Virus record (IMG/VR): IMGVR_UViG_3300047557_002442
Location: 37,220-101,219 of that record
Strand: one strand, 5' to 3'
Length of the DNA: 64,000 nt
Source: a virus
Shown: one piece after another, positions 1-64,000 of the stretch
Position numbering within the stretch: position 1 is the stretch's first letter
How the letters are laid out: every line of letters begins with the position of its first letter
Notes under the pieces: model-generated
Databases searched by the model: none
What the model was told of the DNA's origin: nothing
What the model saw: only the letters and a program-made list of their open reading frames with translations
Position numbers and translations under genes: made by a program

Positions 1-287
1 AGTGGTATTGTGTCAGGCATTCTACCCTTGAGAATATCGGGTTTATTAGCTACATAATCTTCACACATTAAGTGTACTTTAGTACCTCTTGATGCTGCTT
101 GATTTTTAACCTTATTGGCTTCTTCTGTACCAACTCTCTTAACCCATTCATCGATACCCTCTTTACTGAGTGAAGACAAAACGGATGTGACAGAGGGATA
201 TAGATCGTTGTCTACTTTGTAGAAACGTTTGCCATCTATCATCTGAGCATCCAACTCAGTGACTTCTAGCGGATGATGTATAAACAT
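1..287 (-). CDS. Partial PD-(D/E)XK nuclease-like protein (C-terminus outside window)
   Basis: Only the first 95 residues are visible; the gene runs off the left edge of the window. ATG is at 287, four bases after the stop of the upstream gene. The visible part contains YPSVTSVLS, then W-KRVG-EEAN, then RGTKVH about residue 73. This matches the N-terminal signature of the RecB-like exonuclease family found in T4-like cyanophages. The catalytic D/E-x-K part would lie beyond the edge, so activity cannot be judged. Family assignment is from memory of the motif order. Confidence 0.6.
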   Translation of the reverse strand, partial: MFIHHPLEVTELDAQMIDGKRFYKVDNDLYPSVTSVLSSLSKEGIDEWVKRVGTEEANKVKNQAASRGTKVHLMCEDYVANKPDILKGRMPDTIP

Positions 288-290
288 AAT

Positions 291-530
291 TTAGTAATCT
301 TTGATGGTATTGTTACCGCCAACCTTTTTCTTCATGTGCTTAAGTAGATCTTTGAATCCGGATGATGGTGTTCTTACACCTGCTGTAATTGGATCTACGC
401 ATCCTGGTACAGTTAGCATAACACGTTCAAGGTGGGGATTGTCGAGTTTGAATTGATCAAGCTCAGCAATCTTCATTATGTGTTCCTCTATCTCGCCAGT
501 GCTTGTATTACGAAATTCATATGTAGGCAT
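291..530 (-). CDS. Small conserved T4-like phage protein, FmdB-like start without zinc cysteines
   Basis: 79 aa. It begins MPTYEFRN, like FmdB-type zinc-ribbon proteins, but has a single cysteine (about residue 44), so no zinc ribbon can form. Short proteins with this start and a lysine-rich C-terminus are common in T4-like marine phages. Its ATG overlaps the TAA of the 43-codon gene upstream (TAATG), which suggests translational coupling. Function unknown. Confidence 0.65.
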   Translation of the reverse strand: MPTYEFRNTSTGEIEEHIMKIAELDQFKLDNPHLERVMLTVPGCVDPITAGVRTPSSGFKDLLKHMKKKVGGNNTIKDY

Positions 531-661
531 TATCTATTCTTCTTTATTTTGTCAACAACCTGTCGCTCATAATGCCTACGTCTGCTCCAAACAAAGTTAG
601 TCATATTGACCAAGCCTGTCTCAATTAAATCCATAATAATGTTATGCCAAAAGTAGTACAT
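530..661 (-). CDS. 43-aa hypothetical protein
   Basis: A short open frame starting MYYFWHN. It is supported by perfect overlaps at both ends: its ATG overlaps the TGA of the upstream gene (TGATG) and its TAA overlaps the ATG of the downstream gene (TAATG). It ends in a basic stretch (RRRHYERQ). No recognised domain; the gene call rests on the couplings and on filling an otherwise empty 130-bp gap. Confidence 0.55.
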   Translation of the reverse strand: MYYFWHNIIMDLIETGLVNMTNFVWSRRRHYERQVVDKIKKNR

Positions 662-834
662 CAAATAAGGTCCTCGTAGGTTAGTAGTTTCGTTGGGTTT
701 TTAGATCTTAAAATGTTAATTAGCGGTTTTATTTTTTTGTTCTCATAAAGCATCTTGGTTTTTCTTGATACATGTGTTGAATATTCTACTTCTTGGTATT
801 TTGGATCAGAATGCTTTTTAAGTGATTTGCTCAT
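661..834 (-). CDS. 57-aa basic hypothetical protein
   Basis: The frame is open further upstream inside the preceding gene, but the ATG at 834 (MSKSLKKHSD), one base after the preceding TGA, is the likely start. The protein is lysine-rich throughout and ends TYEDLI. Its TGA overlaps the next ATG. No recognised family. Confidence 0.55.
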   Translation of the reverse strand: MSKSLKKHSDPKYQEVEYSTHVSRKTKMLYENKKIKPLINILRSKNPTKLLTYEDLI

Positions 835-835
835 T

Positions 836-1261
836 TCAAGTCTCTTGCTCCTCTGGGTAGTCATCGGGAAAGGCCTTTTTAGCAATTTTGGCCGATATCT
901 TCTTAAAGGGTAGCTTTTTATCTTTGATATGACATAAGAGTACAGCATCGTTCTTATCAATAGACTCAAGCAATTGTATAAACAACATCTCACGTTTTAC
1001 TTTGCTAAGGTTAGGATTACCACCTTCAACAAAAAGATACAACTTCCTCATTTCGGATAACAATCTTCCTTCAAGATCGAGGAATTCACATGGTTTGTAT
1101 GGAGGGGTACCACTAGGTAGCATGAATTTAATGCCTGGGTGGAAAGCATATTGTAATAGTTGTCGAACAACAGGATTGCTCTTACGTAGTCCGTCAATTA
1201 TTGCGTCTTCAGTTTCAAGTTCAGATATTTGTTTCAGTATTGTGTACAGCGTTATTTTCAT
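836..1261 (-). CDS. Conserved T4-like phage protein (DUF6433-like)
   Basis: 141 aa. The pattern of a short helical N-terminus, a central PSGTPPYKP motif (about residues 50-58), then LYLFVEGGNPNLS and KREMLFIQLLE matches a family recurrent in T4-like cyanophages and pelagiphages near replication genes (DUF6433 as I recall it). No catalytic motif is evident. It starts right at the end of the RNase H gene and probably shares its transcript. Function unknown. Confidence 0.6.
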   Translation of the reverse strand: MKITLYTILKQISELETEDAIIDGLRKSNPVVRQLLQYAFHPGIKFMLPSGTPPYKPCEFLDLEGRLLSEMRKLYLFVEGGNPNLSKVKREMLFIQLLESIDKNDAVLLCHIKDKKLPFKKISAKIAKKAFPDDYPEEQET

Positions 1262-2112
1262 TAAAATTCACCAATATGTTCCATAAGCATTTTAAGTTTG
1301 TGTTTTACAAAGAAATTGAACAATTTGTCTCTTGTCTTACCTTGCTGGGATTCGTACTGTTCAAGTACTTTGTCTTGGATATCTTCAGGTATGAAGGTTA
1401 GATCAATCAACTGCTCATTTCTGTTCCAGTTCCGTAATAACTCACCTGTAAAGAATTCTTTTGGTTTTTGTATGTTAGCATACTTCTCAGGCTTAACCGG
1501 TCGTTGGCGTTCACCACTAACAAACACATCATCCTTTGATAGAATATTTGGAATTCCATCACCACGATCGCCCTTCAATATCAACTCTCTTGTAAATTTG
1601 ATAGGGTCTTCGTGTTTGATAAACTTCTTTCTAACAGGATCAAACTGCTGTACATTACCAAACACATGGAGCTGTACAAAGTCTTTATCACCTGATAGAA
1701 TAACTATCTTCTCACCAGTATTTAGCATTTGCCCATACTTTATTGTCAATGTACCAATCACGTCATCTGCTTCGGCACCCTCAACTTGAATTACTCTATA
1801 TGGAAAGTTATCTCTAAGATCATCGCGAATAGTATTCAAACAATTGAATATTTCAACCCAGTTTAATTCTGATTGTTCCCTGGATTTTTTACGGTTTGCT
1901 TTGTAGTATGGGAAAACTTGTTTGCGCCAGACATGTTTATCATCACAGCATATTACAAGTTCACCATAATCTTTGAATTTGGTTTTGAGGGATCGAATGG
2001 TATTGAGTACCATGTGACGAAGAATATCTTCGTTTATGTCGACATCAGTGTGGTTGCCAAGTTGTGCCATCAAGTTTGATATGCACACCTGGTTAAAGTC
2101 AAGGAGTATCAT
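1261..2112 (-). CDS. rnh: RNase H / 5'-3' flap exonuclease (T4 Rnh-like)
   Basis: 283 aa, close to the 305 aa of T4 RNase H, which removes RNA primers and flaps during lagging-strand synthesis. FEN/PIN-family acidic residues are visible in order: LLDFNQV at the N-terminus, CDDKHVWRKQ with the following YYKANRKK arch region, EGAEADDVIGTL near residue 117, and LSGDKDFVQL near residue 143. A short C-terminal extension is lysine-rich. Primase, helicase and UvsX are encoded in the same window. Confidence 0.9.
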   Translation of the reverse strand: MILLDFNQVCISNLMAQLGNHTDVDINEDILRHMVLNTIRSLKTKFKDYGELVICCDDKHVWRKQVFPYYKANRKKSREQSELNWVEIFNCLNTIRDDLRDNFPYRVIQVEGAEADDVIGTLTIKYGQMLNTGEKIVILSGDKDFVQLHVFGNVQQFDPVRKKFIKHEDPIKFTRELILKGDRGDGIPNILSKDDVFVSGERQRPVKPEKYANIQKPKEFFTGELLRNWNRNEQLIDLTFIPEDIQDKVLEQYESQQGKTRDKLFNFFVKHKLKMLMEHIGEF

Positions 2113-2121
2113 TTTAAAGTA

Positions 2122-2724
2122 TTATAAAGTAATCTTATCTTTATTTAGTTGTGTTATTCGAACGTGTTGTGCAAGTATATGCATCAGAGCTTGATGACAA
2201 TCTTCAACAACCCCATAATTATTCACGTCTACATGTAATGTAACATCAGCAAGACTTGAAGCTTTACCGCCATCAAACCCAACAAATGCAATACTACGCA
2301 TACTACTAATCTTTGCATACTCTAATGCTTTGATAATGTTTGCTGAATTGCCACTTGATGATATAACAATTAATACGTCATTAGGATCAGCAAACATTTC
2401 TAATTGGTAAGAGAATATACTGTCGTAATTAATGTCATTAGCAATTGCTGTTATTGTTGCGGTACTTGATGGTAATGACACAATCTTAGGACGTTTGTCT
2501 GTATCACAGTATATACATTTGGAATGGTCACAAAGGAAGTGATCACTTATAGCAGCTGATCCTCCATTACCACAAACATATATGGTATCTCTATATTTCA
2601 AAGCATCTTGTATTAATTCAACTGCCTTCTCTAGTTGTAGTCTATCAACAGATTCTAAACCACGAGCAATTGCAGTACTATACCAATCAATGTACTCTCC
2701 AATATCTTTTTTATCTGTTGTCAT
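2122..2724 (-). CDS. gmhA: SIS-domain phosphoheptose (sedoheptulose-7-phosphate) isomerase
   Basis: 200 aa, typical GmhA length. The SIS fold shows CGNGGSAAISDHF (about residues 51-63) and the phosphosugar-binding SSSGNS motif, followed by the C-terminal EDCHQALMHILAQ helix with the conserved metal/catalytic histidine. GmhA converts sedoheptulose 7-phosphate to D-glycero-D-manno-heptose 7-phosphate. The next gene in the operon is a heptose kinase-like GHMP enzyme, and the two overlap by 14 bp, so sequential pathway steps are likely. Confidence 0.88.
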   Translation of the reverse strand: MTTDKKDIGEYIDWYSTAIARGLESVDRLQLEKAVELIQDALKYRDTIYVCGNGGSAAISDHFLCDHSKCIYCDTDKRPKIVSLPSSTATITAIANDINYDSIFSYQLEMFADPNDVLIVISSSGNSANIIKALEYAKISSMRSIAFVGFDGGKASSLADVTLHVDVNNYGVVEDCHQALMHILAQHVRITQLNKDKITL

Positions 2725-3697
2725 ATACTACTTCACTTCCGCTATCGGTAAAATTAAATTTGAAGTGCTTGAGACCCATTTGCTCCATTCTCTGTATAAC
2801 CTTATACTGTTTAGACAAAGGTACATAAAGAAGTAGAAAGCCTCCACCACCTGCTCCAGCTATTTTACCACCCAACGCTCCATAAGTCAACGCCTCCCAA
2901 TACCATTCGTCAATGCTACTATTAGTAATATTTGATGAGAGCCCTTTCTTCAATGCCCATGCCTGACCAAGCAAATATCCAAAGTCGTCTACCTTTCCTG
3001 CATAAAGGGATTTTAGAGCTTGTCGACCATAGGAGATCATTCTTTGTACTTTATCCACCATATAGGAATCTGACTTCATATTATCGCTCTGCTCAGATAA
3101 AATATCAGATGCATTACGTTTTACACCAGTATAGAATAAAAGTAGGTTGTTATTCAGCTGATGTAATACATCACCCGAAATCGTAACTGGACTTACGTCA
3201 ACATGCTCGGGAGTGAATGTATAAGAGTTGAATCCTCCAAACGCTGCTGCATATTGATCTTGTTTACCAATTGGCTCATTACATTTGCTTATTTCAATAT
3301 CACATGCCGCCTCAGCCAAATCATATTTTGTTATTGGTACATCTTTTAATCTAGCCAATGCATTCAATAAACCGACAGTGTATGTTGAAGAGGATCCTAG
3401 ACCTGTTCCTTTTGTTGGAATCTGTGCATACGACGAAATCTCTATATTGGACTTTACACCCATCATCTTCAATGCTTCACGTACACGGTCATGCTTCAAG
3501 TCCCCAACCTTATCAACATGTTCAATTTCACTGTATACAAGTCTTATTCCAGGATATGATGTTTCACATACAGCTGTATGCATATATTGATCAATTGTTG
3601 TGGATAGGCAAAAACCTGGCTGCTGGTTATAGTATGCAGCCAGGTCACTACCACCTCCAAAGAAGCTTAATCTTAGTGGTGTCTTAACAAGAATCAT
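2711..3697 (-). CDS. hddA: GHMP-family D-glycero-D-manno-heptose 7-phosphate kinase-like protein
   Basis: 328 aa, the usual HddA length. TPLRLSFFGGGSDL at the N-terminus is the HddA-type substrate motif. The GHMP ATP-binding motif KGTGLGSSSTY is near residue 95 and the C-terminal glycine-rich GGKIAGAGGGGF loop is near residue 275. Expected reaction: phosphorylation of heptose 7-phosphate at C1. It overlaps gmhA downstream and abuts the glycosyltransferase gene upstream (shared boundary at 3697). Substrate is inferred from context; other sugar kinases of the family are possible. Confidence 0.82.
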   Translation of the reverse strand: MILVKTPLRLSFFGGGSDLAAYYNQQPGFCLSTTIDQYMHTAVCETSYPGIRLVYSEIEHVDKVGDLKHDRVREALKMMGVKSNIEISSYAQIPTKGTGLGSSSTYTVGLLNALARLKDVPITKYDLAEAACDIEISKCNEPIGKQDQYAAAFGGFNSYTFTPEHVDVSPVTISGDVLHQLNNNLLLFYTGVKRNASDILSEQSDNMKSDSYMVDKVQRMISYGRQALKSLYAGKVDDFGYLLGQAWALKKGLSSNITNSSIDEWYWEALTYGALGGKIAGAGGGGFLLLYVPLSKQYKVIQRMEQMGLKHFKFNFTDSGSEVVYDNR

Positions 3698-4692
3698 TAT
3701 ATTGTCTTATATGTGAATACTGGACCACTAACTATCTTGCGAGACTTTTCATCCGGATACTGAACTTTCAATGTACTTAACAAGTCAGTCCATTGTTGAG
3801 TAATCTTAGTCCAGTTATATCTTGAATCAGCATATGCTTTAACAAACTTCAAATAATCTTGAACCGGCTCTTGATGTACAACACTTATAGCATTATCAAG
3901 TGCTTGGTAGAATATATTAGCATGTTCTTGAGGATTATCAGATCCTTGATACTGGAATGTTAATCCACCGGATGTATCAGACAATCCTGCACGATTCGGG
4001 TGAACACATAACAATCCTGCTGACATAGCTTCAATCAGGCTACGACTATTACATTCTTGCCATATAGATGGGTATGCAAAGATGTGTGCATCTTGTAAAG
4101 CTTCTCGTACCTTATCATTTGTAGCAAAGCCATGATAGTTAATCTTAGGATGATTACGGCAACGTTCATATAATTCTTCAAACTGTGCATCAGCATCGTC
4201 CCAACCATAAATCTTATAGCTTGAGAATACATCTAAAACTATATTGTCATATTTCTCACACAATTTTTCAAACACAGGAATAAGCAATGCTAGTCCTCGT
4301 TGAGGTGTTGATGTGTATATGAGACGGATTTCATCTTTTGATTTCTCTTTGGCAGGGATTGGGTCAATAGCTGTTTCAATAACCGCTACATTTGGATCAT
4401 ATGGTACTCCTAAGAAGTTCTGGTATTGCTGATACTGCCATTGACCACAGAATACAATCTTCTGGAATCTACTACGACTATTAGGATCTTTTAGATGATT
4501 GGTTTCAGGATCGTGTGGTAAGTCATGGACCCAATAAACACGAATCTTCTCAGGATCTAAATCACGTACACGTGAGCAAATGATTTGAAATTCATCAGCC
4601 ACTCCTTCAGGCAGTCTTTCAGCAAGACCACGTTTCATCAACTCAGTACCACCTTGCGAGTTTTTAGATATTTCATTTTCTTCGAATGCCAT
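3697..4692 (-). CDS. Glycosyltransferase (GT4-like)
   Basis: 331 aa, no membrane segment. The C-terminal half has a GT-B fold signature: IRLIYTSTPQRGLALLIPVF, then KINYHGFATNDKVREAL, then PSIWQECNSRSLIEAMSAGLL, which matches the E-x7-E motif that binds the nucleotide-sugar donor. The N-terminus has the NSQGGTELM motif frequent in phage and bacterial glycan transferases. It sits between the epimerase and the heptose kinase, so it probably transfers a sugar made by this cassette onto DNA, a virion protein or host glycan (acceptor unknown). Confidence 0.8.
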   Translation of the reverse strand: MAFEENEISKNSQGGTELMKRGLAERLPEGVADEFQIICSRVRDLDPEKIRVYWVHDLPHDPETNHLKDPNSRSRFQKIVFCGQWQYQQYQNFLGVPYDPNVAVIETAIDPIPAKEKSKDEIRLIYTSTPQRGLALLIPVFEKLCEKYDNIVLDVFSSYKIYGWDDADAQFEELYERCRNHPKINYHGFATNDKVREALQDAHIFAYPSIWQECNSRSLIEAMSAGLLCVHPNRAGLSDTSGGLTFQYQGSDNPQEHANIFYQALDNAISVVHQEPVQDYLKFVKAYADSRYNWTKITQQWTDLLSTLKVQYPDEKSRKIVSGPVFTYKTI

Positions 4693-5669
4693 TATTTTGT
4701 TTCCTCTTTTTTATAAACATACCAATCCCATGCAGCTTTAATCATATCCTCTAAGATTTCATCATACTCGAATCCTGTTTCTTCAATAAACTTAGATGGA
4801 TTACATAATAAAATAGCTGGATCGCCTGGTCTTGGATTACCAATATCATATGGGACGTCAATCCCAATCACGTCTTCAAAAGTCTTTATTAACTCTAATA
4901 CCGATGTACCTCTCATTGTTCCCATGTTGAATGTATGATGACCTTTATTTGTCTTCATATAATCAACTGCGTGGAAGTGAGCTTTACAAATATCATTTAC
5001 ACTAATATAGTCACGGACTGCTGTACCGTCTGGGGTATCCCATTCCATACCATACACGGTAAGTGGGTTGCCCGTATAAGCAGCTTCCATGATTCGTGGA
5101 ATAATATGTGGGTAGTTCAATGGTTGGCCAACATCACCATAAGATCCAGCTACACAGAAATATCTGAATACCGTTGATGTGATACCTTTCTCATACAGCT
5201 CACCAAGAACAATTTCTGCCAAGAATTTACTACGGCCATATGGATTTGGTGAAGCCTTTGGTGATGATTCAGTAAGATAGCTTGTCGATGGATCATATAC
5301 AGCTGCTGTGCTTGAGAATACAATATGACCATCACGTTCAGCCCAGCCATGCTTCAATAAGTTACGTAACATGGCAGATGTGTTACCAACATTATTTTGA
5401 TAAAACTCAAAGGGATCTTCTACGCTAAGGGGAACAGATGCTGACCCACCTAGATGAAACACAGTCCTAATATTATATCGTTCACATATAACAGCAAAAT
5501 GTGGATCCTCATATCCACATGCAAGCGGTAAATCAACATATTGCTGTTTATCACCTGGCTTATACGCTCTATCACAACCTAATACGTTATATCCACGATC
5601 CTTACAGTGCTTAGCTAACACCGATCCGATGTATCCTGCTGACCCTGTTATAGCTATCCAATCAGCCAT
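4692..5669 (-). CDS. NAD-dependent sugar epimerase (UDP-glucose 4-epimerase-like, SDR family)
   Basis: 325 aa from the ATG at 5669, chosen because MADWIAITGSAGYIGS begins the Rossmann fold immediately; the frame is open upstream into the previous gene. Features: NAD-binding GSAGYIGS, the SSTAAVYD strand with catalytic Ser, YGRSKFLAE with catalytic Tyr-x3-Lys, and R-DYISVNDIC typical of GalE-type extended SDRs. Likely interconverts NDP-hexoses for the adjacent glycosyltransferase. Starts 8 bp inside the upstream cytidylyltransferase gene. Confidence 0.85.
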   Translation of the reverse strand: MADWIAITGSAGYIGSVLAKHCKDRGYNVLGCDRAYKPGDKQQYVDLPLACGYEDPHFAVICERYNIRTVFHLGGSASVPLSVEDPFEFYQNNVGNTSAMLRNLLKHGWAERDGHIVFSSTAAVYDPSTSYLTESSPKASPNPYGRSKFLAEIVLGELYEKGITSTVFRYFCVAGSYGDVGQPLNYPHIIPRIMEAAYTGNPLTVYGMEWDTPDGTAVRDYISVNDICKAHFHAVDYMKTNKGHHTFNMGTMRGTSVLELIKTFEDVIGIDVPYDIGNPRPGDPAILLCNPSKFIEETGFEYDEILEDMIKAAWDWYVYKKEETK

Positions 5670-6108
5670 TATTTGCCTTCTCCAACTCTGCATCAAAAAT
5701 ACGTTTTCTCAACTCCGTTGAACTAAAGCTATGATCTCGTTTGTTATACCAAACTTTGATACCACGATCCTCACAAATGTTCTTACCGGTGAACGGTTGA
5801 TCCCGGTACTCCTCACCTATAACTCTAACATCAATGGGTAATAGCTTCAACAAATCTTCAAGATCAGCCTCTGTCTCATAAATATAAATCTCATCTATCA
5901 ATGAACATGCTTTGAGTTGAAGTTGTCTTTCAACAATGGTTTGAATTGGTTTATTTTTAAATGAACGATCCCTGGACGGATCAACTTGTAGACCTACAAT
6001 AAGATAGTCACACACTTGCTTCGCTTGTGTAAGCATGTCAATGTGACCTGCATGGAACAAATCAAATGTTGAGCAAGTGAACCCTACTCGTTTTTCATTA
6101 TCAATCAT
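5662..6108 (-). CDS. HxGH nucleotidyltransferase (RfaE-C/TagD-like)
   Basis: 148 aa. The start is STFDLFHAGHIDML, the HxGH signature of cytidylyltransferase-fold enzymes, and the C-terminus contains SSTELRKRI, a variant of the ISSTxxR motif. Size matches stand-alone RfaE C-terminal or glycerol-3-phosphate cytidylyltransferase domains. In this heptose-like cassette it would activate a sugar phosphate to an NDP-sugar (ADP- or CDP-), but the exact substrate is not visible. First gene of the overlapping cassette. Confidence 0.82.
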   Translation of the reverse strand: MIDNEKRVGFTCSTFDLFHAGHIDMLTQAKQVCDYLIVGLQVDPSRDRSFKNKPIQTIVERQLQLKACSLIDEIYIYETEADLEDLLKLLPIDVRVIGEEYRDQPFTGKNICEDRGIKVWYNKRDHSFSSTELRKRIFDAELEKANNG

Positions 6109-6377
6109 ACCAACAATCCCTCAATTCTTTTGATACTATCCCAACGGAACGATCTCCACTGTTGCTTCTCAAGATCGAAAACCGGAAGAATGTTTTCATT
6201 GACAGTACGTTGTTTATCAGTCTTTCTTTCGTACTGCTCAATCAAATCGCTCTTCAGTGAGCACTTCATCACTCGCTCTGTTCCATCTGTTTTAGTGAAG
6301 GTAATATTGAATGGTCCTGTTTGCAAAAGACCAATCAACCATGCACGCGATTCTTTATCATTAAATTCTACTGCCAT
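6105..6377 (-). CDS. Conserved T4-like phage protein, SH3-like (WYL_2/DUF2693-type)
   Basis: 90 aa from the ATG at 6377, chosen because GAGGAG lies about 10 bases upstream; an in-frame TTG further upstream has no ribosome-binding site. FTKTDGTERVMKCSL and LPVFDLEKQQWRSFRWDSI match the small beta-barrel family I know as WYL_2 (DUF2693), widespread in T4-like phages and of unknown role. Confidence 0.65.
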   Translation of the reverse strand: MAVEFNDKESRAWLIGLLQTGPFNITFTKTDGTERVMKCSLKSDLIEQYERKTDKQRTVNENILPVFDLEKQQWRSFRWDSIKRIEGLLV

Positions 6378-6395
6378 AATATATATACTCCTCAA

Positions 6396-6599
6396 TTATC
6401 GTTTAACGATTGTGTAAAATTCCTTAGCTAGTTTAAGTGTACGGTTGTTCACCTTGACGATATAGAATCGTTTACCTTCGATATCTTCCTCATTAACTAA
6501 ATCTCCAGTATAGGAGTTATCATTTACTTTGTTTTTAAAGTAAAGATTTCTTCTCACCTCATATGAGGGTCTTCTGCTATTTCTTGTTAGTACTTTCAT
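6396..6599 (-). CDS. 67-aa basic hypothetical protein
   Basis: Basic small protein (MKVLTRNSRRPSYEV start). It overlaps the upstream TM-protein gene by four bases (ATGA). No family recognised. Likely a cytoplasmic accessory early or middle protein. Confidence 0.5.
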   Translation of the reverse strand: MKVLTRNSRRPSYEVRRNLYFKNKVNDNSYTGDLVNEEDIEGKRFYIVKVNNRTLKLAKEFYTIVKR

Positions 6600-6889
6600 G
6601 TGAACTCTTTTTCCGACTTAATAACTATTTTGTCATCTGGTATTTTCCATCTTTTACAGATATCAGTCAACAGGTTATCGAAATTATTTGACTGTCCTAA
6701 GAATACTTCATCTATATCCCAAGCATAGTATGTTTTCTTATCAGATGTGTATTCAATATGTATTGGGAATACCCAATCCTGATCCATTTTCTGCATTTTT
6801 CTTATGTTAATGTATGCTTCAGTAAAGTTAAATACAAATGTGACGACCCACCAAACCACAAAAGCAACTATAGCCCATACAAATATCAT
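6596..6889 (-). CDS. Hypothetical protein with N-terminal transmembrane helix
   Basis: 97 aa with one hydrophobic helix at residues 2-20 (tryptophan-rich, IVAFVVWWVVTFVF), then a soluble domain. Probably an inner-membrane anchored protein. It overlaps the RuvC-like gene upstream by four bases. Function unknown. Confidence 0.55.
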   Translation of the reverse strand: MIFVWAIVAFVVWWVVTFVFNFTEAYINIRKMQKMDQDWVFPIHIEYTSDKKTYYAWDIDEVFLGQSNNFDNLLTDICKRWKIPDDKIVIKSEKEFT

Positions 6890-7446
6890 GGTTGTTCCTT
6901 TTCGTATCCTAATGCACCATACTTACAGACATAATAACTATCTATAATGTCAGATGATGGGTTCCACTGCTTTTCACTCAAAGAAAACAAACTTTTTATA
7001 TCCAGGTTATTTTCTTGGATGAATGCAGTCTGCATTAACTCCTTGTTTGCATTACCCTTTCCAGTTGCAATCTTCTTAATTACAGTTGGTGGTATTGTTT
7101 CGTACTGATAGTGATACTTGAATAAAAGATATTTTAAGATACCAGTATTTTCCGCTATATGAAAAACCCGGCCCGTTGAACCATAACTATAATCCTCAAT
7201 GAATACCTTTTCGATACGATATTCCATTAAGCATTTTATAAGCCACATCGAGATATTTTCATAACGCTCAACTTGGCTATTATAAGTGGGGTACATAACT
7301 CCACGAAACTGATCATTGTTGATCAATCTCTTAGCATTATCTGCCATATAGTGAAAAGTACAATGTTGTATACTGTATTCTTCACTACCATTAAAAACGC
7401 ACAGTGCTGGAGACGTTAATGATAAGTCAATTCCAGCAATAGCCAT
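6886..7446 (-). CDS. RuvC-like Holliday-junction resolvase
   Basis: 186 aa. RNase H-fold catalytic acids are visible in RuvC order: AGIDLSLTSPALCV (Asp6), VFIEDYSYGSTGR (Glu/Asp about residues 85-86), KGNANKE, and the C-terminal SSDIIDSYYV acidic pair. RuvC-type phage resolvases cut recombination and replication branches before packaging. T4 uses the unrelated endonuclease VII, so this may be the functional substitute (inference). Confidence 0.78.
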   Translation of the reverse strand: MAIAGIDLSLTSPALCVFNGSEEYSIQHCTFHYMADNAKRLINNDQFRGVMYPTYNSQVERYENISMWLIKCLMEYRIEKVFIEDYSYGSTGRVFHIAENTGILKYLLFKYHYQYETIPPTVIKKIATGKGNANKELMQTAFIQENNLDIKSLFSLSEKQWNPSSDIIDSYYVCKYGALGYEKEQP

Positions 7447-7448
7447 TC

Positions 7449-7646
7449 TTAATCTTCATCCTCATCATCTTCATCAATGATATCATCATAATCTTCCTCA
7501 GCGAATCCTTCATCTATATTGTAGCCACAAAACGGACAAAATACAATTTCTTGTTCAGGATAGTCCGTTGATGTTACTACAAATTCAGTATCACACCCTT
7601 CACAATATATTGGATCACCAGACAAATATTCTTCTAGTTGCACCAT
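7449..7646 (-). CDS. Zinc-ribbon protein with acidic tail
   Basis: 65 aa. CEGC and CPFC knuckles about 18 residues apart make a likely four-Cys zinc ribbon; the C-terminus is almost entirely Asp/Glu. It overlaps the thermonuclease gene by 13 bp. Possibly a small regulator or nucleic-acid mimic, but nothing identifies the target. Confidence 0.6.
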   Translation of the reverse strand: MVQLEEYLSGDPIYCEGCDTEFVVTSTDYPEQEIVFCPFCGYNIDEGFAEEDYDDIIDEDDEDED

Positions 7647-8053
7647 GACTGCTTTGCCTCCCCGTGATATGGACGTGCCAAGTTATTTTGAATAAGAAGT
7701 GCTGATAGTTTTTGACCATCAATAATTACGTCACCAAGTACTCTACCACCAAATTTGTCCCACTCCTTCAATTCGACTTGAACCCTTTTAGCATTGGCTA
7801 TTGCTTTCTTTGTAAAGTCTGTAGCCGCTTGACCTTTTTGAGCTTCCTTCTCACATTTAGCTCTTGGAGCTTTTTCTGGTGTATCTACACCTAACACTCT
7901 AATTTTCAGGGTCTTTCCAAGTTCTGGTGGTAAGAAACTAGCTTCGAATTCAACCGTGTCTCCATCAACTGCTCTTGTAATTTTCCAATCATGAGATTGT
8001 GCTTGTGTATTGATGCTCGTGACTAGCAAGAGCGTTGCTAAAAAATATTTCAT
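7634..8053 (-). CDS. Secreted thermonuclease (SNase family)
   Basis: 139 aa from the ATG at 8053, chosen because it has GAAAGG upstream and begins a signal peptide (MKYFLATLLLVTSINTQAQS). The staphylococcal-nuclease fold follows: VDGDTVEF, IRVLGVDTPEK with the calcium/catalytic Asp and Glu, and DKFGGRVLGDV with the second catalytic Arg. The signal peptide implies periplasmic or extracellular action, for example degrading competing or host DNA at lysis (inference). Confidence 0.82.
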   Translation of the reverse strand: MKYFLATLLLVTSINTQAQSHDWKITRAVDGDTVEFEASFLPPELGKTLKIRVLGVDTPEKAPRAKCEKEAQKGQAATDFTKKAIANAKRVQVELKEWDKFGGRVLGDVIIDGQKLSALLIQNNLARPYHGEAKQSWCN

Positions 8054-8070
8054 GGTTACCTTTCTTATTG

Positions 8071-9063
8071 TTATGCCGCTTGACCCCAAACATCTGACCA
8101 ATCTCCAGATAGTGCACCTTTTGCATAATCAGTAGCACGGTTCTCAAAGAAGTTGGTATGTGTCGGAGCGTTAATCATCTCTTCGACCCAAGGCAATGGA
8201 TTCTTTTTGACTTTGAATATTCCCTTAAGACCTAGTGAGATCAATCTTCTATCTGCAATATATCGAATGTATTGTTTTACTTGTTCTGGTGTCAAATCTA
8301 TCATACTACTCATACCAAACGATAGATCAATAAACTTATCTTCAAGTTCAACCATTCTTTCTGCAATGGTATATATTTGTGATTTTAAATCGTCATTCCA
8401 TAGTTCGCGATTTTCTTCAATGTATGTTCTAAACAGCTTGATCATATTCTCAGCATGCATCGTTTCATCAACAATAGACCAAGTAACGATTTGACCCATA
8501 CCCTTCATCATTCCGTTACGTGGGAAGTTTAATAACATAATGAATGAGCTGAATAGTTGCATACCCTCAGTAAATGCAGAGAAGGCTGCAATGTTAGTGG
8601 CTACTGATTGTGGGGTACCATTCTTACTTGACAAATCCATGAAGTATTCATGCTTTGCCTTCATTGACTCATAATCTAGGAACTCACTATATGTTGTTTC
8701 AGGCATACCTAAGGTTTCAATAAGATGTGAGTATGCAGCAATGTGTAATGCTTCTCTCGCTGCAAATCCTAACAACATCATACGGACTTCAGGTTGTTGG
8801 AAGTATGGTAGATAGTTCGTAACATATCCACCGGCAACGTCAATATCGCCTTGTGTAAAGAACCTAAAGATATGTGTTAGAAATTGTTTCTGGGATGGTG
8901 TAATCTTATTTTTCCAATCTTTAACATCTTCCAGCATTGGTACTTCTGTATGCAACCAATGTGCTTGCTCATGTTGTAGCCAAGCTTCATATGCCCATGG
9001 ATAATTAAATGGCTTGAAAAAACTTCTATCTTCTGTTAACTTATACTTTACTTTCTTTATCAT
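8071..9063 (-). CDS. nrdB: Ribonucleotide reductase class Ia beta subunit
   Basis: 330 aa from the ATG at 9063, just after the preceding TAA; an alternative ATG at 9093 lies inside the upstream gene. Diiron ligands are visible as the HTEVPMLED acid, REALHIAAYSH (E-x2-H) and VDETMHAEN (E-x2-H). It supplies the tyrosyl radical to NrdA, encoded just upstream with a small zinc-ribbon gene between. Together they make dNDPs for phage DNA synthesis. Confidence 0.93.
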   Translation of the reverse strand: MIKKVKYKLTEDRSFFKPFNYPWAYEAWLQHEQAHWLHTEVPMLEDVKDWKNKITPSQKQFLTHIFRFFTQGDIDVAGGYVTNYLPYFQQPEVRMMLLGFAAREALHIAAYSHLIETLGMPETTYSEFLDYESMKAKHEYFMDLSSKNGTPQSVATNIAAFSAFTEGMQLFSSFIMLLNFPRNGMMKGMGQIVTWSIVDETMHAENMIKLFRTYIEENRELWNDDLKSQIYTIAERMVELEDKFIDLSFGMSSMIDLTPEQVKQYIRYIADRRLISLGLKGIFKVKKNPLPWVEEMINAPTHTNFFENRATDYAKGALSGDWSDVWGQAA

Positions 9064-9065
9064 TC

Positions 9066-9248
9066 TTAATATTTCCCGTCTGTTTTCATCCAACCTTTAC
9101 CTTTGTACTCAACACTTGGTGCAGCTAGAAATGTTCTTTCTAAACCATGTTTCTTACAAGTAGGACATTCAGTTGGATGAGGATCTTTGATAGATTTGTT
9201 TATTTCACAAAACTCACCACACATATTACATTTATAATCATATAGCAT
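9066..9248 (-). CDS. FmdB-family small zinc-ribbon protein
   Basis: 60 aa with CNMCGEFCE and CPTCKK, the two knuckles of the FmdB/CxxC_CxxC regulatory ribbon, and the typical Tyr-rich N-terminus (MLYDYKC). Located between nrdA and nrdB with 2-bp gaps, so co-translated with them. Role in reductase expression or redox is only inference. Confidence 0.75.
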   Translation of the reverse strand: MLYDYKCNMCGEFCEINKSIKDPHPTECPTCKKHGLERTFLAAPSVEYKGKGWMKTDGKY

Positions 9249-9250
9249 TA

Positions 9251-11053
9251 CTAACCCTCACAGGCAATACAGGTATCCCCTTCAGCAATTTGCTTAAGAT
9301 CGATCTCTTCAATAACTTGACGCTCTATCTTCTTAGCAACTTTGTCGGCTTTACCAATTTTTTCTGAACGGCAATAGTACAACGTTTTCAGACCCATCTT
9401 CCACGCCATAAAGTGTATAGCATGTAGATACTTAATATTGACGTTTGGTCTGAAGAAAAGATTTAGCGATTGTGCTTGATCAATGAACGCTTGACGATCG
9501 GCAGCATGCTGAATGATCCATCGTTGGTCGATCTCCATGGAAGTCTTGAAAACATCTTTTGTCCAGTCATCCATCCAATCCAGGTGTTGAACCGATCCAT
9601 CGTTTGCAATAATGGAACTCCATGTCTCATCATACCAACCTTCTTTCTCGTTCTCTGCTTGTTTACGAACAATCCTATCTAACCACTTGTTTTTGTTGAG
9701 GTATGAGCCAGATAATGTATCTTGTCTATAGGCATTTGCTCTATATGGTTCTATTGAAGGTGATGTATTACCCATAATAATAGAGCTAGAGGCATTAGGG
9801 GCAATAGCCATAAGATGAGAAAAACGATTACCAGTACCAACGGCATCTGGTGCTTCACCTCGCTCTGCACCAAGTTGTTTGTTTGCTTCATCCAGCTTCT
9901 CTCTCATATGTTTAAATATTTTAATATTTGTACTAGCTGCTAATGATGTTTCCCATGGAATGTTGTGCTTTTGTAAGTATGCATGATATCCTAAAGCACC
10001 AACACCAATTGACCTCTCTCTATTAGCACTGTGTATTGCACGACTTATTTCATTCGGTGCATTACTAATAAAGTGTGAAAGTACATTATCTAACATCTCA
10101 GCAACATCACGTAAGAACAATGGATCATCTTTCCATTCATCAAAGTATTCTAAGTTCACTGAAGACAAACAACATACTGCCGTACGATCTTTATCTGTTG
10201 GTAGAATAATTTCAGAACATAAGTTTGATTGTCTGATCTTCAACCCAAAACGCTTTTGCCATTCTGGCATCAATCTATTAGATGTATCAATATAATGGAT
10301 ATATGGTTCACCAGTCTGCATTCTCATTTCCAGAATACGCTGCCACAACTCTCTTGCAGGTACTTTATCGCGAACTTCACCATTGTGTGGATCTTTTAGT
10401 TCCCATGTATCATCAGCATCCTTATCAATCATACAACGCTCAATCAACTCCATGAAGTCGTCTGTAATATTGATACCATGATGAAGATTCAAACATCGCA
10501 TGTTTTGATCCCCAGTCGGTTTTCTCATCTCTAAGAAAATAAGGATGTCTGGGTGACTAATGTCCAAATAAGCAGCATAACTGCCGCGACGAGTCCTACC
10601 TTGACGATAAGCCAAACTACTTGCATCATAAGTTCTAAGATGAGGCATAACACCCACAGACTTATCATCAGCACTACGAATCCCAACGCCAATTCCAACA
10701 CCGCCTCCTAACATCGACAACCAATTGACTTCCGACAAACAATCAACCAACCCTTGTGCACTATCATGTAAGTAAGGCAGAAAACAAGAGATAGGAAGAG
10801 ACCTAGCACTACGCCCTGTAGACAAAATAGGAGTACTGTAAGATAACCAATGCTTGCTAGAATACTCATAAAGACGCTGAGCATGTTCTGGGTTAGATCC
10901 AAACTTCTTTGATACATATGCAAATCTTTCTTGTGGTGACTGTTCATTATCAAGCATGTACGATTCGCGTAATCTTTTGAGACCTAGTTCATCAAACAAA
11001 CTATCTCTGGTGGGATCTATCTTCACATCCCATTGAACATTTTCAATATCCAT
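9251..11053 (-). CDS. nrdA: Ribonucleotide reductase class Ia alpha subunit, lacking the ATP cone
   Basis: 600 aa against about 750 for T4 and E. coli NrdA. Active-site cysteines are in place: LPISCF (Cys90), NLCSEI (thiyl Cys, about residue 280) and VCCLSSVN. The radical-transfer pair is in LYYCRSE and the redox pair in the C-terminal tail (CIAC). The N-terminal allosteric ATP-cone is absent because SYMLDNEQ, normally after the cone, occurs near residue 31. Without it the enzyme should be insensitive to dATP shutdown, as known for some phage reductases. Confidence 0.93.
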   Translation of the reverse strand: MDIENVQWDVKIDPTRDSLFDELGLKRLRESYMLDNEQSPQERFAYVSKKFGSNPEHAQRLYEYSSKHWLSYSTPILSTGRSARSLPISCFLPYLHDSAQGLVDCLSEVNWLSMLGGGVGIGVGIRSADDKSVGVMPHLRTYDASSLAYRQGRTRRGSYAAYLDISHPDILIFLEMRKPTGDQNMRCLNLHHGINITDDFMELIERCMIDKDADDTWELKDPHNGEVRDKVPARELWQRILEMRMQTGEPYIHYIDTSNRLMPEWQKRFGLKIRQSNLCSEIILPTDKDRTAVCCLSSVNLEYFDEWKDDPLFLRDVAEMLDNVLSHFISNAPNEISRAIHSANRERSIGVGALGYHAYLQKHNIPWETSLAASTNIKIFKHMREKLDEANKQLGAERGEAPDAVGTGNRFSHLMAIAPNASSSIIMGNTSPSIEPYRANAYRQDTLSGSYLNKNKWLDRIVRKQAENEKEGWYDETWSSIIANDGSVQHLDWMDDWTKDVFKTSMEIDQRWIIQHAADRQAFIDQAQSLNLFFRPNVNIKYLHAIHFMAWKMGLKTLYYCRSEKIGKADKVAKKIERQVIEEIDLKQIAEGDTCIACEG

Positions 11054-11063
11054 AAAACCTCAG

Positions 11064-11648
11064 TTAATCTTTTTCGTTGTTGTAAATTTTGTCAAATAAT
11101 TTCTTTTGTTCCGTATACCACTCTTGCCAAGCCTTTGTCTGTTCTACTACTTCGTGGTAGATTCCGTAGTTTTCTGTGACGGTTCTTCCGACATCAGAGA
11201 TTTTAACTTCGGAGGTTCCTTCATAAGATTCGCTGGGGCTGTCGGGAACGACGGCTTTGGCGGCACTGTCATGAAGCAAGACGAAAGCATTAGGGACACG
11301 GCAATCATTGTCATACTTTGTAACGTATTGATCAACATACTTGACGATCTCATTTGTTTTCTCCTTAATCTGTATTATCTTTTTGTCATGCTTATCAGCT
11401 AACATTTTATTAAGATCTGTTGACTCTTGTTGGTATTGTTGAGCCTTTGCCTCCAATATAGCTATTTGTTCTCTCATATCCTTTTGACCAAATATGAGGC
11501 CTTCCAAGAATACTGAAGCACAAAATATTAAAGCTGCTATTGGATATAATAGTATACTTCTCAATATCGATGCTACTATTATACCACCAATTCCTACAAA
11601 AAGCAATAGATGAACTACCCAATCTGGGATTAAATTTATCACCCACAT
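11064..11648 (-). CDS. i-spanin-like inner-membrane protein (Rz-type)
   Basis: 194 aa. Two hydrophobic N-terminal stretches (about residues 9-28 and 30-52) are followed by a long coiled-coil region (EAKAQQYQQESTDLNKM onward). That is the plan of an inner-membrane spanin. The decisive point is a second gene with lipoprotein signal nested in another frame. In Rz/Rz1 systems the pair fuses inner and outer membranes at the last lysis step. The 2-TM N-terminus is unusual for Rz. Confidence 0.65.
   Translation of the reverse strand: MWVINLIPDWVVHLLLFVGIGGIIVASILRSILLYPIAALIFCASVFLEGLIFGQKDMREQIAILEAKAQQYQQESTDLNKMLADKHDKKIIQIKEKTNEIVKYVDQYVTKYDNDCRVPNAFVLLHDSAAKAVVPDSPSESYEGTSEVKISDVGRTVTENYGIYHEVVEQTKAWQEWYTEQKKLFDKIYNNEKD
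11147..11353 (-). CDS. Nested o-spanin-like lipoprotein (Rz1-type)
   Basis: 68 aa, wholly inside the i-spanin gene in a different frame. AAGGAG lies 7 bases before the ATG at 11353, a better site than most genes here. It has a signal peptide ending in lipobox MLSSC (Cys26) and a proline-rich mature part (TVPPKPSFP, KEPPK), exactly the Rz1 plan. It would be lipidated, sent to the outer membrane and bind the i-spanin. The nested layout matches lambda Rz/Rz1. Confidence 0.72.
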   Translation of the reverse strand: MRSSSMLINTLQSMTMIAVSLMLSSCFMTVPPKPSFPTAPANLMKEPPKLKSLMSEEPSQKTTESTTK

Positions 11649-11656
11649 ACTAACTC

Positions 11657-12325
11657 CTATTGATTTGTGAACTCGTCTATCATTGGAAACACTTCACTGA
11701 TTACCTTTGCACAAGCAATAGCTATATCAGCATGTTCCTTCTGTGTTCCGTTGGCAGAACGGAGTTCTATGTAATGTACCCATGAACGAAGTGTTCCGTT
11801 CATATATAAGCGAGAAACGGTGTTTCCTTCTGGTAATACTGCACGTGCTTGCTCTTTTGCAATCCCATTACTGATTGCCCATTGGTAGGCACGCTTTGCT
11901 TCCATAATAACAGAAAGCTGTCTATTTTCCCACTCTTCCTTCAAATATTCATCATCTGTTTCTACTGAGTTTTGACGATTCACTGGATCTTGAAGTCTTG
12001 CTTCTCTTACCTCAAAATCAAGGTCTGATGTCGGATCTGCATAGCGCTGACTAAATTCTTGGAATGAAAATGATCTATGACGAAGCATTTGTCTAGCTAT
12101 ATCACGGGTTGTAGTAATCTCGAGACATAGAGAGACCATCTCAAGAGGTGACCAATGTTTATGCTTTGTAAGATAGCGAATCAGTTTCTCACTTGTTTCT
12201 GTATTGTATTGATTTGCTGGATTTGATACTCGTGCACAGAATGCTACTAAATCTTGAGCATCTTCGAGTCCTTGCTGTTTTACTTCATCATGTGGTTGGG
12301 AGTAACTGATCAGTTTTATTTTCAT
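11657..12325 (-). CDS. thyX: Flavin-dependent thymidylate synthase
   Basis: 222 aa, normal ThyX length. The signature RHRSFSFQEFSQRY (RHRx7S type) is near residue 84, and EQARAVLPEG with the downstream TLRSWVHYI forms the rest of the active site. ThyX methylates dUMP using FAD, NADPH and methylenetetrahydrofolate. T4 itself encodes the unrelated Td, so this is a marine-phage-type replacement. Located between the spanins and primase in the same operon. Confidence 0.93.
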   Translation of the reverse strand: MKIKLISYSQPHDEVKQQGLEDAQDLVAFCARVSNPANQYNTETSEKLIRYLTKHKHWSPLEMVSLCLEITTTRDIARQMLRHRSFSFQEFSQRYADPTSDLDFEVREARLQDPVNRQNSVETDDEYLKEEWENRQLSVIMEAKRAYQWAISNGIAKEQARAVLPEGNTVSRLYMNGTLRSWVHYIELRSANGTQKEHADIAIACAKVISEVFPMIDEFTNQ

Positions 12326-12326
12326 T

Positions 12327-13322
12327 TCATACCTTTTTCCATGTTGCCATTCTTGCTTTTGCTGCTAAGCCTTGAAAGACGTTTTCATCTATAATCTTTT
12401 TGTAAGTACTAAGACCACTCATAACCATTTCATTTATATCTTTGTAAGGTATATATTCGGGCCATATGGCAACTTTATAACCTTGATCGATATATTTTTC
12501 TATCCTTCTAACAATCTCTTTATTACGAGGCTCATTATCAAACACAATAACTGCGTTGTCCTTATTGAGATCGGTAGGTAGATCTGCCCCTGCCATTGCG
12601 ATTGCATTAGGCAGAAACATAGAGTCAATTGGACCTTCCGTTACGTAGAAAGTCTTGTTCATATCTACAGAATCAAGACCAAATAGCTTTGGTTTTGAAT
12701 CGTCAATAACTATAGTTATATATCTAATTCCATCTTTAGAAAAACTTCTTCCTTGCAGGGCGAATAAAGTCCCTTCTTTATCGATAAACGGAATAACCAT
12801 GCGGGGTTCATCGATGCTGGCATCAAATTTATCTGGAATGAAAGTATTGACCCATGCTTTAAATTTTGGTACATAAAATAATTTTGCATGGAATGGAGTT
12901 GGAATTAATCTTGAGTCAACATACTGTTTTGCAGGATGATCCGGTCTTAACTGTGATACCTTCTTTAACATCTTGAGAGGAGACTCTTTGATAAACTTTG
13001 GCTTCTCGAAAGATGTTATATCAATAGGCTTTTGCTCTTGTGGAGTATGCTTAGCTACAAATCTTTCTTGAGCATATTCTTTATAGAGAGTTGGATCTAA
13101 TGTCTTAATAAAGTTACCGAGTGACATTGATGCGCCACAGTTATGACAATAGAATACTGTTTTATCAGCTTTACTAAGGATATAACCACGGGTTTTTGAT
13201 TTTTTAGTATGAGAATCCCCACATAGAGGACATCTGAAGTTATAGACGTTGTTTGTCTGTTTTTTGAAGCGTTCTAGTCTAGGGGAGAGTAAGTTTGCGT
13301 ATTTGTAATCAATAAAGTCCAA
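12327..13322 (-). CDS. 61: DNA primase (T4 gp61-like)
   Basis: 331 aa against 342 for T4 gp61. The N-terminal zinc-binding domain has CPLCGDSH and CHNCG knuckles. The TOPRIM region shows YVTEGPIDSMFL (catalytic Glu) near residue 228 and VIVFDNEPRN (Asp motif) near residue 259. It makes RNA primers for the gp41-type helicase encoded at 60.8 kb. A strong sigma70-like promoter with an inverted repeat lies directly upstream. Confidence 0.88.
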   Translation of the reverse strand: MDFIDYKYANLLSPRLERFKKQTNNVYNFRCPLCGDSHTKKSKTRGYILSKADKTVFYCHNCGASMSLGNFIKTLDPTLYKEYAQERFVAKHTPQEQKPIDITSFEKPKFIKESPLKMLKKVSQLRPDHPAKQYVDSRLIPTPFHAKLFYVPKFKAWVNTFIPDKFDASIDEPRMVIPFIDKEGTLFALQGRSFSKDGIRYITIVIDDSKPKLFGLDSVDMNKTFYVTEGPIDSMFLPNAIAMAGADLPTDLNKDNAVIVFDNEPRNKEIVRRIEKYIDQGYKVAIWPEYIPYKDINEMVMSGLSTYKKIIDENVFQGLAAKARMATWKKV

Positions 13323-13328
13323 TATATA

Positions 13329-13372
13329 ATCCTTTCGCTTAACAGCGTTATTATACTGCTAAACGAAAGGAT
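13329..13372. repeat. 17-bp inverted repeat overlapping the primase promoter
   Basis: Left arm 13329-13345 and right arm 13356-13372 match at 15 of 17 positions when one is reverse-complemented (core CCTTTCG...CGAAAGG). The 10-base loop contains the -10 box. This looks like an operator for a dimeric repressor or a 5'-leader hairpin. Confidence 0.6.
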
Positions 13373-13379
13373 AAGTCAA
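13350..13379 (-). promoter_or_regulatory. Sigma70-like promoter of the primase-thyX-nrd operon
   Basis: -35 TTGACT (13379-13374), 18-bp spacer, -10 TATAAT (13355-13350). It directs transcription into the primase gene (ATG at 13322). Confidence 0.7.
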
Positions 13380-13381
13380 CT

Positions 13382-13609
13382 TTATTTTATTAAATGTGAT
13401 ATGATGTATCCAATAACGATTCCACCACCGATAACCATCCATCTCCATTTTTCGAGATTGGTTAGTCTTTCCTCGATGTTAATGAAATGCCTCATCAAAG
13501 CATCATGCTGCTCTTTTTGTTCTGCTCTGAGCTCTTTGATGTCTGTTGCTATATTTTTTACTTCATTTTCCAAGACGGCAATCCTCGCTACTGAATCATA
13601 CATTTCCAT
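13382..13609 (-). CDS. Coiled-coil membrane protein (XhlA/hemolysin-like)
   Basis: 75 aa: an N-terminal coiled coil (VARIAVLENEVKNIATDIKE) and a single C-terminal transmembrane helix (WMVIGGGIVIGYIIS). This is the plan of XhlA-type proteins found next to phage holins, and a holin-like gene is just upstream. Probably a lysis-associated membrane protein. GGAGAA lies 9 bases before the ATG. Confidence 0.6.
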   Translation of the reverse strand: MEMYDSVARIAVLENEVKNIATDIKELRAEQKEQHDALMRHFINIEERLTNLEKWRWMVIGGGIVIGYIISHLIK

Positions 13610-13614
13610 GACAA

Positions 13615-13899
13615 CTATTCTCCAGCTTGATCAGATCCGGACTTGATAGCTTCAACTTTTTCTTGTCCACGTGTCCATGCACTGATACCTAAAATAGCAC
13701 CAAATGCAATATGTATCAATCCACCACCTTGCAATGTTAATGATTGCCACATAGCAATATGTTGACCTGGATTCCAGAATTGTAACAGGTTAAAAAGTAC
13801 TGGACCAAGAATAAAATCAAAAATATTGATAGCCATATATGTTACTGCCATCATAGGACGCCATTTCGTGGTCATCCAATCTTCTTTTTTAGCTGCCAT
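13615..13899 (-). CDS. Holin-like three-helix membrane protein (GTA_holin_3TM type)
   Basis: 94 aa from the ATG at 13899 (AAGGA upstream; an upstream in-frame ATG at 13929 lacks a good site). The pattern WRPMMAVTYMAINIFDFI, LFNLLQFWN, then WQSLTLQGGGLIHIAFGAILGISAW matches the three-helix holin family known from gene-transfer agents and T4-like marine phages. It would form the inner-membrane lesion that releases the endolysin, which is not in this window. Confidence 0.7.
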   Translation of the reverse strand: MAAKKEDWMTTKWRPMMAVTYMAINIFDFILGPVLFNLLQFWNPGQHIAMWQSLTLQGGGLIHIAFGAILGISAWTRGQEKVEAIKSGSDQAGE

Positions 13900-13918
13900 G
13901 TTTTTTCCTTTGTTATTA

Positions 13919-14164
13919 TTATACCACACTTGCTGCTGTTATTAGCCCATTTAAGACTTCATTGAGCAATTGTTTTTCCGCTGCAGCTGCAGCATTATCT
14001 GCAATTACTTCTTGGGATTTCAAGTCTTTCAATAGTTCTACATATTCGGGCTGGGACATTAAACCAGCCTCATATAATGTTTTATACTTATCTGCCTTGT
14101 CGGCCAGTCCTTTTACGTATTCACTACTTACATCTGAGAATTCTGATAGAAATTGTTTACTCAT
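13919..14164 (-). CDS. 81-aa hypothetical helical protein
   Basis: Predicted almost entirely helical, with an alanine-rich centre (IADNAAAAAEKQ). It overlaps the lipoprotein gene upstream by four bases. No family recognised. Its place between the holin-like gene and a lipoprotein suggests a lysis or virion accessory role only. Confidence 0.5.
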   Translation of the reverse strand: MSKQFLSEFSDVSSEYVKGLADKADKYKTLYEAGLMSQPEYVELLKDLKSQEVIADNAAAAAEKQLLNEVLNGLITAASVV

Positions 14165-14544
14165 TTTGGTTTCCTTACTACACTATATTGAATAGCTTTG
14201 GCGGAATCATGAATGGTTCTGAGCTTAATCTTGCAATACTCCTCACTCACGGGTTCACCACTAGCATATCTACTTTTGAGACCTTTTGTTATCTCAACCA
14301 AAGACTTTGCCATGTTGACAGTTTCATCATTATATGGTGTTACTGAGTCATAATTATAAAATTCAACAGATTGAATATACAATTCACTGGATATAACAAT
14401 CATTGAGTCTTTTTGTTCACAGTCAGCCAACTCAGCAGTTGTTCTAATTTTATTCACAAGCATGTGCTCAGTATCATTATATCTTGCCATGTTTAGTATT
14501 GAGCAGCCTGTTAATAACAATGCCATTAAGGTTATTCTAATCAC
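14161..14544 (-). CDS. Small lipoprotein, unknown function
   Basis: 127 aa with a short signal and lipobox LLTGC (Cys14). The mature part is helical and charged, with two further cysteines. It overlaps both neighbours by four bases. Likely outer-membrane or periplasmic; possibly related to superinfection exclusion or lysis, but nothing in the sequence decides. Confidence 0.6.
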   Translation of the reverse strand: MIRITLMALLLTGCSILNMARYNDTEHMLVNKIRTTAELADCEQKDSMIVISSELYIQSVEFYNYDSVTPYNDETVNMAKSLVEITKGLKSRYASGEPVSEEYCKIKLRTIHDSAKAIQYSVVRKPK

Positions 14545-15068
14545 TTTGGTGGACTCCTTCTCTCAATAGTCTTCATTAAATTAAATTTGTTTTTACGTCG
14601 CTTGATAATACCAGGAGGTTCACCCTGAGCTCCAACACCAACCCCTGCTATCTTGCCACCACTTACGACGTTAGCAGGACCCGCAGCTTCACCTTCCTCA
14701 TTTAGTTGCCTTTGCACCAAATGAATATAGTTTGGTAACATGTTTTCAACAACCAAAAACATCTCATCATCATCAAGATCCCTTAGGTAGGACTCTTCAC
14801 GTAGCAACAAAAGAGCAGCAGCATAAGATGCTATTCTTGTCTTACCACCAGGTACTGTTCCTAGTAGTTTCTTTAGATTTGCAACAAGCCTGTCAAAGTA
14901 TCTCCACGAATTCTTTTCTTCCATGGTTTTTAATGTTGAAGACTTTCTTAAAACCTTACCATTCTTATCAATGATACCATATTTGTAGGCATCCCATTTT
15001 TCAAATGGAGTTGCAAGTCTCTTGATAAACTGATACGTAACAAACGTGTCAACTACTGGACCCGACAT
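14541..15068 (-). CDS. Conserved T4-like marine phage virion protein
   Basis: 175 aa. FVTYQFIKRLATPFEKWDAYK, then WRYFDRLVANLKKLLGTVPGG and SYAAALLLLREE, is a strongly conserved pattern in T4-like cyanophage and pelagiphage proteins annotated as structural. No enzymatic motif. It ends in a glycine-rich, then basic tail. It abuts the next conserved gene with an ATG/stop overlap. Confidence 0.65.
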   Translation of the reverse strand: MSGPVVDTFVTYQFIKRLATPFEKWDAYKYGIIDKNGKVLRKSSTLKTMEEKNSWRYFDRLVANLKKLLGTVPGGKTRIASYAAALLLLREESYLRDLDDDEMFLVVENMLPNYIHLVQRQLNEEGEAAGPANVVSGGKIAGVGVGAQGEPPGIIKRRKNKFNLMKTIERRSPPK

Positions 15069-15463
15069 TATATTTTCCTTAGTGCCTGTACAATTCCTTC
15101 ATCCAACGGGATGTCTGATACACTTATGTTCTTACCATCTATTCCAATGTTATATACAAAATCTGGACAATAGTTTAGTAAAACAAGAAATGGAATTAAG
15201 TACGAGTAATATTTGTTTAATTTAAAAAATAACATCCGTGTTGTTGCTGGAACACCAAATGTATTATATAAAATTATTATATGGTTAAGGATGAGTCTCT
15301 CTTTGAGATCACCCTCTTCCTCATATCTACTAAACAACCTTTTTATATACTTGAACCTATTAAGGTCCTCATAAAATTCTAGCGTACTAAAACATGATGG
15401 GTTGTCATAATTCTTAGCCGCATATAATAAAAAGTTTGTTTCATCAAGTTTATCGCTGTGCAT
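15068..15463 (-). CDS. Conserved T4-like phage protein (DUF7207-like)
   Basis: 131 aa. FLLYAAKNYDNPSC, YIKRLFSRYEEEGDLKERLILNHIIILYNTFG and TRMLFFKL form a pattern recurring next to the preceding virion protein in marine T4-like phages. All helical, no catalytic motif. Function unknown; assignment to the DUF is from memory. Confidence 0.6.
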   Translation of the reverse strand: MHSDKLDETNFLLYAAKNYDNPSCFSTLEFYEDLNRFKYIKRLFSRYEEEGDLKERLILNHIIILYNTFGVPATTRMLFFKLNKYYSYLIPFLVLLNYCPDFVYNIGIDGKNISVSDIPLDEGIVQALRKI

Positions 15464-15469
15464 TATATA

Positions 15470-15829
15470 CTACCAAGTTTCGAGCAGAGCCCTCTTCCAT
15501 GTATTTGTCGACACACAAACATACACATACGTGTTACCAAATCTAACTTCACCTGTTGTACCATTTGCACTGGCACTTGCTGGTATATTGTTTAGATTAG
15601 CAACAGATACTTTTGTTGATATGGTCAACGTGTCAATCGTAGCTGTATTGGATACTGTTACTGCATGTTTCAATCCAACTGGCGTTGATACATTAGCGAA
15701 AAAATTTGATACAGTTACTTTTTTGTTACTCGGGCTAGTGTTGGGGCTATCTACTACCATGAGTAGATCGTCCCCAGACACACTCGTGAGCCCTTGTAAA
15801 TCAGTAATTTTTTTAGCTTGCGTAGCCAT
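15470..15829 (-). CDS. Short virion/tail-fibre-like protein
   Basis: 119 aa. The N-terminus (KKITDLQGLTSVSGDDLLMVVD) is typical of phage fibre and baseplate proteins that open with a short attachment helix. A beta-rich Ser/Thr/Asn region and a C-terminal GTTGEVRFGNTYVYVCVSTNTWK cap follow, a motif common at the ends of phage fibre proteins. Probably a minor structural protein. Confidence 0.6.
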   Translation of the reverse strand: MATQAKKITDLQGLTSVSGDDLLMVVDSPNTSPSNKKVTVSNFFANVSTPVGLKHAVTVSNTATIDTLTISTKVSVANLNNIPASASANGTTGEVRFGNTYVYVCVSTNTWKRALLETW

Positions 15830-15831
15830 TA

Positions 15832-16668
15832 TTATGCGTCAGGTAATACATCGTCATCGGAGCCATCTGTACTAATAGAACCCATAGCAACCAGAGTTTC
15901 GTATTGTACACGACCAGCACGGCCACCAGAACCAACAGTACGCAACACCCAACCAGCGTGTGCTACACCTTTGTTCTGAGCACCACCTACTACAGCAACA
16001 CCAGTAGCTGTTTCACCAGTTAATGTATGACCAGTTTCACTGACACTTGCTGTTAAATCTATTACGTCACCAGAAGGTGTAGCAGCTAGTTTGATAGTTG
16101 TTGAGTTGGCAGCAACTACATAATATTTAACACCTGATGTTAGACCTCCAACAACAGTATTACCAGCAGCAACAGTATATGTTAGTGCATCCCCTACCTG
16201 AAACTTAGTATTTGCAGTTGTCAGAGCAATAGTATCATTTGTATTTGAAACGGCACTCAAAGCATTAAATGTGATGCCTGTTGGTGCTGCAATTGCTACC
16301 GTTGGATTTGTTTCATAGCTAGATCCAGCAGCAGTAATATTCAGAAGTGTAATTTTACCTGTAGATAGATTAGCAAACGCATTAGCTGTTGCTGATGCAC
16401 CACCGCCACCACTGATTGTTACAGTAGCATTGCCTGTATATCCAGAGCCAGCTGATGTAATAATCAACTGCGCTACGTTACCAGAACCAACGGCATCTTC
16501 TGTTGGGTCTACAGCAAACATACCTGTTGTGACATTGGTAATAAATGCATCTGGTGTTGTGTTATCGTATAGGTTATCTCTATTTGTTGTATTTGGTGCC
16601 AACTTTACACTTGTTGGAGCCCAAAGCACGCTGTTAGAAGCAGCGTCTGATTTTCCCCATTGAGACAT
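15832..16668 (-). CDS. Virion structural protein, decoration-like
   Basis: 278 aa, low complexity and rich in Thr/Ala/Gly. It begins MSQWGKSDAASN and ends with GWVLRTVGSGGRAGRVQYETLVAM and an acidic DGSDDD tail, both seen in T4-like marine phage structural proteins. The middle has glycine-rich beta repeats (GSGYTGNATVTISGGGG). AAGGAGA lies 9 bases before the ATG. Probably a capsid or tail surface protein. Confidence 0.65.
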   Translation of the reverse strand: MSQWGKSDAASNSVLWAPTSVKLAPNTTNRDNLYDNTTPDAFITNVTTGMFAVDPTEDAVGSGNVAQLIITSAGSGYTGNATVTISGGGGASATANAFANLSTGKITLLNITAAGSSYETNPTVAIAAPTGITFNALSAVSNTNDTIALTTANTKFQVGDALTYTVAAGNTVVGGLTSGVKYYVVAANSTTIKLAATPSGDVIDLTASVSETGHTLTGETATGVAVVGGAQNKGVAHAGWVLRTVGSGGRAGRVQYETLVAMGSISTDGSDDDVLPDA

Positions 16669-16706
16669 TTGTCTTTCTCCTTAATTTGTACTTTTATATT
16701 TAGTTG

Positions 16707-17417
16707 TTATAAAACTTTGTGAACAGACATTAAATGCTCGTGAGACTGCGCAATATGATCATGAACCTTAGCACGATCAGCTGGTTTCAATTTGTCTGTT
16801 GCTGTCATTACTTTATGTGCAACATCATGTGGCACAAAGTGTGTTTTACCATTAGCAAACTTGACATCAGCACCACCTTTTTCATGTTTCATATCAGTTG
16901 CGACTTTTAACTGTACCGCAATGTGCTTGTCAGGTTCTGACTGAAGGTGCGGACTTTCTGGTCTATCTGGACCTTTGTCATCCTCTTCTTCGTCATCATC
17001 TTCAGACTTCTTAGCTGCTGGAGCTGGAGTCTTTCTTGGACGGCCACGAGCTTCATCAAGAATTCTTTTCAGTAACTCATTGCCTTCTTTAATGTGTTTA
17101 ATTTTGCTACCCATTTCAGCAGCGTCATCAAGTTCTGTATCTGTAAGGTGTTCACCAACCTTGATACCATGAGCAAGATTTTTGCCAACTTGATGTACCT
17201 TGTACATTGGCTTACCATCTTTTTTAACTTGGCTAACATGTAATGCATCTGGATGCAATGCTTCATTCATACTCTTCTCTTTTTTCAAACGATCCACGAC
17301 TGACTTGAGACCCTGCTTAGCTAGGTGTTTTGCAGAAGAATATCCCTGACCATACTTACCAGCCTTAGCAATTGGGTCTCTTGGTTTATCTGGTGTAAAA
17401 GGTGGTTTCTTATCCAT
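16707..17417 (-). CDS. Charged hypothetical protein, probably prohead/internal
   Basis: 236 aa, rich in Lys, His, Asp and Glu. It has a central acidic run (EDDDEEEDDKG) after a basic proline segment (RGRPRKTPAPAAKK), and a C-terminal helical His-rich part. Such composition is typical of T4-like scaffold or internal proteins. Neighbours are virion genes on both sides. No domain recognised. Confidence 0.5.
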   Translation of the reverse strand: MDKKPPFTPDKPRDPIAKAGKYGQGYSSAKHLAKQGLKSVVDRLKKEKSMNEALHPDALHVSQVKKDGKPMYKVHQVGKNLAHGIKVGEHLTDTELDDAAEMGSKIKHIKEGNELLKRILDEARGRPRKTPAPAAKKSEDDDEEEDDKGPDRPESPHLQSEPDKHIAVQLKVATDMKHEKGGADVKFANGKTHFVPHDVAHKVMTATDKLKPADRAKVHDHIAQSHEHLMSVHKVL

Positions 17418-17418
17418 A

Positions 17419-17913
17419 TTACATGCCTTTCTTTTTCTTATGATTCATGTGCATTTCAGATACTAAAACTTCAAGTTCTGTTATTGGAACACGCTTCTCA
17501 ATACCATGCTCAAACATAACATCATACCATTCAATCAAACCATCTGCATTTGGTGTAGCGTGTTGGCTATGTAAGGTTTTACCTTCACCAAGTCTTGAGT
17601 GTTTAACGTGAACAGCACAACAATGTTGCCCTGGGGTGTCACGTTCTTCGGCTTTTTTCATATGCATAGCTTCTTTAACATCTGACTCTTCTTTTGATAC
17701 TTTCTTGCCAGCTCGAAGTTTTGCAAAGTCCTCTGCATCAATTTTGTTTGGATCACCTGCCATAGCAGCGATTTTCTTTTGTTTTGCGGAAAGAACTTTT
17801 TCAGCAACCATACGGTCAACTTTTTTCTGTTCTTCTACATAGTCTTGAATGCTGTTACCTACTACACCCTTCACAGCGTCCATCAGACCTTTACTTACAT
17901 TAAATAATGCCAT
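17419..17913 (-). CDS. Conserved T4-like phage protein, probably virion-associated
   Basis: 164 aa from the ATG at 17913, chosen for AGGAG 7 bases upstream. The N-terminal half is helical and basic. The C-terminal part (CCAVHVKHSRLGEGKTLHSQHATP, then WYDVMFEHGIEKRVP) looks like a small SH3-like or KOW-type beta domain. It is co-transcribed with virion genes. Function unknown. Confidence 0.55.
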   Translation of the reverse strand: MALFNVSKGLMDAVKGVVGNSIQDYVEEQKKVDRMVAEKVLSAKQKKIAAMAGDPNKIDAEDFAKLRAGKKVSKEESDVKEAMHMKKAEERDTPGQHCCAVHVKHSRLGEGKTLHSQHATPNADGLIEWYDVMFEHGIEKRVPITELEVLVSEMHMNHKKKKGM

Positions 17914-17923
17914 TTTACTTCTC

Positions 17924-18538
17924 CTAGTCGTTGTCAATTATCTTTAATTTTCTTTGTGCTTTTAAATTTCTCGACAACGCGTAACGGCTGTTGTCTATAT
18001 CTTTATCATGCTCTGTTGTTTTTGTATATGATGGTACTAAGAATCTCTTCATTGCTTTCTGGAGGTCAAACTTCTGTGCATCAAAAATATTTCCTTCAGT
18101 ATCAAGATGCTTAGTAATTCTACCCAACACCCCATCCAAGAAATCAAACTTCTCTAACATCTTTGCATTAGCAGCATGTAGTTTGATTCGTTTGATATAA
18201 TTTTGTGCATCAGTAATGTCAAGAGGCTCAGCTCTTTCTTTTGAATCAACCTTCTCAACAAGAGCAAACAGTTGATCTAAAACAATAGCAGCTTTTTCCA
18301 TCTCATTAACATTTATGTCTTTTGGTAGATCAACAAATAACTTTTGTGCTTGTGGACTTACCTCAAAATGTTTCGTACGGTATGTACCAACAGATATTTG
18401 ATCATTCTCATCTGTCTCAACATCAATACGTTGTTCAATCATTGTCTTAATGATTGCTGTCTTTAGTGATTCGTACTGGCTTTGAGGTTTCACTCGACCA
18501 GTCATTAAGTCTTTAATTATATTTTCTACTGATCTCAT
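17924..18538 (-). CDS. Conserved helical phage protein
   Basis: 204 aa from the ATG at 18538, which overlaps the TAA of the Dps-like gene (TAATG). Begins MRSVENIIKDLMTGRV. Highly helical and charged, without cysteines or catalytic motifs. Position among prohead-type genes suggests a virion assembly role. No family named with confidence. Confidence 0.5.
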   Translation of the reverse strand: MRSVENIIKDLMTGRVKPQSQYESLKTAIIKTMIEQRIDVETDENDQISVGTYRTKHFEVSPQAQKLFVDLPKDINVNEMEKAAIVLDQLFALVEKVDSKERAEPLDITDAQNYIKRIKLHAANAKMLEKFDFLDGVLGRITKHLDTEGNIFDAQKFDLQKAMKRFLVPSYTKTTEHDKDIDNSRYALSRNLKAQRKLKIIDND

Positions 18539-18981
18539 TATTGACCTTTCAGAACAGATTTGAGCATCCACTCATGTTTCTTGTGAGCTTCAATTCTGGC
18601 TTGCAAGAAATTTGACAGTCCAATTTGACTATATCTTTCGGCCATATTATAAAGCTCTAACAACTTTGTTTGATAGATGTTGTTGTTAGCTAACAAATCT
18701 CTATACATTGTAATAGGATCAGCTGGCATTGCTGGTGTTTCTGATAAATCAGACAACTCATCAAATCTCTTCAATGTAGATGAAGTGTAGGCACCGAGTT
18801 GACGCACATGTTCAGCTAATGGATCAACAGAACCATAAACATCTGCATAAAACTCCCCAAAGAATTCATGGTCCTGTGGAAAATTTCTACCTTCCACATT
18901 CCAGTGGTAAACATTCGCCTTAAAATATAATTCAAATGTGGTTGCAAGTAACTTTTGCGTTTGATTAATTAGTTCTTCCAT
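18538..18981 (-). CDS. Dps-like ferritin-fold protein
   Basis: 147 aa, slightly shorter than bacterial Dps. The family's ferroxidase region is visible as YFKANVYHWNVEGRNFPQDHEFFGEFY with the conserved His and Asp/Glu, followed by the second-helix region PLAEHVRQLGAY. Dps shells bind DNA and oxidise iron to limit oxidative damage. Dps-like genes occur in some marine T4-like phages. Surrounded by virion genes, so it could be packaged (inference). Confidence 0.78.
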   Translation of the reverse strand: MEELINQTQKLLATTFELYFKANVYHWNVEGRNFPQDHEFFGEFYADVYGSVDPLAEHVRQLGAYTSSTLKRFDELSDLSETPAMPADPITMYRDLLANNNIYQTKLLELYNMAERYSQIGLSNFLQARIEAHKKHEWMLKSVLKGQ

Positions 18982-19400
18982 TATACATCCTTGTTATCTA
19001 ACGGCCCATTTGTAAGCCATGCATCACAGGTTCTTGAACCTGCACATTTAAAATGAAAGAGTGTGCAGTAACCTAAATTTGCTAGTTTGACCGTTTCTTC
19101 GGCACCACCATCTTCTTTCTCACCCTGCTTTATACCATCTGACATACATTTAATCATTTCATCAGAAACATTAAAGGCAGCACAGTTATGACATCTTGCT
19201 GTCTTTGCATACTCAACTGGTACATTCCACATCTTCGCTTTTGCCTTCCAAAACTCATTTGATGGTTCCATTGGATTGAGTGGTCCATATCCATATTCAT
19301 CTATTGCATGTTGTCTATTTTTAAGATTCACGTGTATATCATATGTTGCTATTGGGCAACTTGTTTTTTTCTCGAAAATGTATTGCTTGAATGTCTTCAT
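18981..19400 (-). CDS. Cysteine-rich protein with capsid-targeting-like N-terminus
   Basis: 139 aa from the ATG at 19400 (TAATG overlap with the upstream stop). It begins MKTFKQYIFE, nearly identical in pattern to the T4 capsid-targeting sequence MKTYQEFIAE of internal proteins. The rest has clustered cysteines (ARCHNCAAF, LGYCTLFHFKC, RTCDAW) suited to bind a metal or Fe-S cluster; similar Cys/His patterns occur in T4-like cyanophage proteins of unknown function. Likely an internal head protein. Confidence 0.6.
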   Translation of the reverse strand: MKTFKQYIFEKKTSCPIATYDIHVNLKNRQHAIDEYGYGPLNPMEPSNEFWKAKAKMWNVPVEYAKTARCHNCAAFNVSDEMIKCMSDGIKQGEKEDGGAEETVKLANLGYCTLFHFKCAGSRTCDAWLTNGPLDNKDV

Positions 19401-21550
19401 TAGCAATTCCACTTTCTTAAGGCTTTATTGATTCTTGAATCTGGATCTTTGGCTGTCTTAGCTGACGTCAATCTTTTCTTCATTCCACTCATACGAGCAC
19501 AGAATGATTTACGGCGCTTAGCTGCTTTACTATCAGGATCTAATTTAGATGGCTTTGTTGTTACAGCCATTGATAGTTTTGAACCAGGATTCTCTTTACG
19601 GTATGAAGCAATTCCTTTACGGTTTAGACCACCTTCTGGATTCTTACCAGCTTTACGCTGCCATGCTGGTGTCTTACCCTCGTCAAGATCAGCTTCCTCT
19701 TTCAAAGCATTGTCGACATAGTCATTAACATGCTTTTGTGCAGCTTCATGACTAATGTTGTGTTGTTTTGCAAGCTTCTTAGCTACCTGTACTGTTTTAT
19801 TACCTAGATGTTCGCTACCACCTATCTTTTTATAAGAAGCTACGTGTTTACCTAGATGTTGTTCAATGTCGGCATGCAACTCTGCCATCTTACCTTCATC
19901 TAATAGAAGGTCCTGAATTTGTTCATGCAAGTCAGAATCCATTTCAAAAGCCTTGCCACCAGATACAAACGAATTGACTCTAGCAAAAGCCCATTGCTGA
20001 GCTGTTTGTGTTGTATAATCTATTTTGTTCCAGTCAGCAATGCCTCTTTGGTAGACCTCTGCTAGCACATCATAAGGAACACCTGTCTTAAATGACTTGA
20101 ACTTTAAGGAAGTTTCTGCCGACTCTGAAATAGTTGCATTTTCTACCATTTCAACTATTGCATTGAATTGTTCAAAAGAAAGGTTTTTATTTTCTTTCTT
20201 TTCATCCTTTTTCTTCTCAGGCTCAGGCTTCTTAACTTGTGGTTGGTCAAAGGATACATTCTTCCAGCGCTCAATATTACCTAACGCTGTTGCTAGGATC
20301 TTATGTGAGCGTGATTCCTCAACATCTACCTCTTCTGTCTTTGTACCCCAGTTTTTAGCACCTGCTTTTCTACATTTTACTAAAGCACCAGAGGCATATG
20401 CACTAGGCCAAATCTTGTAACGAGATTTAACTTTATGATAACATGCATCTTTTTCTTCTGTAGCTACGTTGATAGCAGAACCGCTTCTTTCTGGATTGGG
20501 ATCCTGTCTACGTTTACGTTGAGCTGCCGCTGCTCGATCTTCTTTATCCATTGCACGTGCTTTAGCTAAAGGTAAACATTTTGGTTTACCTTCACCTTCT
20601 TCTCTTGCACATTGACCCTTAATGTTACCTTTAGTATCCATTCTTACCCACTTGTCTTGAAACCATTGTCTTATGTTTTCGTTCAGATCATGGTCCAACT
20701 CTTCATGAGCTTTGTCATGTATACCTTTGTGAGTCTTATGAATACTCGTATTCATTTTCTTCAAGTAACTCAAGCGCTTAGAGCGCTCTGACTCTACCTT
20801 TTGTTTATCATATGTTAGCTGTTCTGCAAATACAGCAAACGGCTCATTAACATCTTCCTTGACGGACTTGATGTGGCCTATGATCTCATTGGCATGTGGG
20901 TGTAATGCTTTTGGTAAACCAGCTTTAAAATGTTCGTGCTCACCAGCTCTTGCATGAGCTCGCATCTTTGTACCAGACATTCCAGAAACACCTTCAGCAT
21001 CTGGATCTCTTTCACCTGAGGACACAACCTTGATAGATTTGAAGTTGTAATGGCCTTCTTTGCCGTTATATTGTTTGAGTTTATCTTCATAATCCTTAGC
21101 ACGATCACTACCAGCAACCATTACCAAATGTTTGTGTCCAGCATCATGAAGTTTCTTAGCTGCATGTAAGAAGTTGGGCTCCTCTTTGGAAGATCCGTGA
21201 ATATTGACCCCATGAGGTTCAGCTACTTTCTTTAAGTAGTTAAGTTTGTGTTTTTGTGGGAGTGGATTACTAGATGTACCTTCAGAGTGACTTGCAAAAA
21301 CATGAGCACTACCGTTGTGTTGTTTTGCTGTCTGATGTACTGTATGAATTAGTTTTTCGTGGCCAGTCGTTGGTGGATTGAATCTACCAAAAGCCATCAC
21401 AGCTGTGGATTCTTTTTCTTCTCTAACAAATGCTTTATCTTGGTCATCTTTAGGATTGATAATAATCTCATCCTTATTACCTGCAGATAGCTTTCTGTTA
21501 AGTTTCTTGCCCGCTTGAGGCATCTTTTGTGTCAATTGATCTAATGGCAT
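19400..21550 (-). CDS. Large multidomain protein with N-terminal nucleotidylyltransferase-like domain
   Basis: 716 aa. Residues about 45-215 look like an NMN/cytidylyltransferase fold: AFGRFNPPTTGHEKLI (HxGH-type GH motif), VMVAGSDR and SGTKMRAHA. Then come several small conserved phage modules: WVRMDTKGNIKGQCA with KPKCLP, YHKVKSRYKIWPSAYASGALVKCRK, a helical region, and a C-terminal TPAWQRKAGKNPEGGLNRKG plus SFCARMSGMKK. These look like separate domains joined in one chain. AAGGAAAA precedes the ATG. Possibly NAD-related and packaged (inference). Confidence 0.65.
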   Translation of the reverse strand: MPLDQLTQKMPQAGKKLNRKLSAGNKDEIIINPKDDQDKAFVREEKESTAVMAFGRFNPPTTGHEKLIHTVHQTAKQHNGSAHVFASHSEGTSSNPLPQKHKLNYLKKVAEPHGVNIHGSSKEEPNFLHAAKKLHDAGHKHLVMVAGSDRAKDYEDKLKQYNGKEGHYNFKSIKVVSSGERDPDAEGVSGMSGTKMRAHARAGEHEHFKAGLPKALHPHANEIIGHIKSVKEDVNEPFAVFAEQLTYDKQKVESERSKRLSYLKKMNTSIHKTHKGIHDKAHEELDHDLNENIRQWFQDKWVRMDTKGNIKGQCAREEGEGKPKCLPLAKARAMDKEDRAAAAQRKRRQDPNPERSGSAINVATEEKDACYHKVKSRYKIWPSAYASGALVKCRKAGAKNWGTKTEEVDVEESRSHKILATALGNIERWKNVSFDQPQVKKPEPEKKKDEKKENKNLSFEQFNAIVEMVENATISESAETSLKFKSFKTGVPYDVLAEVYQRGIADWNKIDYTTQTAQQWAFARVNSFVSGGKAFEMDSDLHEQIQDLLLDEGKMAELHADIEQHLGKHVASYKKIGGSEHLGNKTVQVAKKLAKQHNISHEAAQKHVNDYVDNALKEEADLDEGKTPAWQRKAGKNPEGGLNRKGIASYRKENPGSKLSMAVTTKPSKLDPDSKAAKRRKSFCARMSGMKKRLTSAKTAKDPDSRINKALRKWNC

Positions 21551-21604
21551 AGATTTTCCTTTAATTATCAGGTTTGTCGTAACCTAACTGATATTATATA
21601 AGGT

Positions 21605-21612
21605 TATTTATA
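21605..21612 (-). promoter_or_regulatory. T4-type late promoter box
   Basis: TATAAATA on the minus strand in the gap between the HAD gene and the 716-aa gene, about 55 bases before the ATG at 21550. This is the consensus of gp55-directed T4 late promoters. Confidence 0.6.
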
Positions 21613-21619
21613 ATATTTA

Positions 21620-22246
21620 TTATTCAGGTTTGTATTTTTTGGTAGATCCGTCAGGCTGCACATGATAGGCATGGAAGTTGACGTTTGGGTGTTGTTCTTT
21701 CATTTTCAAGAAGTGATGTAAGTTTGTTTTACTATCATCATACATATGAACGGAATGAACATTACCCTTTTTGACATAGTCTGATATGATTTTTGTTTTT
21801 TTGTGTGCAGGTTGTTCATTGCCTGGAATGTTGCCCGCTCTGTGAACATGAATGTTATCTACATCAACACCGTGTTTTTTGAATGTATCTAAGAATTTGT
21901 GTTTGTTGTCAAAGTCAGCACGTGCTGTATTCATGATTACTTTTGAACTCGATCCCACTTTTGATTTGATATTTTGATGAATAGCTTTCATCTTGTTCAA
22001 CATCTTTGGAATAGGTTTTGATTCTTTTGCAAATTTATCAGCTGATCTGAATTCGCTGTAGTCATAACTATGTCCAGATGGTAGCTTATGGTCATTATAC
22101 TCTTGATTGGAAAGTTTTTGAACAGTTTGTCCATGTTTATTTTTTACATGGATTTGTGCATTAGTATGAAATAAAGTATCATCCACATCAAATACATGTA
22201 GACTACCTTTACTTTCTTCTATTAAATAATCTTTGAATGATTTCAT
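21620..22246 (-). CDS. HAD-superfamily phosphatase with capsid-targeting-like N-terminus
   Basis: 208 aa from the ATG at 22246 (TAATG overlap upstream). The first residues MKSFKDYLIEES resemble the T4 capsid-targeting peptide, with IEE/S fitting the gp21 protease rule (I/L)xE-(A/G/S). HAD motifs follow: VFDVDDTLF (nucleophile and acid/base Asp, residues 18-26), IMNTARADFDNK (motif II) and VHMYDDSKTN (motif IV). The order resembles polynucleotide 3'-phosphatase-type HAD proteins of T4-like phages. The next but one gene is ligase-like. Confidence 0.75.
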   Translation of the reverse strand: MKSFKDYLIEESKGSLHVFDVDDTLFHTNAQIHVKNKHGQTVQKLSNQEYNDHKLPSGHSYDYSEFRSADKFAKESKPIPKMLNKMKAIHQNIKSKVGSSSKVIMNTARADFDNKHKFLDTFKKHGVDVDNIHVHRAGNIPGNEQPAHKKTKIISDYVKKGNVHSVHMYDDSKTNLHHFLKMKEQHPNVNFHAYHVQPDGSTKKYKPE

Positions 22247-23553
22247 TAGGTTATCTCTTCCCAAACCATTGCTCCAACAGCATCATTACCGTTTGTTGCA
22301 CCTGTACCTGCAAGGGTAATAATAATGCCATTGTTATTTGCTGCAAATGGATCTCTTTCAAGTTGATATGCAAATAATTGCTCTCTTGATAGATTAACAG
22401 CAGCTCCCCCTGCACCAGCTGATACGTTCACATATCCAACTGTTGCGTCGCGACCTCCTGAAACGGCAGAAGCAGTTATATCATATTCAATCGGAGAATC
22501 GGTGTCTGCTGAAACCCATGATGCCCCTGTCAATGTTCCGCCTATAATAATTTTGTACCTATAGCTTGTATTATTAGTTACACCAAAGAATTCAACATCT
22601 TTTAATATAGCCAATGCATCTTTGAATGAGTCTTTTAATCTAATTGATACTACTGGCGTAAACGTTCCTGCTGTCGGCAAGTCTTTTGGCGATGTGATTG
22701 GTATGCTTATACTTCTTGCTTTACCTTCAAGTTGATATCCACCTTCGGAAACAACTGTGGAACAAATTTGTTTTATCTTAGAAGTAGATACTGTAGTACC
22801 TGTATTTTCTATTTCGTATCGGATAGGAAGGATAGCCGTGGTCATGTAGGTTGTTGTGTTTAAATTATCGTTGTGGAATATATGTGCTGGTATCATCAAA
22901 CCATCAACAACAAACCCACATCGTACATCTCCTACACCAAGCCACTCAACATCAATCCAAAAAATATTAGATTTGGTAATATCTAAATCACCACGATCAG
23001 GGTGTGCTGATTGTGAAGCACCGCCTGTACCATCAAACTTATCTACGTTCCAGTCAGCCTGGGCAACTCGTGTCTCTACTACCGTTCCTGACGTATATGT
23101 TCTAAGTACAAGATAATTTCCTGTACCATCGTTCTCAAAAAATATCCCATTTTGTGTATTAAAATATCCAACACGTTGTCTCAGGTTAGCTTTTTGAGCA
23201 GTCATTACAAATGTGTTCATAATGAGCAATGATTTACCAGGTTGATATGCAAAAACTCTTTTACTTTCACGATAACACCTATCGCCAGATGTTGAGCCTA
23301 CATTCATATCGATTGCAGATTCGTTCGTTTGGTATTGGGTGTTTGCTGTTCCACTCGTGCTTGTTATGAACTTACCATTATCTTGGTATCGATGGAAAGA
23401 ATCAAATAATGTCACTGGATTAGAAACTCTCAGACGACCAAATGCATCAGTGGCTGTGCCAGAAGCAGTAAATCTGCTACTAAGCATATTCACTTCGTAG
23501 ATGGTTTTACCATCTGCTAGATATCTTGACTGGTCTGTTCTAAATTGTGCCAT
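22246..23553 (-). CDS. Virion structural protein (conserved in marine T4-like phages)
   Basis: 435 aa, beta-rich, few charged residues. It begins MAQFRTDQSRYLADGKTIYE and contains TATDAFGRLRVSNPVTLFDSFHRY, a pattern I recognise from T4-like marine phage structural proteins. The end GTGATNGNDAVGAMVWEE is typical of an exposed fibre or capsid beta domain. TAATG overlaps at both ends couple it to the flanking packaged-enzyme candidates. Confidence 0.7.
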   Translation of the reverse strand: MAQFRTDQSRYLADGKTIYEVNMLSSRFTASGTATDAFGRLRVSNPVTLFDSFHRYQDNGKFITSTSGTANTQYQTNESAIDMNVGSTSGDRCYRESKRVFAYQPGKSLLIMNTFVMTAQKANLRQRVGYFNTQNGIFFENDGTGNYLVLRTYTSGTVVETRVAQADWNVDKFDGTGGASQSAHPDRGDLDITKSNIFWIDVEWLGVGDVRCGFVVDGLMIPAHIFHNDNLNTTTYMTTAILPIRYEIENTGTTVSTSKIKQICSTVVSEGGYQLEGKARSISIPITSPKDLPTAGTFTPVVSIRLKDSFKDALAILKDVEFFGVTNNTSYRYKIIIGGTLTGASWVSADTDSPIEYDITASAVSGGRDATVGYVNVSAGAGGAAVNLSREQLFAYQLERDPFAANNNGIIITLAGTGATNGNDAVGAMVWEEIT

Positions 23554-24746
23554 TATTCACTTCTTGCTAAAAAGTTTGCTCTACTGAATTCTTTTCTATC
23601 AACTAGTTTAGTTGGTCTATTATTTCTTACAGCGACAAACCCTTCTGGTTTTGCCTTTTGTCCGTTGATATGGTGTTCAAACTTCTGACTGTGGGACATT
23701 GCTTTGACCAAAACATCTTTTGCATCCGTCAAATGCTTATGCATTTGCAGAACATTATGAAAATGTTCTTTATTTTTATCAACGTGTTGTGCATGCTGAT
23801 CATGCTCACTCTTAACCTTACTTATGCTCTTTTCAGTTTTGAGCTTGCCCATCTGTTTTGTGAAATGATCCTTTAGATGATCCTTATATCCTTCCACAGA
23901 AGGCTCCTTGCCCGTCTTAACCGTTGAATTAATATAGGTTTTTAGGTGTGTCGTATGTGGTTCAGCAGATTTGAATGTGTCCGGATGAGCTGTATTAAAG
24001 TGATGAACGGCCTTATTAAGGTGATGTTCAAACTTTTGTTGTGCTTCCTTCGGATAATGCGCCTTAGACATATCGTGTTCTGTCGAAATTACATGTACAT
24101 CCGGGTGACTATTGAAGTGAGACGTGTTGGCATTGTATTTTGCCTTCATGTTTGACAGGTCATCACCATGATATGATGTGTGAACAGCGACTCCAATCTT
24201 AGAATTTGTGATTTTTTGACCTTCATCGCTATGGGCATGTGTTGAGTAGCTGATGACATTTGGCTTAAAATGGTATTTTCCACCTTTATGCTCGACGTCT
24301 CCATGTGGATTTGCTTCACTCTTCACACCTGAGTGCATGATATCCCCTTGAAAAACACCAGTTTTTGGTGTTGACTTTGGTAAATGCTCGAGAGCCGTCT
24401 TCAATTTTTGTGCTAGACCAGGTGCATGACCGTGATTTTTGTCAATATCTTCATGTGTATAGTTGATTTTTGGTGTTTTATTGAATACTGACTTAGACCC
24501 AACAAAGAATTTTCCTGTTTTTGGATGATGACCAAAGACAATTGATGGGGATCCATCATATTTTGTGCTAACAGACGTGCTATTTTTCTTGCCTGTTAAC
24601 TGATGGTGGACATCAGCAAGGTTATGATAGGCATGGCTGAAGCCTTTATCACCAGCATTCAGTACGTGATCTTCTGCATGTTCGAGATGAGTCAGCTTTG
24701 ATTCGTCAGAAGTAGCCTCAGTTATAAATGTCGAAAAGGATTTCAT
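23553..24746 (-). CDS. Ligase-like covalent nucleotidyltransferase (DUF6267-type) with capsid-targeting-like N-terminus
   Basis: 397 aa, very His/Lys-rich. MKSFSTFITE/A matches the T4 capsid-targeting peptide, including a perfect (I/L)xE-A cleavage site. A ligase-like motif set is visible: KYDGSPSIVF (motif I KxDG, Lys62), then KFFVGSK, GVFQGDIM (motif III, about 130-137), SKIGVAVHTSY (motif IIIa-like, about 182-192), EGFVAVRN (motif IV, 368 on) and KLVDRK (motif V). The III-IV gap is unusually long. I know the family only as a phage DUF, so the enzymatic reading is inference. Confidence 0.6.
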   Translation of the reverse strand: MKSFSTFITEATSDESKLTHLEHAEDHVLNAGDKGFSHAYHNLADVHHQLTGKKNSTSVSTKYDGSPSIVFGHHPKTGKFFVGSKSVFNKTPKINYTHEDIDKNHGHAPGLAQKLKTALEHLPKSTPKTGVFQGDIMHSGVKSEANPHGDVEHKGGKYHFKPNVISYSTHAHSDEGQKITNSKIGVAVHTSYHGDDLSNMKAKYNANTSHFNSHPDVHVISTEHDMSKAHYPKEAQQKFEHHLNKAVHHFNTAHPDTFKSAEPHTTHLKTYINSTVKTGKEPSVEGYKDHLKDHFTKQMGKLKTEKSISKVKSEHDQHAQHVDKNKEHFHNVLQMHKHLTDAKDVLVKAMSHSQKFEHHINGQKAKPEGFVAVRNNRPTKLVDRKEFSRANFLARSE

Positions 24747-24770
24747 AGGGGTTCTCTTAATTATTCTGCT

Positions 24771-24778
24771 TATTTATG
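24771..24778 (-). promoter_or_regulatory. Probable T4-type late promoter box (variant)
   Basis: CATAAATA on the minus strand, one base off the TATAAATA consensus. It lies about 25 bases before the ATG of the ligase-like gene and overlaps the preceding stop. Confidence 0.45.
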
Positions 24779-26200
24779 TTAATACAACTTACCAAACGGA
24801 CCAAACTTATCACCCTTCTTCATAGCCAAGAAAGTCATGTCGGTCATGAAGGACTCCATCTTCTCCTTAGGTAAAGATAATATAGAATTCAAGAACGTAA
24901 GTTGCATTAACTTTGCTGTTGCAACGTGACGATCTTTACCATTAAGTACGGCAATCATGTTCTTCACAAATTCATCCACTGTTGCAACGTTTGTCTTTGT
25001 CAAAGTGCTGACACTAATCTTACTAAACATCTGTTTATAGAGATTTTTCTTCTTCTCAAACTCTTCAGCTGTCTTTGGATAATTCTTATGATTGTTATCA
25101 AATGTGAACCCGTATTCTCTACAAAGTGTCAGTACCATGTCAACAGGAGCTTTACCAATACGAGCTGCAGACGCTTCTTTCATTGTTGGTTCGAATTTGA
25201 GGTTTGATGCAGCAACAGAATCGTTTCCCTTTATTTGGAAGTTGAATGTTCCTTGATCTCCACCAAACACAACAATCTTAGTTTCCTGGTTCTGGAATGA
25301 TGTTGGACTTCTCAATGATAGGTCAATCCTCATTTCTGTTACAGAGAAGTTATAGTTTTTCGTATCGACAAAGTCTCCATCATTGACATTGACTTCTTCA
25401 TACTGTGCTTGTTGTCCTGATACTTTCTTCAAGGACACACCAATCACTCGTCGTTGTTTAAACATAGTACGTAGTGTACTATTCAGTTCTGTAAGTGTTT
25501 GAGACTTGCCACCTGACGTTACTTTGTCAAGATCTCTCATTACGGATGCAACATCTTTGATCAACCAAATGTCTGCTGGATCCCATGTGTCCTTTTGAGA
25601 TATACCATACTTACTTTTAACAAGATCTGTTATATACTTCATAAACCCACCTTCACGATTGAAAACAGTGAATTGTGGATTTGAGTATTCTTGTAGCATT
25701 CTTTGTTGTTGAAGGAAGTAGATCTTCACCCACTCTTCAGTAATCTCAGGATATATCTCTTGAAGCTCAAAGTACTTTGGATCTGTGATAATATCTTGGT
25801 ACTGTGAGTACTTCATATTATCTTTCATGGCTCGTTTCATGATCCATGCAGATCCAAGTTCTTGTTTCCTTGTTGTAGTAGCATCAGCCCCAACCCCACC
25901 CGCTGTTTTCTTTCGGGATAGTTGGAACTTGATTTTGTAGCCATTCACGACAGCATAGAATGCTTCAGCTGTAGCCTGGCTGTTAGGAAGATCTTTGTTG
26001 ATCTTTTTGATATGTTCTAAGTTTGTTTCACTACACTTAATGACCCATTGCTTGCTTTTTGTTCTATCCCAAAAGGCATCTCCCAAGAATCCTTCATTAG
26101 GACTTGGGAGTTTTGTTAGCATTGTTGTCAAAGGACTTCTTAGGTCCGATGGTGCATGACTTAGTGTTGCATCTTTATAAAGTGAGAAGTTTGTTGCCAT
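24779..26200 (-). CDS. Conserved T4-like phage protein, possible PD-(D/E)XK fold
   Basis: 473 aa. The order RKQELGSAWIMKRAM (Glu), WDPADIWLIKD (Asp) and VIGVSLKKV (Lys) resembles the E...D...xxK core of PD-(D/E)XK nucleases, spread over residues about 112-275. The C-terminal third is helical. A consensus TATAAATA late box lies upstream. I recognise it as a conserved large protein next to packaged-protein genes in T4-like marine phages, not as a named enzyme. Confidence 0.5.
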   Translation of the reverse strand: MATNFSLYKDATLSHAPSDLRSPLTTMLTKLPSPNEGFLGDAFWDRTKSKQWVIKCSETNLEHIKKINKDLPNSQATAEAFYAVVNGYKIKFQLSRKKTAGGVGADATTTRKQELGSAWIMKRAMKDNMKYSQYQDIITDPKYFELQEIYPEITEEWVKIYFLQQQRMLQEYSNPQFTVFNREGGFMKYITDLVKSKYGISQKDTWDPADIWLIKDVASVMRDLDKVTSGGKSQTLTELNSTLRTMFKQRRVIGVSLKKVSGQQAQYEEVNVNDGDFVDTKNYNFSVTEMRIDLSLRSPTSFQNQETKIVVFGGDQGTFNFQIKGNDSVAASNLKFEPTMKEASAARIGKAPVDMVLTLCREYGFTFDNNHKNYPKTAEEFEKKKNLYKQMFSKISVSTLTKTNVATVDEFVKNMIAVLNGKDRHVATAKLMQLTFLNSILSLPKEKMESFMTDMTFLAMKKGDKFGPFGKLY

Positions 26201-26223
26201 GATAACCCCATACAGTAATGAGG

Positions 26224-26231
26224 TATTTATA
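26224..26231 (-). promoter_or_regulatory. T4-type late promoter box
   Basis: Perfect TATAAATA on the minus strand, 24 bases before the ATG at 26200. It marks the 5' end of the 26.2-to-13.4 kb late block. Confidence 0.65.
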
Positions 26232-26233
26232 GG

Positions 26234-26380
26234 CTACATCTCTTCTATGATACCTAATATCTCAGCTGCCACAATCAAGAGGCCTCCAAGTGGTAAGTAA
26301 CCATACATGATGCTTGCGCCAGCAATGATTCGAATGGCACTCTTCACCATACTAACATAAAAGTGGAAATCTCTTTTCAT
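26234..26380 (-). CDS. 48-aa small membrane protein
   Basis: Open frame starting MKRDFHFYVSMVKSA with a hydrophobic C-terminal helix (LGGLLIVAAEILGI). Stop TAG at 26234, just upstream of the late promoter. The ribosome-binding site is weak (AGAAAG). Supported mainly by amphipathic/TM composition and by filling the gap. Confidence 0.45.
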   Translation of the reverse strand: MKRDFHFYVSMVKSAIRIIAGASIMYGYLPLGGLLIVAAEILGIIEEM

Positions 26381-26397
26381 AATCTATTTTCTTTCTA

Positions 26398-26685
26398 TTA
26401 AGCTACGTCGTGATCTTTATCGATCGTTATAGTTATATCACCAACATCAAAATTAATATCTGAGTCAGCATACCCACCACATTCATCTACCCAGAGATTA
26501 TCATAATCAATTCCCCCGATATGATCATCAGACGCAAAATGATCGCTAAGGTCTTCTCTCGTCAACTGGTACGAAGCGCCAAGAAGAGCGTCATGGAATC
26601 TATCCGCTATCTCTCTCCACGTCAATGCTTCACCTTCAATCGTCGTCTTCGACCCTTCTTCTTCAAACTCTATTTTAAACTTCAT
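26398..26685 (-). CDS. 95-aa acidic hypothetical protein
   Basis: Strongly acidic, Asp-rich in the second half (DDHIGGIDYDNLW, SDINFDVGD). Overlaps the upstream membrane-protein gene by 11 bases. No family recognised. Confidence 0.5.
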   Translation of the reverse strand: MKFKIEFEEEGSKTTIEGEALTWREIADRFHDALLGASYQLTREDLSDHFASDDHIGGIDYDNLWVDECGGYADSDINFDVGDITITIDKDHDVA

Positions 26686-26878
26686 CTGGAAACACCCTTC
26701 CCGCTACATAAGCACACAGCCATCCCACAGTACCAAACCCCAAGGCCGCCATCACATTCCAGACAGGCTCAGGACCAACTTTGCCCTGCGCAATCAAGAC
26801 CCCAGTGAAAAATCCAGCAAGGAGCGATATAGTCAGAGCAAGGCGTCGTACAAACGGATTCTTAAAGAAAACATTCAT
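26675..26878 (-). CDS. Two-helix small membrane protein
   Basis: 67 aa with two hydrophobic helices (LTISLLAGFFTGVLIAQ and MAALGFGTVGWLCAYVA) joined by a short loop and a basic N-terminus. A holin-like plan, but small phage membrane proteins often look like this. Overlaps the upstream gene by four bases (ATGA). Confidence 0.5.
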   Translation of the reverse strand: MNVFFKNPFVRRLALTISLLAGFFTGVLIAQGKVGPEPVWNVMAALGFGTVGWLCAYVAGRVFPDEV

Positions 26879-27042
26879 TTAGTAACATCCTCATCATTTA
26901 CAATAAACACCCGACGACTTTTCTCTAAGATCTGTCGGATCCGCCAAGTCAAATACACAAACGTGCTAAGAAGCGTCAGAGCAACGGCAGTGCCGATCAC
27001 AGCAAGCAATAAAATAAAATTATACACCCAATCCGAAATCAT
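26875..27042 (-). CDS. Small single-pass membrane protein
   Basis: 55 aa from the ATG at 27042, chosen because AAGGA sits about 7 bases upstream. One TM helix (FILLLAVIGTAVALTLLSTF) and a basic cytoplasmic tail. Its start lies inside the preceding 46-aa gene. Unknown function. Confidence 0.45.
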   Translation of the reverse strand: MISDWVYNFILLLAVIGTAVALTLLSTFVYLTWRIRQILEKSRRVFIVNDEDVTK

Positions 27043-27160
27043 CTTCATCCTTACTGCATTCCTGATTTTGCTTCTTAGCAAATCTAATTAAATAAACAAT
27101 CATAGCGATCCAAGACAAGACCAGAATGATTGAAGAAATTAAAATGAAAGTATACATCAT
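27020..27160 (-). CDS. 46-aa single-pass membrane protein
   Basis: Starts MMYTFILISSIILVLSW; TM helix then a charged tail with NQECSKDEDD. GGAAGAA precedes the ATG, and the second ATG overlaps the TGA of the gene upstream (TGATG). Part of a run of four overlapping small membrane genes. Confidence 0.5.
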   Translation of the reverse strand: MMYTFILISSIILVLSWIAMIVYLIRFAKKQNQECSKDEDDFGLGV

Positions 27161-27351
27161 TTCTTCCCTTTGGTCAACGTCCATGGACCATTACACTCTG
27201 TAGCTTCTTGTATATCATGACTCCAAAGCATTAAACGATTGTAGATTGGATATATCCAAGCAAGCCCAGTCCAATTCATAGGAATACTCAGAACATGTCC
27301 AATGTAATACAAAATGTATGAGAGTACAAATCCTACTAATCTGAGAACCAT
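27157..27351 (-). CDS. Small membrane protein
   Basis: 64 aa. Hydrophobic N-terminal helix (LRLVGFVLSYILYYIGHVL), then aromatic-rich segment and a basic end. Overlaps the thioredoxin-like gene upstream by 16 bases. No family recognised. Confidence 0.5.
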   Translation of the reverse strand: MVLRLVGFVLSYILYYIGHVLSIPMNWTGLAWIYPIYNRLMLWSHDIQEATECNGPWTLTKGKK

Positions 27352-27581
27352 GTTGTCAACTCATCGTGTGTAGGTAATCCATTCTTACGCTTGATCTCTT
27401 TCCCATCCTCTAACATGATCATTGTAGGGACAGACCTTACTCCGTATTGTATAGCTAGTTCCATCTCTTTGTCAATGTCGACCTCCTTTACCATATGACT
27501 GTACGGATGATCATATAGCATCGCTGCGAGAGCCTTGCAAGGTTGACACCAGCTTGCTGAAAATTTTAGTACTTCTTTCAT
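27336..27581 (-). CDS. Thioredoxin-like protein
   Basis: 81 aa, the minimal size of phage thioredoxin/glutaredoxin-like proteins. FSASWCQPCKALA carries the CxPC redox pair; VDIDKEMELAIQYGVRSVPTMIML includes the cis-proline loop (SVPT). Likely reduces the phage ribonucleotide reductase or other thiol enzymes. It heads the small membrane-protein run, immediately downstream of the odd GC-rich spacer. Confidence 0.85.
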   Translation of the reverse strand: MKEVLKFSASWCQPCKALAAMLYDHPYSHMVKEVDIDKEMELAIQYGVRSVPTMIMLEDGKEIKRKNGLPTHDELTTWFSD

Positions 27582-27828
27582 CTCTATTCCTTATAGTATT
27601 AATGAGTGGGAATCATACGTCAAAAAACGCCCCCCTGGGTAGATTTATACAGCAGAGAATCATAGCGCTAAAAATCGCCCCCCGGGGGTATTTCAGGACC
27701 GTTCAGTATAATGCGAAAACGTGGTGAATCCAAGTAGCTCGAGAACTAGGTCCGCATCATCATAATATTTACGCGGAGATTCGCCCCCCGGGGTGTTTTT
27801 CCGCAGGGGATCTGCATAGACGCTTCTC
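27582..27828. other. Non-coding spacer with GC-palindrome/T-run elements
   Basis: No convincing gene. It contains three GC-rich palindromic blocks in otherwise AT-rich DNA: 27622-27639 and 27669-27688 (each G6 followed by CG and a T5-6 run when read on the minus strand) and 27782-27800 (CCCCGGGG then TGTTTTT read on the plus strand). They resemble short intrinsic terminators. Confidence 0.5.
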
Positions 27829-27987
27829 CTATACTGGCAGTACTCGTAAGCCTACGAACTTCCTACCATACTTCTTCTCGCACCAATCGATCAACTTCTT
27901 TTCGTCTTTTACTTTTGATTCTTTTACGATTAACTTGCTGAAGAAAAAGAAACATCTTTCTTTCAAAACTACTTCGTATCTAAACAT
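27829..27987 (-). CDS. 52-aa hypothetical protein
   Basis: Starts MFRYEVVLKERCFFFF, ends GLRVLPV; basic C-terminal half with an LIDWCEKKYG helix. AGAAGGGA lies about 5 bases before the ATG at 27987. Overlaps the next upstream gene by 19 bases. Confidence 0.5.
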   Translation of the reverse strand: MFRYEVVLKERCFFFFSKLIVKESKVKDEKKLIDWCEKKYGRKFVGLRVLPV

Positions 27988-28142
27988 TGCTGTCCCTTCT
28001 TGAGATAATAATCTAACTGCTGTATAATACTCTCTCTTGGTGACGCATACATTCTGACTGCAGTGCCTTCTATGCTACGTGATGCTTCTGCTAGAATGTC
28101 GGCCAGTGATTGTGTGTTATACTTGTCATAGTTAAACAGCAT
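27969..28142 (-). CDS. 57-aa hypothetical protein
   Basis: Starts MLFNYDKYNTQSLADILAEA; helical, soluble, ends QQCLDTK. GGGA about 9 bases upstream of the ATG. Sits between a tiny TM gene and the 52-aa gene. Function unknown. Confidence 0.5.
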   Translation of the reverse strand: MLFNYDKYNTQSLADILAEASRSIEGTAVRMYASPRESIIQQLDYYLKKGQQCLDTK

Positions 28143-28146
28143 CTTG

Positions 28147-28245
28147 TTATTCCCACTTAAATATACGTGCCATGATATCAGTGATGATGAATATAGAAAG
28201 CATGCCTATTAGACCTGCCAGTAATATGATGGTGTTCTCAATCAT
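28147..28245 (-). CDS. 32-aa micro membrane protein
   Basis: Starts MIENTIILLAGLIGMLSIF: nearly the whole protein is one TM helix, with a short charged end. AGGAGA lies 5 bases before the ATG at 28245, a strong site that supports translation despite the size. Confidence 0.5.
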   Translation of the reverse strand: MIENTIILLAGLIGMLSIFIITDIMARIFKWE

Positions 28246-28337
28246 GCATCTCTCCTATGCGTGTTATATACGGGGGGGTATATAAGCCCCTGTTTTTCCC
28301 GCGTGTATATACGGGGGGGTCTATAGACCCGGTGTTT
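28246..28337. repeat. Two direct GTGT(T)ATATACGGGGGGG repeats with hairpins
   Basis: Near-identical motifs at 28261-28278 and 28303-28319, each followed on the plus strand by a short hairpin (GGGG...CCCC ending 28290; GGGTCTATAGACCC ending 28330) and TGTTTTT. Possible antisense terminators or structured regulatory DNA, together with the three elements in the previous spacer. Confidence 0.55.
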
Positions 28338-28565
28338 TTAAGCCGCTGCTCTTTCATCCTGCATCAGACGTGACATGATGTATTTCGCACGGTTCATGTA
28401 CTTGCGAGCACGCTCTGTGTCAGGTTCGCCGAATTCGCCAGAGATCACTTCCTGTGCATCGCTCAAAATGCTCATTGCAAGCATCAATGGATCTTCTGTG
28501 GATTCTATCGCACGGTCAATCGCAGCTTGTGTGCAGCCATAACATTGTTTTTCAAAGTCGTTCAT
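28338..28565 (-). CDS. 75-aa hypothetical early protein
   Basis: Starts MNDFEKQCYGCTQAA (CxxC pair), helical, ends DERAAA. The leader carries a standard early promoter (within the upstream gene) and GGAGAGAGAC before the ATG. No family. Confidence 0.55.
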   Translation of the reverse strand: MNDFEKQCYGCTQAAIDRAIESTEDPLMLAMSILSDAQEVISGEFGEPDTERARKYMNRAKYIMSRLMQDERAAA

Positions 28566-28582
28566 GTCTCTCTCCTAATTAG

Positions 28583-28930
28583 TTAACCATTAGAGACATT
28601 ATCTAATTCCTCGGAAATTAAGTCAACCTCTTCATCATCCTTTTTGTCGAAATCTTCATCTTTCGGTTTGAACTTCCGACCGAACGCGAATCGCGCTTTT
28701 GACGTCTTGATTGCCTCGTATTGGAACCCGGGTGGGAGTGGTGGAGGAGTCCATTGATTAGGAGAGACAGACCCCTCCACTCCCAGCTTGACCATTTTGG
28801 CATCTCTTCCGTACGCTCTGCGAATGATGCCTGGAACGACATCGTATGATTGCAGGCCTCTAGAAGGGATGTCAATATAATGCTTGAATTCTTTTCCGTT
28901 TTGCTGTACGGTGGCTACTAGCTTATTCAT
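28583..28930 (-). CDS. Hypothetical protein with acidic tail
   Basis: 115 aa. Ordered basic N-terminal half (VVPGIIRRAYGRDAKMVKLG), proline loop (TPPPLPPG), acidic Lys/Asp/Glu C-terminus. Its last 14 codons contain a complete early promoter for the downstream gene. Overlaps the next upstream gene by 8 bp. Confidence 0.5.
   Translation of the reverse strand: MNKLVATVQQNGKEFKHYIDIPSRGLQSYDVVPGIIRRAYGRDAKMVKLGVEGSVSPNQWTPPPLPPGFQYEAIKTSKARFAFGRKFKPKDEDFDKKDDEEVDLISEELDNVSNG
28598..28626 (-). promoter_or_regulatory. Early promoter inside the 3' end of a gene
   Basis: -35 TTGACT, 17 bp, -10 GATAAT, all within the coding sequence of the 115-aa gene. It drives the 75-aa gene at 28.5 kb; leader ends GGAGAGAGACATG. 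Confidence 0.75.
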
Positions 28931-29192
28931 CTTGCTCCAGTTTGATTTTGCCTACTAATATCATTCCTCTTTCTTCTGCCGTTTCGAATAAAAAATGTTC
29001 TCCATATCTTCTATACACATACAGATACTGTGGCTCTTTAGGCTGTGGCTTGATGCGGAAATAAAATCCTTCATTATTCCACAGAGGTGACTGAACATTT
29101 TTCCAAGAGCCACTATCTAAAAACTTAAATTCAATCTCTGCGCCGTCAGCCCATGCATGAATCTCTTTCGCCCATTTGTGCGGCTTATTCAT
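28923..29192 (-). CDS. Conserved phage protein (HKWAKEIHAWADGAEIE type)
   Basis: 89 aa. The N-terminal HKWAKEIHAWADGAEIEFK and the following FYFRIKPQPKEP resemble a small protein seen in many phages and prophages of unknown function. Overlaps neighbours by 1 and 8 bp. Confidence 0.6.
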   Translation of the reverse strand: MNKPHKWAKEIHAWADGAEIEFKFLDSGSWKNVQSPLWNNEGFYFRIKPQPKEPQYLYVYRRYGEHFLFETAEERGMILVGKIKLEQDE

Positions 29193-29422
29193 CAGAACGG
29201 ATCCTTCTCTTGGAACAACTGCATTCTCTCTAGCTGGTCTGCAAGCTTCGCTGCTTCACCTGCTAAACGTGTGCTCTCACCTAAGTTGAATCCATACTTC
29301 GCTGTTGCTTCCTGGATGTCCTGTACATTGCTACTTAACGTATGCAGCACATGTACTAGCTTCTCTAACATGTACGGTGTTACTACTACTGACTTAGTGC
29401 TTGGTGCTATTGCTTGTGCCAT
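29192..29422 (-). CDS. 76-aa helical hypothetical protein
   Basis: Begins MAQAIAPSTKSVVVTPYMLEKLV, remainder helical (coiled-coil-like SNVQDIQEATAKYG). First gene after its own early promoter; TTAGGAGAGCAG precedes the ATG. Confidence 0.5.
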   Translation of the reverse strand: MAQAIAPSTKSVVVTPYMLEKLVHVLHTLSSNVQDIQEATAKYGFNLGESTRLAGEAAKLADQLERMQLFQEKDPF

Positions 29423-29454
29423 TCTGCTCTCCTAATCTCATTCAGACATAGTCT

Positions 29455-29483
29455 ATTATACACATGAACCTAATATAGGTCAA
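29455..29483 (-). promoter_or_regulatory. Early promoter
   Basis: -35 TTGACC, 17 bp, -10 TATAAT; leads into the 76-aa gene. Its spacer differs from the common early-promoter spacer. Confidence 0.7.
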
Positions 29484-29490
29484 CAGGCTT

Positions 29491-29733
29491 CTATCTCCGC
29501 TCTACACGCTCTTGACAGAAGACACATAGTCTCACACCAGGAATCAACTGCTGTCTCTTCAATGGGATCTCATCACCACATTCCTCGCAGTGAGTAAGGC
29601 TAGGCTGAGCCGCTTGTTCTGCGATTCTCCTGCGTACGTCTGCTACTGCATTCATATGTACGTGGATAGCATGGAGCTGAGCCATCTCTGACTCTTCCTC
29701 ATTATTGTAAACAAAATCATCCTGTGTAATCAC
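29491..29733 (-). CDS. TraR/DksA-type zinc-finger protein
   Basis: 80 aa from a GTG at 29733 (GGGGA about 8 bases upstream); an ATG at 29685 with GAGGAAGA upstream is an alternative. The C-terminus has CEECGDEIPLKRQQLIPGVRLCVFCQE, the four-Cys zinc finger of TraR/DksA proteins, preceded by a helix. Such phage proteins bind in the RNA-polymerase secondary channel and mimic ppGpp/DksA effects on host transcription. Confidence 0.75.
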   Translation of the reverse strand: MITQDDFVYNNEEESEMAQLHAIHVHMNAVADVRRRIAEQAAQPSLTHCEECGDEIPLKRQQLIPGVRLCVFCQERVERR

Positions 29734-29810
29734 AGAGTTATCCCCATGTTAAATTGATATTCCAAACTATACTTAATTCCCTGTGTAATCAGCATGTTCT
29801 AAGCCGCAAT

Positions 29811-30008
29811 CTATGCGGTTGCTAAGCTGCTTGAAAACATGTTTAAAATCGCTAGTTTAGCTTCTGCTTGTTCTGCTTCTGGCATATCCTTTACTGCTTC
29901 ATCTAATGACTCTTGTAATACTATTACTAAGTCCTTAGCTGTTAGGAATTGGCCTTTAGCTTCTATAGCTTCTTCTACTTCAATCAACATGTCTTTCATC
30001 TTGCTCAT
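29811..30008 (-). CDS. 65-aa acidic helical protein
   Basis: MSKMKDMLIEVEEAIEAKGQ start, fully helical and acidic. Overlaps the 26-aa gene upstream (ATGA). A small hairpin (CCGCA...TGCGG) spans its stop codon. No family. Confidence 0.5.
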   Translation of the reverse strand: MSKMKDMLIEVEEAIEAKGQFLTAKDLVIVLQESLDEAVKDMPEAEQAEAKLAILNMFSSSLATA

Positions 30009-30085
30009 ACTGACTCCCTTGCGATTATTTCATCACATTTGTTTATCAGTTTTTGAATCAAATCCAACAGTTCTTTGTCTTGCAT
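30005..30085 (-). CDS. 26-aa micro-protein
   Basis: MQDKELLDLIQKLINKCDEI: a short amphipathic helix. AGGAGATGTAAC precedes the ATG and the early promoter at 30114-30142 lies immediately upstream. Its TGA overlaps the next ATG. Could be a leader peptide coupling translation. Confidence 0.4.
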   Translation of the reverse strand: MQDKELLDLIQKLINKCDEIIARESV

Positions 30086-30113
30086 GTTACATCTCCTAAT
30101 CAATTGTAAGACC

Positions 30114-30142
30114 ATTATCGTTGAATTAAATATTTAAGTCAA
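30114..30142 (-). promoter_or_regulatory. Early promoter
   Basis: -35 TTGACT, 17-bp AT-rich spacer of the common family, -10 GATAAT. Upstream of the 26-aa gene and directly after the stop of the gene ending at 30143. Confidence 0.8.
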
Positions 30143-30316
30143 CTATAGTGTTCTTCCTTCTAACACTTTATCGAACAATACACCTAAACGTTCAGCAATC
30201 ACTCTTGCTTCTGGTGTCATAGAAGCTTCTAACTCTGCAGCTTCTCTATCCCATTGTTCTTGTTGAGCTTCTATCTCATCTTGTGTCATCTCTCTCATCA
30301 CCAATGTCTTGTCCAT
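30143..30316 (-). CDS. 57-aa acidic hypothetical protein
   Basis: From the ATG at 30316 (TTAAGGAGAGAGAC upstream). MDKTLVMREMTQDEIEAQQEQW: helical, Glu-rich, Met-rich. Resembles small phage proteins with TQDEIAQ motifs of unknown role. Confidence 0.55.
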   Translation of the reverse strand: MDKTLVMREMTQDEIEAQQEQWDREAAELEASMTPEARVIAERLGVLFDKVLEGRTL

Positions 30317-30341
30317 GTCTCTCTCCTTAACCATTAGAGAC

Positions 30342-30370
30342 ATTATCGTTGAATTAAATATTTAAGTCAA
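30342..30370 (-). promoter_or_regulatory. Early promoter
   Basis: -35 TTGACT, 17 bp, -10 GATAAT, followed by a leader whose TGTCTCT can pair with the AGAGACA beside the start codon of the 57-aa gene. Confidence 0.8.
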
Positions 30371-30375
30371 CTATG

Positions 30376-30564
30376 CTATCCATGTCCACTCATTTTCATT
30401 CGGTCATATGCATCACCTTCAGCACGGTCCTGATAGTTGGACTTAGCATCATCATAGCCTTCATCATACGATTCTTGCGCTAGAGACAATGTCCAGATTC
30501 TGAATTCACCCAAAGTCCACTCTCCTGACTTCACTAGATTGTATGCTTCTTTTGATGTTTTCAT
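30376..30564 (-). CDS. 62-aa hypothetical protein
   Basis: MKTSKEAYNLVKSGEWTLGEF start, then SYDEGYDDAKSNY; acidic/tyrosine-rich. Overlaps the upstream gene by four bases. No family. Confidence 0.5.
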   Translation of the reverse strand: MKTSKEAYNLVKSGEWTLGEFRIWTLSLAQESYDEGYDDAKSNYQDRAEGDAYDRMKMSGHG

Positions 30565-30734
30565 GCGTGTCCTACCTTACGTGTGAAACTACTAAATAGT
30601 GGATTCTCAGGCTCGATTCTAGCTAGAGCTGCATAGAACGTGTCGTTCTTCATCCAGCGAACTTTCTTCACTTTCTTCTCTGGATAAACATTGATGGTAA
30701 TACCGTTTTCAACATAACTACGTACAGGCTTCAT
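30561..30734 (-). CDS. 57-aa basic hypothetical protein
   Basis: ATG at 30734 is chosen because TGGAG lies just upstream; a GTG at 30746 is within that site. MKPVRSYVENGITINVYPEKK then KNDTFYAALARIEPENP. Small basic protein of unknown function. Confidence 0.5.
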   Translation of the reverse strand: MKPVRSYVENGITINVYPEKKVKKVRWMKNDTFYAALARIEPENPLFSSFTRKVGHA

Positions 30735-30735
30735 A

Positions 30736-30891
30736 TTACACTCCACATGCGGTCATGAAACGAGCACGGTCGAAACGCTTGTTCTGTGCCTTGCAGATAC
30801 TAGCTAATTGCTCTGCTAGTCTCTTCGCTTGTTCACGGTCTGTCAAAGCTGCTACTTCTGCTGCCATAATGATGAAATGTTTGCGTGTCAT
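30736..30891 (-). CDS. 51-aa conserved phage protein (MTRKHF type)
   Basis: MTRKHFIIMAAEVAAL, then DREQAKRLAEQLASICKAQN, ending RFDRARFMTACGV. This compact helical pattern is common in phages. AGGAGAGAGAT precedes the ATG; its own early promoter is immediately upstream. Function unknown. Confidence 0.65.
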   Translation of the reverse strand: MTRKHFIIMAAEVAALTDREQAKRLAEQLASICKAQNKRFDRARFMTACGV

Positions 30892-30917
30892 ATCTCTCTC
30901 CTAATCAATATGAATAC

Positions 30918-30946
30918 ATTATCGTTGATTTAAATATTTAAGTCAA
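30918..30946 (-). promoter_or_regulatory. Early promoter
   Basis: -35 TTGACT, 17 bp, -10 GATAAT; drives the MTRKHF gene. A large hairpin lies just behind it. Confidence 0.8.
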
Positions 30947-30958
30947 CTACACTAGCAA

Positions 30959-31037
30959 TTGATAGAACACTCTAGGAACCGTGTCGTTACGCCTAAAGTA
31001 GTATCAGTTAATAATATTACCTAGAGTGCTCTATCAA
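30959..31037. repeat. 18-bp stem, 43-base loop hairpin
   Basis: Arms 30959-30976 and 31020-31037 pair over 18 positions with one G-T mismatch (core TTGATAGA.CACTCTAGG). The stem covers the stop codon of the upstream gene and there is no T-run, so it is more likely an RNA stabiliser, processing site or recombination relic than a terminator. Confidence 0.65.
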
Positions 31038-31240
31038 TCACTAGAATCCGTTACTGCAATAAACCGCTTGATAGATTCATGCATGGTTGTTGCAAGATAA
31101 CGGTCTTCACCATCAAGAGTCTCTGCGTAATTCTGCAGTGCTATGCTAATCCTATTCATATGGCTCTGACTCAGCACTAATGTAAGTCCGTTGTAAGGAC
31201 CATCAATCTGCGTTAGAGTGTATTCCTTCTCGCCACGCAT
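31034..31240 (-). CDS. 68-aa hypothetical protein
   Basis: MRGEKEYTLTQIDGPYNG start, helical C-terminal part. TAATG overlap with the upstream gene. No family recognised. Confidence 0.5.
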   Translation of the reverse strand: MRGEKEYTLTQIDGPYNGLTLVLSQSHMNRISIALQNYAETLDGEDRYLATTMHESIKRFIAVTDSSD

Positions 31241-31434
31241 TATGCGGTCTCATCCATAGATACACTATCTACAGTGGTATGCAAGTATACTGGTGTAGCA
31301 CCGTAATCTACCTGACGTAACACAAAGTCGTCCAGGTCTTTACCTTTCAGACTGTCGATATCAAAATCATCAGGAATATCAATAGTTTGCTCGTATTCCA
31401 TGATAGTACTAAACTGAACTTTTAACTGTCTCAT
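31240..31434 (-). CDS. 64-aa hypothetical protein
   Basis: ATG at 31434 (GGAGAGAG upstream). MRQLKVQFSTIMEYEQTIDIPDDF: a small beta-rich acidic protein with the DIPDDFDID element common in phage hypothetical proteins. Confidence 0.5.
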   Translation of the reverse strand: MRQLKVQFSTIMEYEQTIDIPDDFDIDSLKGKDLDDFVLRQVDYGATPVYLHTTVDSVSMDETA

Positions 31435-31443
31435 CACTCTCTC

Positions 31444-31620
31444 CTAAGCGAACATTGCACGGCCAGCAGTCATGAACGTACGATAAGCACGCACCTCTTC
31501 TGGCTCAAAATCATCTAAGTTGTCACGCATGTATTCTAGCGTTTCCAACACCCCTGTATCGTGATCAACCGCAATCTCATTGATGATACGAACTGCTTCT
31601 GCTGTAGTCATTGTAGTCAT
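31444..31620 (-). CDS. 58-aa hypothetical protein
   Basis: ATG at 31620, with the standard leader TTAAGGAGAGAGAC. MTTMTTAEAVRIINEIAVDHDTG: helical acidic protein. No family. Confidence 0.5.
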   Translation of the reverse strand: MTTMTTAEAVRIINEIAVDHDTGVLETLEYMRDNLDDFEPEEVRAYRTFMTAGRAMFA

Positions 31621-31647
31621 GTCTCTCTCCTTAATCAATATGAATAC

Positions 31648-31676
31648 ATTATCGTTGAATTAAATAATTAAGTCAA
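31648..31676 (-). promoter_or_regulatory. Early promoter
   Basis: -35 TTGACT, 17 bp, -10 GATAAT. The TGA of the preceding gene lies inside the -35 box. Confidence 0.8.
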
Positions 31677-31846
31677 CTATGCTTGAAGTTATTCCAGTAG
31701 TCTGCAATTATCTGGTCAGGAGACAGTGTTTCAGCTATCACTTTGGCATGAATCGCTTTGATTGGCGTATTATCATACTGTGGCATCGAAACAAACCGCT
31801 CCAACACTTCTTGTAAGAAAACTAGCTCATCTTGTGTGAGATTCAT
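31673..31846 (-). CDS. 57-aa hypothetical protein
   Basis: MNLTQDELVFLQEVLERFVSMP: helical. GGAGGAAGC precedes the ATG, which overlaps the upstream stop (ATGA). Ends HAKVIAETLSPDQII...HS. No family. Confidence 0.5.
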   Translation of the reverse strand: MNLTQDELVFLQEVLERFVSMPQYDNTPIKAIHAKVIAETLSPDQIIADYWNNFKHS

Positions 31847-32148
31847 GCTTCCTCCAATGACTCTTCATAATAATCAAAGCAATCACGCACTCTACTTGAC
31901 TCAGACGTGTAGATCACATACTTACCAACTTCCATGCGGTATTCAGAGTCTATGTACTCGAAACCACCGTAGTATTGCAATGTACGGTCTTGACTCTTTA
32001 ACACAATCAATGCGTCATCATCAATCCACACAGTACTTGCAGCACGGTAGTCTAGTCCCAATTGCTCAGCATTTACACATGGTAAGTCTCTGATTACTTT
32101 ATGGATTTCATACTCTAAATCAAACACTAATTCTGCTACTTGGCTCAT
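31843..32148 (-). CDS. 101-aa hypothetical protein
   Basis: ATG at 32148 with TTAAGGAGAGAGAT upstream. MSQVAELVFDLEYEIHKVIRD start; mixed alpha/beta, acidic. First gene after its own early promoter. No family. Confidence 0.5.
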   Translation of the reverse strand: MSQVAELVFDLEYEIHKVIRDLPCVNAEQLGLDYRAASTVWIDDDALIVLKSQDRTLQYYGGFEYIDSEYRMEVGKYVIYTSESSRVRDCFDYYEESLEEA

Positions 32149-32176
32149 ATCTCTCTCCTTAATTAACCATAGAATC

Positions 32177-32205
32177 ATTATCATTGAATTAAATATTTAA
32201 GTCAA
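32177..32205 (-). promoter_or_regulatory. Early promoter
   Basis: -35 TTGACT, 17 bp, -10 GATAAT; drives the 101-aa gene. Confidence 0.8.
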
Positions 32206-32224
32206 CTATGATATGTTTAAATCA

Positions 32225-32264
32225 CTACACAATTGTACATGACTGAACTGTACAGAATGTGTAG
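32225..32264. repeat. Hairpin with CTACACA/TGTGTAG and TGTACA/TGTACA stems
   Basis: Two nested stems separated by a small internal loop lie between the gene ending at 32276 and the next early promoter. No T-run. It sits at the same relative place as the hairpin at 30959-31037. Confidence 0.55.
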
Positions 32265-32275
32265 TAACTTATTGA

Positions 32276-32665
32276 TTATTCATCGAAAGGGTCTGAGTCT
32301 ACTGTCAATGCGCCGAATACGATTCGACCATCGTCATAGCCAGTAGAGAAGGGACGTGTGAACTCCTCGTATGTAGCGAGCTGTTCGATAGTCTCATCAT
32401 CATAGGAATTGTCCTTGATGTCAGACTTTAAGATACAACCTACACTACCAGAGTCAACACAGATACGAGCACCATTGCTAGCGGGATATTCACCATCACC
32501 CCATGCAGTGCTATAGATAGCGAACTTGCGTCCGTCTTTGAGAGTGAACTCACCATCTAATGCACGTTGACCATTGTCTGGATATAGAAGGTCTACAACC
32601 TCGTCCCAAACGTCGTGCATCACATAGCATAAGTCACCAATGTAATATGTTCCAGCATTCATCAT
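32276..32665 (-). CDS. Conserved phage protein (YYIGDLCYVM type)
   Basis: 129 aa. Begins MMNAGTYYIGDLCYVMHDVWDEV and contains KFAIYSTAWGDGEY and SGSVGCI, a pattern widespread in phage and bacterial proteins of unknown function. GGAGACAAGATT precedes the ATG pair. Acidic C-terminus. Confidence 0.6.
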   Translation of the reverse strand: MMNAGTYYIGDLCYVMHDVWDEVVDLLYPDNGQRALDGEFTLKDGRKFAIYSTAWGDGEYPASNGARICVDSGSVGCILKSDIKDNSYDDETIEQLATYEEFTRPFSTGYDDGRIVFGALTVDSDPFDE

Positions 32666-32676
32666 AATCTTGTCTC

Positions 32677-33018
32677 CTAATCAAGATAGCCATAAGGCAA
32701 GTTCAGTAAGTAGCAGAGATAGTCATTATCACCATTCGTACCTTCTGCTTCATGTATCCAACGAATTGCAGTCTCACGCTCAACTGCACCCATCTGAATC
32801 CATGCAGTTACCTGAGCTTCGAAGCGACCCATTGCAAGTCTTTGTGCTTCCTGCTCTTCATCACAACGCTGATTCATCTCACGAATCAAGCCGTCCCACT
32901 GAACCTGCTTCTCTGCAGGAGTCAATGAAGACCAATAGTCATACCCAGTACTACCAGGACGTACACCACGTGCATCCTTGTGTAAATCACTATACAACTC
33001 ATCGCTATATGTAAACAT
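32677..33018 (-). CDS. 113-aa hypothetical protein
   Basis: ATG at 33018 with TTAAGGAGAGAGAC upstream. LYSDLHKDARGVRP-G, YDYWSSLTPAEKQVQWDGLI and WIHEAEGTNGDNDYLCYLLNLPYGYL: I have seen the DARG-RP/DY-WLHEAEGTNGDWEYLCY-LNLPYGY pattern in other phage proteins. Function unknown. Confidence 0.6.
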   Translation of the reverse strand: MFTYSDELYSDLHKDARGVRPGSTGYDYWSSLTPAEKQVQWDGLIREMNQRCDEEQEAQRLAMGRFEAQVTAWIQMGAVERETAIRWIHEAEGTNGDNDYLCYLLNLPYGYLD

Positions 33019-33042
33019 GTCTCTCTCCTTAACCATAGGAAC

Positions 33043-33071
33043 ATTATCGTTGAATTAAATAATTAAGTCAA
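33043..33071 (-). promoter_or_regulatory. Early promoter
   Basis: -35 TTGACT, 17 bp, -10 GATAAT; drives the 113-aa gene. Confidence 0.8.
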
Positions 33072-33077
33072 CTACAA

Positions 33078-33290
33078 TTACTTCCAATAGAAATCCTCTG
33101 GCTGGTATGCAATCTTTTGATCAGCAATCTCGTTCCAGATTTTACGGCATTCAACCATGTCTAGGGTGCTTGCTAACTCACGGATTTCCTTCAGTTGAGC
33201 CTCACCAGCTTTCCACTTACTATGGTCGTCTGAGTAGCTATAGGTCAAATCGTGATTTAGCACTAATTCGCGAAATTTATCGTAACTCAT
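33078..33290 (-). CDS. 70-aa hypothetical protein
   Basis: ATG at 33290 with AAGGAGAGACAT upstream. MSYDKFRELVLNHDLTYSYSDDHSKW start resembles short phage proteins with a conserved DxxYxYSDDxxxW motif. Helical C-terminus. No known function. Confidence 0.55.
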   Translation of the reverse strand: MSYDKFRELVLNHDLTYSYSDDHSKWKAGEAQLKEIRELASTLDMVECRKIWNEIADQKIAYQPEDFYWK

Positions 33291-33315
33291 ATGTCTCTCC
33301 TTAATCATTAGAGAC

Positions 33316-33344
33316 ATTATCGTTGAATTAAATAATTAAGTCAA
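33316..33344 (-). promoter_or_regulatory. Early promoter
   Basis: -35 TTGACT, 17 bp, -10 GATAAT; drives the 70-aa gene. Leader TGTCTCT can pair with AGAGACA near the start. Confidence 0.8.
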
Positions 33345-33518
33345 CTATGATATGACAAAGTGCTCAGTAACATCAACCCACACATTTTCATACTCTCTGT
33401 CGCATGTCTCCTGTGTGCTCTCCATTGCTTCTTCTGCGGATTTTTCGTTGTCATGTACACTCACAATGTCCCAACCATCGCCCCAGTCAGCAGTCACTAT
33501 CCATACGCTTTTAATCAC
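33345..33518 (-). CDS. 57-aa hypothetical protein (GTG start)
   Basis: IKSVWIVTADWGDGWDIVSVHD then acidic helix; ends EHFVIS. Start is GTG at 33518 with GGAGGA 5 bases upstream; it overlaps the preceding gene by 8 bases. Its TAG sits directly before a -35 box. Confidence 0.5.
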   Translation of the reverse strand: MIKSVWIVTADWGDGWDIVSVHDNEKSAEEAMESTQETCDREYENVWVDVTEHFVIS

Positions 33519-33729
33519 GAGTATCCTCCAGCTTTATGAAGTATTGTACAAGGTCGTCAAGAGGCTTCTTTGCTTCCACAGCATCTGCGGCTTTACGTAA
33601 GCATGTAGCTAAGCCATCTTGGCGGTTATGTGTGAATGTGGTGATGAGCTTGCGATTGATGCAAACTTCATACTTGTTAGGACCCACAGAAGTCGGAACG
33701 TCTGTGATGTTAGATATAATGATACTCAT
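33511..33729 (-). CDS. 72-aa hypothetical protein
   Basis: MSIIISNITDVPTSVGPNKYEV, then HNRQDGLATCLRKAADAVEA. Small alpha/beta protein. Overlaps the upstream gene by four bases. No family. Confidence 0.5.
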   Translation of the reverse strand: MSIIISNITDVPTSVGPNKYEVCINRKLITTFTHNRQDGLATCLRKAADAVEAKKPLDDLVQYFIKLEDTRD

Positions 33730-33986
33730 GCACGTAGTCCTGGACCTTTGTAGTAAGCACTGAAGCGATTAGCAAACTGCTTCAAACAGTCTGCACGACG
33801 TGATTGTCTGCAACGTTTGTCTAGTGGATTGGTACGACTACCACGATACCTGATACGATACATGCCAGGAAAGGCTTGACGGAACGCATCCAGGTACTCA
33901 ATCGGTATGTTCTTATACACGGAAGCTTCGCGTTGAATACTACTGTTCCACACGTTGCGCTTAAACGGTCTGAAATTGATAGCCAT
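33726..33986 (-). CDS. 86-aa very basic hypothetical protein
   Basis: Ar-rich in Arg/Lys with a PGMYRIRYRGSR core and a final CRQSRRADCLKQFANRFSAY segment. Could bind nucleic acid. Overlaps neighbours by four bases. No family. Confidence 0.5.
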   Translation of the reverse strand: MAINFRPFKRNVWNSSIQREASVYKNIPIEYLDAFRQAFPGMYRIRYRGSRTNPLDKRCRQSRRADCLKQFANRFSAYYKGPGLRA

Positions 33987-33988
33987 AA

Positions 33989-34171
33989 TTACTCCGAAAA
34001 TGCTGGTGTTGTGAATAGTTCTGGACGCTCTAACTCTACAAGTCTGATAGTATCACCGTCCTGTGCTACTTGTGCAAACTTAGCTAGTCTAGCACCAATG
34101 TCCTCAAACTCTACGTTCTCATCCGTACCAATCAAACTACCACTCATACCATAATATTCAATGTTAAACAT
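33989..34171 (-). CDS. 60-aa hypothetical protein
   Basis: MFNIEYYGMSGSLIGTDENVEFE start, small acidic alpha/beta protein. Preceded by an early promoter and AGGAGAAGAG leader. No family. Confidence 0.5.
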   Translation of the reverse strand: MFNIEYYGMSGSLIGTDENVEFEDIGARLAKFAQVAQDGDTIRLVELERPELFTTPAFSE

Positions 34172-34199
34172 AATCTCTTCTCCTAATCATTATGAATAC

Positions 34200-34228
34200 A
34201 TTATCGTTGAATTAAATAATTAAGTCAA
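34200..34228 (-). promoter_or_regulatory. Early promoter
   Basis: -35 TTGACT, 17 bp, -10 GATAAT; begins right after the TAG at 34229. Confidence 0.8.
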
Positions 34229-34549
34229 CTATGCTGCCAACTTCATGTCTACACGTAGAAACGAGTATGGGTTATAATAGCGAATTGGTGTGCGTTCTAG
34301 GTAAGACTCTTTGTACTCAGGCTTCTTACCAAACACTTCTTCATATGCCTTAAAGAATAGGCCAGCATCACAGTCTTCCTCAAGATATGCAGTGTCACCT
34401 TTGACATATGAGTAAGCACTGATTTTATCAGCAATCTTAAGGAACGCTAACTCCGTCAATCGTACAGCAAACCAACCATGACCTGGATCACTGTGGAAAA
34501 TGTACTTCTTCTTGCTCATGCGATACTTAAAGCCACTATCGAATTTCAT
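34229..34549 (-). CDS. 106-aa hypothetical protein
   Basis: MKFDSGFKYRMSKKKYIFHSDPGHGWFAVRL: the YIFHSDPGHGW-VV motif occurs in many small phage proteins of unknown role. TTAGGAGAGAGATT precedes the ATG. Alpha/beta, soluble. Confidence 0.6.
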   Translation of the reverse strand: MKFDSGFKYRMSKKKYIFHSDPGHGWFAVRLTELAFLKIADKISAYSYVKGDTAYLEEDCDAGLFFKAYEEVFGKKPEYKESYLERTPIRYYNPYSFLRVDMKLAA

Positions 34550-34577
34550 AATCTCTCTCCTAATTAACTATGAATAC

Positions 34578-34606
34578 ATTATCGTTGAATTAAATAATTA
34601 AATCAA
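34578..34606 (-). promoter_or_regulatory. Early promoter (-35 variant)
   Basis: -35 TTGATT, 17 bp with the common spacer, -10 GATAAT; drives the 106-aa gene. Confidence 0.7.
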
Positions 34607-34887
34607 CTACCATTGTAAGTACTAAACACGCGATCAACAGCATCCCGATTGAACCCGCCAATATGCCATTGATACTGACCATGTGGTGTACGACCGTGCT
34701 TATAGTCGTAGATAGTAGCTACTGTACCATCCTCGAATTCTAAGCACCATTCACATGTGACCTTTTCATCATCAAAGTCTGGACCCCAGTCTGGCTGACC
34801 AAACACCTCAACAAGCTCGTTGTATGTGGCACCAATATAGCCTTGCAAATGCGTACCACTTGGGTTTACATTCTTTTTGAAGTTCAT
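34603..34887 (-). CDS. Conserved phage protein (GTHLQGYI type)
   Basis: 94 aa. PSGTHLQGYIGATYNELVEVFGQP and CEWCLEFEDGTVATIYDYK match a protein recurrent in phages and prophages, of unknown function. Overlaps the 48-aa gene upstream by four bases. Confidence 0.65.
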   Translation of the reverse strand: MNFKKNVNPSGTHLQGYIGATYNELVEVFGQPDWGPDFDDEKVTCEWCLEFEDGTVATIYDYKHGRTPHGQYQWHIGGFNRDAVDRVFSTYNGS

Positions 34888-35030
34888 ACTAACTCCTTGA
34901 TTTGAGTGATACTAACTGAAGAAAAAGGAAAATCCTCACGGAATTCAGCAATAGCTGCTTCCTGTGAGGATGCGGTGTAATAGACATCATCAGTGATGTC
35001 GCAGTGTTCGAAAGTGATTTGATATTTCAT
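34884..35030 (-). CDS. 48-aa hypothetical protein
   Basis: MKYQITFEHCDITDDVYYTASS then AAIAEFREDFP, ends ITQIKELV; small beta-alpha protein. AAGGAGAGAACT precedes the ATG. Its TGA overlaps the next ATG. Confidence 0.55.
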   Translation of the reverse strand: MKYQITFEHCDITDDVYYTASSQEAAIAEFREDFPFSSVSITQIKELV

Positions 35031-35058
35031 AGTTCTCTCCTTAATCATTATGAGAACC

Positions 35059-35087
35059 ATTATCGTTGAATTAAATAATTAAGTCAA
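35059..35087 (-). promoter_or_regulatory. Early promoter
   Basis: -35 TTGACT, 17 bp, -10 GATAAT; drives the 48-aa/GTHLQGYI pair. Confidence 0.8.
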
Positions 35088-35501
35088 CTATACTTCATCA
35101 ATCTTAACTAAGAAACAGGTCTTTTCTTTGAATCTCTTGTATACATGCGAGACAAACCCCGTGGGTTCCTTCTCAACCACACGTAGCTTGAACATGAGCC
35201 TGTCATATTGTACTACAGCTAATGCACACAGTGCAAACGCTACCATAACTGCGATTACACCAAAGAAAGCCTGTGTAATGAATGTGATAGGAATACTATA
35301 GATAAACCATCTTGCAATCTCATATAGCACTGCTAGACCGTAGCCTATAGCAGAGACTATAAGAATCCACGTAAACAGTAGGCTGATCAAACCTCTGAAC
35401 ACATACTTACAGTATGTACAGAAGTCATATTGGTCTCGCCACAAACGGGTAGCTCCGTAGTTAGCAAGTTTATAGTGCCAATCAGTTGTTTTTACGTTCA
35501 T
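35088..35501 (-). CDS. Membrane protein with two or three TM helices
   Basis: 137 aa. MNVKTTDWHYKLANYGATRLW start with CTYCKY, then hydrophobic helices (LISLLFTWILIVSAIGYGLAV; FFGVIAVMVAFALCALAVV) and a basic C-terminal domain. Similar membrane proteins occur in other phages. It may act at the inner membrane in host takeover; no specific evidence. Confidence 0.6.
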   Translation of the reverse strand: MNVKTTDWHYKLANYGATRLWRDQYDFCTYCKYVFRGLISLLFTWILIVSAIGYGLAVLYEIARWFIYSIPITFITQAFFGVIAVMVAFALCALAVVQYDRLMFKLRVVEKEPTGFVSHVYKRFKEKTCFLVKIDEV

Positions 35502-35812
35502 ACTAATCCTCCAGATTTAGTGAAGCCTATCGTCGATTCGTTAGGATTACCTTCACCATGCTTCTCAACCCACGCTTCTACAGCTTTCCTAGCGTGCTCA
35601 CTTGTCATGTATGTACCAAGGTTCTTGCTCTCCACCCACTGCTCTTGTGGATAGTACACGAACGCTGTAGCTTTGCTACTAATGACAGAGTCTTTGATAC
35701 AACCTACTACAAGACCAGTCTCTTCATTGTAGTACTCTCGTTCTCTGTAGTAGGTGTCACCACTCCACTTATACGTAGGCGTAACCTTTTTCACTGATAA
35801 GCTCCTCTGCAT
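35498..35812 (-). CDS. 104-aa hypothetical protein
   Basis: Basic N-terminus, beta-rich middle (YYREREYYNEETGLVVGCIKD), helical ARKAVEAWVEKHG end. Overlaps the upstream gene by 44 bases. No family. Confidence 0.45.
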   Translation of the reverse strand: MQRSLSVKKVTPTYKWSGDTYYREREYYNEETGLVVGCIKDSVISSKATAFVYYPQEQWVESKNLGTYMTSEHARKAVEAWVEKHGEGNPNESTIGFTKSGGLV

Positions 35813-35939
35813 ACATCATGTCTTTGACATCAGCCTCAGACAAGTAACCTAAACACATCCGAATGACATAATCTTTATCAATCAGACCTTCATCAACCAT
35901 ATCCAACAACTTGCATGTATACTCACGTGCGCCCGCCAC
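35769..35939 (-). CDS. 56-aa conserved phage protein (GTG start)
   Basis: GTG at 35939 with AAGGAGAGAGTT upstream. AREYTCKLLDMVDEGLIDKDYVIRMCLGYLSEADVKDMM is a helical pattern found in many unrelated phages, function unknown. First gene of its early transcript. Confidence 0.65.
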   Translation of the reverse strand: MAGAREYTCKLLDMVDEGLIDKDYVIRMCLGYLSEADVKDMMYAEELISEKGYAYV

Positions 35940-35967
35940 AACTCTCTCCTTAATCAATTGAAATAAC

Positions 35968-35996
35968 ATTATCGTTGAATTAAATAATTAAGTCAA
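35968..35996 (-). promoter_or_regulatory. Early promoter
   Basis: -35 TTGACT, 17 bp, -10 GATAAT; directly follows the TAG at 35997. Confidence 0.8.
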
Positions 35997-36263
35997 CTAT
36001 AGTCCTACTTCAAACCAATCGACAGGAGTTCTTTTAGGTACTTGCTTTTCAATGTACTTGTTTGCTTCAGCAATAGTCTTGAATTCAATCACATTGTAAC
36101 TATTATCACGAAGTGGTCGGTACTCCATATCAACCGTTATGCCAAACAACTTCTCGAACCAGTTGTATTCGTATACGTAATAGTATTCAAGTTCGTAGTG
36201 AGGACCTTCATCAATACAATCTACGTGAACAACTCTGTACTTGATAGTCTTACACGTCGCCAT
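35997..36263 (-). CDS. 88-aa hypothetical protein
   Basis: MATCKTIKYRVVHVDCIDEGPHYELEYYYVYE start; tyrosine-rich beta protein with a helical KTIAEANKYIEKQ end. Overlaps the Api92-like gene by 14 bases. No family. Confidence 0.5.
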   Translation of the reverse strand: MATCKTIKYRVVHVDCIDEGPHYELEYYYVYEYNWFEKLFGITVDMEYRPLRDNSYNVIEFKTIAEANKYIEKQVPKRTPVDWFEVGL

Positions 36264-36768
36264 CTTCTTCCTCTTCTATATCTGCTAACATTTCATCAAT
36301 GTTCCAGTATTCACGCATATCGTCAGGAGCTTGAGCCAACTCATCATAAAACTCATCACCTTCTGCAGTTGTATAGAGGCCAACGAATCCCATACCAGGT
36401 TCGAAGTAGCTCAATTGTACTTCGAAACCAAGAGCTTCCAACTTATACATTAACTCAATCGGAGGTGACCATGCAGTATCAAAAGAAACGAACAAATCGT
36501 TTTCACTCAGTAATTGTACGTCGCCACCAAAGTCCCACTTCGTACCCCACTCACCTACACTGAATGCATACCAGTTTGAGTAACCATACTTCTCAACAAG
36601 CGCATCATCACCGTCTGTTAGAAATGAAGCTTCTGTACCTTGCAACTCCTCAGGAATTGGACAGAACTCGCTAGCGAACTTATCGTTCTCAAACGCTTCT
36701 GAAGCACGTTTGATCATTGCTGGGTCTTTGTGATGTAAAGATAGTGTATTATTGCACCAATTTGGCAT
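36250..36768 (-). CDS. Api92/YubB-like ferredoxin-fold protein (DUF1281-type)
   Basis: 172 aa. MPNWCNNTLSL is the defining start of the plasmid YubB and phage Api92-like family. WYAFSVGEWGTKWDFGGD and VSFDTAWSPPIELM are also characteristic. Very acidic tail (DIEEEEDGD). Function unknown, carried by plasmids and phages. Confidence 0.8.
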   Translation of the reverse strand: MPNWCNNTLSLHHKDPAMIKRASEAFENDKFASEFCPIPEELQGTEASFLTDGDDALVEKYGYSNWYAFSVGEWGTKWDFGGDVQLLSENDLFVSFDTAWSPPIELMYKLEALGFEVQLSYFEPGMGFVGLYTTAEGDEFYDELAQAPDDMREYWNIDEMLADIEEEEDGDV

Positions 36769-36802
36769 GATGTTGACCTCCTAATCAATTTAAAGTATAT
36801 TC

Positions 36803-36831
36803 ATTATCATGAAAATGTAAAATTAAGTCAA
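36803..36831 (-). promoter_or_regulatory. Early promoter
   Basis: -35 TTGACT, 17 bp with a diverged spacer, -10 GATAAT; drives the Api92-like gene. Confidence 0.75.
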
Positions 36832-37059
36832 CACCAGACTAACAAATCCTAAGATAACAATCATGACTATCAATACCACGAATCCACCAACATCATTTTC
36901 ATCTTTCCGACTATCCTCAAAGTAGTTGCGAGGTAGAAAGTATCCATTCATATCAACACCACGAGCGTCGCGTGCAAACTTGTAATTGTGATCGCTATAT
37001 GGATTATACGTGCTTTCCCACGTTGTATGAGCTTTACTATCAGGTTTAAACTTATACAT
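36823..37059 (-). CDS. 78-aa protein with C-terminal TM helix
   Basis: ATG at 37059 (AGGAGTGAAG upstream). MYKFKPDSKAHTTWESTYNP, soluble part, then FVVLIVMIVILGFVSLVLT at the C-terminus: a tail-anchored layout. Its last codons overlap an early -35 box. No family. Confidence 0.5.
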   Translation of the reverse strand: MYKFKPDSKAHTTWESTYNPYSDHNYKFARDARGVDMNGYFLPRNYFEDSRKDENDVGGFVVLIVMIVILGFVSLVLT

Positions 37060-37303
37060 CTTCACTCCTATCAATGATTGCGTTTCGCCACCAGTGTTCA
37101 CGCAATGGCTTAAATGTATCTAAAAAGAGTTGAAACTTATCTTTATCAGTAAAGTCACAATGTCTTAATAGACCTTCATGTGTTATGGTGAAACAGTTCT
37201 CGTACTTTTCTTTCCACCAACCTGTCATACGATAAAATTCGCCATTGGTCATGCCTTGAACCATTCCACCACCACCTGTAAGTATTCTGAATGTAACTCT
37301 CAT
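37052..37303 (-). CDS. 83-aa hypothetical protein
   Basis: ATG at 37303, just after the TAG of the ATPase gene. MRVTFRILTGGGGMVQGMTNG, aromatic- and Arg-rich. Overlaps the next gene by 8 bases. No family. Confidence 0.45.
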   Translation of the reverse strand: MRVTFRILTGGGGMVQGMTNGEFYRMTGWWKEKYENCFTITHEGLLRHCDFTDKDKFQLFLDTFKPLREHWWRNAIIDRSEDV

Positions 37304-37304
37304 A

Positions 37305-38186
37305 CTAACCGTTACACAACATATACTTCGCAAGAGATAACCAGTCGCGAGTTTGAGCCTTACGAATCTTAGTTACCATAATCAAAGTACGCAATGACAA
37401 CTCTTTAGCTTCATAACGATTGTCTTTGATTAGCTTCAATGCATCTTGCTTAACATGGGTATCCACATCAGGCATGAACGAGTCGCTGCTAGCGATAGTT
37501 TCCATGCGCTCAATCTTTTGGTCAGGAGTCATAGAGAGATCAACGCACATAGAACGTGTACGCAAAGCCTGATCGATCTTGCTCATGCTGATGTTGGATA
37601 TAAAGATTACACCACCTGTAAACGTAAACAAACGAGGTAAGTCATCTGTACGTGAAGTATTCCAAGTGATAGTACGTTTATCATACGAATCTAATGCACC
37701 CTTCAATAGGTTAAGTGCATCAGGGTCTTTCAAGATACTGTCGCAGTCATCAAACACCAAGATAGAGTTACGGTTCTCAAACAGAATACGGAACAAACCT
37801 TTTGCTGTCGAGAAGCCTTTGATAATACGATATGTGTTCTTAGGACTTACTTCATCTACTGGAGTTTCAGTAATGTCACGTAAGCCAGCAGCTTTCAATG
37901 CTGATGTAACAGAGTAGGACTTACCTAAACCACCCTCACCTGTAATCACAGCAGAAGGTGTCTGACCCTTAGCTACCATGGTAACTAACTGATTCACAAA
38001 GGCAAATCGATCATTGATATCGAACTCATTAGCTACTGTAGGAGCTTCCTCAGTAACTAACTCATCAACATACTGCTTACACTTACGTTGTACATACTGC
38101 TTAGAAATAGAACGAACGACTTCTACATCATTGACATAGCCAATGAAGCCATTCTTATCACCTGTAATAACAATTTTTGGACTCAT
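37305..38186 (-). CDS. AAA+ family ATPase
   Basis: 293 aa. Walker A ITGEGGLGKSYS (about residues 80-91) and Walker B ILVFDDCDSIL (about 141-151), followed by a sensor-1-like VIFISNIS and Arg residues after QALRTRSM. The N-terminal 70 residues are separate. Such single-AAA proteins recur in phages; role unknown, perhaps remodelling of a host complex. It has its own early promoter. Confidence 0.85.
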   Translation of the reverse strand: MSPKIVITGDKNGFIGYVNDVEVVRSISKQYVQRKCKQYVDELVTEEAPTVANEFDINDRFAFVNQLVTMVAKGQTPSAVITGEGGLGKSYSVTSALKAAGLRDITETPVDEVSPKNTYRIIKGFSTAKGLFRILFENRNSILVFDDCDSILKDPDALNLLKGALDSYDKRTITWNTSRTDDLPRLFTFTGGVIFISNISMSKIDQALRTRSMCVDLSMTPDQKIERMETIASSDSFMPDVDTHVKQDALKLIKDNRYEAKELSLRTLIMVTKIRKAQTRDWLSLAKYMLCNG

Positions 38187-38211
38187 ATATTTTCTCCTGA
38201 CCTATGAGTAC

Positions 38212-38240
38212 ATTATCAACAAAAAGAATAATTAAGTCAA
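38212..38240 (-). promoter_or_regulatory. Early promoter
   Basis: -35 TTGACT, 17 bp, -10 GATAAT; drives the AAA+ ATPase gene. Confidence 0.75.
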
Positions 38241-38603
38241 CAACGATTGAATATGCTTACAATTACCGCCTCTAAACTGGAATGCACTGCAAGTACACTT
38301 GTTATTGCCAGTAGGAGTGATAGTTACTTGATACACTGCACCCTTACTGCCATTCACAGTATACACTTTTGGTGCGGGTTGGCTCTTGAAAGAGTATGGC
38401 TTACCATCTACCTCTATGACCTTGGATAGTGGTATCACATGTACTTTCGTGTATGGATTAGTTCCTGCAAGTCTAATAGTGTTAGCATTGTCGTAACTCT
38501 CTGATTTTAGTACTTTACTTTCGTATACCACAGGATCCGCACTATAGAGCGTACGGTGAGTGTTCTGTACCTTCACACTAACTGTAGAACCTACTTTGAA
38601 CAT
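38232..38603 (-). CDS. SWIM zinc-finger protein
   Basis: 123 aa. A beta-rich N-terminal region, then a C-terminal SWIM motif: CTCSAFQFRGGNCKHI (C-x-C...C-x-H). SWIM domains bind DNA or protein in transposases, RecA-associated factors and helicases. The stop codon region overlaps the ATPase promoter. Target unknown. Confidence 0.75.
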   Translation of the reverse strand: MFKVGSTVSVKVQNTHRTLYSADPVVYESKVLKSESYDNANTIRLAGTNPYTKVHVIPLSKVIEVDGKPYSFKSQPAPKVYTVNGSKGAVYQVTITPTGNNKCTCSAFQFRGGNCKHIQSLLT

Positions 38604-38604
38604 A

Positions 38605-38790
38605 CTAGGCCTCTAACCCATTGATTTCTTTGGATAATGTGTTGAGTAACACATGGATTGCAGTCATTACTGCACATGGATTGTCGCTTGCGTTAGCGAC
38701 TGCTGATGCGTAGGTATATGCTTCACCCAATGAATCACGGTCTGCATACAAACCTACGTAGATTGCTTTTGATAATTCTTGCTTTGTCAT
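38605..38790 (-). CDS. 61-aa hypothetical protein
   Basis: MTKQELSKAIYVGLYADRDSLGEAYTYA; helical, one base from the SWIM gene. GGAGACCATT precedes the ATG. No family. Confidence 0.5.
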   Translation of the reverse strand: MTKQELSKAIYVGLYADRDSLGEAYTYASAVANASDNPCAVMTAIHVLLNTLSKEINGLEA

Positions 38791-38817
38791 AATGGTCTCC
38801 TAATTAACTATGAGTCC

Positions 38818-38846
38818 ATTATCTGGGAATTAAATAATTAAGTCAA
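38818..38846 (-). promoter_or_regulatory. Early promoter
   Basis: -35 TTGACT, 17 bp, -10 GATAAT; drives the 61-aa and SWIM genes. Confidence 0.8.
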
Positions 38847-38885
38847 CCGGGATCGAAATTGTTTGTAAATCTACACTAAAAGTTG

Positions 38886-39068
38886 CTATTTAAGAGGTTT
38901 TTTAAACTGCTCTTCTAACTCTGCATCACACTGCAGATCTTTTGTACATCTGTAGAGGTGCCCAGTCTGTGTGTTCATCACAATGACGTCACTAGTGTTA
39001 GGGTCAATGTTGAACGTGTAGAGACTGTTGTGTCTAAACTCAGGTGCTGCAGTTTGATAACCCATCAA
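38886..39068 (-). CDS. Small possibly secreted protein, start uncertain
   Basis: 60 aa if started at TTG 39068/ATG 39065 (MGYQTAAPEFRH). Upstream in frame the DNA encodes a hydrophobic stretch (IDILLAAITAALMGY) with no ATG/GTG, preceded by GAAGG and an ATT that overlaps the previous TGA. A rare ATT start would give a signal peptide. Mature part has two cysteines. Start unresolved. Confidence 0.4.
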   Translation of the reverse strand: MMGYQTAAPEFRHNSLYTFNIDPNTSDVIVMNTQTGHLYRCTKDLQCDAELEEQFKKPLK

Positions 39069-39096
39069 GGCAGCTGTGATTGCTGCTAGTAGAATG

Positions 39097-39252
39097 TCAA
39101 TGATTGTTTTCCTTCAATGCTTGCTCATAGTAGTGAACTCTTTTTAATATTTCACTCTGTTTTTCGTGCATATCTATTACTGATTTTTCACATTGATAAA
39201 ATAAGTATCCAAGATATATGAACATAACGAGGTAAATTAAAAGTTCAACCAT
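39097..39252 (-). CDS. 51-aa membrane-anchored coiled-coil protein
   Basis: MVELLIYLVMFIYLGYLFYQ: N-terminal TM helix, then a charged helix (KSVIDMHEKQSEILKRV). ATG overlaps the upstream stop (ATGGTTGA). The helix-plus-signal-like pair with the next gene faintly recalls a spanin pair, but evidence is thin. Confidence 0.5.
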   Translation of the reverse strand: MVELLIYLVMFIYLGYLFYQCEKSVIDMHEKQSEILKRVHYYEQALKENNH

Positions 39253-39706
39253 AATTTTTTTCCTTCAATGTTTTTTCATTAGCACGAGCAAAGTCAATTA
39301 CCCAATTATCAGAATCTGTTTTATCGTGATTTTCCCATATCTCTTCATCACTCAATGATTGCCATGTAGCAGGAATTGGAAATTTTTTGTTAGTTTCTAA
39401 ACATTGGTTATATCCCATTTCCCAATATTCATTTAACAATTCTTGATTAGGATGGGTGTAGAGTGGGATAGGTTCTGAACCTTTAGGTAATTGCTTTTTG
39501 GTTTCTGCAATGGCAGTAAAACTACCCATCTTTGACATCCACGCTACAGGCCCTTGCTTCTCTGCTTCTGCTAGTGCTTCTTTGCATTTAGCCAATGCAT
39601 CTTTTCCAGCATTCCATTTACCACCTTTAGTCCATTTCTCTATCTTCATACAGGCATTATCCAACGCTTCAATCGCCATCTTTAATGCTTCAATCTGTTT
39701 GTTCAT
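39245..39706 (-). CDS. Conserved phage protein (PVAW / PLYTHP type)
   Basis: 153 aa. A helical, alanine-rich N-terminus with Cys and Lys (KCKEALAEAEKQ), then GPVAWMS and PIPLYTHPNQ, both hallmarks of phage proteins found in early regions of many tailed phages, followed by a C-terminal WENHDKTDSD helix. Function unknown. Confidence 0.6.
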   Translation of the reverse strand: MNKQIEALKMAIEALDNACMKIEKWTKGGKWNAGKDALAKCKEALAEAEKQGPVAWMSKMGSFTAIAETKKQLPKGSEPIPLYTHPNQELLNEYWEMGYNQCLETNKKFPIPATWQSLSDEEIWENHDKTDSDNWVIDFARANEKTLKEKNYG

Positions 39707-39896
39707 GCTCGTATGCGCCTGTTAGTAATCCTATTGCATAAAGATAAATTGTTATTTCTGTAACGAGTGATGGAAACGTGAACCAATCCTGTATATTACA
39801 TTTTTCAATTAACCAATATGAACCTAGCCACACATTCGTGACAAATAGACTGAGTCCTACAAACTTTTGATTTTCAATATACCAGTTAGGCAACAT
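39690..39896 (-). CDS. Small membrane protein
   Basis: ATG at 39896. MLPNWYIENQKFVGLSLFVT then two hydrophobic segments (LFVTNVWLGSYWL; ITIYLYAIGLLTG). Overlaps both neighbours by 11-17 bases. No family. Confidence 0.5.
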   Translation of the reverse strand: MLPNWYIENQKFVGLSLFVTNVWLGSYWLIEKCNIQDWFTFPSLVTEITIYLYAIGLLTGAYEHEQTD

Positions 39897-40086
39897 TATC
39901 ACTCTCTGTATTCAAAGGTTGACCGGTCACTGGATCAAACTTCCATGTTTTTGATTCCCTCAACGATCTCTCAAAGAGACCTTTGATTTGACTTAGTAAT
40001 TTCTTTTCCACATCATGTAATCGCTCAATCTCTTGGGATTGCCATTGGATATAATCGCCTTGTGTTTTAACATCGCTTAAATTCAT
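39886..40086 (-). CDS. 66-aa helical hypothetical protein
   Basis: ATG at 40086 (GAAAGGAATCAAC upstream). MNLSDVKTQGDYIQWQSQEIERL, coiled-coil, then DPVTGQPLN. No family. Confidence 0.5.
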   Translation of the reverse strand: MNLSDVKTQGDYIQWQSQEIERLHDVEKKLLSQIKGLFERSLRESKTWKFDPVTGQPLNTESDNVA

Positions 40087-40102
40087 GTTGATTCCTTTCT
40101 GT

Positions 40103-40576
40103 TTATTCATAATCACCCATCTCTACAGACAGCCGTATCAACTTGTCTAATGCTTCTTCTCTTAAGTATGCTTCTTTGATTGCAATAGCATCCTCTAGTG
40201 CATTGTGAGGAATTGCTGACTCGTATGGTGGTAGTCTACGACAGACTTCCATTGTGAATCGTGTTGCAATGTTCATCATGTTACCTGGACTTGTATGTAA
40301 GACATCACAGAAGTACTTAATGTCATCAGGCCAGTCAGCAATCAAATGTATACTCTTATAATCTTTCAAGTATTCCCAAAGACGTTCATGAAACTCGTGT
40401 AATGGAATTGGTGCTTTGTGAAGGATAGGAAGTACATTCTTTACAACCCATGGGTCACACTCTAAAGGTTTAAACTCCAGCACTTCATAAAAGACTTTGT
40501 CATTCTCATCAATGATTGCCATTGAGATTAGATCACCTTTGAAATTCGTAAACTCTGTATCAATCCATAGTTTCAT
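40103..40576 (-). CDS. DnaQ-like 3'-5' exonuclease
   Basis: 157 aa. DEDDh pattern: WIDTEFTNF (Asp/Glu), HLIADWPDDIKYF (second Asp), and HNALEDAIAIKEAY (His and final Asp). Small stand-alone exonucleases of this type occur in T4-like phages (like DexA, but shorter) and may trim 3' ends or degrade host nucleic acid. Confidence 0.75.
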   Translation of the reverse strand: MKLWIDTEFTNFKGDLISMAIIDENDKVFYEVLEFKPLECDPWVVKNVLPILHKAPIPLHEFHERLWEYLKDYKSIHLIADWPDDIKYFCDVLHTSPGNMMNIATRFTMEVCRRLPPYESAIPHNALEDAIAIKEAYLREEALDKLIRLSVEMGDYE

Positions 40577-41209
40577 TTAAGTCCACAATCCTCTATAATA
40601 TTTTCCAAACAACATCAAACCATTCTCTATTGCTTTGTCATGTTTCTTGAGACCGTCCCAATCAACAACCGACTCTCTTTTCCATCTTACTGGAATCAAT
40701 CCGTTCTCATCAGCTTCACGATTGTCCCAATCTATCTCACCATACTCATGCCAGTAAGGTTCTTCATAGTTGTCATGAGTGAGTTGTTCAAATGCCCAAA
40801 TCATCTCATCCATAATCCAGTTCCAACGTTCGTGATTGTATGAACCTGTTTCGTTGTAGGTGTGGTTATCAGTCTCTGTTTGGAATCTAAAGTACCAAGG
40901 TCCGTCAGCATGATCAGTCCAAGGACAACCCATCTTCTGTTGTTTGACCTGTTTCAACATAGCAAGTATGATGGGACTCAAAGTACTATCCATAGACCAC
41001 GTATCATAGTAGTCGATCTTAACATAGTCAATCTTTGGATGTACTTTATCTAAGAACCACTGAATAGCTATCATGATAGGCTTTAGTACTGTATGTAGTC
41101 CTATCACCCAAGGTTCGGAGTAATCAATCTCACGCCAGAAACAAATCTTTTCAGCTATTGTGTATGGTGACAGCCAATGGTCACGATATCCGCTTTTGTA
41201 TATTTTCAT
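40577..41209 (-). CDS. Conserved phage protein, unknown function
   Basis: 210 aa, aromatic-rich. DYYDTWSMDSTLSPIILAMLKQVK and ERWNWIMDEMIWAFEQ are strongly conserved features of a protein present in many unrelated marine and enteric phages, never assigned a function as far as I know. It abuts the exonuclease gene. Confidence 0.65.
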   Translation of the reverse strand: MKIYKSGYRDHWLSPYTIAEKICFWREIDYSEPWVIGLHTVLKPIMIAIQWFLDKVHPKIDYVKIDYYDTWSMDSTLSPIILAMLKQVKQQKMGCPWTDHADGPWYFRFQTETDNHTYNETGSYNHERWNWIMDEMIWAFEQLTHDNYEEPYWHEYGEIDWDNREADENGLIPVRWKRESVVDWDGLKKHDKAIENGLMLFGKYYRGLWT

Positions 41210-41210
41210 G

Positions 41211-41375
41211 TTACTTCCTCACACATGTCCAACGAGCTCTTCTACCAGTCAGCTCATACATCTTTGCACCAGCAACTTCACAACTCTCACGACCATCAAA
41301 CTCTTGCATTACGAGTGTCTGGTGTGTATCACCAGCATAAAGTTGTATGTATACCATTAAAACCCAAATAGTCAT
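41211..41375 (-). CDS. 54-aa hypothetical protein with hydrophobic N-terminus
   Basis: MTIWVLMVYIQLYAGDTHQT then VMQEFDGRESCEVAGAKMYEL, ends WTCVRK. The short N-terminal hydrophobic helix and two cysteines suggest a secreted or membrane-tethered peptide. Shares one base with the upstream gene. Confidence 0.5.
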   Translation of the reverse strand: MTIWVLMVYIQLYAGDTHQTLVMQEFDGRESCEVAGAKMYELTGRRARWTCVRK

Positions 41376-41560
41376 TACACATCCTCCAACACTTTTAATT
41401 GTTTACTAAACCACCACATGCCTATGTACGCTAACCAGTCAATTGCATCATCTTTTGTATCGAAGAATGGTGACATTGGGTCATCAGCAGAACCACCTTC
41501 TTTAATCCAGACCCATCCATCATCATACTCATCATAGATTAAATTCAACTTGTACTCCAT
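41375..41560 (-). CDS. 61-aa hypothetical protein
   Basis: MEYKLNLIYDEYDDGWVWIKEGGSA then a WLAYIGMWWF aromatic helix. Overlaps the upstream gene by 16 bases. No family. Confidence 0.5.
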   Translation of the reverse strand: MEYKLNLIYDEYDDGWVWIKEGGSADDPMSPFFDTKDDAIDWLAYIGMWWFSKQLKVLEDV

Positions 41561-41829
41561 TTGACCCCTAATGCTTTCATCATTATTCTACGTATGATGT
41601 TAGGTTTCTTTTGAACTTTCAGAATGATGTTCTCAGGTTCGATATTGATAGTCACGTTGGTCCAGCTCAGGTTTGAAGCCGTTGTGATACCAGTACCATC
41701 TGATACAAGTATTCTGCCATCTAAAAAGTCTTCGTTTGTAAGCACACGTTTATGACAACGTTCGTAGTCTAAGTCTAATGGAATTTGCTCTACTAGTGGC
41801 CAAAAGAAATCAATTCTTAGTTGTTCCAT
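41545..41829 (-). CDS. 94-aa hypothetical protein
   Basis: MEQLRIDFFWPLVEQIPLDLDYERCHKRVLT, central TITTASN-like beta, basic C-terminal helix. First gene behind the early promoter at 41851-41879. No family. Confidence 0.5.
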   Translation of the reverse strand: MEQLRIDFFWPLVEQIPLDLDYERCHKRVLTNEDFLDGRILVSDGTGITTASNLSWTNVTINIEPENIILKVQKKPNIIRRIMMKALGVKWSTS

Positions 41830-41850
41830 ACAATCTCCTTCACATCAATC

Positions 41851-41879
41851 ATTATCCATAAAAGTATTAAATAAGTCAA
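41851..41879 (-). promoter_or_regulatory. Early promoter
   Basis: -35 TTGACT, 17 bp, -10 GATAAT. It points away from the plus-strand gene that starts at 41921. Confidence 0.75.
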
Positions 41880-41920
41880 CATAAGTAATAGTATAGAAAC
41901 ACTTTGGAATAACTTTTACT

Positions 41921-42523
41921 ATGAAATGTATCTTTTTAGTAACACACAAACTAAACAAGACTAAGACAGTCTCTGTTACGAATGGTGAAAAGGATATATT
42001 CGCTCTCTATTCACCTCGTGAAAATCTAATCGAGCTTCTTGAAAAGGTCGATGACAACTTACTTGACTATAGACTAGACTTCTGGAAAGAACAACACGTT
42101 CCTAAGTTTATTGTCAAGCCAACTCCTGAACCAAAACCACCTAAGAAAAAGAAACGTAAGAAGTATAGACTCTCTGCTAAAGGTCGTAAGGAACGTAGCA
42201 AACGAATGAAACTTAACAATCCTAACAAGGATGGTTGGAGACCTAGTCAACGTGAAAAAATGTCTGAACGAATGAAGGGCAATCAGTATGCCAAAGGTAA
42301 GACTCGTGACGAGGAAACAAGGAAGTGGTATTCGTACTTACGTAGCCTTCAAAAACCTAATCTAGGTAAGAAGTGGATTCACAATCCTTATACAAAAGAA
42401 GAACGATTCCTAGACCCAGGTCAGCCTATGCCACCAGACTTCCGCTATGGTAGAAACCCAGAGTTTATGGAAGAACTTATGATGCAGAAACTAGCGAAGC
42501 AGAATTACAAAGGTGGATGGTAA
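41921..42523 (+). CDS. Basic DNA-binding-like protein with NUMOD3-type motifs
   Basis: 200 aa, the only plus-strand gene in a minus-strand block. A variable N-terminal domain, a Lys/Pro linker (PEPKPPKKKKRKKYRLS), then helix repeats KGRKERSKRM, SQREKMSERMKGNQYAKG resembling NUMOD3 DNA-binding motifs of homing endonucleases. No GIY-YIG or HNH catalytic core is visible. Weak TTGGAATAAC site. Possibly a remnant or specialised relative of a homing-endonuclease gene. Confidence 0.55.
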   Translation: MKCIFLVTHKLNKTKTVSVTNGEKDIFALYSPRENLIELLEKVDDNLLDYRLDFWKEQHVPKFIVKPTPEPKPPKKKKRKKYRLSAKGRKERSKRMKLNNPNKDGWRPSQREKMSERMKGNQYAKGKTRDEETRKWYSYLRSLQKPNLGKKWIHNPYTKEERFLDPGQPMPPDFRYGRNPEFMEELMMQKLAKQNYKGGW

Positions 42524-42546
42524 AAGCCCCACAGAACGTGGGGCTT
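42524..42546. terminator. Bidirectional hairpin terminator
   Basis: AAGCCCCAC (42524-42532), loop of five, GTGGGGCTT (42538-42546). It begins at the stop codon of the plus-strand gene; read on the minus strand it is followed by TTTT, so it also ends the 42.8-kb transcript. Confidence 0.75.
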
Positions 42547-42581
42547 CGACCTACTAGGAGTTTTTATGAATCGCTACGATA

Positions 42582-42839
42582 TTAGATACCGTATGTCATA
42601 GCACGGTAGCCAGCAGCTACCAATGCACGTGATGGACTGCCTAAGCGATACTTAGTAGTCTCTACACCACGAGAGTTTACTTTACGGTTAGCATAGATTG
42701 CCAAACCTTCTTCGTGACGTAGTGAGTGAATAACAGCACGTGGAGCTTTGATCTTATATTGACCAGAGATTTGTGCTTCAGTTAATTCTTTACCTGCTTG
42801 GAACGCTTTACGCAATACATCTTTTTGACTCATTTTCAT
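42582..42839 (-). CDS. 85-aa winged-helix-like basic protein
   Basis: ATG at 42839 (AAGGATGTAAGT upstream). MSQKDVLRKAFQAGKELTEAQISGQYKIKAPRAVIHSLRHEEGL with YANRKVNSRGVETTKYRLG: a helix-turn-helix plus wing plan often seen in phage DNA-binding proteins. Own early promoter upstream. Confidence 0.6.
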   Translation of the reverse strand: MKMSQKDVLRKAFQAGKELTEAQISGQYKIKAPRAVIHSLRHEEGLAIYANRKVNSRGVETTKYRLGSPSRALVAAGYRAMTYGI

Positions 42840-42881
42840 ACTTACATCCTTTTCAAAAGTTAACATTACAAAAGAAATACT

Positions 42882-42910
42882 ACTATACTACACTTTATTA
42901 TAAAAGTCAA
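42882..42910 (-). promoter_or_regulatory. Early promoter inside a gene's 3' end
   Basis: -35 TTGACT, 17 bp, -10 TATAGT, overlapping the last codons and stop of the 79-aa gene; drives the winged-helix-like gene. Confidence 0.7.
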
Positions 42911-43127
42911 CAGCATCATATTCTTGTTCTAATACTTCTACTTCTGTCCACGCTGCTAAATGGACTAACTCTTTGTTTTTATTGTAACAACGAGAATACA
43001 TCCCATCAATCTTTTCAAACTTCAGCACTTCATTTTGTTTAGCTGGAATTGCTCTGTATTGTGGTACTGTTACTTTCTCGTCAATGATTCTAATTAGTTT
43101 GTTTCTTGGAACTTCGTATAACTTCAT
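42888..43127 (-). CDS. 79-aa hypothetical protein
   Basis: MKLYEVPRNKLIRIIDEKVTVPQ, basic/beta-rich, with AVDFYNKV at the end coinciding with a promoter. Overlaps the upstream gene by four bases. No family, though KLYEVPRNT-like starts occur in phages. Confidence 0.5.
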   Translation of the reverse strand: MKLYEVPRNKLIRIIDEKVTVPQYRAIPAKQNEVLKFEKIDGMYSRCYNKNKELVHLAAWTEVEVLEQEYDAVDFYNKV

Positions 43128-43387
43128 ACACCTAGACCCATTCCTGCCAGAATGAAGTCCTGCGCTTTCTTGAGCTTACTTGCTCTATTGCGAGTACTCA
43201 TAATTGCAAGTACGATTTGGTCTTTACGTGGTTGATGACCACCACCTGCCTGTACTACTTCACAGCAAAAGGTTTCAAACTCATCGTCACCCATAGTTTC
43301 AAATGCTGTGTATAGATTCTTGAGAGTGTCTTCTCCCAATGTATCATTCTTTAAACGTGGCTTACTTGATGTTTGTGTATCAAACAC
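43124..43387 (-). CDS. 87-aa hypothetical protein
   Basis: Basic N-terminus, helical core with two adjacent cysteines (FCCEVVQAGGG), ends AGMGLGV. Overlaps neighbours. No family. Confidence 0.5.
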   Translation of the reverse strand: MFDTQTSSKPRLKNDTLGEDTLKNLYTAFETMGDDEFETFCCEVVQAGGGHQPRKDQIVLAIMSTRNRASKLKKAQDFILAGMGLGV

Positions 43388-43676
43388 TGTGTATCTCCTT
43401 GTGATATTTTAAAACTGACTCTGCTCTTGCCGAAACCCATTTGTCTTTAGGTAAATGCATTCCTGTAGTACCATCCCAGTCATAGAACTGTCTATCATAG
43501 AACTTTATGACACAACAATCCTGATGTTCTGTTTGCAGTTTAGTAAGATCATCTGCCCATTGTTGCCACTGATCATCTGAAATGATCGGATCGTCTAAGT
43601 GATAGTACAGATACGAATGTATCAACATCTGTGCTCTACGACGTTTGATTAGTTGTTTGGCTTGTTTCTTATCCAC
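43380..43676 (-). CDS. DNA-ligase-domain-like small protein (LigA Ia-type)
   Basis: 98 aa. RRRAQMLIHSYLYYHLDDPIISDDQWQQWADDLTKLQ resembles the Ia domain of NAD-dependent ligases (Tyr, then D-P-x-I-S-D, then leucine-rich helix). No catalytic KxDG is present. Similar stand-alone domains occur in phages. Confidence 0.55.
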   Translation of the reverse strand: MDKKQAKQLIKRRRAQMLIHSYLYYHLDDPIISDDQWQQWADDLTKLQTEHQDCCVIKFYDRQFYDWDGTTGMHLPKDKWVSARAESVLKYHKEIHSV

Positions 43677-43791
43677 TTATATACACCCAGCAAATAAAGA
43701 TAAAGTAAGCTAATCCCCATGCAGCACCCCAACCCATACCAATCATTATAGCTACGATTATGTTGAGAATGAATGCCATAAACTTAGACAT
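43669..43791 (-). CDS. 40-aa membrane protein
   Basis: MSKFMAFILNIIVAIMIGMGWG, then GLAYFIFICWVYISG: two short hydrophobic helices. Start and stop overlap the neighbouring genes by 8 bases, supporting the call. Confidence 0.5.
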   Translation of the reverse strand: MSKFMAFILNIIVAIMIGMGWGAAWGLAYFIFICWVYISG

Positions 43792-44050
43792 TCATATATT
43801 CCTGAATTAAACCAGCAACGATACGTTCGTCCATATTCATTAGCTGAGATATCTCTTCTATAGAATACTGTGCTCTCAAATACTCTTCAATGGTTCCTAA
43901 CGTATTTTCTAACTGTCGTTTAGTATAACTCATTTGTTTTTCCTCATCAGAAATAATACTATCTCTTTTTCTGAAATTTAAGTCAACATAGTCATCTATA
44001 CGATCCAATGCGTCAGTTTGTTCGTAGGAATCTTGGAACGGATTCACCAT
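43784..44050 (-). CDS. Small helix-turn-helix-like protein with internal promoter and start
   Basis: 88 aa from ATG 44050 (AGGAGTAGCT upstream). An early promoter lies inside codons about 22-31, and ATG 43933 has GAGGAAAAACAA before it, so a 49-aa form (MSYTKRQLENTL onward) may also be made. The C-terminal EEISQLMNMDERIVAGLIQEYM looks like a helix-turn-helix. Possibly two products from one frame. Confidence 0.55.
   Translation of the reverse strand: MVNPFQDSYEQTDALDRIDDYVDLNFRKRDSIISDEEKQMSYTKRQLENTLGTIEEYLRAQYSIEEISQLMNMDERIVAGLIQEYMNV
43958..43986 (-). promoter_or_regulatory. Early promoter inside a coding sequence
   Basis: -35 TTGACT, 17 bp, -10 GATAGT, within the N-terminal third of the 88-aa gene; would produce the short form. 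Confidence 0.65.
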
Positions 44051-44052
44051 AG

Positions 44053-44343
44053 CTACTCCTGCTTAGATTCAGCGTCATCAATAGCTCGGGTCAATATACT
44101 TAATAGAATGTCATTAGCAACTTTCTGGAACTCGTCCATCTCAGACTCAATAAATCTTGATGTACTGTATAGATTATACTCTAATAAACTCTCATCCTCT
44201 TCATTGACCTTGATGTCCTGGTATGTATATTCAATACCTTCGTACTTACCTTCTGTAATTTTGATGAATGGTATGTCATCATGCATAACAACGACATACT
44301 CAGGTATAGTTAACGTAACATCTTGAATTTCAATAGTTTTCAT
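44053..44343 (-). CDS. 96-aa acidic hypothetical protein
   Basis: MKTIEIQDVTLTIPEYVVVMHDDIPFIKI start, beta N-terminus, acidic helical C-terminus. Similar small proteins occur in T4-like phages, unassigned. Overlaps the next gene by four bases. Confidence 0.55.
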   Translation of the reverse strand: MKTIEIQDVTLTIPEYVVVMHDDIPFIKITEGKYEGIEYTYQDIKVNEEDESLLEYNLYSTSRFIESEMDEFQKVANDILLSILTRAIDDAESKQE

Positions 44344-44606
44344 TCTTCATCCTTCATAATGTGGTGATCATGCACATAGATACTAGTGATAATACCACAT
44401 GCCCCACCTATTGCTGTAAAAAGTAACACAGTTAATCCACCAGTGGCGGCATACTTAACAAAAATAAAATTTGATACACTAATCAACATACTAGTAATTG
44501 CTGCTGCAGCATACTTACTATGCATGACGTTCTTACTCTGCATTCCAAGTAATCCAACTAAAAAGAATGCTGATACGAATACTATAACACAATCCCAAAA
44601 ACTCAT
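44340..44606 (-). CDS. Membrane protein with three TM helices
   Basis: 88 aa. CVIVFVSAFFLVGLLGMQS, then AAAAITSMLISVSNFIFV, then LTVLLFTAIGGACGIITSI; ends HDHHIMKDEE. A helix-SKNV-helix plan seen in several marine phage membrane proteins. Function unknown. Confidence 0.6.
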   Translation of the reverse strand: MSFWDCVIVFVSAFFLVGLLGMQSKNVMHSKYAAAAITSMLISVSNFIFVKYAATGGLTVLLFTAIGGACGIITSIYVHDHHIMKDEE

Positions 44607-44737
44607 AATAACCCCTTGATATATTTGTACATTTGTACATAGTATCTAAATTGCTTGGGTTCGTGCGTTGGACTCGATAGAGTGCCAAACAACTCGTACA
44701 TACTATCTAAATGCTGATTTAACTCTTCATCTGTCAT
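44603..44737 (-). CDS. 44-aa hypothetical protein
   Basis: MTDEELNQHLDSMYELFGTL then RYYVQMYKYIKGLL. Its TGA overlaps the next ATG. The -10 of the nearest promoter ends two bases before its ATG, so it must be translated from readthrough of the upstream transcript. Confidence 0.45.
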   Translation of the reverse strand: MTDEELNQHLDSMYELFGTLSSPTHEPKQFRYYVQMYKYIKGLL

Positions 44738-44738
44738 A

Positions 44739-44767
44739 ATTATCTATCTGTTTAGTATTTAAGTCAA
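44739..44767 (-). promoter_or_regulatory. Early promoter
   Basis: -35 TTGACT, 17 bp, -10 GATAAT. Transcription should start inside the 44-aa ORF, so its first served gene is probably the TM protein at 44.6 kb. Confidence 0.65.
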
Positions 44768-44946
44768 CACTTCTTATACTTACCACAGTTTTCCTCATCA
44801 TACTTCTGGTTATTCTTTATGATCTGGTGTAGAATGTAGGCATTTGAGCCTATGAACACAGCGTTCTGCTGTGCAGACATATTACTACATCCACTTATCG
44901 TTATAGAAAGCAATAAGCTCATTAGCACCTTTGTCTTGCCGTTCAT
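44764..44946 (-). CDS. 60-aa lipoprotein
   Basis: Signal and lipobox SITISGC (Cys20), mature part short with NNQKYDEENCGKYKKC. GGAG about 11 bases upstream. Overlaps the metalloprotease-like gene by 62 bases. Could be an outer-membrane or immunity lipoprotein; unknown. Confidence 0.55.
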   Translation of the reverse strand: MNGKTKVLMSLLLSITISGCSNMSAQQNAVFIGSNAYILHQIIKNNQKYDEENCGKYKKC

Positions 44947-45406
44947 ACGCTTCTTTCTCCCATGGTTGGTTCATATACGCATTATGTGTGGTTCCCATAT
45001 TCATACACTTCTTTTGTTCCCACATCCAACATGCTTTATTCATATTCCATTCCAAGCGCTTAGTCATATACTGTTCAGCATGCACAAGTTCATGTGCCAT
45101 AGTCTTAGCAAGACGTGACAATCGTTGGTTTATGTTGAAGTCAATCTCTACACAAATATACTTATTGTTTCCTACACATCTACCAGCTACACCATTGGCC
45201 TTGATATGTCGTAGTACAAACTTGATAGGTAGTTTCTTTTTGACTTTTGCGTTGATCTTAGGTACAAGTGTACGCTTCGCAGCCTTACAGACTCTGCGGA
45301 ACTCATTTATCATCTTTTCTGCATTGATAGTGGAATACTTCACCTGGTGTGAAACATACACGTTTGTATCTATTTCTACATCTGATGGTTTAATATATGT
45401 CGTCAT
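44885..45406 (-). CDS. SprT-like zinc metalloprotease-like protein
   Basis: 173 aa. TMAHELVHAEQY carries the HExxH zinc-protease motif (residues about 107-111), with PWEKEAYERQ downstream supplying the third ligand region. The N-terminal half is basic. A second HExxH protein with the same PWE-EAYER tail is encoded at 60.3 kb. Cellular target unknown. Confidence 0.75.
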   Translation of the reverse strand: MTTYIKPSDVEIDTNVYVSHQVKYSTINAEKMINEFRRVCKAAKRTLVPKINAKVKKKLPIKFVLRHIKANGVAGRCVGNNKYICVEIDFNINQRLSRLAKTMAHELVHAEQYMTKRLEWNMNKACWMWEQKKCMNMGTTHNAYMNQPWEKEAYERQDKGANELIAFYNDKWM

Positions 45407-45427
45407 TCTGTCTCCTTAACTTTAGTC

Positions 45428-45456
45428 ATTATCGAATGAATAGAATATTAAGTCAA
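45428..45456 (-). promoter_or_regulatory. Early promoter
   Basis: -35 TTGACT, 17 bp, -10 GATAAT; drives the SprT-like gene and follows the tRNA array. Confidence 0.75.
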
Positions 45457-45469
45457 CACTGAGAGTTGA

Positions 45470-45548
45470 TGGTGGGTCCCGTGGGATTCGAACCCACTAT
45501 CTATCGGTTATGAGCCGATTGCTTATACCAGATTTAAGCTTGAGACCC
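45470..45548 (-). tRNA. tRNA-Met or tRNA-Ile2 (CAT)
   Basis: Acceptor GGGTCTC/GGGACCC with one G-T pair, A73, encoded CCA; anticodon CAT in loop CTCATAA. One of three CAT tRNAs here, which fits the usual Met/fMet/Ile2 set; which is which cannot be decided from the gene. Confidence 0.85.
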
Positions 45549-45550
45549 TT

Positions 45551-45624
45551 TGGAGCGGGATAAGGGAATCGAACCCTCACCAAAAGATTGGAAATCTTTT
45601 GTTCTGCCATTAAACTAATCCCGC
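45551..45624 (-). tRNA. tRNA-Gly (TCC)
   Basis: Acceptor GCGGGAT/ATCCCGC, discriminator T, CCA encoded, anticodon TCC. Confidence 0.9.
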
Positions 45625-45815
45625 AGTCCAACTGTTAGCAACTTATGTCCTCACCGTTGGCGTTTGGACGGCCTAATACGTTTAGGAAGACGTTTGGGAG
45701 TTATCCTCCCTAATGACCGAATCCTCATACGTCTATAAGGCAATAACTGTAAATTCAGTTTAGCATTTGCACCCTGACACTACATCGCAGGACAAAGTGG
45801 CTCGGTTCATTTATA
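45625..45815 (-). ncRNA. Candidate structured non-coding RNA in the tRNA array
   Basis: 191 bp with no gene. On the minus strand an outer stem AGACGT/ACGTCT encloses GGGAG-CTCCC and is followed by CCTAA-TTAGG, then a CCGT..ACGG element. Position within the tRNA transcript recalls the T4 stable RNAs C and D. No homology claimed. Confidence 0.35.
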
Positions 45816-46382
45816 CTATGCTGCAAATCTTGAATATCTTGGTAGCTTAGCCTTCAAGTAATCCATTTGGTCAGCAACAACGTTTCTGTTTTGTAAAATA
45901 AAATGTTCCCAACGACATGGTCTATATGGAACATACAGTAAGTGCATTTTAGCTTCTTCTGGTGTTCTGTTAGACTTTGTTTCGTTACAGTCCTTACATG
46001 CAGTTACAGAGTTTTCCCAAGCATTAGTACCACCACGACTTTTTGGAAGTACATGGTCTCTTGTTAGCTTTTCAGGATGAAACTCTCCACCGCAGTAGGC
46101 ACAGATATGATGGTCTCTACGGAACAGTAAATGGTTGCCATGTGTATTGATAGTTGGTCTATCAAACCGACGTTTGCATTCACCTTCAATAGCGATAATA
46201 GATTTGGCAACAATCACACTACGGTCGCCAGTTTTTCTTTGAGTACCACCATGGAACGTAGCTATGTCATCACCTAGCTCCCATACTACTTTGTCTGATG
46301 CATAGTAGTGAATGGCTTCTTCCATAGAAAGCCATTTGAATGGATTGCCAGCAATGTCCAAACCTAATATTCTAACGTCCAC
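45816..46382 (-). CDS. HNH endonuclease
   Basis: 188 aa from GTG 46382 (AGGAGATATC upstream). The C-terminal HNH domain has CAYCGG, LTRDHVLPKSRGGTNAWENSV and CKDCNETKSNRT: zinc knuckles plus the DH-N-N core. The N-terminal 90 residues are of unknown fold. Typical phage or mobile-intron type endonuclease, embedded in the tRNA array; it may be a homing enzyme or a restriction-like nuclease. Confidence 0.85.
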   Translation of the reverse strand: MDVRILGLDIAGNPFKWLSMEEAIHYYASDKVVWELGDDIATFHGGTQRKTGDRSVIVAKSIIAIEGECKRRFDRPTINTHGNHLLFRRDHHICAYCGGEFHPEKLTRDHVLPKSRGGTNAWENSVTACKDCNETKSNRTPEEAKMHLLYVPYRPCRWEHFILQNRNVVADQMDYLKAKLPRYSRFAA

Positions 46383-46390
46383 GATATCTC

Positions 46391-46807
46391 CTATTCCACT
46401 TCTATCCAGGTGTAATCACCCAGCCATTTTACTTGACAGATATAATCATAATGTTTAGGTGCACCACAACTCCAGTCTGTTGGACCATGTCGCGTTAGTA
46501 GTGTACCACCACGCTTCATATCTCTGGCTAGCCAGTATGTTTCTCCATTATGAATCTGGAAGTCATACTTAGCAGCATGTACCCAATCCGTTACTTCTAA
46601 CCTTCGTTTGATACTCTCGGCCTGTTTCTGTAGTACCTTAACAAGGTCCATGATACGGTCATACTCTTGTTGAGCGTGCATACGAGCAACATTCAACATC
46701 ACATCCTTTTGCTGAGTAACTGGAACCAACTCGAACTTTGGTGCTCCTATATCCATTGGATATGTGAGACTGTGATGCCGCATTGGATCTTGATCAGTTA
46801 TTTTCAT
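46391..46807 (-). CDS. DUF2452-like conserved protein
   Basis: 138 aa. TYPMDIGAPKFELVPV at the N-terminus and the C-terminal DWSCGAPKHYDYICQVKWLGDYTWIEV match DUF2452, found in T4-like phages and marine bacteria, function unknown. In between, a helical VKVLQKQAESIKRRLE segment. Lies inside the tRNA array. Confidence 0.75.
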   Translation of the reverse strand: MKITDQDPMRHHSLTYPMDIGAPKFELVPVTQQKDVMLNVARMHAQQEYDRIMDLVKVLQKQAESIKRRLEVTDWVHAAKYDFQIHNGETYWLARDMKRGGTLLTRHGPTDWSCGAPKHYDYICQVKWLGDYTWIEVE

Positions 46808-46845
46808 ATCATAATATTCATTGACAACTTGGATGTTTTATTTAT

Positions 46846-46920
46846 TGGTAGGAGCACAGAGACTCGAACTCTGAAAGTCTGGTTAAAAGCCAGATATGAT
46901 AGCCATTTCATCATACTCCC
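46846..46920 (-). tRNA. tRNA-Lys (TTT)
   Basis: Acceptor GGGAGTA/TGCTCCT, A73, CCA, anticodon TTT in CTTTTAA loop. Confidence 0.88.
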
Positions 46921-46922
46921 AT

Positions 46923-46999
46923 TGGTGCGGATGGTCAGATTCGAACCGACACTTTACGGATTTTAAGTCCGTTGACTCTACCTATTGGCCTACATCCGC
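46923..46999 (-). tRNA. tRNA-Leu (TAA), short variable loop
   Basis: Perfect 7-bp acceptor GCGGATG/CATCCGC, A73, CCA, anticodon loop CTTAAAA. The variable loop is only about five bases, whereas bacterial tRNA-Leu has a long arm. Confidence 0.8.
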
Positions 47000-47061
47000 A
47001 GCTGGAACTTCATAGAGATACAGGCTCTCAGTTCCGATTGCTTTCCTGTATTGCATTATAT

Positions 47062-47138
47062 TGGTGCCCAAGGAGGGATTCGAACCCACACTGTACAGTG
47101 TTTGAAACTGTCGCCTCTACCTATTGCGCTACTTGGGC
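47062..47138 (-). tRNA. tRNA-Leu (CAA), short variable loop
   Basis: Acceptor GCCCAAG/CTTGGGC, A73, CCA; anticodon stem ACAGT/ACTGT around TTCAAAC. Class I variable loop; one mismatch in the T-stem. Confidence 0.78.
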
Positions 47139-47189
47139 ATTGTCTTACCTGTAAGTCATATTACGAATTATGACTTAGATATAAGTGAC

Positions 47190-47264
47190 TGGTGGTAATG
47201 AGTGGACTTGAACCACTAACATTCTCCGTATGAAGGAGGTGGACTACCATTGTCCTACATTACC
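47190..47264 (-). tRNA. tRNA-Met or tRNA-Ile2 (CAT)
   Basis: Acceptor GGTAATG/CATTACC, A73, CCA, anticodon loop TTCATAC. Confidence 0.85.
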
Positions 47265-47271
47265 TAAATTC

Positions 47272-47346
47272 TGGGGTCACCGAGGAGGTTCGAACTCCCA
47301 CTGTAAGAGCCACAATCTTACGTGCTGCCATTACACTACGGTCACC
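47272..47346 (-). tRNA. tRNA-His (GTG)
   Basis: Anticodon loop TTGTGGC, C73 with the extra 5' G (G-1) that is the histidine identity element, CCA encoded. One G-G mismatch in the acceptor stem. Confidence 0.85.
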
Positions 47347-47449
47347 ATTGTTGCTGTTCTCCCCCACTCTCGGATTGCAGCATATATGAGCTTAACGTAC
47401 TCATATTCCCTAGAACGTCTACAGGCATAGGCGCCTACCCTGTAAATTC
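47347..47449 (-). other. 103-bp spacer with palindromic hairpin
   Basis: No gene. The minus strand carries TACAGG-g-TAGGCGCCTA-tg-CCTGTA, a near-perfect hairpin, close to the start of tRNA-Trp. Possibly an RNA-processing element. Confidence 0.4.
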
Positions 47450-47523
47450 TGGCTCCGGTGGAGGGAATCGAACCCCCACTAACGGTTTTGGAGACCGCTG
47501 CGCTACCATTACGCCACACCGAA
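47450..47523 (-). tRNA. tRNA-Trp (CCA)
   Basis: Anticodon loop CTCCAAA, G73 as expected for Trp, CCA encoded, acceptor TTCGGTG/CACCGGA. Confidence 0.88.
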
Positions 47524-47531
47524 GTAAAACT

Positions 47532-47609
47532 TGGAGCATAGAGTGGGATTTGAACCCACGGGGTTACAGTTTTGCAGACTGTTGCTTTGGACCACTCAGC
47601 CATCTATGC
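47532..47609 (-). tRNA. tRNA-Cys (GCA)
   Basis: Anticodon loop CTGCAAA; T73 (U73) is the Cys identity base; acceptor GCATAGA/TCTATGC. Its first bases contain the TAG stop of the preceding protein gene. Confidence 0.88.
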
Positions 47610-48011
47610 TTCGATTGGGAACAACTCCGTAAACTTAGCTGTCATAATTTCAACTAACTTAGGGTCTCTATAAGCATAGTCATCTTCGATCTCTAAGTTG
47701 ATTACTTGTTTGTAACTAAAGTCTGTAATCACATTTGCCAATTCATTCTGCATAGCATTGATTTCGAGTTGCTGGAATGAATCCATACAAAGTATAACAT
47801 CAGCCCAAACAACCAATGCATGTGTTACAGGAACAATGGCATATTCCAAACTGGTCCCTGCACATCTGGTATTAAAATTCCAAGGTGGGCTGCTAAGTAT
47901 ATGAGCAGCGGTAGGAGAGCGCAAACAACCAGCGCTACACACAGTAAGTACTCGGCGATGTCTTCCTTGATACGCATTTTGCACAACTCCTAATTGATTT
48001 CTTTTAATCAT
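47604..48011 (-). CDS. Low-molecular-weight tyrosine-phosphatase-like protein
   Basis: 135 aa from ATG 48011 (GGAG 6 bases upstream). VLTVCSAGCLRSPTAAHIL holds the Cx5R phosphatase loop; the C-terminal EIEDDYAYRDPKLVEIM provides the general-acid Asp region. Likely a phosphatase for arsenate or tyrosine-phosphate type substrates, or a regulator. The stop codon lies inside tRNA-Cys; an early promoter is upstream. Confidence 0.75.
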   Translation of the reverse strand: MIKRNQLGVVQNAYQGRHRRVLTVCSAGCLRSPTAAHILSSPPWNFNTRCAGTSLEYAIVPVTHALVVWADVILCMDSFQQLEINAMQNELANVITDFSYKQVINLEIEDDYAYRDPKLVEIMTAKFTELFPIEA

Positions 48012-48030
48012 CATTTACTCCAAGAAATAC

Positions 48031-48059
48031 ATTATCATGTATCGCATTTATTAAGTCAA
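48031..48059 (-). promoter_or_regulatory. Early promoter within the tRNA array
   Basis: -35 TTGACT, 17 bp, -10 GATAAT; starts right after tRNA-Phe, drives the phosphatase gene and downstream tRNAs. Confidence 0.75.
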
Positions 48060-48060
48060 C

Positions 48061-48136
48061 TGGTAGGACCCCACAGAATCGAACTGTGTCCTCATGCTCT
48101 TCAGGCACGCGCGCAGACCACGTACGCCAGAGTCCT
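48061..48136 (-). tRNA. tRNA-Phe (GAA)
   Basis: Anticodon loop CTGAAGA, A73, CCA, acceptor AGGACTC/GGGTCCT. Confidence 0.88.
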
Positions 48137-48143
48137 ATAAATC

Positions 48144-48220
48144 TGGTCCTCGGAGGTGGAATCGAACCACCACTCTATCGATTATCAGTCGATTGTTTTG
48201 AACCATTAAACTACCCGAGG
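48144..48220 (-). tRNA. tRNA-Ile (GAT)
   Basis: Anticodon stem ATCGA/TCGAT around CTGATAA, A73, CCA, acceptor CCTCGGG/TCCGAGG. Confidence 0.88.
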
Positions 48221-48222
48221 TT

Positions 48223-48297
48223 TGGCGCGGCTGGTAGGATTCGAACCTACATAAGAGGGCTTAGAAGACCCTTGCACATCCCTTGTACCACAACCGC
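48223..48297 (-). tRNA. tRNA-Arg (TCT)
   Basis: Anticodon loop CTTCTAA, G73, CCA, acceptor GCGGTTG/CAGCCGC. Confidence 0.88.
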
Positions 48298-48302
48298 AAA
48301 AC

Positions 48303-48378
48303 TGGCACCCTTGGAAGGAATCGAACCTCCATCATGACGTTCGTAGCGTCGTATTCTAATCCGTTGAACTACAAGGGT
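48303..48378 (-). tRNA. tRNA-Arg (ACG)
   Basis: Anticodon loop CTACGAA, G73, CCA, acceptor ACCCTTG/CAAGGGT. Wobble A34 needs inosine editing by host TadA. Confidence 0.88.
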
Positions 48379-48379
48379 A

Positions 48380-48889
48380 TTACTCTTCCACAATCTCGTC
48401 GTCAGCCATCAAGATTGGACATAATTTTTCTACACTGTCAAACATATGTCTGAGTCTATTTTTATCATATCCATACGAGTCTAATTTGTTTAATACTTTT
48501 TCATTAAAGTCTGGAGCAGCTTCTCTATGATGACGGTGATGTCTATAGAATGAATGCATTCTAAACAATCCATATGCATGCTTTGTTGATAAAGCCATAA
48601 TTGCACATGCACTATCACAATGATCTAAACTATACCAATAAACGTTTCCATGTTTATTAACTGCATCCATTGCTTCAAACAAATCAGCACTTGTGCCACC
48701 AGCACTTGAAACATAGAAACTTATAGTCTTGTTAGGATTACTCTTAACTATTTGAATAATCTCATCATACTCTTCTTTGTCTAGCTTACCGACTATTCTA
48801 TATTCACTGTCAGCTACCTTCTGTACTACAGGAATAGTAGCAGTACAAGCAGTTAATAATAAAAGTATGAATATAAGTTTCACATGCAT
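48380..48889 (-). CDS. Lipoprotein with ClpP/SppA-like serine-protease fold
   Basis: 169 aa. Signal and lipobox LLTAC (Cys15). FYVSSAGGTSADLFEAMDAVNKH resembles the glycine-rich ClpP oxyanion region and HCDSACAIMAL the nucleophile-Ser turn; the following SFYRHHRHHRE may supply the His. ClpP-fold periplasmic lipoproteins are rare. Role unknown; could process envelope proteins. Confidence 0.6.
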   Translation of the reverse strand: MHVKLIFILLLLTACTATIPVVQKVADSEYRIVGKLDKEEYDEIIQIVKSNPNKTISFYVSSAGGTSADLFEAMDAVNKHGNVYWYSLDHCDSACAIMALSTKHAYGLFRMHSFYRHHRHHREAAPDFNEKVLNKLDSYGYDKNRLRHMFDSVEKLCPILMADDEIVEE

Positions 48890-48895
48890 CCTAAT

Positions 48896-48971
48896 TGGCG
48901 ACCCGTAAGGGAATCGAACCCTTATGTCCCACTAGACAGGCGGGCATAATAATCCACTATATGAACGGGCC
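48896..48971 (-). tRNA. tRNA-Asp (GTC)
   Basis: Anticodon loop CTGTCTA, G73 (Asp identity), CCA, acceptor GGCCCGT/ACGGGTC. Confidence 0.88.
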
Positions 48972-48976
48972 AAAAC

Positions 48977-49050
48977 TGGTTGCGGGCGTCCGAATTGCAC
49001 GGCGTCTCGAGCTTATGAGGCTCGCGAGCTACTGTTGCTCCACCCCCGCA
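48977..49050 (-). tRNA. Initiator-like tRNA (CAT) with degenerate elbow
   Basis: TGCGGGGGTGGAGCA at the 5' end, TAGCTCG and CTCATAA are as in bacterial fMet tRNA; A73, CCA. But the D-loop lacks the GG pair, the T-loop reads TGCAATT instead of TTCAAAT, and the T-stem has mismatches. May be defective or specialised. Confidence 0.65.
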
Positions 49051-49056
49051 GTAATC

Positions 49057-49132
49057 TGGTGCCCCCTGTCGGATTTGAACTGACAACCTATCGCTTACAA
49101 GGCGATTGCACTACCAATTGTGCTAAAGAGGC
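49057..49132 (-). tRNA. tRNA-Thr (TGT)
   Basis: Anticodon stem ATCGC/GCGAT around CTTGTAA, A73, CCA. Confidence 0.88.
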
Positions 49133-49133
49133 A

Positions 49134-49209
49134 TGGTACTCAGTGTAGGAATCGAACCTACATAATCTATCTTGTAAGGATAGTCTCTAACCACTCGAGT
49201 CAACTGAGT
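49134..49209 (-). tRNA. tRNA-Val (TAC)
   Basis: Anticodon stem CTATC/GATAG around CTTACAA, A73, CCA, acceptor ACTCAGT/ACTGAGT. Confidence 0.88.
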
Positions 49210-49425
49210 ATAGGTGTTAAGCTACTCGCACTACCGAGCCCTTAACTGAGGTGTTTACCCTGTCTCAACTGTGGCCCTTATGGATGGTACAGTCTCAACC
49301 CACGAATCTTTCAAGGCTCCCTACAACGGGACTTCGAGGTGGCCGCTAAGCCGTATCGTGTGCACCCTGCTCTTATGGTTTGGCAATTACCCACTTTCTT
49401 CAAGTAAAAGTGTAAACTAGTGTTC
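49210..49425 (-). ncRNA. Candidate structured non-coding RNA in the tRNA array
   Basis: 216 bp with no gene. Minus-strand hairpins include GTTAAG..CTCG..CGAG..CTTAAC near the 3' end, CCC..GGG, and CACTTT..AAAGTG near the 5' end. Shares CAGGGTGCA with the spacer at 45.6-45.8 kb. Unknown function. Confidence 0.35.
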
Positions 49426-49499
49426 TGGAGCGGATAACGAGGTTCGAACTCGTGATTCAACCTTGGCAAGGTCGTGTATTACCACTATACTATATCCGC
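49426..49499 (-). tRNA. tRNA-Gly (GCC)
   Basis: Anticodon loop TTGCCAA, T73, CCA, acceptor GCGGATA/TTATCCGC-type pairing. Confidence 0.88.
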
Positions 49500-49500
49500 A

Positions 49501-49567
49501 TGGTGGGGTGTCTTAACAGTGTACTTCCGACACCCCGAACACGTAATGTACACACGTGCCTGCAGCT
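49501..49567 (-). other. Spacer with tRNA-like CCA-ended hairpin
   Basis: On the minus strand GGGGTGTC pairs with GACACCCC around a 16-base loop and is followed by ACCA, just like an acceptor stem with encoded CCA but without the rest of a tRNA. Perhaps a tRNA remnant or minihelix. Confidence 0.4.
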
Positions 49568-49639
49568 TGGTGGACCGTGAGGGAGTCGAACCCTCCAGGA
49601 GTTGCGTGCAAGGCATCTCTGTACCCCGGTACACAGCCC
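49568..49639 (-). tRNA. tRNA-Ala (TGC)
   Basis: Anticodon loop CTTGCAC, A73, CCA, acceptor GGGCTGT/ACGGTCC. One mismatch in the anticodon stem. Confidence 0.85.
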
Positions 49640-49713
49640 ATAATACATCTAGGCACTGATGAGTCAGTTGTTTAAAACTAGCGCTCAATGGAATCCCGCT
49701 TCGTTCCTAAAAC

Positions 49714-49789
49714 TGGTCTCGCATGAAGGACTCGAACCTTCGAACTCTCCGCCCCAAACGGAGTGGTATAGCCGCTAACCGAATGCGAG
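49714..49789 (-). tRNA. tRNA-Pro (TGG)
   Basis: Anticodon stem CTCCG/CGGAG around TTTGGGG, A73, CCA, acceptor CTCGCAT/ATGCGAG. Confidence 0.88.
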
Positions 49790-49796
49790 ATAAAAC

Positions 49797-49873
49797 TGGC
49801 TGCCTAGGGAGGGCTCGAACCTCCGACATCCTGATTAACAGTCAGGCGCAACTACCAACTGTGCTACTAGACA
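49797..49873 (-). tRNA. tRNA-Asn (GTT)
   Basis: Anticodon stem CCTGA/TCAGG around CTGTTAA, G73 (Asn identity), CCA. Confidence 0.88.
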
Positions 49874-49882
49874 ATAATTCTT

Positions 49883-49929
49883 GGGATCATGTTGGCCAAG
49901 GCCTTTTTCGTGCTTGGCGCCGCGATCCC
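49883..49929 (-). other. Stable stem-loop in GC-rich spacer
   Basis: GGGATC/GATCCC outer stem with CCAAG/CTTGG inner stem on the minus strand, in a spacer of 116 bp that is GC-richer than its surroundings. No gene. Confidence 0.4.
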
Positions 49930-49989
49930 TCCGGCCTCCTCCCCACAACTTCAATTGTTGCCGCTCAAAGTTGCCCGAGGATATTTGTT

Positions 49990-50067
49990 TGGTGGGCTCT
50001 CTCGGACTCGAACCGAGACGCAACTCGTTCTAAGCGAGCTAGGTATGCCAATTCCCGTCAAAAGCCC
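49990..50067 (-). tRNA. tRNA-Leu (TAG), short variable loop
   Basis: Acceptor GGGCTTT/AGAGCCC, A73, CCA, anticodon loop CTTAGAA, T-arm CTCGG/CCGAG. Variable loop of about five bases instead of a long arm. Confidence 0.8.
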
Positions 50068-50069
50068 TT

Positions 50070-50161
50070 TGGCGGAGAATATTGGATTTGAACCAATGAT
50101 ACGATTTTACTCATATTCCTTCTTAGCAGGAAGGTGTCTTAAACCACTCGACCAATTCTCC
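50070..50161 (-). tRNA. tRNA-Ser (GCT)
   Basis: Class II tRNA with a long variable arm, anticodon stem CCTTC/GAAGG around CTGCTAA, G73, CCA. Its 5' half is also the 3' end of a protein gene. Confidence 0.88.
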
Positions 50162-50518
50162 GTATTCTGTTTCAGGGTCAATAATAAGAACTGTTCTAGG
50201 TACTATATTTTTATTAATATACACAACCTTATTATCATCTGCCAAGTAGAATGCCCACCCATCAATTAACGTACGATCAACAGGGACAACCTTACCATTT
50301 ACAACAGACTTTGATGCTAATTCGTATCTATTTGACACCCTATTTTTTATTCGCTCTCTATATTTTACTTGCAATCTATATGTCTGTCCACATTCATCAA
50401 CTGCAATTAAATCAATAGGGGAATGATCATCAAATGCAGGAAACACATAGAATCCCTTTTCTTGAAGATCATCAATAACTTTAATTAACCCTTTAACACC
50501 TTTTTGATTTACATTCAT
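50123..50518 (-). CDS. PD-(D/E)XK endonuclease-like protein overlapping tRNA-Ser
   Basis: 131 aa. GFYVFPAFDDHSPIDLIAVDECGQTYRLQVKYR is a clear PD-(D/E)XK core (P-x-D, then Q-V-K) of the PDDEXK_5/I-Ssp6803I kind. An N-terminal helix (KGLIKVIDDLQEKG) completes the domain. The last 13 codons and the TAA lie inside tRNA-Ser. It may be a homing-type nuclease associated with the tRNA array or a junction resolvase. Confidence 0.72.
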   Translation of the reverse strand: MNVNQKGVKGLIKVIDDLQEKGFYVFPAFDDHSPIDLIAVDECGQTYRLQVKYRERIKNRVSNRYELASKSVVNGKVVPVDRTLIDGWAFYLADDNKVVYINKNIVPRTVLIIDPETEYGELVEWFKTPSC

Positions 50519-50550
50519 AATTATATCCTAAATAATTATTTATGTAAGCC

Positions 50551-50571
50551 CAGAGGTTGAGTCAACCTCTG
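50551..50571. promoter_or_regulatory. Perfect palindrome upstream of the nuclease gene
   Basis: 10-bp arms CAGAGGTTGA/TCAACCTCTG around one base. On the minus strand it contains a TTGACT that could be a -35 box, so it may be an operator; a clean -10 is not evident. Confidence 0.5.
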
Positions 50572-50650
50572 TTACAAATAAAATTGGGCGGTTTTCTACG
50601 CTCTCCTAACCTCGAATACATTAAGTCGTAGCTTTCTCCCAAAATAAAAC

Positions 50651-50741
50651 TGGCGGAAGGATGGCGGAATCGAACCCCTGGCTATCCCTAGCTCGCTCTG
50701 CTTTCAAAACAGACGCAACATCCCCGGTTGCATAACCTTCC
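50651..50741 (-). tRNA. tRNA-Ser (TGA)
   Basis: Class II with variable arm GCGAGCTAGGGATAGC, anticodon stem TCTGT/GCAGA around TTTGAAA, G73, CCA. Confidence 0.85.
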
Positions 50742-50748
50742 GTAAAAC

Positions 50749-50823
50749 TGGCAGAGGTACTAGGACTCGAACCTAGACGAACAGCTTCAAAGACTGTTGT
50801 GCTAACCATTACACTATACCCCA
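50749..50823 (-). tRNA. tRNA-Gln (TTG)
   Basis: 5' TGGGGTA as in bacterial tRNA-Gln, anticodon loop CTTTGAA, G73, CCA; weak first pair typical of Gln. Confidence 0.88.
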
Positions 50824-50830
50824 ACAAAAC

Positions 50831-50913
50831 TGGTGGGTGTTGAGGGAATCGAACCCCCTTGCCGAAGCAACTGTTTTACAGACAGCCGTCAATTCCAGTA
50901 TGACCTAACACCC
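50831..50913 (-). tRNA. tRNA-Tyr (GTA)
   Basis: Anticodon loop CTGTAAA, class II variable arm TTGCTTCGGCAA as in bacterial Tyr, A73, CCA. Confidence 0.88.
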
Positions 50914-51062
50914 AATAACCATATAGAAACACACTCTGACTCATCCATTTGGCGTCGACTCCTTTTGAATGCGTTGGATTAATAACCCTCCAACCAGGAC
51001 CCTTTCGGTCTTCATTACTCATAGCTCGCGATCTAATTTCATGAATTGAATGTGCTTTTATA

Positions 51063-51138
51063 TGGTACACGGTACGGGAATCGAACCCGTCCTACTGACG
51101 TGAAAGGCCAGTGTTCTAAACCGATAAACTAACCGTGT
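51063..51138 (-). tRNA. tRNA-Glu (TTC)
   Basis: Anticodon loop CTTTCAC, A73, CCA, acceptor ACACGGT/ACCGTGT. First tRNA of the array in transcription order. Confidence 0.88.
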
Positions 51139-51163
51139 GTAAAAACATCCAAATTGTTAAAGA

Positions 51164-51192
51164 ACTATACAACTAATTAAATATTATGTCAA
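51164..51192 (-). promoter_or_regulatory. Promoter of the tRNA array
   Basis: -35 TTGACA, 17 bp, -10 TATAGT; the best -35 match of the series. Transcription proceeds into tRNA-Glu. Confidence 0.75.
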
Positions 51193-51210
51193 CAACTTTT
51201 TCAATACCGC

Positions 51211-51247
51211 AAAAACAAAAACCCCGAGATTTTTTAGGTCTCGGGGT
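51211..51247 (-). terminator. Intrinsic terminator
   Basis: Perfect 9-bp stem ACCCCGAGA/TCTCGGGGT, 9-base loop, then TTTTGTTTTT on the minus strand. Ends the small transcript from 51.4 kb before the tRNA promoter. Confidence 0.85.
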
Positions 51248-51276
51248 CTGTGTATACTTTTATTGTACTATTAGGT

Positions 51277-51399
51277 TCACATACCCGAGTCCTTGAAATG
51301 ATTATAATCCCATGAGGCTACAATCGTAGCAAAGCCGCGCTCTGTTCTCACGGAACTGAGTGCTATCTGCGTCGGTTGTTTTAACATGGGTTGTAACAT
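51277..51399 (-). CDS. 40-aa protein in its own small transcription unit
   Basis: MLQPMLKQPTQIALSSVRTE, then GFATIVASWDYNHFKDSGM. It is the only gene between a strong promoter (51432-51460) and a strong terminator (51211-51247). GAGAAAAGAA precedes the ATG. The monocistronic unit suggests either a regulatory peptide or a stable RNA with a coding part. No homologue recognised. Confidence 0.5.
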   Translation of the reverse strand: MLQPMLKQPTQIALSSVRTERGFATIVASWDYNHFKDSGM

Positions 51400-51431
51400 T
51401 TCTTTTCTCTCGTAAATTTCAATATGTGACT

Positions 51432-51460
51432 ATTGTATCTTTTATTTATAATAAAGTCAA
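51432..51460 (-). promoter_or_regulatory. Early promoter of the 40-aa unit
   Basis: -35 TTGACT, 17 bp, -10 TACAAT on the minus strand. It sits back-to-back with the late promoter of the curli operon. Confidence 0.65.
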
Positions 51461-51509
51461 CAGAGGAACACAAATAATATGAAAATAATTTCAAATGAAG
51501 ACTTTATAT

Positions 51510-51517
51510 TATAAATA
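51510..51517 (+). promoter_or_regulatory. T4-type late promoter of the curli/cyclase operon
   Basis: Perfect TATAAATA on the plus strand, 18 bases before the GTG of the first gene. It marks the operon as late-expressed. Confidence 0.65.
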
Positions 51518-51534
51518 TAACAGGAGGAATAGCT

Positions 51535-51810
51535 GTGGATTTTTTTAAACTTGTAGCAGAAGTAGGTTTTCCAATTGCCGCAGCTGTTGCTGCTGGTTAC
51601 TTTGTCTTCTTAACTTTAAAGTTCATTCTTGCAGGAGTTACATCTTCTGTCAAAGGAATGAGTGGTATCATCACAGCTCTTGATAAAAGAGTAGCAACCA
51701 TGAACCATGATGTTGTACGCATTGATACAAAAGTTAGTCATGCTTTAGGTATCCCACCTGATTTAGATAGAATCGCACGTGCCGAGCAATCTGACGCTCG
51801 TCGTGACTAA
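51535..51810 (+). CDS. Small membrane protein, first gene of the curli operon
   Basis: 91 aa from GTG 51535 (AGGAGGAATAGCT upstream). EVGFPIAAAVAAGYFVFLTLKFI is a single TM helix; the rest is a charged coiled coil ending DLDRIARAEQSDARRD. A paralogue lies at 52046 (same GFPI-AA-GYFVF motif). Perhaps an inner-membrane adaptor of the exporter or a holin-like protein. Confidence 0.6.
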   Translation: MDFFKLVAEVGFPIAAAVAAGYFVFLTLKFILAGVTSSVKGMSGIITALDKRVATMNHDVVRIDTKVSHALGIPPDLDRIARAEQSDARRD

Positions 51811-51923
51811 ATCAACTACCTATCACTTTGATTTCATTATATTTTTGATGTAATGAATGACTCTTAAATTATTACGTTTCTGATTTTATTATATTTTTAT
51901 TAACTTAATATTAAGGACATAAT

Positions 51924-52055
51924 ATGTTCAAAGAACGTAATCTCATGTTCCAAAAGGAACGTGATCGTATGATATGGACTGATCTGGATTTGGCGATTGG
52001 TTGTGTCGTAGCTTATTTCATTGGTATGATTATAGGATTTCTATTATGGATATAG
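51924..52055 (+). CDS. 43-aa membrane protein
   Basis: MFKERNLMFQKERDRMIWTD, then a C-terminal TM helix (LAIGCVVAYFIGMIIGFLL). AAGGA lies 7 bases before the ATG. Its TAG overlaps the start of the next gene (ATGGATATAG). Confidence 0.55.
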   Translation: MFKERNLMFQKERDRMIWTDLDLAIGCVVAYFIGMIIGFLLWI

Positions 52056-52318
52056 CAGCATTAATTAGCAAGTATGGGTTTCCTATAGTTGCGGCAGCAG
52101 GATTAGGGTATTTTGTTTTCTATGTATGGAAGTGGGTAACAACTGACATTAAGCCAGTTGTTGGTGAATCGAATCAAGTTCTTATTAACTTGATCGATCG
52201 CGTAAGAATGTTAGATAACGACCTAATCAGATTAAATCAAAGAGTAAACGTTTATCTTTCATTGAAAGAATCAAATGATAAAAAATCTACCAATAATATT
52301 GATAGCAGTAGTAACTAG
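52046..52318 (+). CDS. Small membrane protein, paralogue of the 51.5-kb gene
   Basis: 90 aa from ATG 52046 (an upstream open stretch belongs to the previous gene). MDIAALISKYGFPIVAAAGLGYFVFYVWKWV mirrors the paralogue; the tail is coiled-coil (DRVRMLDNDLIRLNQRVNVYL). Tandem duplication. Overlaps csgF by 44 bases. Confidence 0.6.
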   Translation: MDIAALISKYGFPIVAAAGLGYFVFYVWKWVTTDIKPVVGESNQVLINLIDRVRMLDNDLIRLNQRVNVYLSLKESNDKKSTNNIDSSSN

Positions 52319-52754
52319 CGTATATGGTGGTGAACTTGTACATCAATTTAATAGCCCTTCCTTCAATGGACAAGGGTTCAGTAGTCACGTATTAACAATC
52401 AAGCAATTAGAAGATCAAGCAAAAGAAAAAAATGAAGCTGCTGAAGATGCAATAAGAGCAAGAGCAGAAGCAGCTGCAAAAGATACCCCACAAGCAAGAT
52501 TCATTGCAAACTTAGAATCACGTATATACAGTCAACTTGCAAAACAATTAACAGATAGTATGTTCGGTGAAGGTGCTACATGTGTAACACCAGGTGTGAT
52601 ATGTGGTACAATTGATAACCTAGGTGGTAATTCTATCACTTGGATGCTTGGTGAAGGTAGTAATTCTGGTAACATTGTTATTACAATCCAGGACTTAAAC
52701 AACAGTAGTAACAGAACAGTAATGGCCGTACCTGTTGGTACGTTCTATTTCTAG
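52275..52754 (+). CDS. csgF: CsgF-like curli assembly factor
   Basis: 159 aa, E. coli CsgF is 138. Signal peptide (LPIILIAVVTSVYG), then ELVHQFNSPSFNGQGFSSHVLTIKQLE, matching the CsgF start E-L-x-F-x-N-P-S-F-G-G-N that inserts in the CsgG pore. The helical middle and the beta C-terminus (NIVITIQDLNNSSNRTVMAVPVG) correspond to the CsgF tail. Located immediately before csgG, with which it forms the outer-membrane channel cap. Confidence 0.78.
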   Translation: MIKNLPIILIAVVTSVYGGELVHQFNSPSFNGQGFSSHVLTIKQLEDQAKEKNEAAEDAIRARAEAAAKDTPQARFIANLESRIYSQLAKQLTDSMFGEGATCVTPGVICGTIDNLGGNSITWMLGEGSNSGNIVITIQDLNNSSNRTVMAVPVGTFYF

Positions 52755-52763
52755 GAGCCGTCA

Positions 52764-53576
52764 ATGAAAAGCCTCTTAGCTTTGTTAATGGTTACTTTAT
52801 TGACTGGATGTGCTTCCTCTATGGTTGCTGGTGCAAAGAAATTTGAAGCACCAGAAGTCCAACAAGGGACATATCTACAACAGAACAAAATTGATGTACC
52901 AGCAGATGGACCAATTCCAGTTGCTGTATATTCATTCCAAGATAAGACTGGTCAACGTAAAAATGTTCCAAACATTGCCAGCTTTAGCTCAGCTGTAACA
53001 CAAGGTGCTGATGCTTACTTAATCAAGGCTCTACAAGATGTTGGTGAAGGTCGTTGGTTCACTGTGGTAGAGCGTGTAGGTTTAGATAATCTAATCAAAG
53101 AGCGTCAAATGATTAGACAAATGCGTGAACAATATCAAGGACGTGATGCAAAGCAATTACCTCCAATGATATTTGCTGGAATACTGATGGAAGGTGCAGT
53201 AACCGGCTACGATTCAAATGTTATGACTGGTGGTTATGGTATGAGAGTGCTCGGTATTGGAGCACAAACTCAATACCAATCAGACAGTGTAACTGTTACA
53301 TTAAGAACAGTCAGTGTCAATACTGGTGAAGTACTAACAACCGTAACTATAACTAAAACAATTCTTAGTTATATGGACAAATTTGGTATGTTACGATTTG
53401 TCGAAGCGGGTGAGCAAGCAATCGAGTCAGAGAGTGGTGTAAGTGTAAACGAAAGTATTAATCGCGCTACAGACTTAGCAATCCAAGCTGCAGTGATTGC
53501 TACAATCAAAGAAGGTGTTCGTAAAGGACACTGGAGCTACAAAGGGCAACCTATTGTAACTCCATTAATAAACTAA
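52764..53576 (+). CDS. csgG: CsgG-like curli secretion pore lipoprotein
   Basis: 270 aa, E. coli CsgG is 277. Lipobox LLTGCASS (Cys16). PIPVAVYSFQDKTGQRK, SSAVTQGADAYLIKALQDVGEGRWFTVVERVGLDNLIKERQ and PMIFAGILMEGAVTGYDSN are the CsgG family core; GIGAQTQYQSDSVTVTLRTVSVNTGEVL covers transmembrane hairpins. It should form the nonameric outer-membrane pore that exports curli-type subunits. GGAG before the ATG. Confidence 0.92.
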   Translation: MKSLLALLMVTLLTGCASSMVAGAKKFEAPEVQQGTYLQQNKIDVPADGPIPVAVYSFQDKTGQRKNVPNIASFSSAVTQGADAYLIKALQDVGEGRWFTVVERVGLDNLIKERQMIRQMREQYQGRDAKQLPPMIFAGILMEGAVTGYDSNVMTGGYGMRVLGIGAQTQYQSDSVTVTLRTVSVNTGEVLTTVTITKTILSYMDKFGMLRFVEAGEQAIESESGVSVNESINRATDLAIQAAVIATIKEGVRKGHWSYKGQPIVTPLIN

Positions 53577-53587
53577 AGGAGTAACAA

Positions 53588-54370
53588 ATGAAACTGTTTA
53601 GCAAACTATTTGGTATGGTGGCTTTAAGTTTCGCATTGTCATCTTTTGCTGTTGAAGCAACTGGACCAAATCGTGTATACATTGAACAAATTGGTAGTTC
53701 TAACTTGATTACAATTGAACAAGTTGGTGGTACTAATGATGTTGGTGGTACTGCTGGTTCAGCAACTGTTGACCAAACTGGTGTTACAACATTGACAGTT
53801 ACTGCACCTAGTGCAACAAACTATGGTACAGTAAATGGTAGTTCAAACCAATTGTCAATAAACCAACGTGGTAATGTTAACCAAGCACAATATAACGTTA
53901 AAGGTAATAACAATACCTATACAAGTAACGTGACTGGTAATGGTAATCAAACAAAACTAAATGTTGGTGATACAAACACAAGTGGTCTTCGTAATACTGT
54001 TAATGAGACTATAAATGGTAACAACAATATGCAAATTACTACTGTAGTTGGTAGTGATAATGCATTGTCTACAACTGTAACTGGTAGTAACAACCAACTT
54101 ACAAATACAGTAACAACAAGTAATGCAGATGTAACACATACTATTACAGGTAGTCGTAACATAGTAAACACACAACAAATTGATGCTGCTGGTGCAAATG
54201 GCCACAGCTTAACAAACTCCATCGTTGGTGATTACAATAGCGTTACAACACAGCAACAAGGTACAAACGATACTACTGTTAATATTGCAACAACTGGTGA
54301 TCATAATACTGTGACAGTACGTACAAGTAGCACAACAATACTCAACCCAGTTTCAGCAATCGCAAGATAA
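53588..54370 (+). CDS. Curlin-repeat (CsgA/CsgB-like) amyloid subunit
   Basis: 260 aa. Signal peptide (FGMVALSFALSSFAVEA). Mature part is Asn/Gln/Gly/Thr-rich with curlin-type repeats: NRVYIEQIGSSNLITIEQVGGTN near the start and several SNQLSINQRGNVNQAQ, GNNNTYTSNV, GNGNQTKLN variants. Such repeats stack into beta-solenoid amyloid. The adjacent pore genes make it the likely exported substrate. Repeat regularity decays toward the C-terminus. Confidence 0.85.
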   Translation: MKLFSKLFGMVALSFALSSFAVEATGPNRVYIEQIGSSNLITIEQVGGTNDVGGTAGSATVDQTGVTTLTVTAPSATNYGTVNGSSNQLSINQRGNVNQAQYNVKGNNNTYTSNVTGNGNQTKLNVGDTNTSGLRNTVNETINGNNNMQITTVVGSDNALSTTVTGSNNQLTNTVTTSNADVTHTITGSRNIVNTQQIDAAGANGHSLTNSIVGDYNSVTTQQQGTNDTTVNIATTGDHNTVTVRTSSTTILNPVSAIAR

Positions 54371-54371
54371 A

Positions 54372-55466
54372 ATGAAATACTGGTTTGTTATTTGTTTGCT
54401 ACTAATTAGTACAATTAGTTGGGCAGCAATAGGATCCGTCGTCGATACAAAAGGAACCTCTTGCTCCATTGAACGTGGAAAGCAAAAACTACCTGGTGAT
54501 AAAGGTGTTGGTATTGAAAGTATGGATACCTATATCACTGGTAGTTGTGTTGCTAACATTACATTCAAAGATGATACTAAAGTCAAAGTCACAGAAAATT
54601 CCAGACTTCTCATAGATGATTTTATTTTTGATCCAAAGCAATCAGATGCTGGAAAGTTAGCATTAAAGGTTGGAATGGGTACTGTTCGTTATGCATCAGG
54701 CCAAATCGCTAAAAACAATCCACAAAAAGTAGATATAAAAACGCCAACAGCTACTATTGCTGTTCGTGGTACAGATTTCAATATGACTGTTGACGAAACT
54801 GGACAGTCATTAATTATTCTTGTTCCTTCATGTAAAGAAGGTGAGAAGATAAAACAATACGAGCTTGAAGAGAACCAATGTAAGGTTGGTAAGATAGATG
54901 TAATTACAGTTGGTGGTACTGTTAGTCTTGATAAGGCATTTGAGGCAACATATGTCACAAGTGCAAACTTACCCCCAACTCCACCTGTTATCATCAATAC
55001 GGTTGAGGGTAATATCAGTAACAGTTTGATTATTGCAAAACCACAAGAAGTAATGAGAGCAAGTAGAGATAATAATAAGGCCAAACGTGATCTTGAGTTT
55101 GAGGAAGAGCAAGCAGAATCAAATAGACAGATTGTTCAAAGAATGAAACAGATGGAAGAACCACCTCCAGCTAAGGTTATGCCATATACATTTGATAATG
55201 GTAGCAAGGGATGTAATCCTTCAATAAACGTTTGTGTGGTTTTTGAAAAGCAGGATGTTCCTGAAGTACAACTAAGGGGTAGAGGGGTTGCCTTTCGTAG
55301 TAATCCTGATCACTATGATGAAGTAAAGACTCAAGGTTACGACTCTAATACGACCGTTAACATCACACATGATGATGCACCAGCAACTGCTTTGATAGGG
55401 TCTGGTGATCCAGGTGGTAACATTGTGAACATAAGACAAAATACTGGAGTTATAAAGACACAATGA
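54372..55466 (+). CDS. FecR-domain secreted protein
   Basis: 364 aa. Signal peptide (FVICLLLISTISWA). Residues about 20-150 form a FecR domain: AAIGSVVDTKGTSCSIERG, SRLLIDDFIFDPKQSDAGKLALKVGMGTVRYASGQ, and PTATIAVRGTDFNMTV. The C-terminal third is charged and low complexity (KAKRDLEFEEEQAESNRQ). FecR proteins transduce envelope signals and are often found beside CHASE2 cyclases in bacteria; here a CHASE2 cyclase is two genes away. Confidence 0.85.
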   Translation: MKYWFVICLLLISTISWAAIGSVVDTKGTSCSIERGKQKLPGDKGVGIESMDTYITGSCVANITFKDDTKVKVTENSRLLIDDFIFDPKQSDAGKLALKVGMGTVRYASGQIAKNNPQKVDIKTPTATIAVRGTDFNMTVDETGQSLIILVPSCKEGEKIKQYELEENQCKVGKIDVITVGGTVSLDKAFEATYVTSANLPPTPPVIINTVEGNISNSLIIAKPQEVMRASRDNNKAKRDLEFEEEQAESNRQIVQRMKQMEEPPPAKVMPYTFDNGSKGCNPSINVCVVFEKQDVPEVQLRGRGVAFRSNPDHYDEVKTQGYDSNTTVNITHDDAPATALIGSGDPGGNIVNIRQNTGVIKTQ

Positions 55467-56581
55467 AAAAACTCCTTCTAATTTTACTACTCCTATGTAA
55501 TGTAGCTTTGGCTAACACAACAGGGCTATCATATACAGTATGTGCTGCAGGAGGTCCTACACCTACAAGAACCTGCTCAGGTAGAACTATACTTGCTACT
55601 GGTGTAAGTCAGAATATTAATTTTGACTGGGGTGGCGGTGGTGTTATGGGTACAGGTAGAGGTGATGGTGTTCTTGTAAACTGGCAAGGGTTTATATTAT
55701 GGCCTGGTACAAGTGGACAACAAACTGTATTTTTCTATTCCGCTTCAGATGATGGTTTCAGTGTAGCTATAAACGGTACATATGCAATCAACAGTTGGCG
55801 TGAACAAGGTGCAAGTTGGTACAATGGTAGTGGTAGTATGACTCTTACTGCTGGACAAGTATATGCTGTCGATATATGGTACTATGAAAATGGTGGTGGT
55901 GCAGCTGCTTTTTGGTATTGGAATACTGGCAGTGGTATTGTACTTGTACCATCAACAAATCTAGCAACAACAAATAACTATTGGGTACCAAGTCTTTGTT
56001 GTGGAGGTAGTAGTGCCCCTATTACAATTGATCTTACGCATTCAAATAGACTGAATACTTTCACAAACCGTACAACAAATGATAGTCGTGTATATGTTGA
56101 ACAGATTGGTAACTTTAATGAAGTCACTATACAACAAACTGGAACAAGAAACAACTACCTAGAATATACTGGTAATGGAATGTCCAATGACGTGAACGTA
56201 ACTCAATCTGGTAATGCTTCAACCACTGCAAATTATATCGATCTCAATGTAAGTGGAAGTAATAATACAGTCAACATGACTCAAACAAGTACTGGTGGAA
56301 CCAAGAGTATGTTTGTGGATGTTCAAAATAACAATAACAATGTTAATATACAGCAGAAGGATAATGGAAGTCATTACATTGATCTAACTATAACTGGTGG
56401 TAGTAAGAACATTGATATTCTTCAGCAAGGAAGTGCTGCTCATCGAGCAGATATAACCTTAACTGGAGCTAGCCCAAGAGATTTGTCCCTTACCCAAACT
56501 GGTACTACTCAACAATCATATAGTATCAACAGTAATTGTACTTCATCGTGTCAACCAATCACGGTGATACAGGGACAATAA
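55463..56581 (+). CDS. PA14-like domain fused to curlin repeats
   Basis: 372 aa. Signal peptide (LLLILLLLCNVALA). Residues about 45-170 resemble a PA14/GLEYA carbohydrate-binding fold: VLVNWQGFILWPGTSGQQTVFFYSASDDGFSVAINGTYAINSW with GQVYAVDIWYYENGGGAAAFWYW. From about 210 onward, curlin-type repeats (NDSRVYVEQIGNFNEVTIQQTG, NDVNVTQSGN) nearly match the other curlin protein. Possibly the nucleator or an adhesive tip subunit. Confidence 0.78.
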   Translation: MKKLLLILLLLCNVALANTTGLSYTVCAAGGPTPTRTCSGRTILATGVSQNINFDWGGGGVMGTGRGDGVLVNWQGFILWPGTSGQQTVFFYSASDDGFSVAINGTYAINSWREQGASWYNGSGSMTLTAGQVYAVDIWYYENGGGAAAFWYWNTGSGIVLVPSTNLATTNNYWVPSLCCGGSSAPITIDLTHSNRLNTFTNRTTNDSRVYVEQIGNFNEVTIQQTGTRNNYLEYTGNGMSNDVNVTQSGNASTTANYIDLNVSGSNNTVNMTQTSTGGTKSMFVDVQNNNNNVNIQQKDNGSHYIDLTITGGSKNIDILQQGSAAHRADITLTGASPRDLSLTQTGTTQQSYSINSNCTSSCQPITVIQGQ

Positions 56582-56589
56582 ATACATAT

Positions 56590-57120
56590 ATGAAAAGAAG
56601 ACCATTGTGTTTTATAACACGCGATAAAGAATATGAGCTTATCCAACAACTATTAACGATAGTAGATAGCTCTACATTTGATCCTGATAATACAGCTATT
56701 ATTATGGCATCACCAGATTACTCTGCAACCGTTGCAATGCATTTATCACATGCATGGTCACAGAGAGGGGAACCACTTCCCATAATACCAGTTGATGTTG
56801 CATATCCTGACGAAACCCATTTGGATTATTACAATGCCAAGTTCCAGCATGAGTTTGAATGGTGGACAATGGCTAACAATCATCCAAAGAAACTTGTGTT
56901 GGTTGAAGCAGGAATCATCAGAGGTGGTAACTGGAAGTGGTTATTACAAACACTAATAAGTGAATATGGATATGCACGTGAGGATATAACTCTTATAGCC
57001 TTGTGTGAGAATATTCATTCAGAAGTCAAATCTGATTATGTTGGGCAATACTTTGACAATGAAAAAGAAGAGCTAATGTTTTACTACGAAAGGTATAATA
57101 AGCATTGGCCAATTTTTTAA
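56590..57120 (+). CDS. Conserved protein of unknown function in the curli/cyclase operon
   Basis: 176 aa from ATG 56590, chosen because the open frame before it lies within the previous gene. No signal peptide, so cytoplasmic. LPIIPVDVAYPDE and KKLVLVEAGIIRGGNWKWLLQTL suggest an alpha/beta (Rossmann or phosphoribosyltransferase-like) fold, but the PRPP motif is not canonical. Lies 9 bp before the cyclase gene. Confidence 0.6.
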   Translation: MKRRPLCFITRDKEYELIQQLLTIVDSSTFDPDNTAIIMASPDYSATVAMHLSHAWSQRGEPLPIIPVDVAYPDETHLDYYNAKFQHEFEWWTMANNHPKKLVLVEAGIIRGGNWKWLLQTLISEYGYAREDITLIALCENIHSEVKSDYVGQYFDNEKEELMFYYERYNKHWPIF

Positions 57121-57129
57121 GGAGTACCA

Positions 57130-59154
57130 ATGAAAAGATTGCTTTCGCCATGGCTTGCACTTTTAACTCTTTCACTTCTTGTTGTTCTAAGAATTTCAGA
57201 TCCGAGTTTCATTGAGAGTATTAGATTAAGATATTTCGACACTCTAATCACAAGCCAGCCTCAAACAATATCCCAACAAATACATGTAGTTAACATCGAT
57301 GATGCAGCCATAAATAAGTATGGTCAATATCCATTCCCGAGAGGTCAATATGCAGAAATTATACAACATCTTTACAGCAATGGTGCTGGGTTGGTTGTTG
57401 CTGGGCTGTATCTTCCTGACAGTGATCGTTTTGGACAGGACAGTCGACTGGCTGACATCCTGGATAAGCACCCTGTAGTCTTTCCACATACTGGAGTTGA
57501 TTATGAGGTTAATAAAGAAATTTATAGACCAGGTGTGTCCGAAATTGGTAGTCCTGCTTCTTCTTTTGCCGTTAGTTATCCTGGTATACTACCCAACGTT
57601 CCTGCTGTTAATGAACATGCTGCTGGTATTGGAGTAGTTAATGTTCTGCCTGAGATTGATGGTGTGGTTCGTCGTGTACCTATGGTCGTTGCCAGTGCTG
57701 GCAGACTCTACCCATCCATTACTCTTGAGACCCTTAGAGTCGCAGCAGGGGATCCAAGTTTCCAAGTCAAATCCTCAGACTATGGAATCGAAGCAGTTAG
57801 AATCCCTCACTTCAAAACAATCCAAACAGATGCTATCGGAAGAGTCTGGATTGACTGGTCTACAAAACCAACAGAACATTCACTTGCGAATCTACCGAAA
57901 TCTTTCGACGGATCAATTGTTATATTGGGAGTCACTGCTAGGGGACTCAACAACCCAGTTGCGACCGCCAGAGGAGAGATCTATCCTCATTATCTACAAT
58001 CTGCCATATTAGATACTCTTGTATCTGGAAAGAACATAAGCAGACCTGATTGGATGGATGGGGCTGAAATACTTGGTACAATTTTATTAGCTATTATAGC
58101 TATTCTTTTAACGAGGTGGACATATGGGTTTGTGGCTTTTGGTATTATTATCGGTGCTGTATATTATACTAGCAGTAGTGCATTTGGGACGTACTCCTAC
58201 TTGGTTGACTGTAGCTTCCCAATTGTTAGTCTATGCTTTGTTTATATACATTCTTATACAGTCAAGTTCCTGTCTGAGCTAAAACAGAAACTCCAAATAA
58301 AGAAACAATTCGGTACATACTTGTCTCCTGCAATGGTTGAAAAGTTGCAGAAGAATCCAGAGCTTTTAGCTTTGGGTGGTGAGTCAAGAGAGTTGTCTAT
58401 TATGTTTACGGATGTTCGTGGTTTCACTACTATCTCTGAACATTATGGTAAAGATGTACAAGGTCTAACCAAGATTATGAACCGTTACATGACTGCTATG
58501 ACTCGTAAGATTATAGACAATAACGGTACACTTGACAAATACATTGGTGATGCACAGATGGCATTCTGGAATGCTCCATTAGATGAACCTAACCATGCTA
58601 AGAAAGCTGTCAAGACTGCATTAGAGATGCTTGAAGATTTGGAAGCATTCAATACTGAAATTAAACGAGAAGGTATACCAGCTTTTGGTATGGGTCTTGG
58701 TATCAATACTGACACAGTTGTTGTTGGTAACATGGGTTCCGATCAACGTTTTGATTATACTTGTCTTGGTGATGGAGTCAATCTAGCTTCAAGACTTGAA
58801 GGTCAAAGCAAACCTTATGGTGTTAAGATTGTAATTGGTTCTAAGACGGCTGAACAAGTTAAAGATGAATACCCAGTTGTTGAATTGGATTGTATTGCTG
58901 TTAAAGGTAAAACAGAAGGTGTTAACATTTATAGTATATGTGCTTATCAAGAAGACCACTACAAACTTCATAAGAAGTACTTAAAAGCATACTATGATGG
59001 TAATTGGGAAGATGGCGGAGCTATTTTCCTTGCGACACAACTTTCTGCAGATGGTCCACCAGATATGAGACAATACTATCTTAATATGATAGAAAGAATG
59101 TCTGAAGGTAAGCCTGATAACTGGGATGGTACATACAGAGCTACGTCAAAGTAG
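57130..59154 (+). CDS. CHASE2-domain class III adenylate cyclase
   Basis: 674 aa. TM helix at about 7-22, extracytoplasmic CHASE2 (about 30-310: QQIHVVNIDDAAINKYGQYPFPR, GVVRRVPMVVA), then three TM helices (about 315-385) and a cyclase domain. Catalytic residues are intact: SIMFTDVRGFT (metal Asp, ~425), LDKYIGDAQMAFW (substrate Lys and second metal Asp), FDYTCLGDGVNLASRLE (Thr and the transition-state Asn/Arg). AAGGAG before the ATG. It should make cAMP in response to an envelope signal. Confidence 0.9.
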   Translation: MKRLLSPWLALLTLSLLVVLRISDPSFIESIRLRYFDTLITSQPQTISQQIHVVNIDDAAINKYGQYPFPRGQYAEIIQHLYSNGAGLVVAGLYLPDSDRFGQDSRLADILDKHPVVFPHTGVDYEVNKEIYRPGVSEIGSPASSFAVSYPGILPNVPAVNEHAAGIGVVNVLPEIDGVVRRVPMVVASAGRLYPSITLETLRVAAGDPSFQVKSSDYGIEAVRIPHFKTIQTDAIGRVWIDWSTKPTEHSLANLPKSFDGSIVILGVTARGLNNPVATARGEIYPHYLQSAILDTLVSGKNISRPDWMDGAEILGTILLAIIAILLTRWTYGFVAFGIIIGAVYYTSSSAFGTYSYLVDCSFPIVSLCFVYIHSYTVKFLSELKQKLQIKKQFGTYLSPAMVEKLQKNPELLALGGESRELSIMFTDVRGFTTISEHYGKDVQGLTKIMNRYMTAMTRKIIDNNGTLDKYIGDAQMAFWNAPLDEPNHAKKAVKTALEMLEDLEAFNTEIKREGIPAFGMGLGINTDTVVVGNMGSDQRFDYTCLGDGVNLASRLEGQSKPYGVKIVIGSKTAEQVKDEYPVVELDCIAVKGKTEGVNIYSICAYQEDHYKLHKKYLKAYYDGNWEDGGAIFLATQLSADGPPDMRQYYLNMIERMSEGKPDNWDGTYRATSK

Positions 59155-59299
59155 TGAGTACTATGGCCAGATAAGTATCAACATACCAGCTAATAATATT
59201 GTTCCGAGTTCGAATAAGAGTTCCATATTACTATCTAGTATTTCAAATATTAAAATTTGAAGAAGGTTTTATTAAGTTTTTATTATTAGGAGAACCGAT
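59155..59299. other. Intergenic gap after the cyclase operon
   Basis: About 145 bp, AT-rich, with no gene I can support and no clear hairpin. No TATAAATA box is visible, so the promoter of the next two genes is not identified. Confidence 0.4.
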
Positions 59300-59656
59300 A
59301 TGAAAAAGGTTCTAGTTTTACTCTTATTATCGCTAAATGCTATGGCAGTTGATTATAGCGATCACAAAGAACTCTATATGGCAAATGAAGCAGGTGGTGA
59401 AATTGTACTTACATTAGAACCCTGTGCATTTGCCGAAGCGAAGAAGCTTGGTTTTGAAAATAGATCATATGCTACTATTGCTGATGGTAGCATTAAGGAA
59501 GAGGGCTGCTGGCTTGCTCCAGATATGAAGGATGCTCCGCAAGTTCAAGGAATAGCTATTATTCCAATAGTAAACTTGTGGTACGATAATATAATCCTAC
59601 CGTTCCCTCAAAATATGTTTGAGCCACGATTACGAGCTCGAAAGGATACAATATGA
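59300..59656 (+). CDS. Small secreted protein (GCW type)
   Basis: 118 aa with signal peptide (VLVLLLLSLNAMA). Mature part contains GGEIVLTLEPC and EEGCWLAPD, a two-cysteine pattern shared with the next gene. AGGAGAACCG precedes the ATG. Family seen in several phages, function unknown. Confidence 0.6.
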   Translation: MKKVLVLLLLSLNAMAVDYSDHKELYMANEAGGEIVLTLEPCAFAEAKKLGFENRSYATIADGSIKEEGCWLAPDMKDAPQVQGIAIIPIVNLWYDNIILPFPQNMFEPRLRARKDTI

Positions 59657-59952
59657 GGGCAATAGCTTTTACTTTATTATTATCATTCTCAACTACTATA
59701 CTTGCTGATACATATCTCGTGTATGTTATCAATCAATATACAAGAGTTGTTTTAAATAAGCGTGAGTGTTTAGTTCCAGGATTGAATGGGAATGCTGCAG
59801 TTGTACAAAATGCTAAAGGACAATATATACAAGGTTGTTGGCATGTTGATCGTAACAACAGCAACCATGTTCGCATTGATTGGAATAATCCAGCAGCACC
59901 TGGCGACTTTAGCGTTATCGAAGCAAATAAATTTAATTCTGTTACAGAATGA
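59653..59952 (+). CDS. Small secreted protein (GCW type), paralogue
   Basis: 99 aa with signal peptide (AFTLLLSFSTTILA). KRECLVPGLNG and YIQGCWHVDRN repeat the C...GCW pattern of the preceding protein; the ATG overlaps its stop. Likely a disulfide-bonded periplasmic domain. Confidence 0.6.
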   Translation: MRAIAFTLLLSFSTTILADTYLVYVINQYTRVVLNKRECLVPGLNGNAAVVQNAKGQYIQGCWHVDRNNSNHVRIDWNNPAAPGDFSVIEANKFNSVTE

Positions 59953-59963
59953 TCTCCAATTAG

Positions 59964-59993
59964 AGACTAAATAAAAAGGTTTAGTCTTTTTTT
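59964..59993 (+). terminator. Intrinsic terminator of the curli/cyclase block
   Basis: AGACTAAA/TTTAGTCT 8-bp stem with 8-base loop and a run of seven T, directly followed by GGAGG for the next gene, so some readthrough must occur. Confidence 0.8.
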
Positions 59994-60002
59994 GGAGGAA
60001 GT

Positions 60003-60179
60003 ATGACAGAGTCGCATAAAAGAACCATAGCACGAGCTATCTGCTGGCGTATCGTAGCAACACTAATTACTGCTGCTTATACTGGTTTAGGTGGAGCTAT
60101 TATTATTAATGTTTGGATGACGTTAGCACACTATATACACGAGCGTGCTTGGTTGCGTTGGTCTTGGGGTAAAGCCTAA
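60003..60179 (+). CDS. DUF2061 membrane protein
   Basis: 58 aa. MTESHKRTIARAICWRIVATLITAAYTG, then INVWMTLAHYIHERAWLRWSWG, the DUF2061 pattern (R-x-K/R-x-I-x-W-R and Y-x-HERxW). One or two TM helices. TTGGAGGAAGT precedes the ATG. DUF2061 proteins occur in marine bacteria and phages; function unknown. Confidence 0.75.
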   Translation: MTESHKRTIARAICWRIVATLITAAYTGLGGAIIINVWMTLAHYIHERAWLRWSWGKA

Positions 60180-60382
60180 TCTGTAGCGTGCTTTTCAATC
60201 CACATATTGATAAAAGCGTTTGCTTCAAATTCATCTTTGAAGAAGTTTGCAATTGATTCACGTGAGACGATGTTATACATCACTGCCATAATACCAGCTT
60301 CACTACTACTTAATTTTATAACCCAGTTGTGTATTCTTACTGGCTTAAGTGATATTAATTTGAATGTCTTTTTGCGCGCCAT
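60176..60382 (-). CDS. 68-aa hypothetical protein
   Basis: MARKKTFKLISLKPVRIHNWVIKLSS; basic, helical C-terminal half with KDEFEANAFINMWIEK. Overlaps the metallopeptidase gene by 38 bases. Converges with the DUF2061 gene (overlap of 4 bp at the ends). No family. Confidence 0.5.
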   Translation of the reverse strand: MARKKTFKLISLKPVRIHNWVIKLSSSEAGIMAVMYNIVSRESIANFFKDEFEANAFINMWIEKHATD

Positions 60383-60797
60383 AGTACAACTCTAGTAATT
60401 GTTTTTCTCTTTCATATGCTTCGATCTCCCATGGTGCGTTGTCGTCATCACCTTCATACTTCTCACCACGGAATTTCATTACACCACGTTTTGACTCAAC
60501 AAGTTCTTGTAATGCATATTGTTTAACATGAACCATTTCATGAGCAAGTGTCTTTAGAATCTCTTCTTCATCTATATCTCGAAGTACTTCAACAACAAAA
60601 TCGATATCATACGAATCATAATTGATTAACTCTGTGAACCCATCTGCCTCTGAATCAAGGTCATTGAGGATATACACTGTAAGGCATATCTTGTCACGGG
60701 TTCTCTTCGGTATCAGGTGCTCAGCGAAAAACGTAACTGCTTTCATAAGCATCTTCTTCTGAGTCTTAGATCTGACACCTTTTATAGTTATGATCAT
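60345..60797 (-). CDS. SprT-like zinc metallopeptidase-like protein
   Basis: 150 aa. KTLAHEMVHVKQYAL has the HExxH motif near residue 64; PWEIEAYEREKQLLELY resembles the PWEKEAYERQ of the protein at 45 kb. Short for a protease, with an acidic EKYEGDDDNA insert. Overlaps the gp41 gene by four bases, so it is expressed with replication genes. Confidence 0.75.
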   Translation of the reverse strand: MIITIKGVRSKTQKKMLMKAVTFFAEHLIPKRTRDKICLTVYILNDLDSEADGFTELINYDSYDIDFVVEVLRDIDEEEILKTLAHEMVHVKQYALQELVESKRGVMKFRGEKYEGDDDNAPWEIEAYEREKQLLELYYGAQKDIQINIT

Positions 60798-62161
60798 ACG
60801 AAGCTTTCGAACTTACCCTTCATGTCTCGTTTACCAAAGTCACTCTTATCAAAAACAGGTGTATCGTCAACAATATCATCTTGAGCAACTTGCTCTACAT
60901 TATAAAGTCTCATCTTACTTCTGTCAACACCTACAACAAACTTTCTATGCATTGCTGGATCGTTGTAACGGTTCTTTAATTGCTTAACCATAATCTGACC
61001 AAGGTCTTGTAGTTCTTCTGTACTAATCAAAGCAAACATGAAGTCTGCTGTTGCTGGAAGACCAAAGGACTCACTTGTATCTTCTAAACCAAGATCTGTA
61101 CTTGTGAAGCCAGCTCTTGTTGTTTGTGTTGCACTAACAATTGGTACACCAGCCTCTACTGCTAAGCCTCTTAGCTCTTCCGCAATAGATTTGATATAGG
61201 TATAACTATTTACATTACTTCCATATTTAAGTCTTGATGATGTACAAATGTTTAGATAGTCAATGTAAATGATATCAGGTGTAAATGCTCTCTTAATCTT
61301 TAGTTCGTTCAGTAAGTGTCTAAAGTGAGCTGCTCCAGCAGAAGCTGTTGGATACTCTTTGATAATTAGTTTACCTTTTGTTTTACTTCTGACACGTTCA
61401 ATCTTTTTCTCATACACATCTTTAGGTAGGATGGAAATAGTGTCCAATGGCTCATTAAGTAAGTTAGCATCAATACGTTCGGCAATCTTTTCCTCAGCCA
61501 TCTCTAATGTAATATAAAGAACGTTCAGGTTCTGCATTAGGTTTGTTGCAGCACAGTGACACATGAACAAAGACTTACCAACACCTGTACCAGCAAGAGC
61601 AATGTTTAATGTCTTAACTGGAATACCACCTTTAGTGATTGTGTTAAAGTAATCTAGATCAAATGGGACACGTTTCTCTGTAACGTGATAGAATTCATAA
61701 CGCTTCTCAAAGTCGTCAATGAAGTCGTGACCTACAGCTGTGTCGAATGATACAGCAAGTGCATCAGATAGAATCTCAGGGATAGCACCTTTGCTTGTTT
61801 TACCTTTACCATCAAGGATCTGAATAGATTCCATGATAGCATTATACACTGCTTTGTCTTGACAGAACTTCTCAGTTTGATCAATCAACCAATCTAAGTC
61901 AACTGGTTGTTCTTCGATCTCTTGAATCTTGGATCTAAGTTGTTTGTTCTCTTCTTCCGAGAGTCCAACAAAGTTATCAAGTTCAACATCAATTGCTACC
62001 TTAGTTGGTGGATTACCATACTTGTCGACATAGCTTACAATCAGATCAAACAGAACTTTCTCAATACGAGACTGGAAGTATTCTGTCTTTATGAATGGTA
62101 AAACTTTTCTAAGGTATTGCTCGTTATAAACTAATCCACTAAAGATTGCATTTTCAATCAT
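60794..62161 (-). CDS. 41: Replicative DNA helicase (T4 gp41/DnaB-like)
   Basis: 455 aa against 475 for T4 gp41. Walker A ALAGTGVGKSLF (about residue 200), LYITLEMAEEKIAERI (DnaB H1a region), DIIYIDYLNIC (Walker B), and VSATQTTRAGF (H3/H4). The N-terminal domain has the IENAIFSGLVYNEQYLRKVLPF fold. It unwinds the fork and interacts with the gp61-type primase at 12.3 kb. Overlaps uvsX by 8 bp. Confidence 0.92.
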   Translation of the reverse strand: MIENAIFSGLVYNEQYLRKVLPFIKTEYFQSRIEKVLFDLIVSYVDKYGNPPTKVAIDVELDNFVGLSEEENKQLRSKIQEIEEQPVDLDWLIDQTEKFCQDKAVYNAIMESIQILDGKGKTSKGAIPEILSDALAVSFDTAVGHDFIDDFEKRYEFYHVTEKRVPFDLDYFNTITKGGIPVKTLNIALAGTGVGKSLFMCHCAATNLMQNLNVLYITLEMAEEKIAERIDANLLNEPLDTISILPKDVYEKKIERVRSKTKGKLIIKEYPTASAGAAHFRHLLNELKIKRAFTPDIIYIDYLNICTSSRLKYGSNVNSYTYIKSIAEELRGLAVEAGVPIVSATQTTRAGFTSTDLGLEDTSESFGLPATADFMFALISTEELQDLGQIMVKQLKNRYNDPAMHRKFVVGVDRSKMRLYNVEQVAQDDIVDDTPVFDKSDFGKRDMKGKFESFV

Positions 62162-63182
62162 CTGTCATTCCACTTCCGTAACTGAATTCTTGTTTTGCTA
62201 CTTCTTCAATTCTATTCAGCACTTCCTCCGTGAAATATTCTTCTGGGTTACGTGTAATCTCTTTACCAAACACCTTACGGCCATCTGGTAACTCATATCG
62301 AGTTGAGCTCTTAGTAAAGATACCATACTTTTCTGCTAAGTCAATCAATCCGTAGTAACGATCTAAGCCTTTGTCGTAAGTAAGTAACACTTCGACCTGT
62401 CCATTTTCTTTTGAGAGTCTTGACTTGAACATCTTGACTTTGATGATGTTTCCGATAACTTCATCTCCGTCTTTTTCTTTCTTTTTGCTGAGCATTGCAA
62501 TAGTGCTGGCAGCATACTTGAGTCCTGTACCACCTGATATCTCCTTCGTTGGAACATATGAACCTACAACCTCGTACACATGGTTGGTAACTAACATAGG
62601 TACTCTAACCTTTGCTAGCTTCAACGTTAGTACTCGGAATGTAGCCTTAATTACCTGTGACTTAGTCATGTCACGAGTATCCTTGCCTTCTAAACTATCT
62701 TCCATCTCTTTGGATGTAGATAGTAAGCCAAGACTGTCAAGAACAAACATCATTGGTGGACGTTTGTCTTCTGGTTCCTTCTCATAGGCATCGATCATCT
62801 TCAATGCATGAGTTTTAAATTTCTGAATAGTATCAGGTTCTGCTAGGATGACCCGAGTAGTATCAATACCACGTGACTCCATCATTTGTTTGGTTACAGC
62901 AGCCTCTGTATCGTAGTAAACTACTCCTCCTGTTGGGTTCTTCTCAAGGAAGGCTCTAACGACACCAAGGACGAAAAAAGTTTTACCAGTAGCGGACTCT
63001 CCTGCAAATGCAGTAATCTTATTATCAGGTATGCCGCCAAAGATGCTGCCTGAGAGAGCAGCGTTGAGAGCATAGCTGCCAGTATCAATAAAACCCCCAA
63101 ACTCAGCACTACCAGTGCCGTCAGAGGCAATGCAAGTATCCTCATCTTTTATAGTCTCCACTAAATTTCTAAAAAAGCTCAT
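62154..63182 (-). CDS. uvsX: UvsX-like RecA-family recombinase
   Basis: 342 aa against 391 for T4 UvsX. FAGESATGKTFFVLG Walker A (about residues 60-70), VVYYDTEAA, MMFVLDSLGLLSTSKE Walker B, LVTNHVYEVVGS. The acidic C-terminus typical of UvsX/RecA is short. It forms the presynaptic filament for recombination-dependent replication. Directly upstream of gp41 in the operon. Confidence 0.92.
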   Translation of the reverse strand: MSFFRNLVETIKDEDTCIASDGTGSAEFGGFIDTGSYALNAALSGSIFGGIPDNKITAFAGESATGKTFFVLGVVRAFLEKNPTGGVVYYDTEAAVTKQMMESRGIDTTRVILAEPDTIQKFKTHALKMIDAYEKEPEDKRPPMMFVLDSLGLLSTSKEMEDSLEGKDTRDMTKSQVIKATFRVLTLKLAKVRVPMLVTNHVYEVVGSYVPTKEISGGTGLKYAASTIAMLSKKKEKDGDEVIGNIIKVKMFKSRLSKENGQVEVLLTYDKGLDRYYGLIDLAEKYGIFTKSSTRYELPDGRKVFGKEITRNPEEYFTEEVLNRIEEVAKQEFSYGSGMTDD

Positions 63183-63191
63183 TATATCTCC

Positions 63192-63362
63192 TTAAAAGGG
63201 TGCTGGCTCAAAGTTGTTCCAATCGATAGCAGATTCAACAGGAACCCGCTCAAGTGTCCAACCTTCACGCTTGCTTATGTAGTGACGTGCTTCCGCTCTA
63301 CTATAGAACGAACGCATACGATCTCCAAACTCATCAACTGCAAAGTATTTGTATTTTGGCAT
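63192..63362 (-). CDS. 56-aa conserved phage protein
   Basis: MPKYKYFAVDEFGDRMRSFYSRAEARHYISKREGW then DWNNFEPAPF. The start MPKYKYF-VDEF and the AE-ARHYI-KR motif recur in T4-like marine phages upstream of uvsX. ATG overlaps the end of the next upstream gene (stop at 63362). Function unknown. Confidence 0.6.
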   Translation of the reverse strand: MPKYKYFAVDEFGDRMRSFYSRAEARHYISKREGWTLERVPVESAIDWNNFEPAPF

Positions 63363-63967
63363 TATTTGAATGTTACTAAAGAATCTTTATCAATCTCAAT
63401 TATACCAGATTTCTGATCATTAATCAACTCTAATTCTTTTTTTCTATCAAAGCCTGTGTATGCTGCTAGGAATAAAATCACTGCTAATGGATCAAAGACA
63501 GACACAATCAACATAATAACCCATCTCACAGCTTTTTCTAAATCAGAGGCTGTACTATCTTCTTTAAATAGCTGAGCAATGTATTTAATTGGTCCTACTT
63601 CTGCATCCTGCTTCAGTGACTCTTTACGGAGGGGAAGTGATTTTAAATTCAATTCTTTGATTTGTTTTGACGCGTCGGAGATTTCCGAGTTCGCTTTGCT
63701 ACGTTCTCTTGCTTGGGACTTTCTGATATTGACGGCTTTTTCGGGCTCTGTTTGGTCCACAAGCCTGTCCATAGATTCAATAGTTTTTTGAGCATTTGCT
63801 ATCCTTTTCTTTTCTGAGTCTATTTGTTGATCAATCAACTTTAACTCTATTGATGTGTCTCCAGCACCTACTGTTTGATCAATGTGTGCCTTTGATAAAA
63901 ATCCAAATGTTCCCATACTTGTAATAAACATTAAAATTACAATGGAAACAATGAGATATGACTTCAT
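63362..63967 (-). CDS. Membrane protein with coiled-coil middle (conserved in T4-like phages)
   Basis: 201 aa as read from ATG 63967; the frame stays open to the window edge, so the N-terminus may be longer. TM helix at about 3-22 (SYLIVSIVILMFITSMGTFGFL), long coiled coil (about 45-115), then a second TM near 145-170 (WVIMLIVSVFDPLAVILFLAAY). The FGFLSKAHIDQ motif is conserved in marine T4-like phage membrane proteins. Function unknown. Confidence 0.6.
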   Translation of the reverse strand: MKSYLIVSIVILMFITSMGTFGFLSKAHIDQTVGAGDTSIELKLIDQQIDSEKKRIANAQKTIESMDRLVDQTEPEKAVNIRKSQARERSKANSEISDASKQIKELNLKSLPLRKESLKQDAEVGPIKYIAQLFKEDSTASDLEKAVRWVIMLIVSVFDPLAVILFLAAYTGFDRKKELELINDQKSGIIEIDKDSLVTFK

Positions 63968-64000
63968 ATAAAGTGGACATACTTTCCAATGTCTATGAAG

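Follow-up and report, generated by a model that had tools for sequence, protein, structure and literature searches.

A curli-type secretion module in a T4-like marine phage: a further example of a published system, with some unreported details

Why would a T4-like marine phage carry what looks like a curli secretion operon, and has such an operon been described in phages before? Both questions are raised by a stretch of 64,000 nucleotides (the window; positions 37,220 to 101,219 of IMG/VR record IMGVR_UViG_3300047557_002442), whose source record comprises 101,219 bases and is possibly a fragment. The UvsX protein of the record is nearest to those of cyanomyophages (58-60%), a DnaB-type helicase and a ribonucleotide reductase are also encoded, and the phage sequence contains 26 tRNAs. 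Between the tRNA cluster and the replication genes, positions 51535-59154 form a block on the + strand amid genes otherwise on the - strand, and the GC skew shifts to match (Table 1). The block encodes, in this order, two paralogous single-TM proteins of ~90 residues, CsgF, CsgG, curlin protein 1, a FecR protein, the PA14-bearing curlin protein 2, a phrog_29004 protein and a CHASE2-cyclase. The cluster is real and well conserved, and represents a fresh example of a published oddity with some details that have gone unreported.

Table 1. Features of the curli-type block and its upstream motif (positions in the window)
Feature	Position	Strand	Evidence or remark
T4-type late-promoter motif TATAAATA	51510..51517	+	just 5' of first start codon; enriched in related loci
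Small membrane protein a (one TM segment; starts with GTG; DARRD motif at the C-terminus), phrog_18771	51535..51810	+	
Small membrane protein b (one TM segment), paralogous to a, phrog_18771	52046..52318	+	
CsgF	52275..52754	+	PF10614 1.5e-9, above cut-off
CsgG outer-membrane pore lipoprotein	52764..53576	+	PF03783 1.1e-49
Curlin-repeat protein 1, putative major subunit of the fibre	53588..54370	+	periodicity, unit and family profiles
FecR-domain protein, predicted secreted	54372..55466	+	PF04773 5.3e-10
Curlin-repeat protein 2, N-terminal PA14, presumed adhesin	55463..56581	+	PF07691 1.3e-6
phrog_29004 protein, probable passenger insert	56584..57120	+	only this locus among curli loci examined
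CHASE2 sensor + class III adenylate cyclase	57130..59154	+	PF05226 5.4e-35, PF00211 1.6e-19

A first-pass annotation had read the block as a complete curli cluster with CsgF, CsgG, two curlins, FecR, CHASE2 and a cyclase. All of these are present and each passes profile tests. Two further observations go beyond that annotation, namely the PA14 domain on the second curlin and the nature of the first two ORFs as paralogous small membrane proteins. For the pore, the phage CsgG family profile matches the solved E. coli CsgG at 1e-70, and the lipobox Cys is unchanged across 14 phage CsgG sequences. Judged by its sequence, the block qualifies as a type VIII (curli) secretion system on account of CsgG, CsgF and a secreted curlin-repeat subunit, but not on account of CsgE, the periplasmic gate (PF10627), which had no match across the 101-kb record. 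The word 'complete' thus calls for qualification. Phage T8SS modules described earlier likewise have no CsgE (PMC9599517), and hence we do not count CsgE as essential for a type VIII secretion system.

The curlin repeats need more than Pfam, as PF07012 scores 17.9 and 16.2 bits in the two single curlin sequences, under the cut-off of 20.7. However, curlin protein 1 shows a periodicity of G/N/Q, with z 6.6 for a spacing of 11 residues and z 4.5 for one of 22. A profile of the repeat unit, derived solely from bacterial curlins adjoining bacterial csgF/csgG, reaches 10 bits or more in 73/110 of the phage first curlins and in 40/75 of the second ones; none of the shuffled versions (0/110 and 0/75) scores as high, and neither does any CsgG, CsgF or cyclase sequence. 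Among solved structures, the curlin-repeat protein 8c50 is moreover matched by the curlin family profile (1e-13). Taken together, the periodicity, the unit profile and the 8c50 match indicate that the curlin repeats are real despite the sub-cut-off Pfam scores. Structure prediction had been proposed as a check; the AlphaFold2 model of curlin protein 1 is all-beta (pLDDT 81.5), but comparison with solved folds returned weak beta-helix matches, none of them significant.

Curlin protein 2 has a variable N-terminal part. Among 40 homologues, curlin repeats were detected in 25, PA14 in 12, GLEYA in 7 and F5/8C in 3. In phage pairs whose CsgG proteins are 60-80% identical, the N-terminal part of curlin 2 shares on average 32-36% identity, compared with 50-54% for the curlin part and 51-60% for FecR, and is the fastest-diverging stretch of the module. 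Some pairs look like cases of domain replacement, for example L030/L032 with 19% identity in the N-terminal and 64% in the C-terminal part. Such a pattern is that of a target-changing adhesin.

The FecR domain was found in 33/33 family members. In the FecR protein, a signal-peptide-like helix at the start leads straight into the FecR domain, the only domain identified, and the predicted fold resembles the PupR periplasmic signalling domain (E 4e-4). A role as an anti-sigma iron regulator was rejected since no N-terminal cytoplasmic anti-sigma domain ahead of a TM helix was found, and a C-terminal curlin repeat, judged by eye, was dropped because the bacterial-curlin unit profile gave at least 10 bits in 1/121 sequences only. 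The domain also matches the fold of PDB 5ix9, a 'cell surface anchoring domain' (rmsd 1.1 A, 62 columns, E 0.019); equating the two is without sequence support, no paper on the link was found, and we treat the match as a lead only. FecR-domain genes lie beside or at most ~1.6 kb from CHASE2 genes in ~6/20 gammaproteobacterial loci (a raw count), suggesting that a FecR-CHASE2 partnership may predate the phage module. The cyclase retains all catalytic residues: the metal Asp pair D428 and D474, the adenine-specifying Lys/Asp pair K470/D548 and the Asn/Arg transition-state pair N551/R555. The metal, Lys/Asp and Arg residues are kept in 102/102 homologues and the Asn in 78/102, the window phage included, whereas Ser replaces this Asn in 24/102, among them Methylophilales phage Melnitz.

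Searching IMG/VR with CsgG, and separately with the cyclase, gave >500 related viral loci in either case, indicating that curli systems are widely distributed among aquatic T4-like phages. The loci sampled were the best 80 of >500 matches per scan, near-duplicates included, and hence the fractions given here describe close relatives rather than all phages. Among the 59 sampled loci that have a downstream cyclase and sufficiently wide flanks, the cyclase being a condition of selection, CsgF, curlin, FecR and the membrane pair occur in 59/59 and the second curlin in 40/59. The nearest bacterial csg loci, mostly in Pseudoalteromonas, share with the window the adjoining CsgF, CsgG and curlin-repeat genes; in contrast, the phage-type FecR, the cyclase and the membrane pair are confined to the window in this comparison and were not found within the ~20 kb examined around the bacterial loci. 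The possibility that the extended module came from bacteria was considered and rejected, as the few genome-collection contigs having it contain phage-like genes and have the appearance of phage contigs misbinned into MAGs.

Of the same 59 loci, 35 carry the membrane pair upstream and co-oriented, and 24 carry it downstream in convergent orientation. When the search began from the pair, module genes were found in 52/52 wide-flank loci, and in an annotated phage collection the pair occurs solely in six records of Melnitz and HTVC008M. From its position, the pair probably corresponds to the 'histidine kinase' genes before csgF in PMC9599517. A kinase domain (HisKA, ATPase) was not found in 36 members of the family, each of ~90 residues, which makes the 'histidine kinase' label doubtful for the phrog_18771 family. 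The holin family phrog_4898 matches 21/36 members weakly (best 5e-6), the window copy by its first residues only, and a YvrJ match fell below the cut-off. The resemblance to holins might weakly point to some link with lysis.

A late promoter had been proposed ahead of the operon, and this is supported by the position of TATAAATA, which is followed by AGGAGG ahead of the first start. Upstream of the counterparts of the first gene, the motif occurs in 19/72 related loci compared with 1.8 expected from shuffles. Upstream of CsgF the count is 8/108 against 2.9 expected, inside the shuffle range, and two other tested genes gave 0/87 and 2/80. As the motif is not above chance in the window as a whole (4 against 5.4 expected), the late-promoter argument rests on position.

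The first-pass annotation had regarded the combination of pore, substrates and signalling as not previously described. As an idea, such a module fits the gene identities, and the like gene order that had been anticipated in related phages does exist in HTVC008M, in Melnitz and in the >500 matching viral loci. The claim of novelty, however, fails because PMC9599517, HTVC008M and Melnitz show the module. A curli operon in phages was reported in 2020 together with the idea of 'sibling capture' (PMC7029224), and the curli genes of Melnitz were described in 2022, with discussion of a lysis-pore role and without recognition of the curlin subunits (PMC9004378). Also in 2022, a T8SS of CsgF, CsgG, CsgA/B, FecR, a second CsgA/B and an adenylate cyclase was described in pelagiphage podoviruses and myoviruses, FecR, the cyclase and a 'histidine kinase' being named there as what sets the module apart from bacterial operons (PMC9599517). 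The window follows the viral order given there, CsgF-CsgG-curlin-FecR-(curlin)-cyclase. Compared with the pelagiphage systems (HTVC008M, HTVC023P-type podoviruses), it has the small membrane genes, CsgF, CsgG, curlin, FecR, second curlin and cyclase in the same order, but at another genome position (tRNA cluster/replication genes), and its proteins are ~39-46% identical to those of HTVC008M. The gene order of the Melnitz operon is also alike; Melnitz differs in the Ser at the catalytic Asn of its cyclase, which the window keeps, and in a second curlin protein with no match to the PA14 domain that the window copy has. No riboswitch comparable to the Melnitz tmRNA one was found near the module, as Rfam matched tRNAs only in the window. 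Three details were not found in PMC9599517, PMC7029224 or PMC9004378: the exchangeable carbohydrate-binding-type domain on curlin 2, the tight tie of the membrane pair to the module, and the separate lysis enzymes in the window phage and in contig L169 discussed below.

What might the module do? We favour, at about even chances, type VIII (curli) secretion by which the infected cell acquires, at a late stage, a curli-like surface fibre or coat with adhesive properties. The outer-membrane pore would consist of CsgG and CsgF and the bulk of the fibre of curlin protein 1, and curlin protein 2 would display PA14, elsewhere F5/8C, as a candidate glycan-binding adhesin. The CHASE2 sensor domain is expected to face the periplasm, and together with the secreted FecR-domain protein the cyclase could form a sensing arm that converts the state of the fibre or envelope into cAMP; the small membrane pair would have some inner-membrane role. 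The benefit may be that infected cells or lysis debris stick to new hosts or particles. Capture of new hosts had been suggested in the first-pass annotation and is the best-supported function in our reading, but it is already published as 'sibling capture'. This adhesive reading is in line with the pore-plus-substrate set, which 59/59 viral loci seen in full context retain as a unit, although these are best-scoring relatives with near-duplicates, and with PA14 (12/40) or F5/8C (3/40) on the fastest-diverging part of curlin 2, although neither domain is proof of sugar binding. The enriched late-promoter motif, the conserved cyclase residues and the gammaproteobacterial FecR genes near CHASE2 genes also argue for it. 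Against it stand the failure to find CsgE and the report that clumping was not seen in cells infected with Melnitz (PMC9004378), although the curlin subunits had gone unrecognised in that study.

A curlin layer might instead mask receptors, leading to superinfection exclusion of competing phages, or might protect the cell, as put forward in PMC9599517. The gene set would suit a secreted curlin layer, but the late-promoter motif implies expression late for exclusion and the exchangeable binding domain is left unexplained, so that we consider such a coat unlikely. Still less probable is a CsgG pore, perhaps acting with the holin-like pair, that sets the time of release by depolarising the envelope (PMC9004378). 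The late-promoter motif and the weak holin likeness of the pair agree with such a role, as does the podovirus-like contig L169, where the curli genes stand just upstream of a holin-like gene (identified by inspection, without a Pfam match) and a gene matching Phage_lysozyme (3.1e-48). However, L169 thereby has its own lysozyme, and the window phage encodes, outside the module, an M15 peptidase as well as a cell-wall hydrolase of SleB type whose N-terminus is hydrophobic. With these separate lysis enzymes CsgG is not needed for release, which weakens both the lysis-pore idea and the earlier suggestion of a pore for export at lysis; moreover, the curlin subunits and the PA14 domain would be left unexplained. 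An ungated CsgG pore could also admit larger nutrients, siderophores or cofactors, as raised in PMC7029224 and PMC9599517 and in keeping with the CsgE gate not being found. Uptake has no need of curlins, yet these are present in 59/59 full-context loci, and the link to iron comes from the FecR name, for a protein that looks secreted and in which no anti-sigma part was found. We therefore regard an uptake channel as very improbable.

The adhesive reading can be extended, tentatively and with more doubt than belief, to T4-like phages installing a full adhesive organelle on dying cells, with an exchangeable glycan-binding domain, a FecR-CHASE2 cAMP sensor and an obligate membrane pair. If true, viruses would here be building an apparatus for adhesion and signalling, and no bacterial counterpart with this composition was found. 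The exchangeable domain and the linkage of the membrane pair provide predictions that separate the ideas published so far (adhesion, coat, uptake, lysis); Melnitz and HTVC008M, both available in culture, are suited to such predictions.

One gene of the block stands apart from these considerations. The 'unknown cytoplasmic protein' that the first-pass annotation had placed in the module is indeed encoded, as the phrog_29004 gene before the cyclase, a position in which the pelagiphage T8SS differs. Among ~140 curli loci, it adjoins curli genes in the window locus only, and homologues occur elsewhere in cyanophages S-SSM7 and S-RSM4, suggesting that it is probably a passenger.

The phage curli module is present on six contigs from GTDB MAGs (L164-L167, L169 and L172), whose sources include Rhodobacteraceae Water_Bin34, Maricaulis IN14 and Saprospirales SP157. 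Phage-like genes flank the module on several of these contigs, which are probably of phage origin and were placed in the bacterial MAGs through binning errors. On the podovirus-like contig L169, the curlin and FecR genes are directly followed by holin-like and Phage_lysozyme genes, so that the module and the lysis cassette adjoin. In the phages collection, CsgG is also matched by OR851715.1, a 1.5-kb 'Salmonella phage' record; the matching sequence is probably the host's own csgG and not phage-encoded.

At the start of the module, a short ORF lies between the small membrane genes a and b, its 3' part overlapping the start of the following gene (Table). At the other end, the operon may extend beyond the cyclase gene to two small proteins, neither of which was matched in Pfam or PHROG searches. 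Within the cyclase family, 24 of the 102 phage class III homologues carry Ser in place of the catalytic Asn, and their activity is uncertain.

The phage genome further encodes a peroxiredoxin and a tRNA cluster that includes an HNH endonuclease gene.

Table. Locations of the features discussed
Feature	Location	Strand	Remarks
Predicted tiny one-TM protein	window 51924-52055	+	43-codon ORF; MFKERNLMFQKERDRMIWTDLDLAIGCVVAYFIGMIIGFLLWI
Two small proteins	window 59300-59952	+	signal-peptide-like starts; same strand as cyclase, 3' of its gene
Curlin, FecR, holin-like and Phage_lysozyme genes	L169:2125-4798		podovirus-like contig
Ser-bearing cyclase homologue	L001:8935-10983		one of 24
tRNA cluster	window 45470-51138	-	26 genes
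AhpC/TSA peroxiredoxin	L245:13986-14561 (the phage's own record)	-	PF00578, 1.9e-32

Follow-up and report, generated by a model that had tools for sequence, protein, structure and literature searches.

The window analysed here, a stretch of 64,000 nt, corresponds to bases 37220-101219 of a 101-kb virus record and carries a phage curli (type VIII secretion) operon, whose last curlin gene encodes a fusion of a PA14 domain to a curlin tail (Table 1). As judged from the sequence, genes for CsgG and CsgF lie beside a subunit gene with curlin repeats and, together with the gene order, these features place the operon in the phage curli cluster.

Table 1 Features of the curli operon and its PA14-curlin fusion gene (positions in the window)
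Feature	Position	Strand	Basis or remark
26-tRNA-gene cluster	45470-51138	-	
T4-late-like TATAAATA	51510-51517	+	~18 nt ahead of the first start codon in the operon
Small TM-like protein, PHROG 18771	51535-51810	+	7.5e-36
Second small TM-like protein, PHROG 18771	52046-52318	+	6.8e-33
CsgF, pore-associated chaperone	52275-52754	+	Pfam 1.5e-9
CsgG, outer-membrane secretion pore	52764-53576	+	Pfam 1.1e-49
CsgA-like curlin, presumed main fibre subunit	53588-54370	+	Pfam Curlin_rpt, over cut-off in the genomic search, under it for the protein
FecR-domain secreted protein, curlin-like strand GGNIVNIRQ at its end	54372-55466	+	Pfam 5.3e-10; C-termini
PA14-curlin fusion (372 aa), gene in the variable 'head slot'	55463-56581	+	ORF, Pfam, AlphaFold2, slot position in relatives
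Signal peptide MKKLLLILLLLCNVALA/N	55463-55516	+	By eye; low pLDDT
PA14 lectin-like head, residues 21-170	55523-55972	+	Pfam; 6qe7, 2e-18; VIA-align Z 17-19
Asp-Asp pair, D96-D97	55748-55753	+	Equivalent holds Ca2+ and sugar in MpPA14
Hinge LCCGGS	55994-56011	+	Common to 30 slot proteins spanning eight head architectures
Curlin tail, residues 206-370, fourteen strands, conserved C-terminal cysteine pair	56078-56572	+	AlphaFold2, tail profile
PHROG 29004 gene of unknown function, after the slot and before the cyclase	56590-57120	+	8.8e-39
CHASE2 adenylate/guanylate cyclase, regular member of phage curli clusters (PMC9599517)	57130-59154	+	Pfam 5.4e-35, 1.6e-19
Two small signal-peptide proteins, 118 and 99 aa	59300-59952	+	

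Among distinct FecR proteins, 34 of 45 C-termini matched the curlin strand motif N-x-psi-x-psi-x-Q, taken from PMC10192328 (shuffled sequences: mean 0.67, maximum 4), and the remaining 11 finished in a related strand. Because of this motif at its C-terminus, the FecR protein is probably a part of the surface structure rather than an iron-responsive regulator, and it may serve as a fibre cap, nucleator or anchor.

Several other features were noted around the operon. The paired PHROG 18771 proteins (~90 aa each) contain a single hydrophobic stretch, match holins weakly, and are too short for the 'histidine kinase' named at this position in published clusters. Neither Pfam nor PHROG families matched the 118-aa protein encoded after the cyclase; together with its 99-aa neighbour, it may belong to the same surface programme. 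The tRNA genes lie directly upstream of the operon, on the opposite strand. The T4-late-like TATAAATA was considered as a sign of late expression and dropped, as it is not generally conserved (present in L070, L072, L073 and L078, where L numbers denote individual loci, but only 5 of 60 distinct relatives have it in the 1.5 kb ahead of csgF) and its frequency over the window is not above chance.

Head and tail of the fusion protein

The original prediction had read the first half of the fusion as a PA14/GLEYA-type sugar-binding fold and the second as curlin-type repeats. Indeed, PA14 scored over its Pfam cut-off at residues 46-153 (1.3e-6; 28.8 bits vs 24), GLEYA falling under its own (0.002). 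In a phmmer search of solved structures, the protein matched 6qe7 (2e-18), in which the anti-sigma factor RsgI3 contributes its tandem PA14 domains. The curlin repeats were likewise borne out: the genomic search placed them over the Pfam cut-off, and the tail profile matched the solved curlin protein 8c50 (5e-15). That these repeats would be nearly identical to those of the neighbouring CsgA-like curlin did not hold for the whole, for which BLASTP gave 32/98 identities (33%; 4e-7); the first repeat alone is close (11/18, by eye).

AlphaFold2, run on an alignment of 34 sequences (mean pLDDT 85.5), predicted a beta-sandwich at residues 21-170 (pLDDT mostly >90), a low-confidence linker at 177-204 and, at 206-370, a regular solenoid of fourteen evenly spaced strands. 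In the model, then, the head is of PA14 type and the repeats form a solenoid, as anticipated for either half. Compared by VIA-align, the predicted head matched the PA14 domain of RsgI3 (Z 19.3; 2.1 Å over 141 residues) and the sugar-bound bacterial adhesin lectin MpPA14 (Z 17.4-17.8; 155-160 residues), then Flo1, Flo5 and Epa1 (Z 13-15). MpPA14 binds sugar via a Ca2+ ion held by two adjacent aspartates (PMC8092209), and a DDG motif was present in all 29 PA14-type heads of our collection. The MpPA14 sugar-loop residues Gln156, Gly157 and Asp159 are not evidently kept in the fusion head, where the equivalent loop reads YENGG. By profile, predicted fold and Ca2+ motif, the head is classified as a PA14 domain, and a putative Ca2+-dependent glycan binder. 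In a viral structure library, proteins of uncultured phages named PA14 or 'Curlin associated' aligned to much or all of the model; PA14-curlin sequences have thus been deposited, yet are undescribed as far as we found in the literature.

Head exchange in a conserved slot

Slot proteins were gathered from the best 80 CsgG loci and by a profile search with the fusion, considering the best 80 loci per scan; the source contigs (IMG/VR) are predicted to be viral and may be partial. When viral contigs were scanned with the window protein alone for near relatives, none were found. At least 66 distinct phage slot proteins were collected, in which the tail is kept and the head varies between 14 architectures: PA14 alone (24 proteins), LTDV-F58C (9), headless (6), LTDV (5), FESG (4), YNAI-F58C (4), IFDV-F58C (3), YNAI-PA14b (3), and rarer ones. 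LTDV, FESG, YNAI and IFDV are labels coined here for unnamed domains, and F58C stands for Pfam F5/8 type C (discoidin), a CBM32-like fold. The full PA14-curlin fusions, about 28 in number, are all encoded downstream of fecR wherever the length of the locus allowed judging. Slot proteins range from 140 to 852 aa, as compared to 228-324 aa for the first curlin slot. Thirty of the proteins have an LCCGGS-type hinge; the part after it measures 194-200 aa, the part before it 177-564 aa.

Mapped onto a quick tree of CsgG plus FecR (63 rows; SH-aLRT support only), head architecture changed at least 30 times, where the least conceivable number of changes was 13 and shuffled labels averaged 39.7, implying some clustering of heads along with much exchange. 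One pair of relatives captures such an event. CsgF, CsgG, CsgA and FecR of L006 and L013 are 90-94% identical, and the 88% identity of their DNA ends 6 nt upstream of the slot start codon; the DNA of the heads (FESG vs PA14) does not match, and similarity returns at 86%, 84 nt past the hinge, to continue through the tail and beyond. This is a precise cassette replacement. Conversely, similar heads occur on divergent backbones: L008 and L063 share 88% identity in their LTDV heads vs 57% in CsgG, 47% in FecR and 36% in the tails, and L013 and L110 share 89% in their PA14 heads vs 56% in CsgG. Heads are hence common to both backbone clades.

For an LTDV-F58C protein, the AlphaFold model was fair (pLDDT 68), its F58C part fitting CBM32/discoidin folds; none of the Foldseek matches listed could be assigned to the LTDV part, nor did the LTDV head match any of 50,697 phage records. 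It had escaped the original prediction that the gene belongs to a phage, that its head is exchangeable and that any display would therefore be on an infected host.

Related heads and surface genes beyond the slot

A scan with the LTDV head returned 70 loci, 65 of them with a curlin tail. In L305, L306 and L321, an LTDV head is followed by F58C or FESG and mounted on a C-terminal barrel, csg genes being absent nearby. The L321 barrel exceeds the cut-off of the Pfam Autotransporter family (PF03797; 3.7e-9) and that of L306 is homologous to it; for L305, which lacks a Pfam match, the C-terminal sequence alone suggests a barrel. The heads of these three proteins are 61-82% identical to curli-mounted ones. 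Moreover, the gene following several PA14-curlin operons encodes an autotransporter, either over the PF03797 cut-off (L014:11945-13990, L016:11940-13991, L082:12381-15116), by homology to the L321 barrel (L110:7319-9364, L122:7729-9888), or, in L010 and L060, by general appearance only, without a Pfam match. The passenger of the L082 autotransporter itself carries a head of the FESG type (44-50% identical; E 2e-58 to 9e-52). In L006 (12246-13484) and L013 (11985-13223), the slot is followed by the gene for a Gram-negative porin (Porin_4; 4e-22), which might alter the phage receptors of the host; its presence in these sister phages is a hint of a proteobacterial host. Given the heads on autotransporters, the adjoining autotransporters and Porin_4, the whole locus looks like one for host-surface remodelling. 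Aquatic phages might draw on one pool of interchangeable glycan-binding heads, placed on two unrelated platforms (the curli tail and the autotransporter beta-barrel) and retargeting the surface of the infected cell, a generalisation for which we see as much chance of being right as of being wrong. If true, the logic of receptor-binding proteins would have been shifted from the virion to the infected cell.

The original prediction had suggested looking for further PA14-curlin fusions in bacteria and phages. Phages provided the above ~28; in bacteria, none of the 385 alphaproteobacterial genomes searched combines PA14 and curlin in one protein (44 carry PA14), no PA14-curlin fusion was present among the best 80 CsgG loci of genome contigs, and a scan of genome contigs for the fusion profile gave no match. 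The idea that the fusion came from bacteria thus gained no support from these 385 genomes; likewise, L182 (Hyphomonas), the only convincing relative from a bacterium whose operon includes fecR and cyclase, is without a second curlin slot. The phage-type order csgF-csgG-csgA-fecR(-curlin-AC) also occurs in five further loci (L180, L186, L188, L189, L191) on contigs assigned to genomes of Flavobacteriaceae, Rhodobacteraceae or Ca. Pelagibacter; these resemble phage sequence that ended up in MAGs through binning.

PA14 domains were also observed outside curlin proteins. Loci L129-L179, on other phage contigs, encode signal-peptide proteins of ~500-1200 aa without curlin, whose PA14 domain (31-44% identical to the window head) is followed by FN3-like, Pro-rich or Ala-rich stretches (e.g. 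L131:6001-8163, L133:5884-8157, L153:4720-8391). Others, from phages of the same collection, reside in short proteins that have no signal peptide and look virion-structural (L089:1186-1932, L094:1450-2208, L086:1456-2553).

Proposed display on the infected cell and known counterparts

We consider it fairly probable that the phage operon serves as a curli (type VIII) display system on the infected host, in which the fusion gene fills the slot with the variable head. The signal peptide would take the product across the inner membrane (Sec), from where it would exit unfolded via the phage CsgG-CsgF pore and fold outside. The curlin tail would then co-assemble with the phage CsgA-like fibre, perhaps also with the curlin-capped FecR protein, leaving a Ca2+-dependent PA14 lectin exposed on the host surface, be it at the tip of the fibre, as in the original prediction, or along its length. 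Recombination between gene start and tail would swap the head and keep tail and operon, such that the bound surface changes and the platform for export and anchoring stays constant. The most likely use would be gripping glycans, which may belong to nearby cells and particles (capture) or to the host (receptor masking). From the sequence we infer export and co-assembly of the fusion; sugar binding and the biological use of the head are presumptive. The adhesive curli subunit of the original prediction is thus partly supported, through the operon with CsgF, CsgG and a CsgA-like protein; as the gene is phage-borne, display would be on the infected host and not a biofilm trait of the bacterium itself.

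In engineered curli, CsgA carrying a folded binding domain is exported and retains activity (PMC9477280), and these CsgA-VHH fusions show that the route is able to display working binding domains. By analogy, the known head folds may bind sugars here as they do elsewhere, e.g. in MpPA14 (PMC8092209) and CBM32-like F5/8C domains. Several points count against this reading: CsgG passes unfolded chains, so that a head of 150-560 aa must remain unfolded in the periplasm, CsgE is missing from phage curli clusters (PMC9599517), and the sugar loop of the head differs from that of MpPA14. Besides, aggregation was not seen upon infection with the methylophage Melnitz (PMC9004378), a phage that is headless in this slot.

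What the displayed head would grip can be read in two ways, both tentative and about equally likely. The head may bind sugars of the infected host itself, the amyloid mesh shielding the cell from rival phages (superinfection exclusion), in which case head exchange would follow host surface types. Fast exchange suits the tracking of strain-specific surfaces, the outer membrane would also be remodelled by genes next to the slot in relatives (L006/L013, Porin_4; L014/L016/L082, autotransporters), and shielding has already been proposed for pelagiphage curli (PMC9599517); exclusion systems, however, are usually small and early, whereas the curli system is large. Alternatively, and held with the same reserve, the head may capture other cells, debris or particles, either as 'sibling capture', by which new hosts would stay close to the burst, or by holding the infected cell on a particle. 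Capture has likewise been proposed for phage curli (PMC7029224), and MpPA14, which is close to the head in structure, attaches its bacterium to diatoms (PMC8092209); the lack of clumping with Melnitz speaks against it, albeit from a phage with a headless slot (PMC9004378).

Readings without display of a lectin appear far less probable. CsgG-CsgF could form a lysis-timing pore, with the curlin proteins as incidental or regulatory cargo, as proposed for Melnitz (PMC9004378) and in keeping with the weak holin matches of the small proteins at the operon start. We regard this as improbable, since large lectin-like heads that exchange fast on a conserved curlin tail would be left unexplained. Least probable of all is a place for the fusion in the virion, for instance as a receptor-binding fibre whose curlin repeats are no more than a beta-solenoid shaft: tail fibres typically exchange their binding domains fast, and related phages do have PA14 domains in proteins of structural type, but the signal peptide, the constant location within the csg operon, a tail profile that fits curlin rather than tail-fibre shafts, and the reuse of heads on autotransporters make this role unlikely.

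The display reading bears on the curli genes of abundant aquatic phages, for which published ideas are based on secretion genes alone. A changing lectin head in a fixed slot offers a handle on the role of phage curli; the heads are small, producible and suited to glycan arrays, by which the ligand could be named lineage by lineage. It also suggests that lytic phages invest in the grip of the infected cell's surface. The phage curli cluster itself is already known in pelagiphages, where CsgG/CsgF have been reported (PMC7029224, Zaragoza-Solas et al. 2020). As far as we found in the literature, the lectin head, its exchange and its reuse on autotransporters are new.

The pelagiphage cluster comprises HK, CsgF, CsgG, CsgA/B, FecR, often a second curli repeat gene, and AC (PMC9599517, Wittmers et al. 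2022). The window operon shares this gene order, differing by the 90-aa PHROG 18771 proteins at the 'HK' position and by an extra gene before AC. The term 'PA14' is absent from the main texts of PMC7029224 and PMC9599517. In the cultured pelagiphage HTVC008M, the same slot encodes a PA14 plus curlin protein (AGE60352.1; Pfam PA14 2.7e-6; 32% identity to the window fusion), annotated as a hypothetical protein only, and in Melnitz it is occupied by a headless curlin.

MpPA14, a domain of the 1.5-MDa type I-secreted RTX adhesin of Marinomonas primoryensis (PMC8092209), shares the PA14 fold (Z 17.8) and the Asp-Asp Ca2+ motif with the window head, but is only about 18% identical and has a different sugar loop. 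The fusion tail shares curlin repeats and, as predicted, the solenoid with CsgA/CsgB and curlin 8c50; unlike these, the fusion carries a folded head before the repeats, and its motif a strands are degenerate. In engineered CsgA-VHH display (PMC9477280), a binding domain is mounted on a curli subunit, as here; that construct is man-made with a C-terminal VHH, whereas the window head is natural, N-terminal and phage-borne. Engineered curli display thereby has a natural counterpart in the slot, which offers a hinge already in place and a dozen arrangements of the head. Exchange of receptor-binding domains in tail fibres likewise combines a fixed shaft with a swappable binding domain; unlike a tail fibre, the window fusion would be secreted and displayed by the infected cell instead of forming part of the virion.
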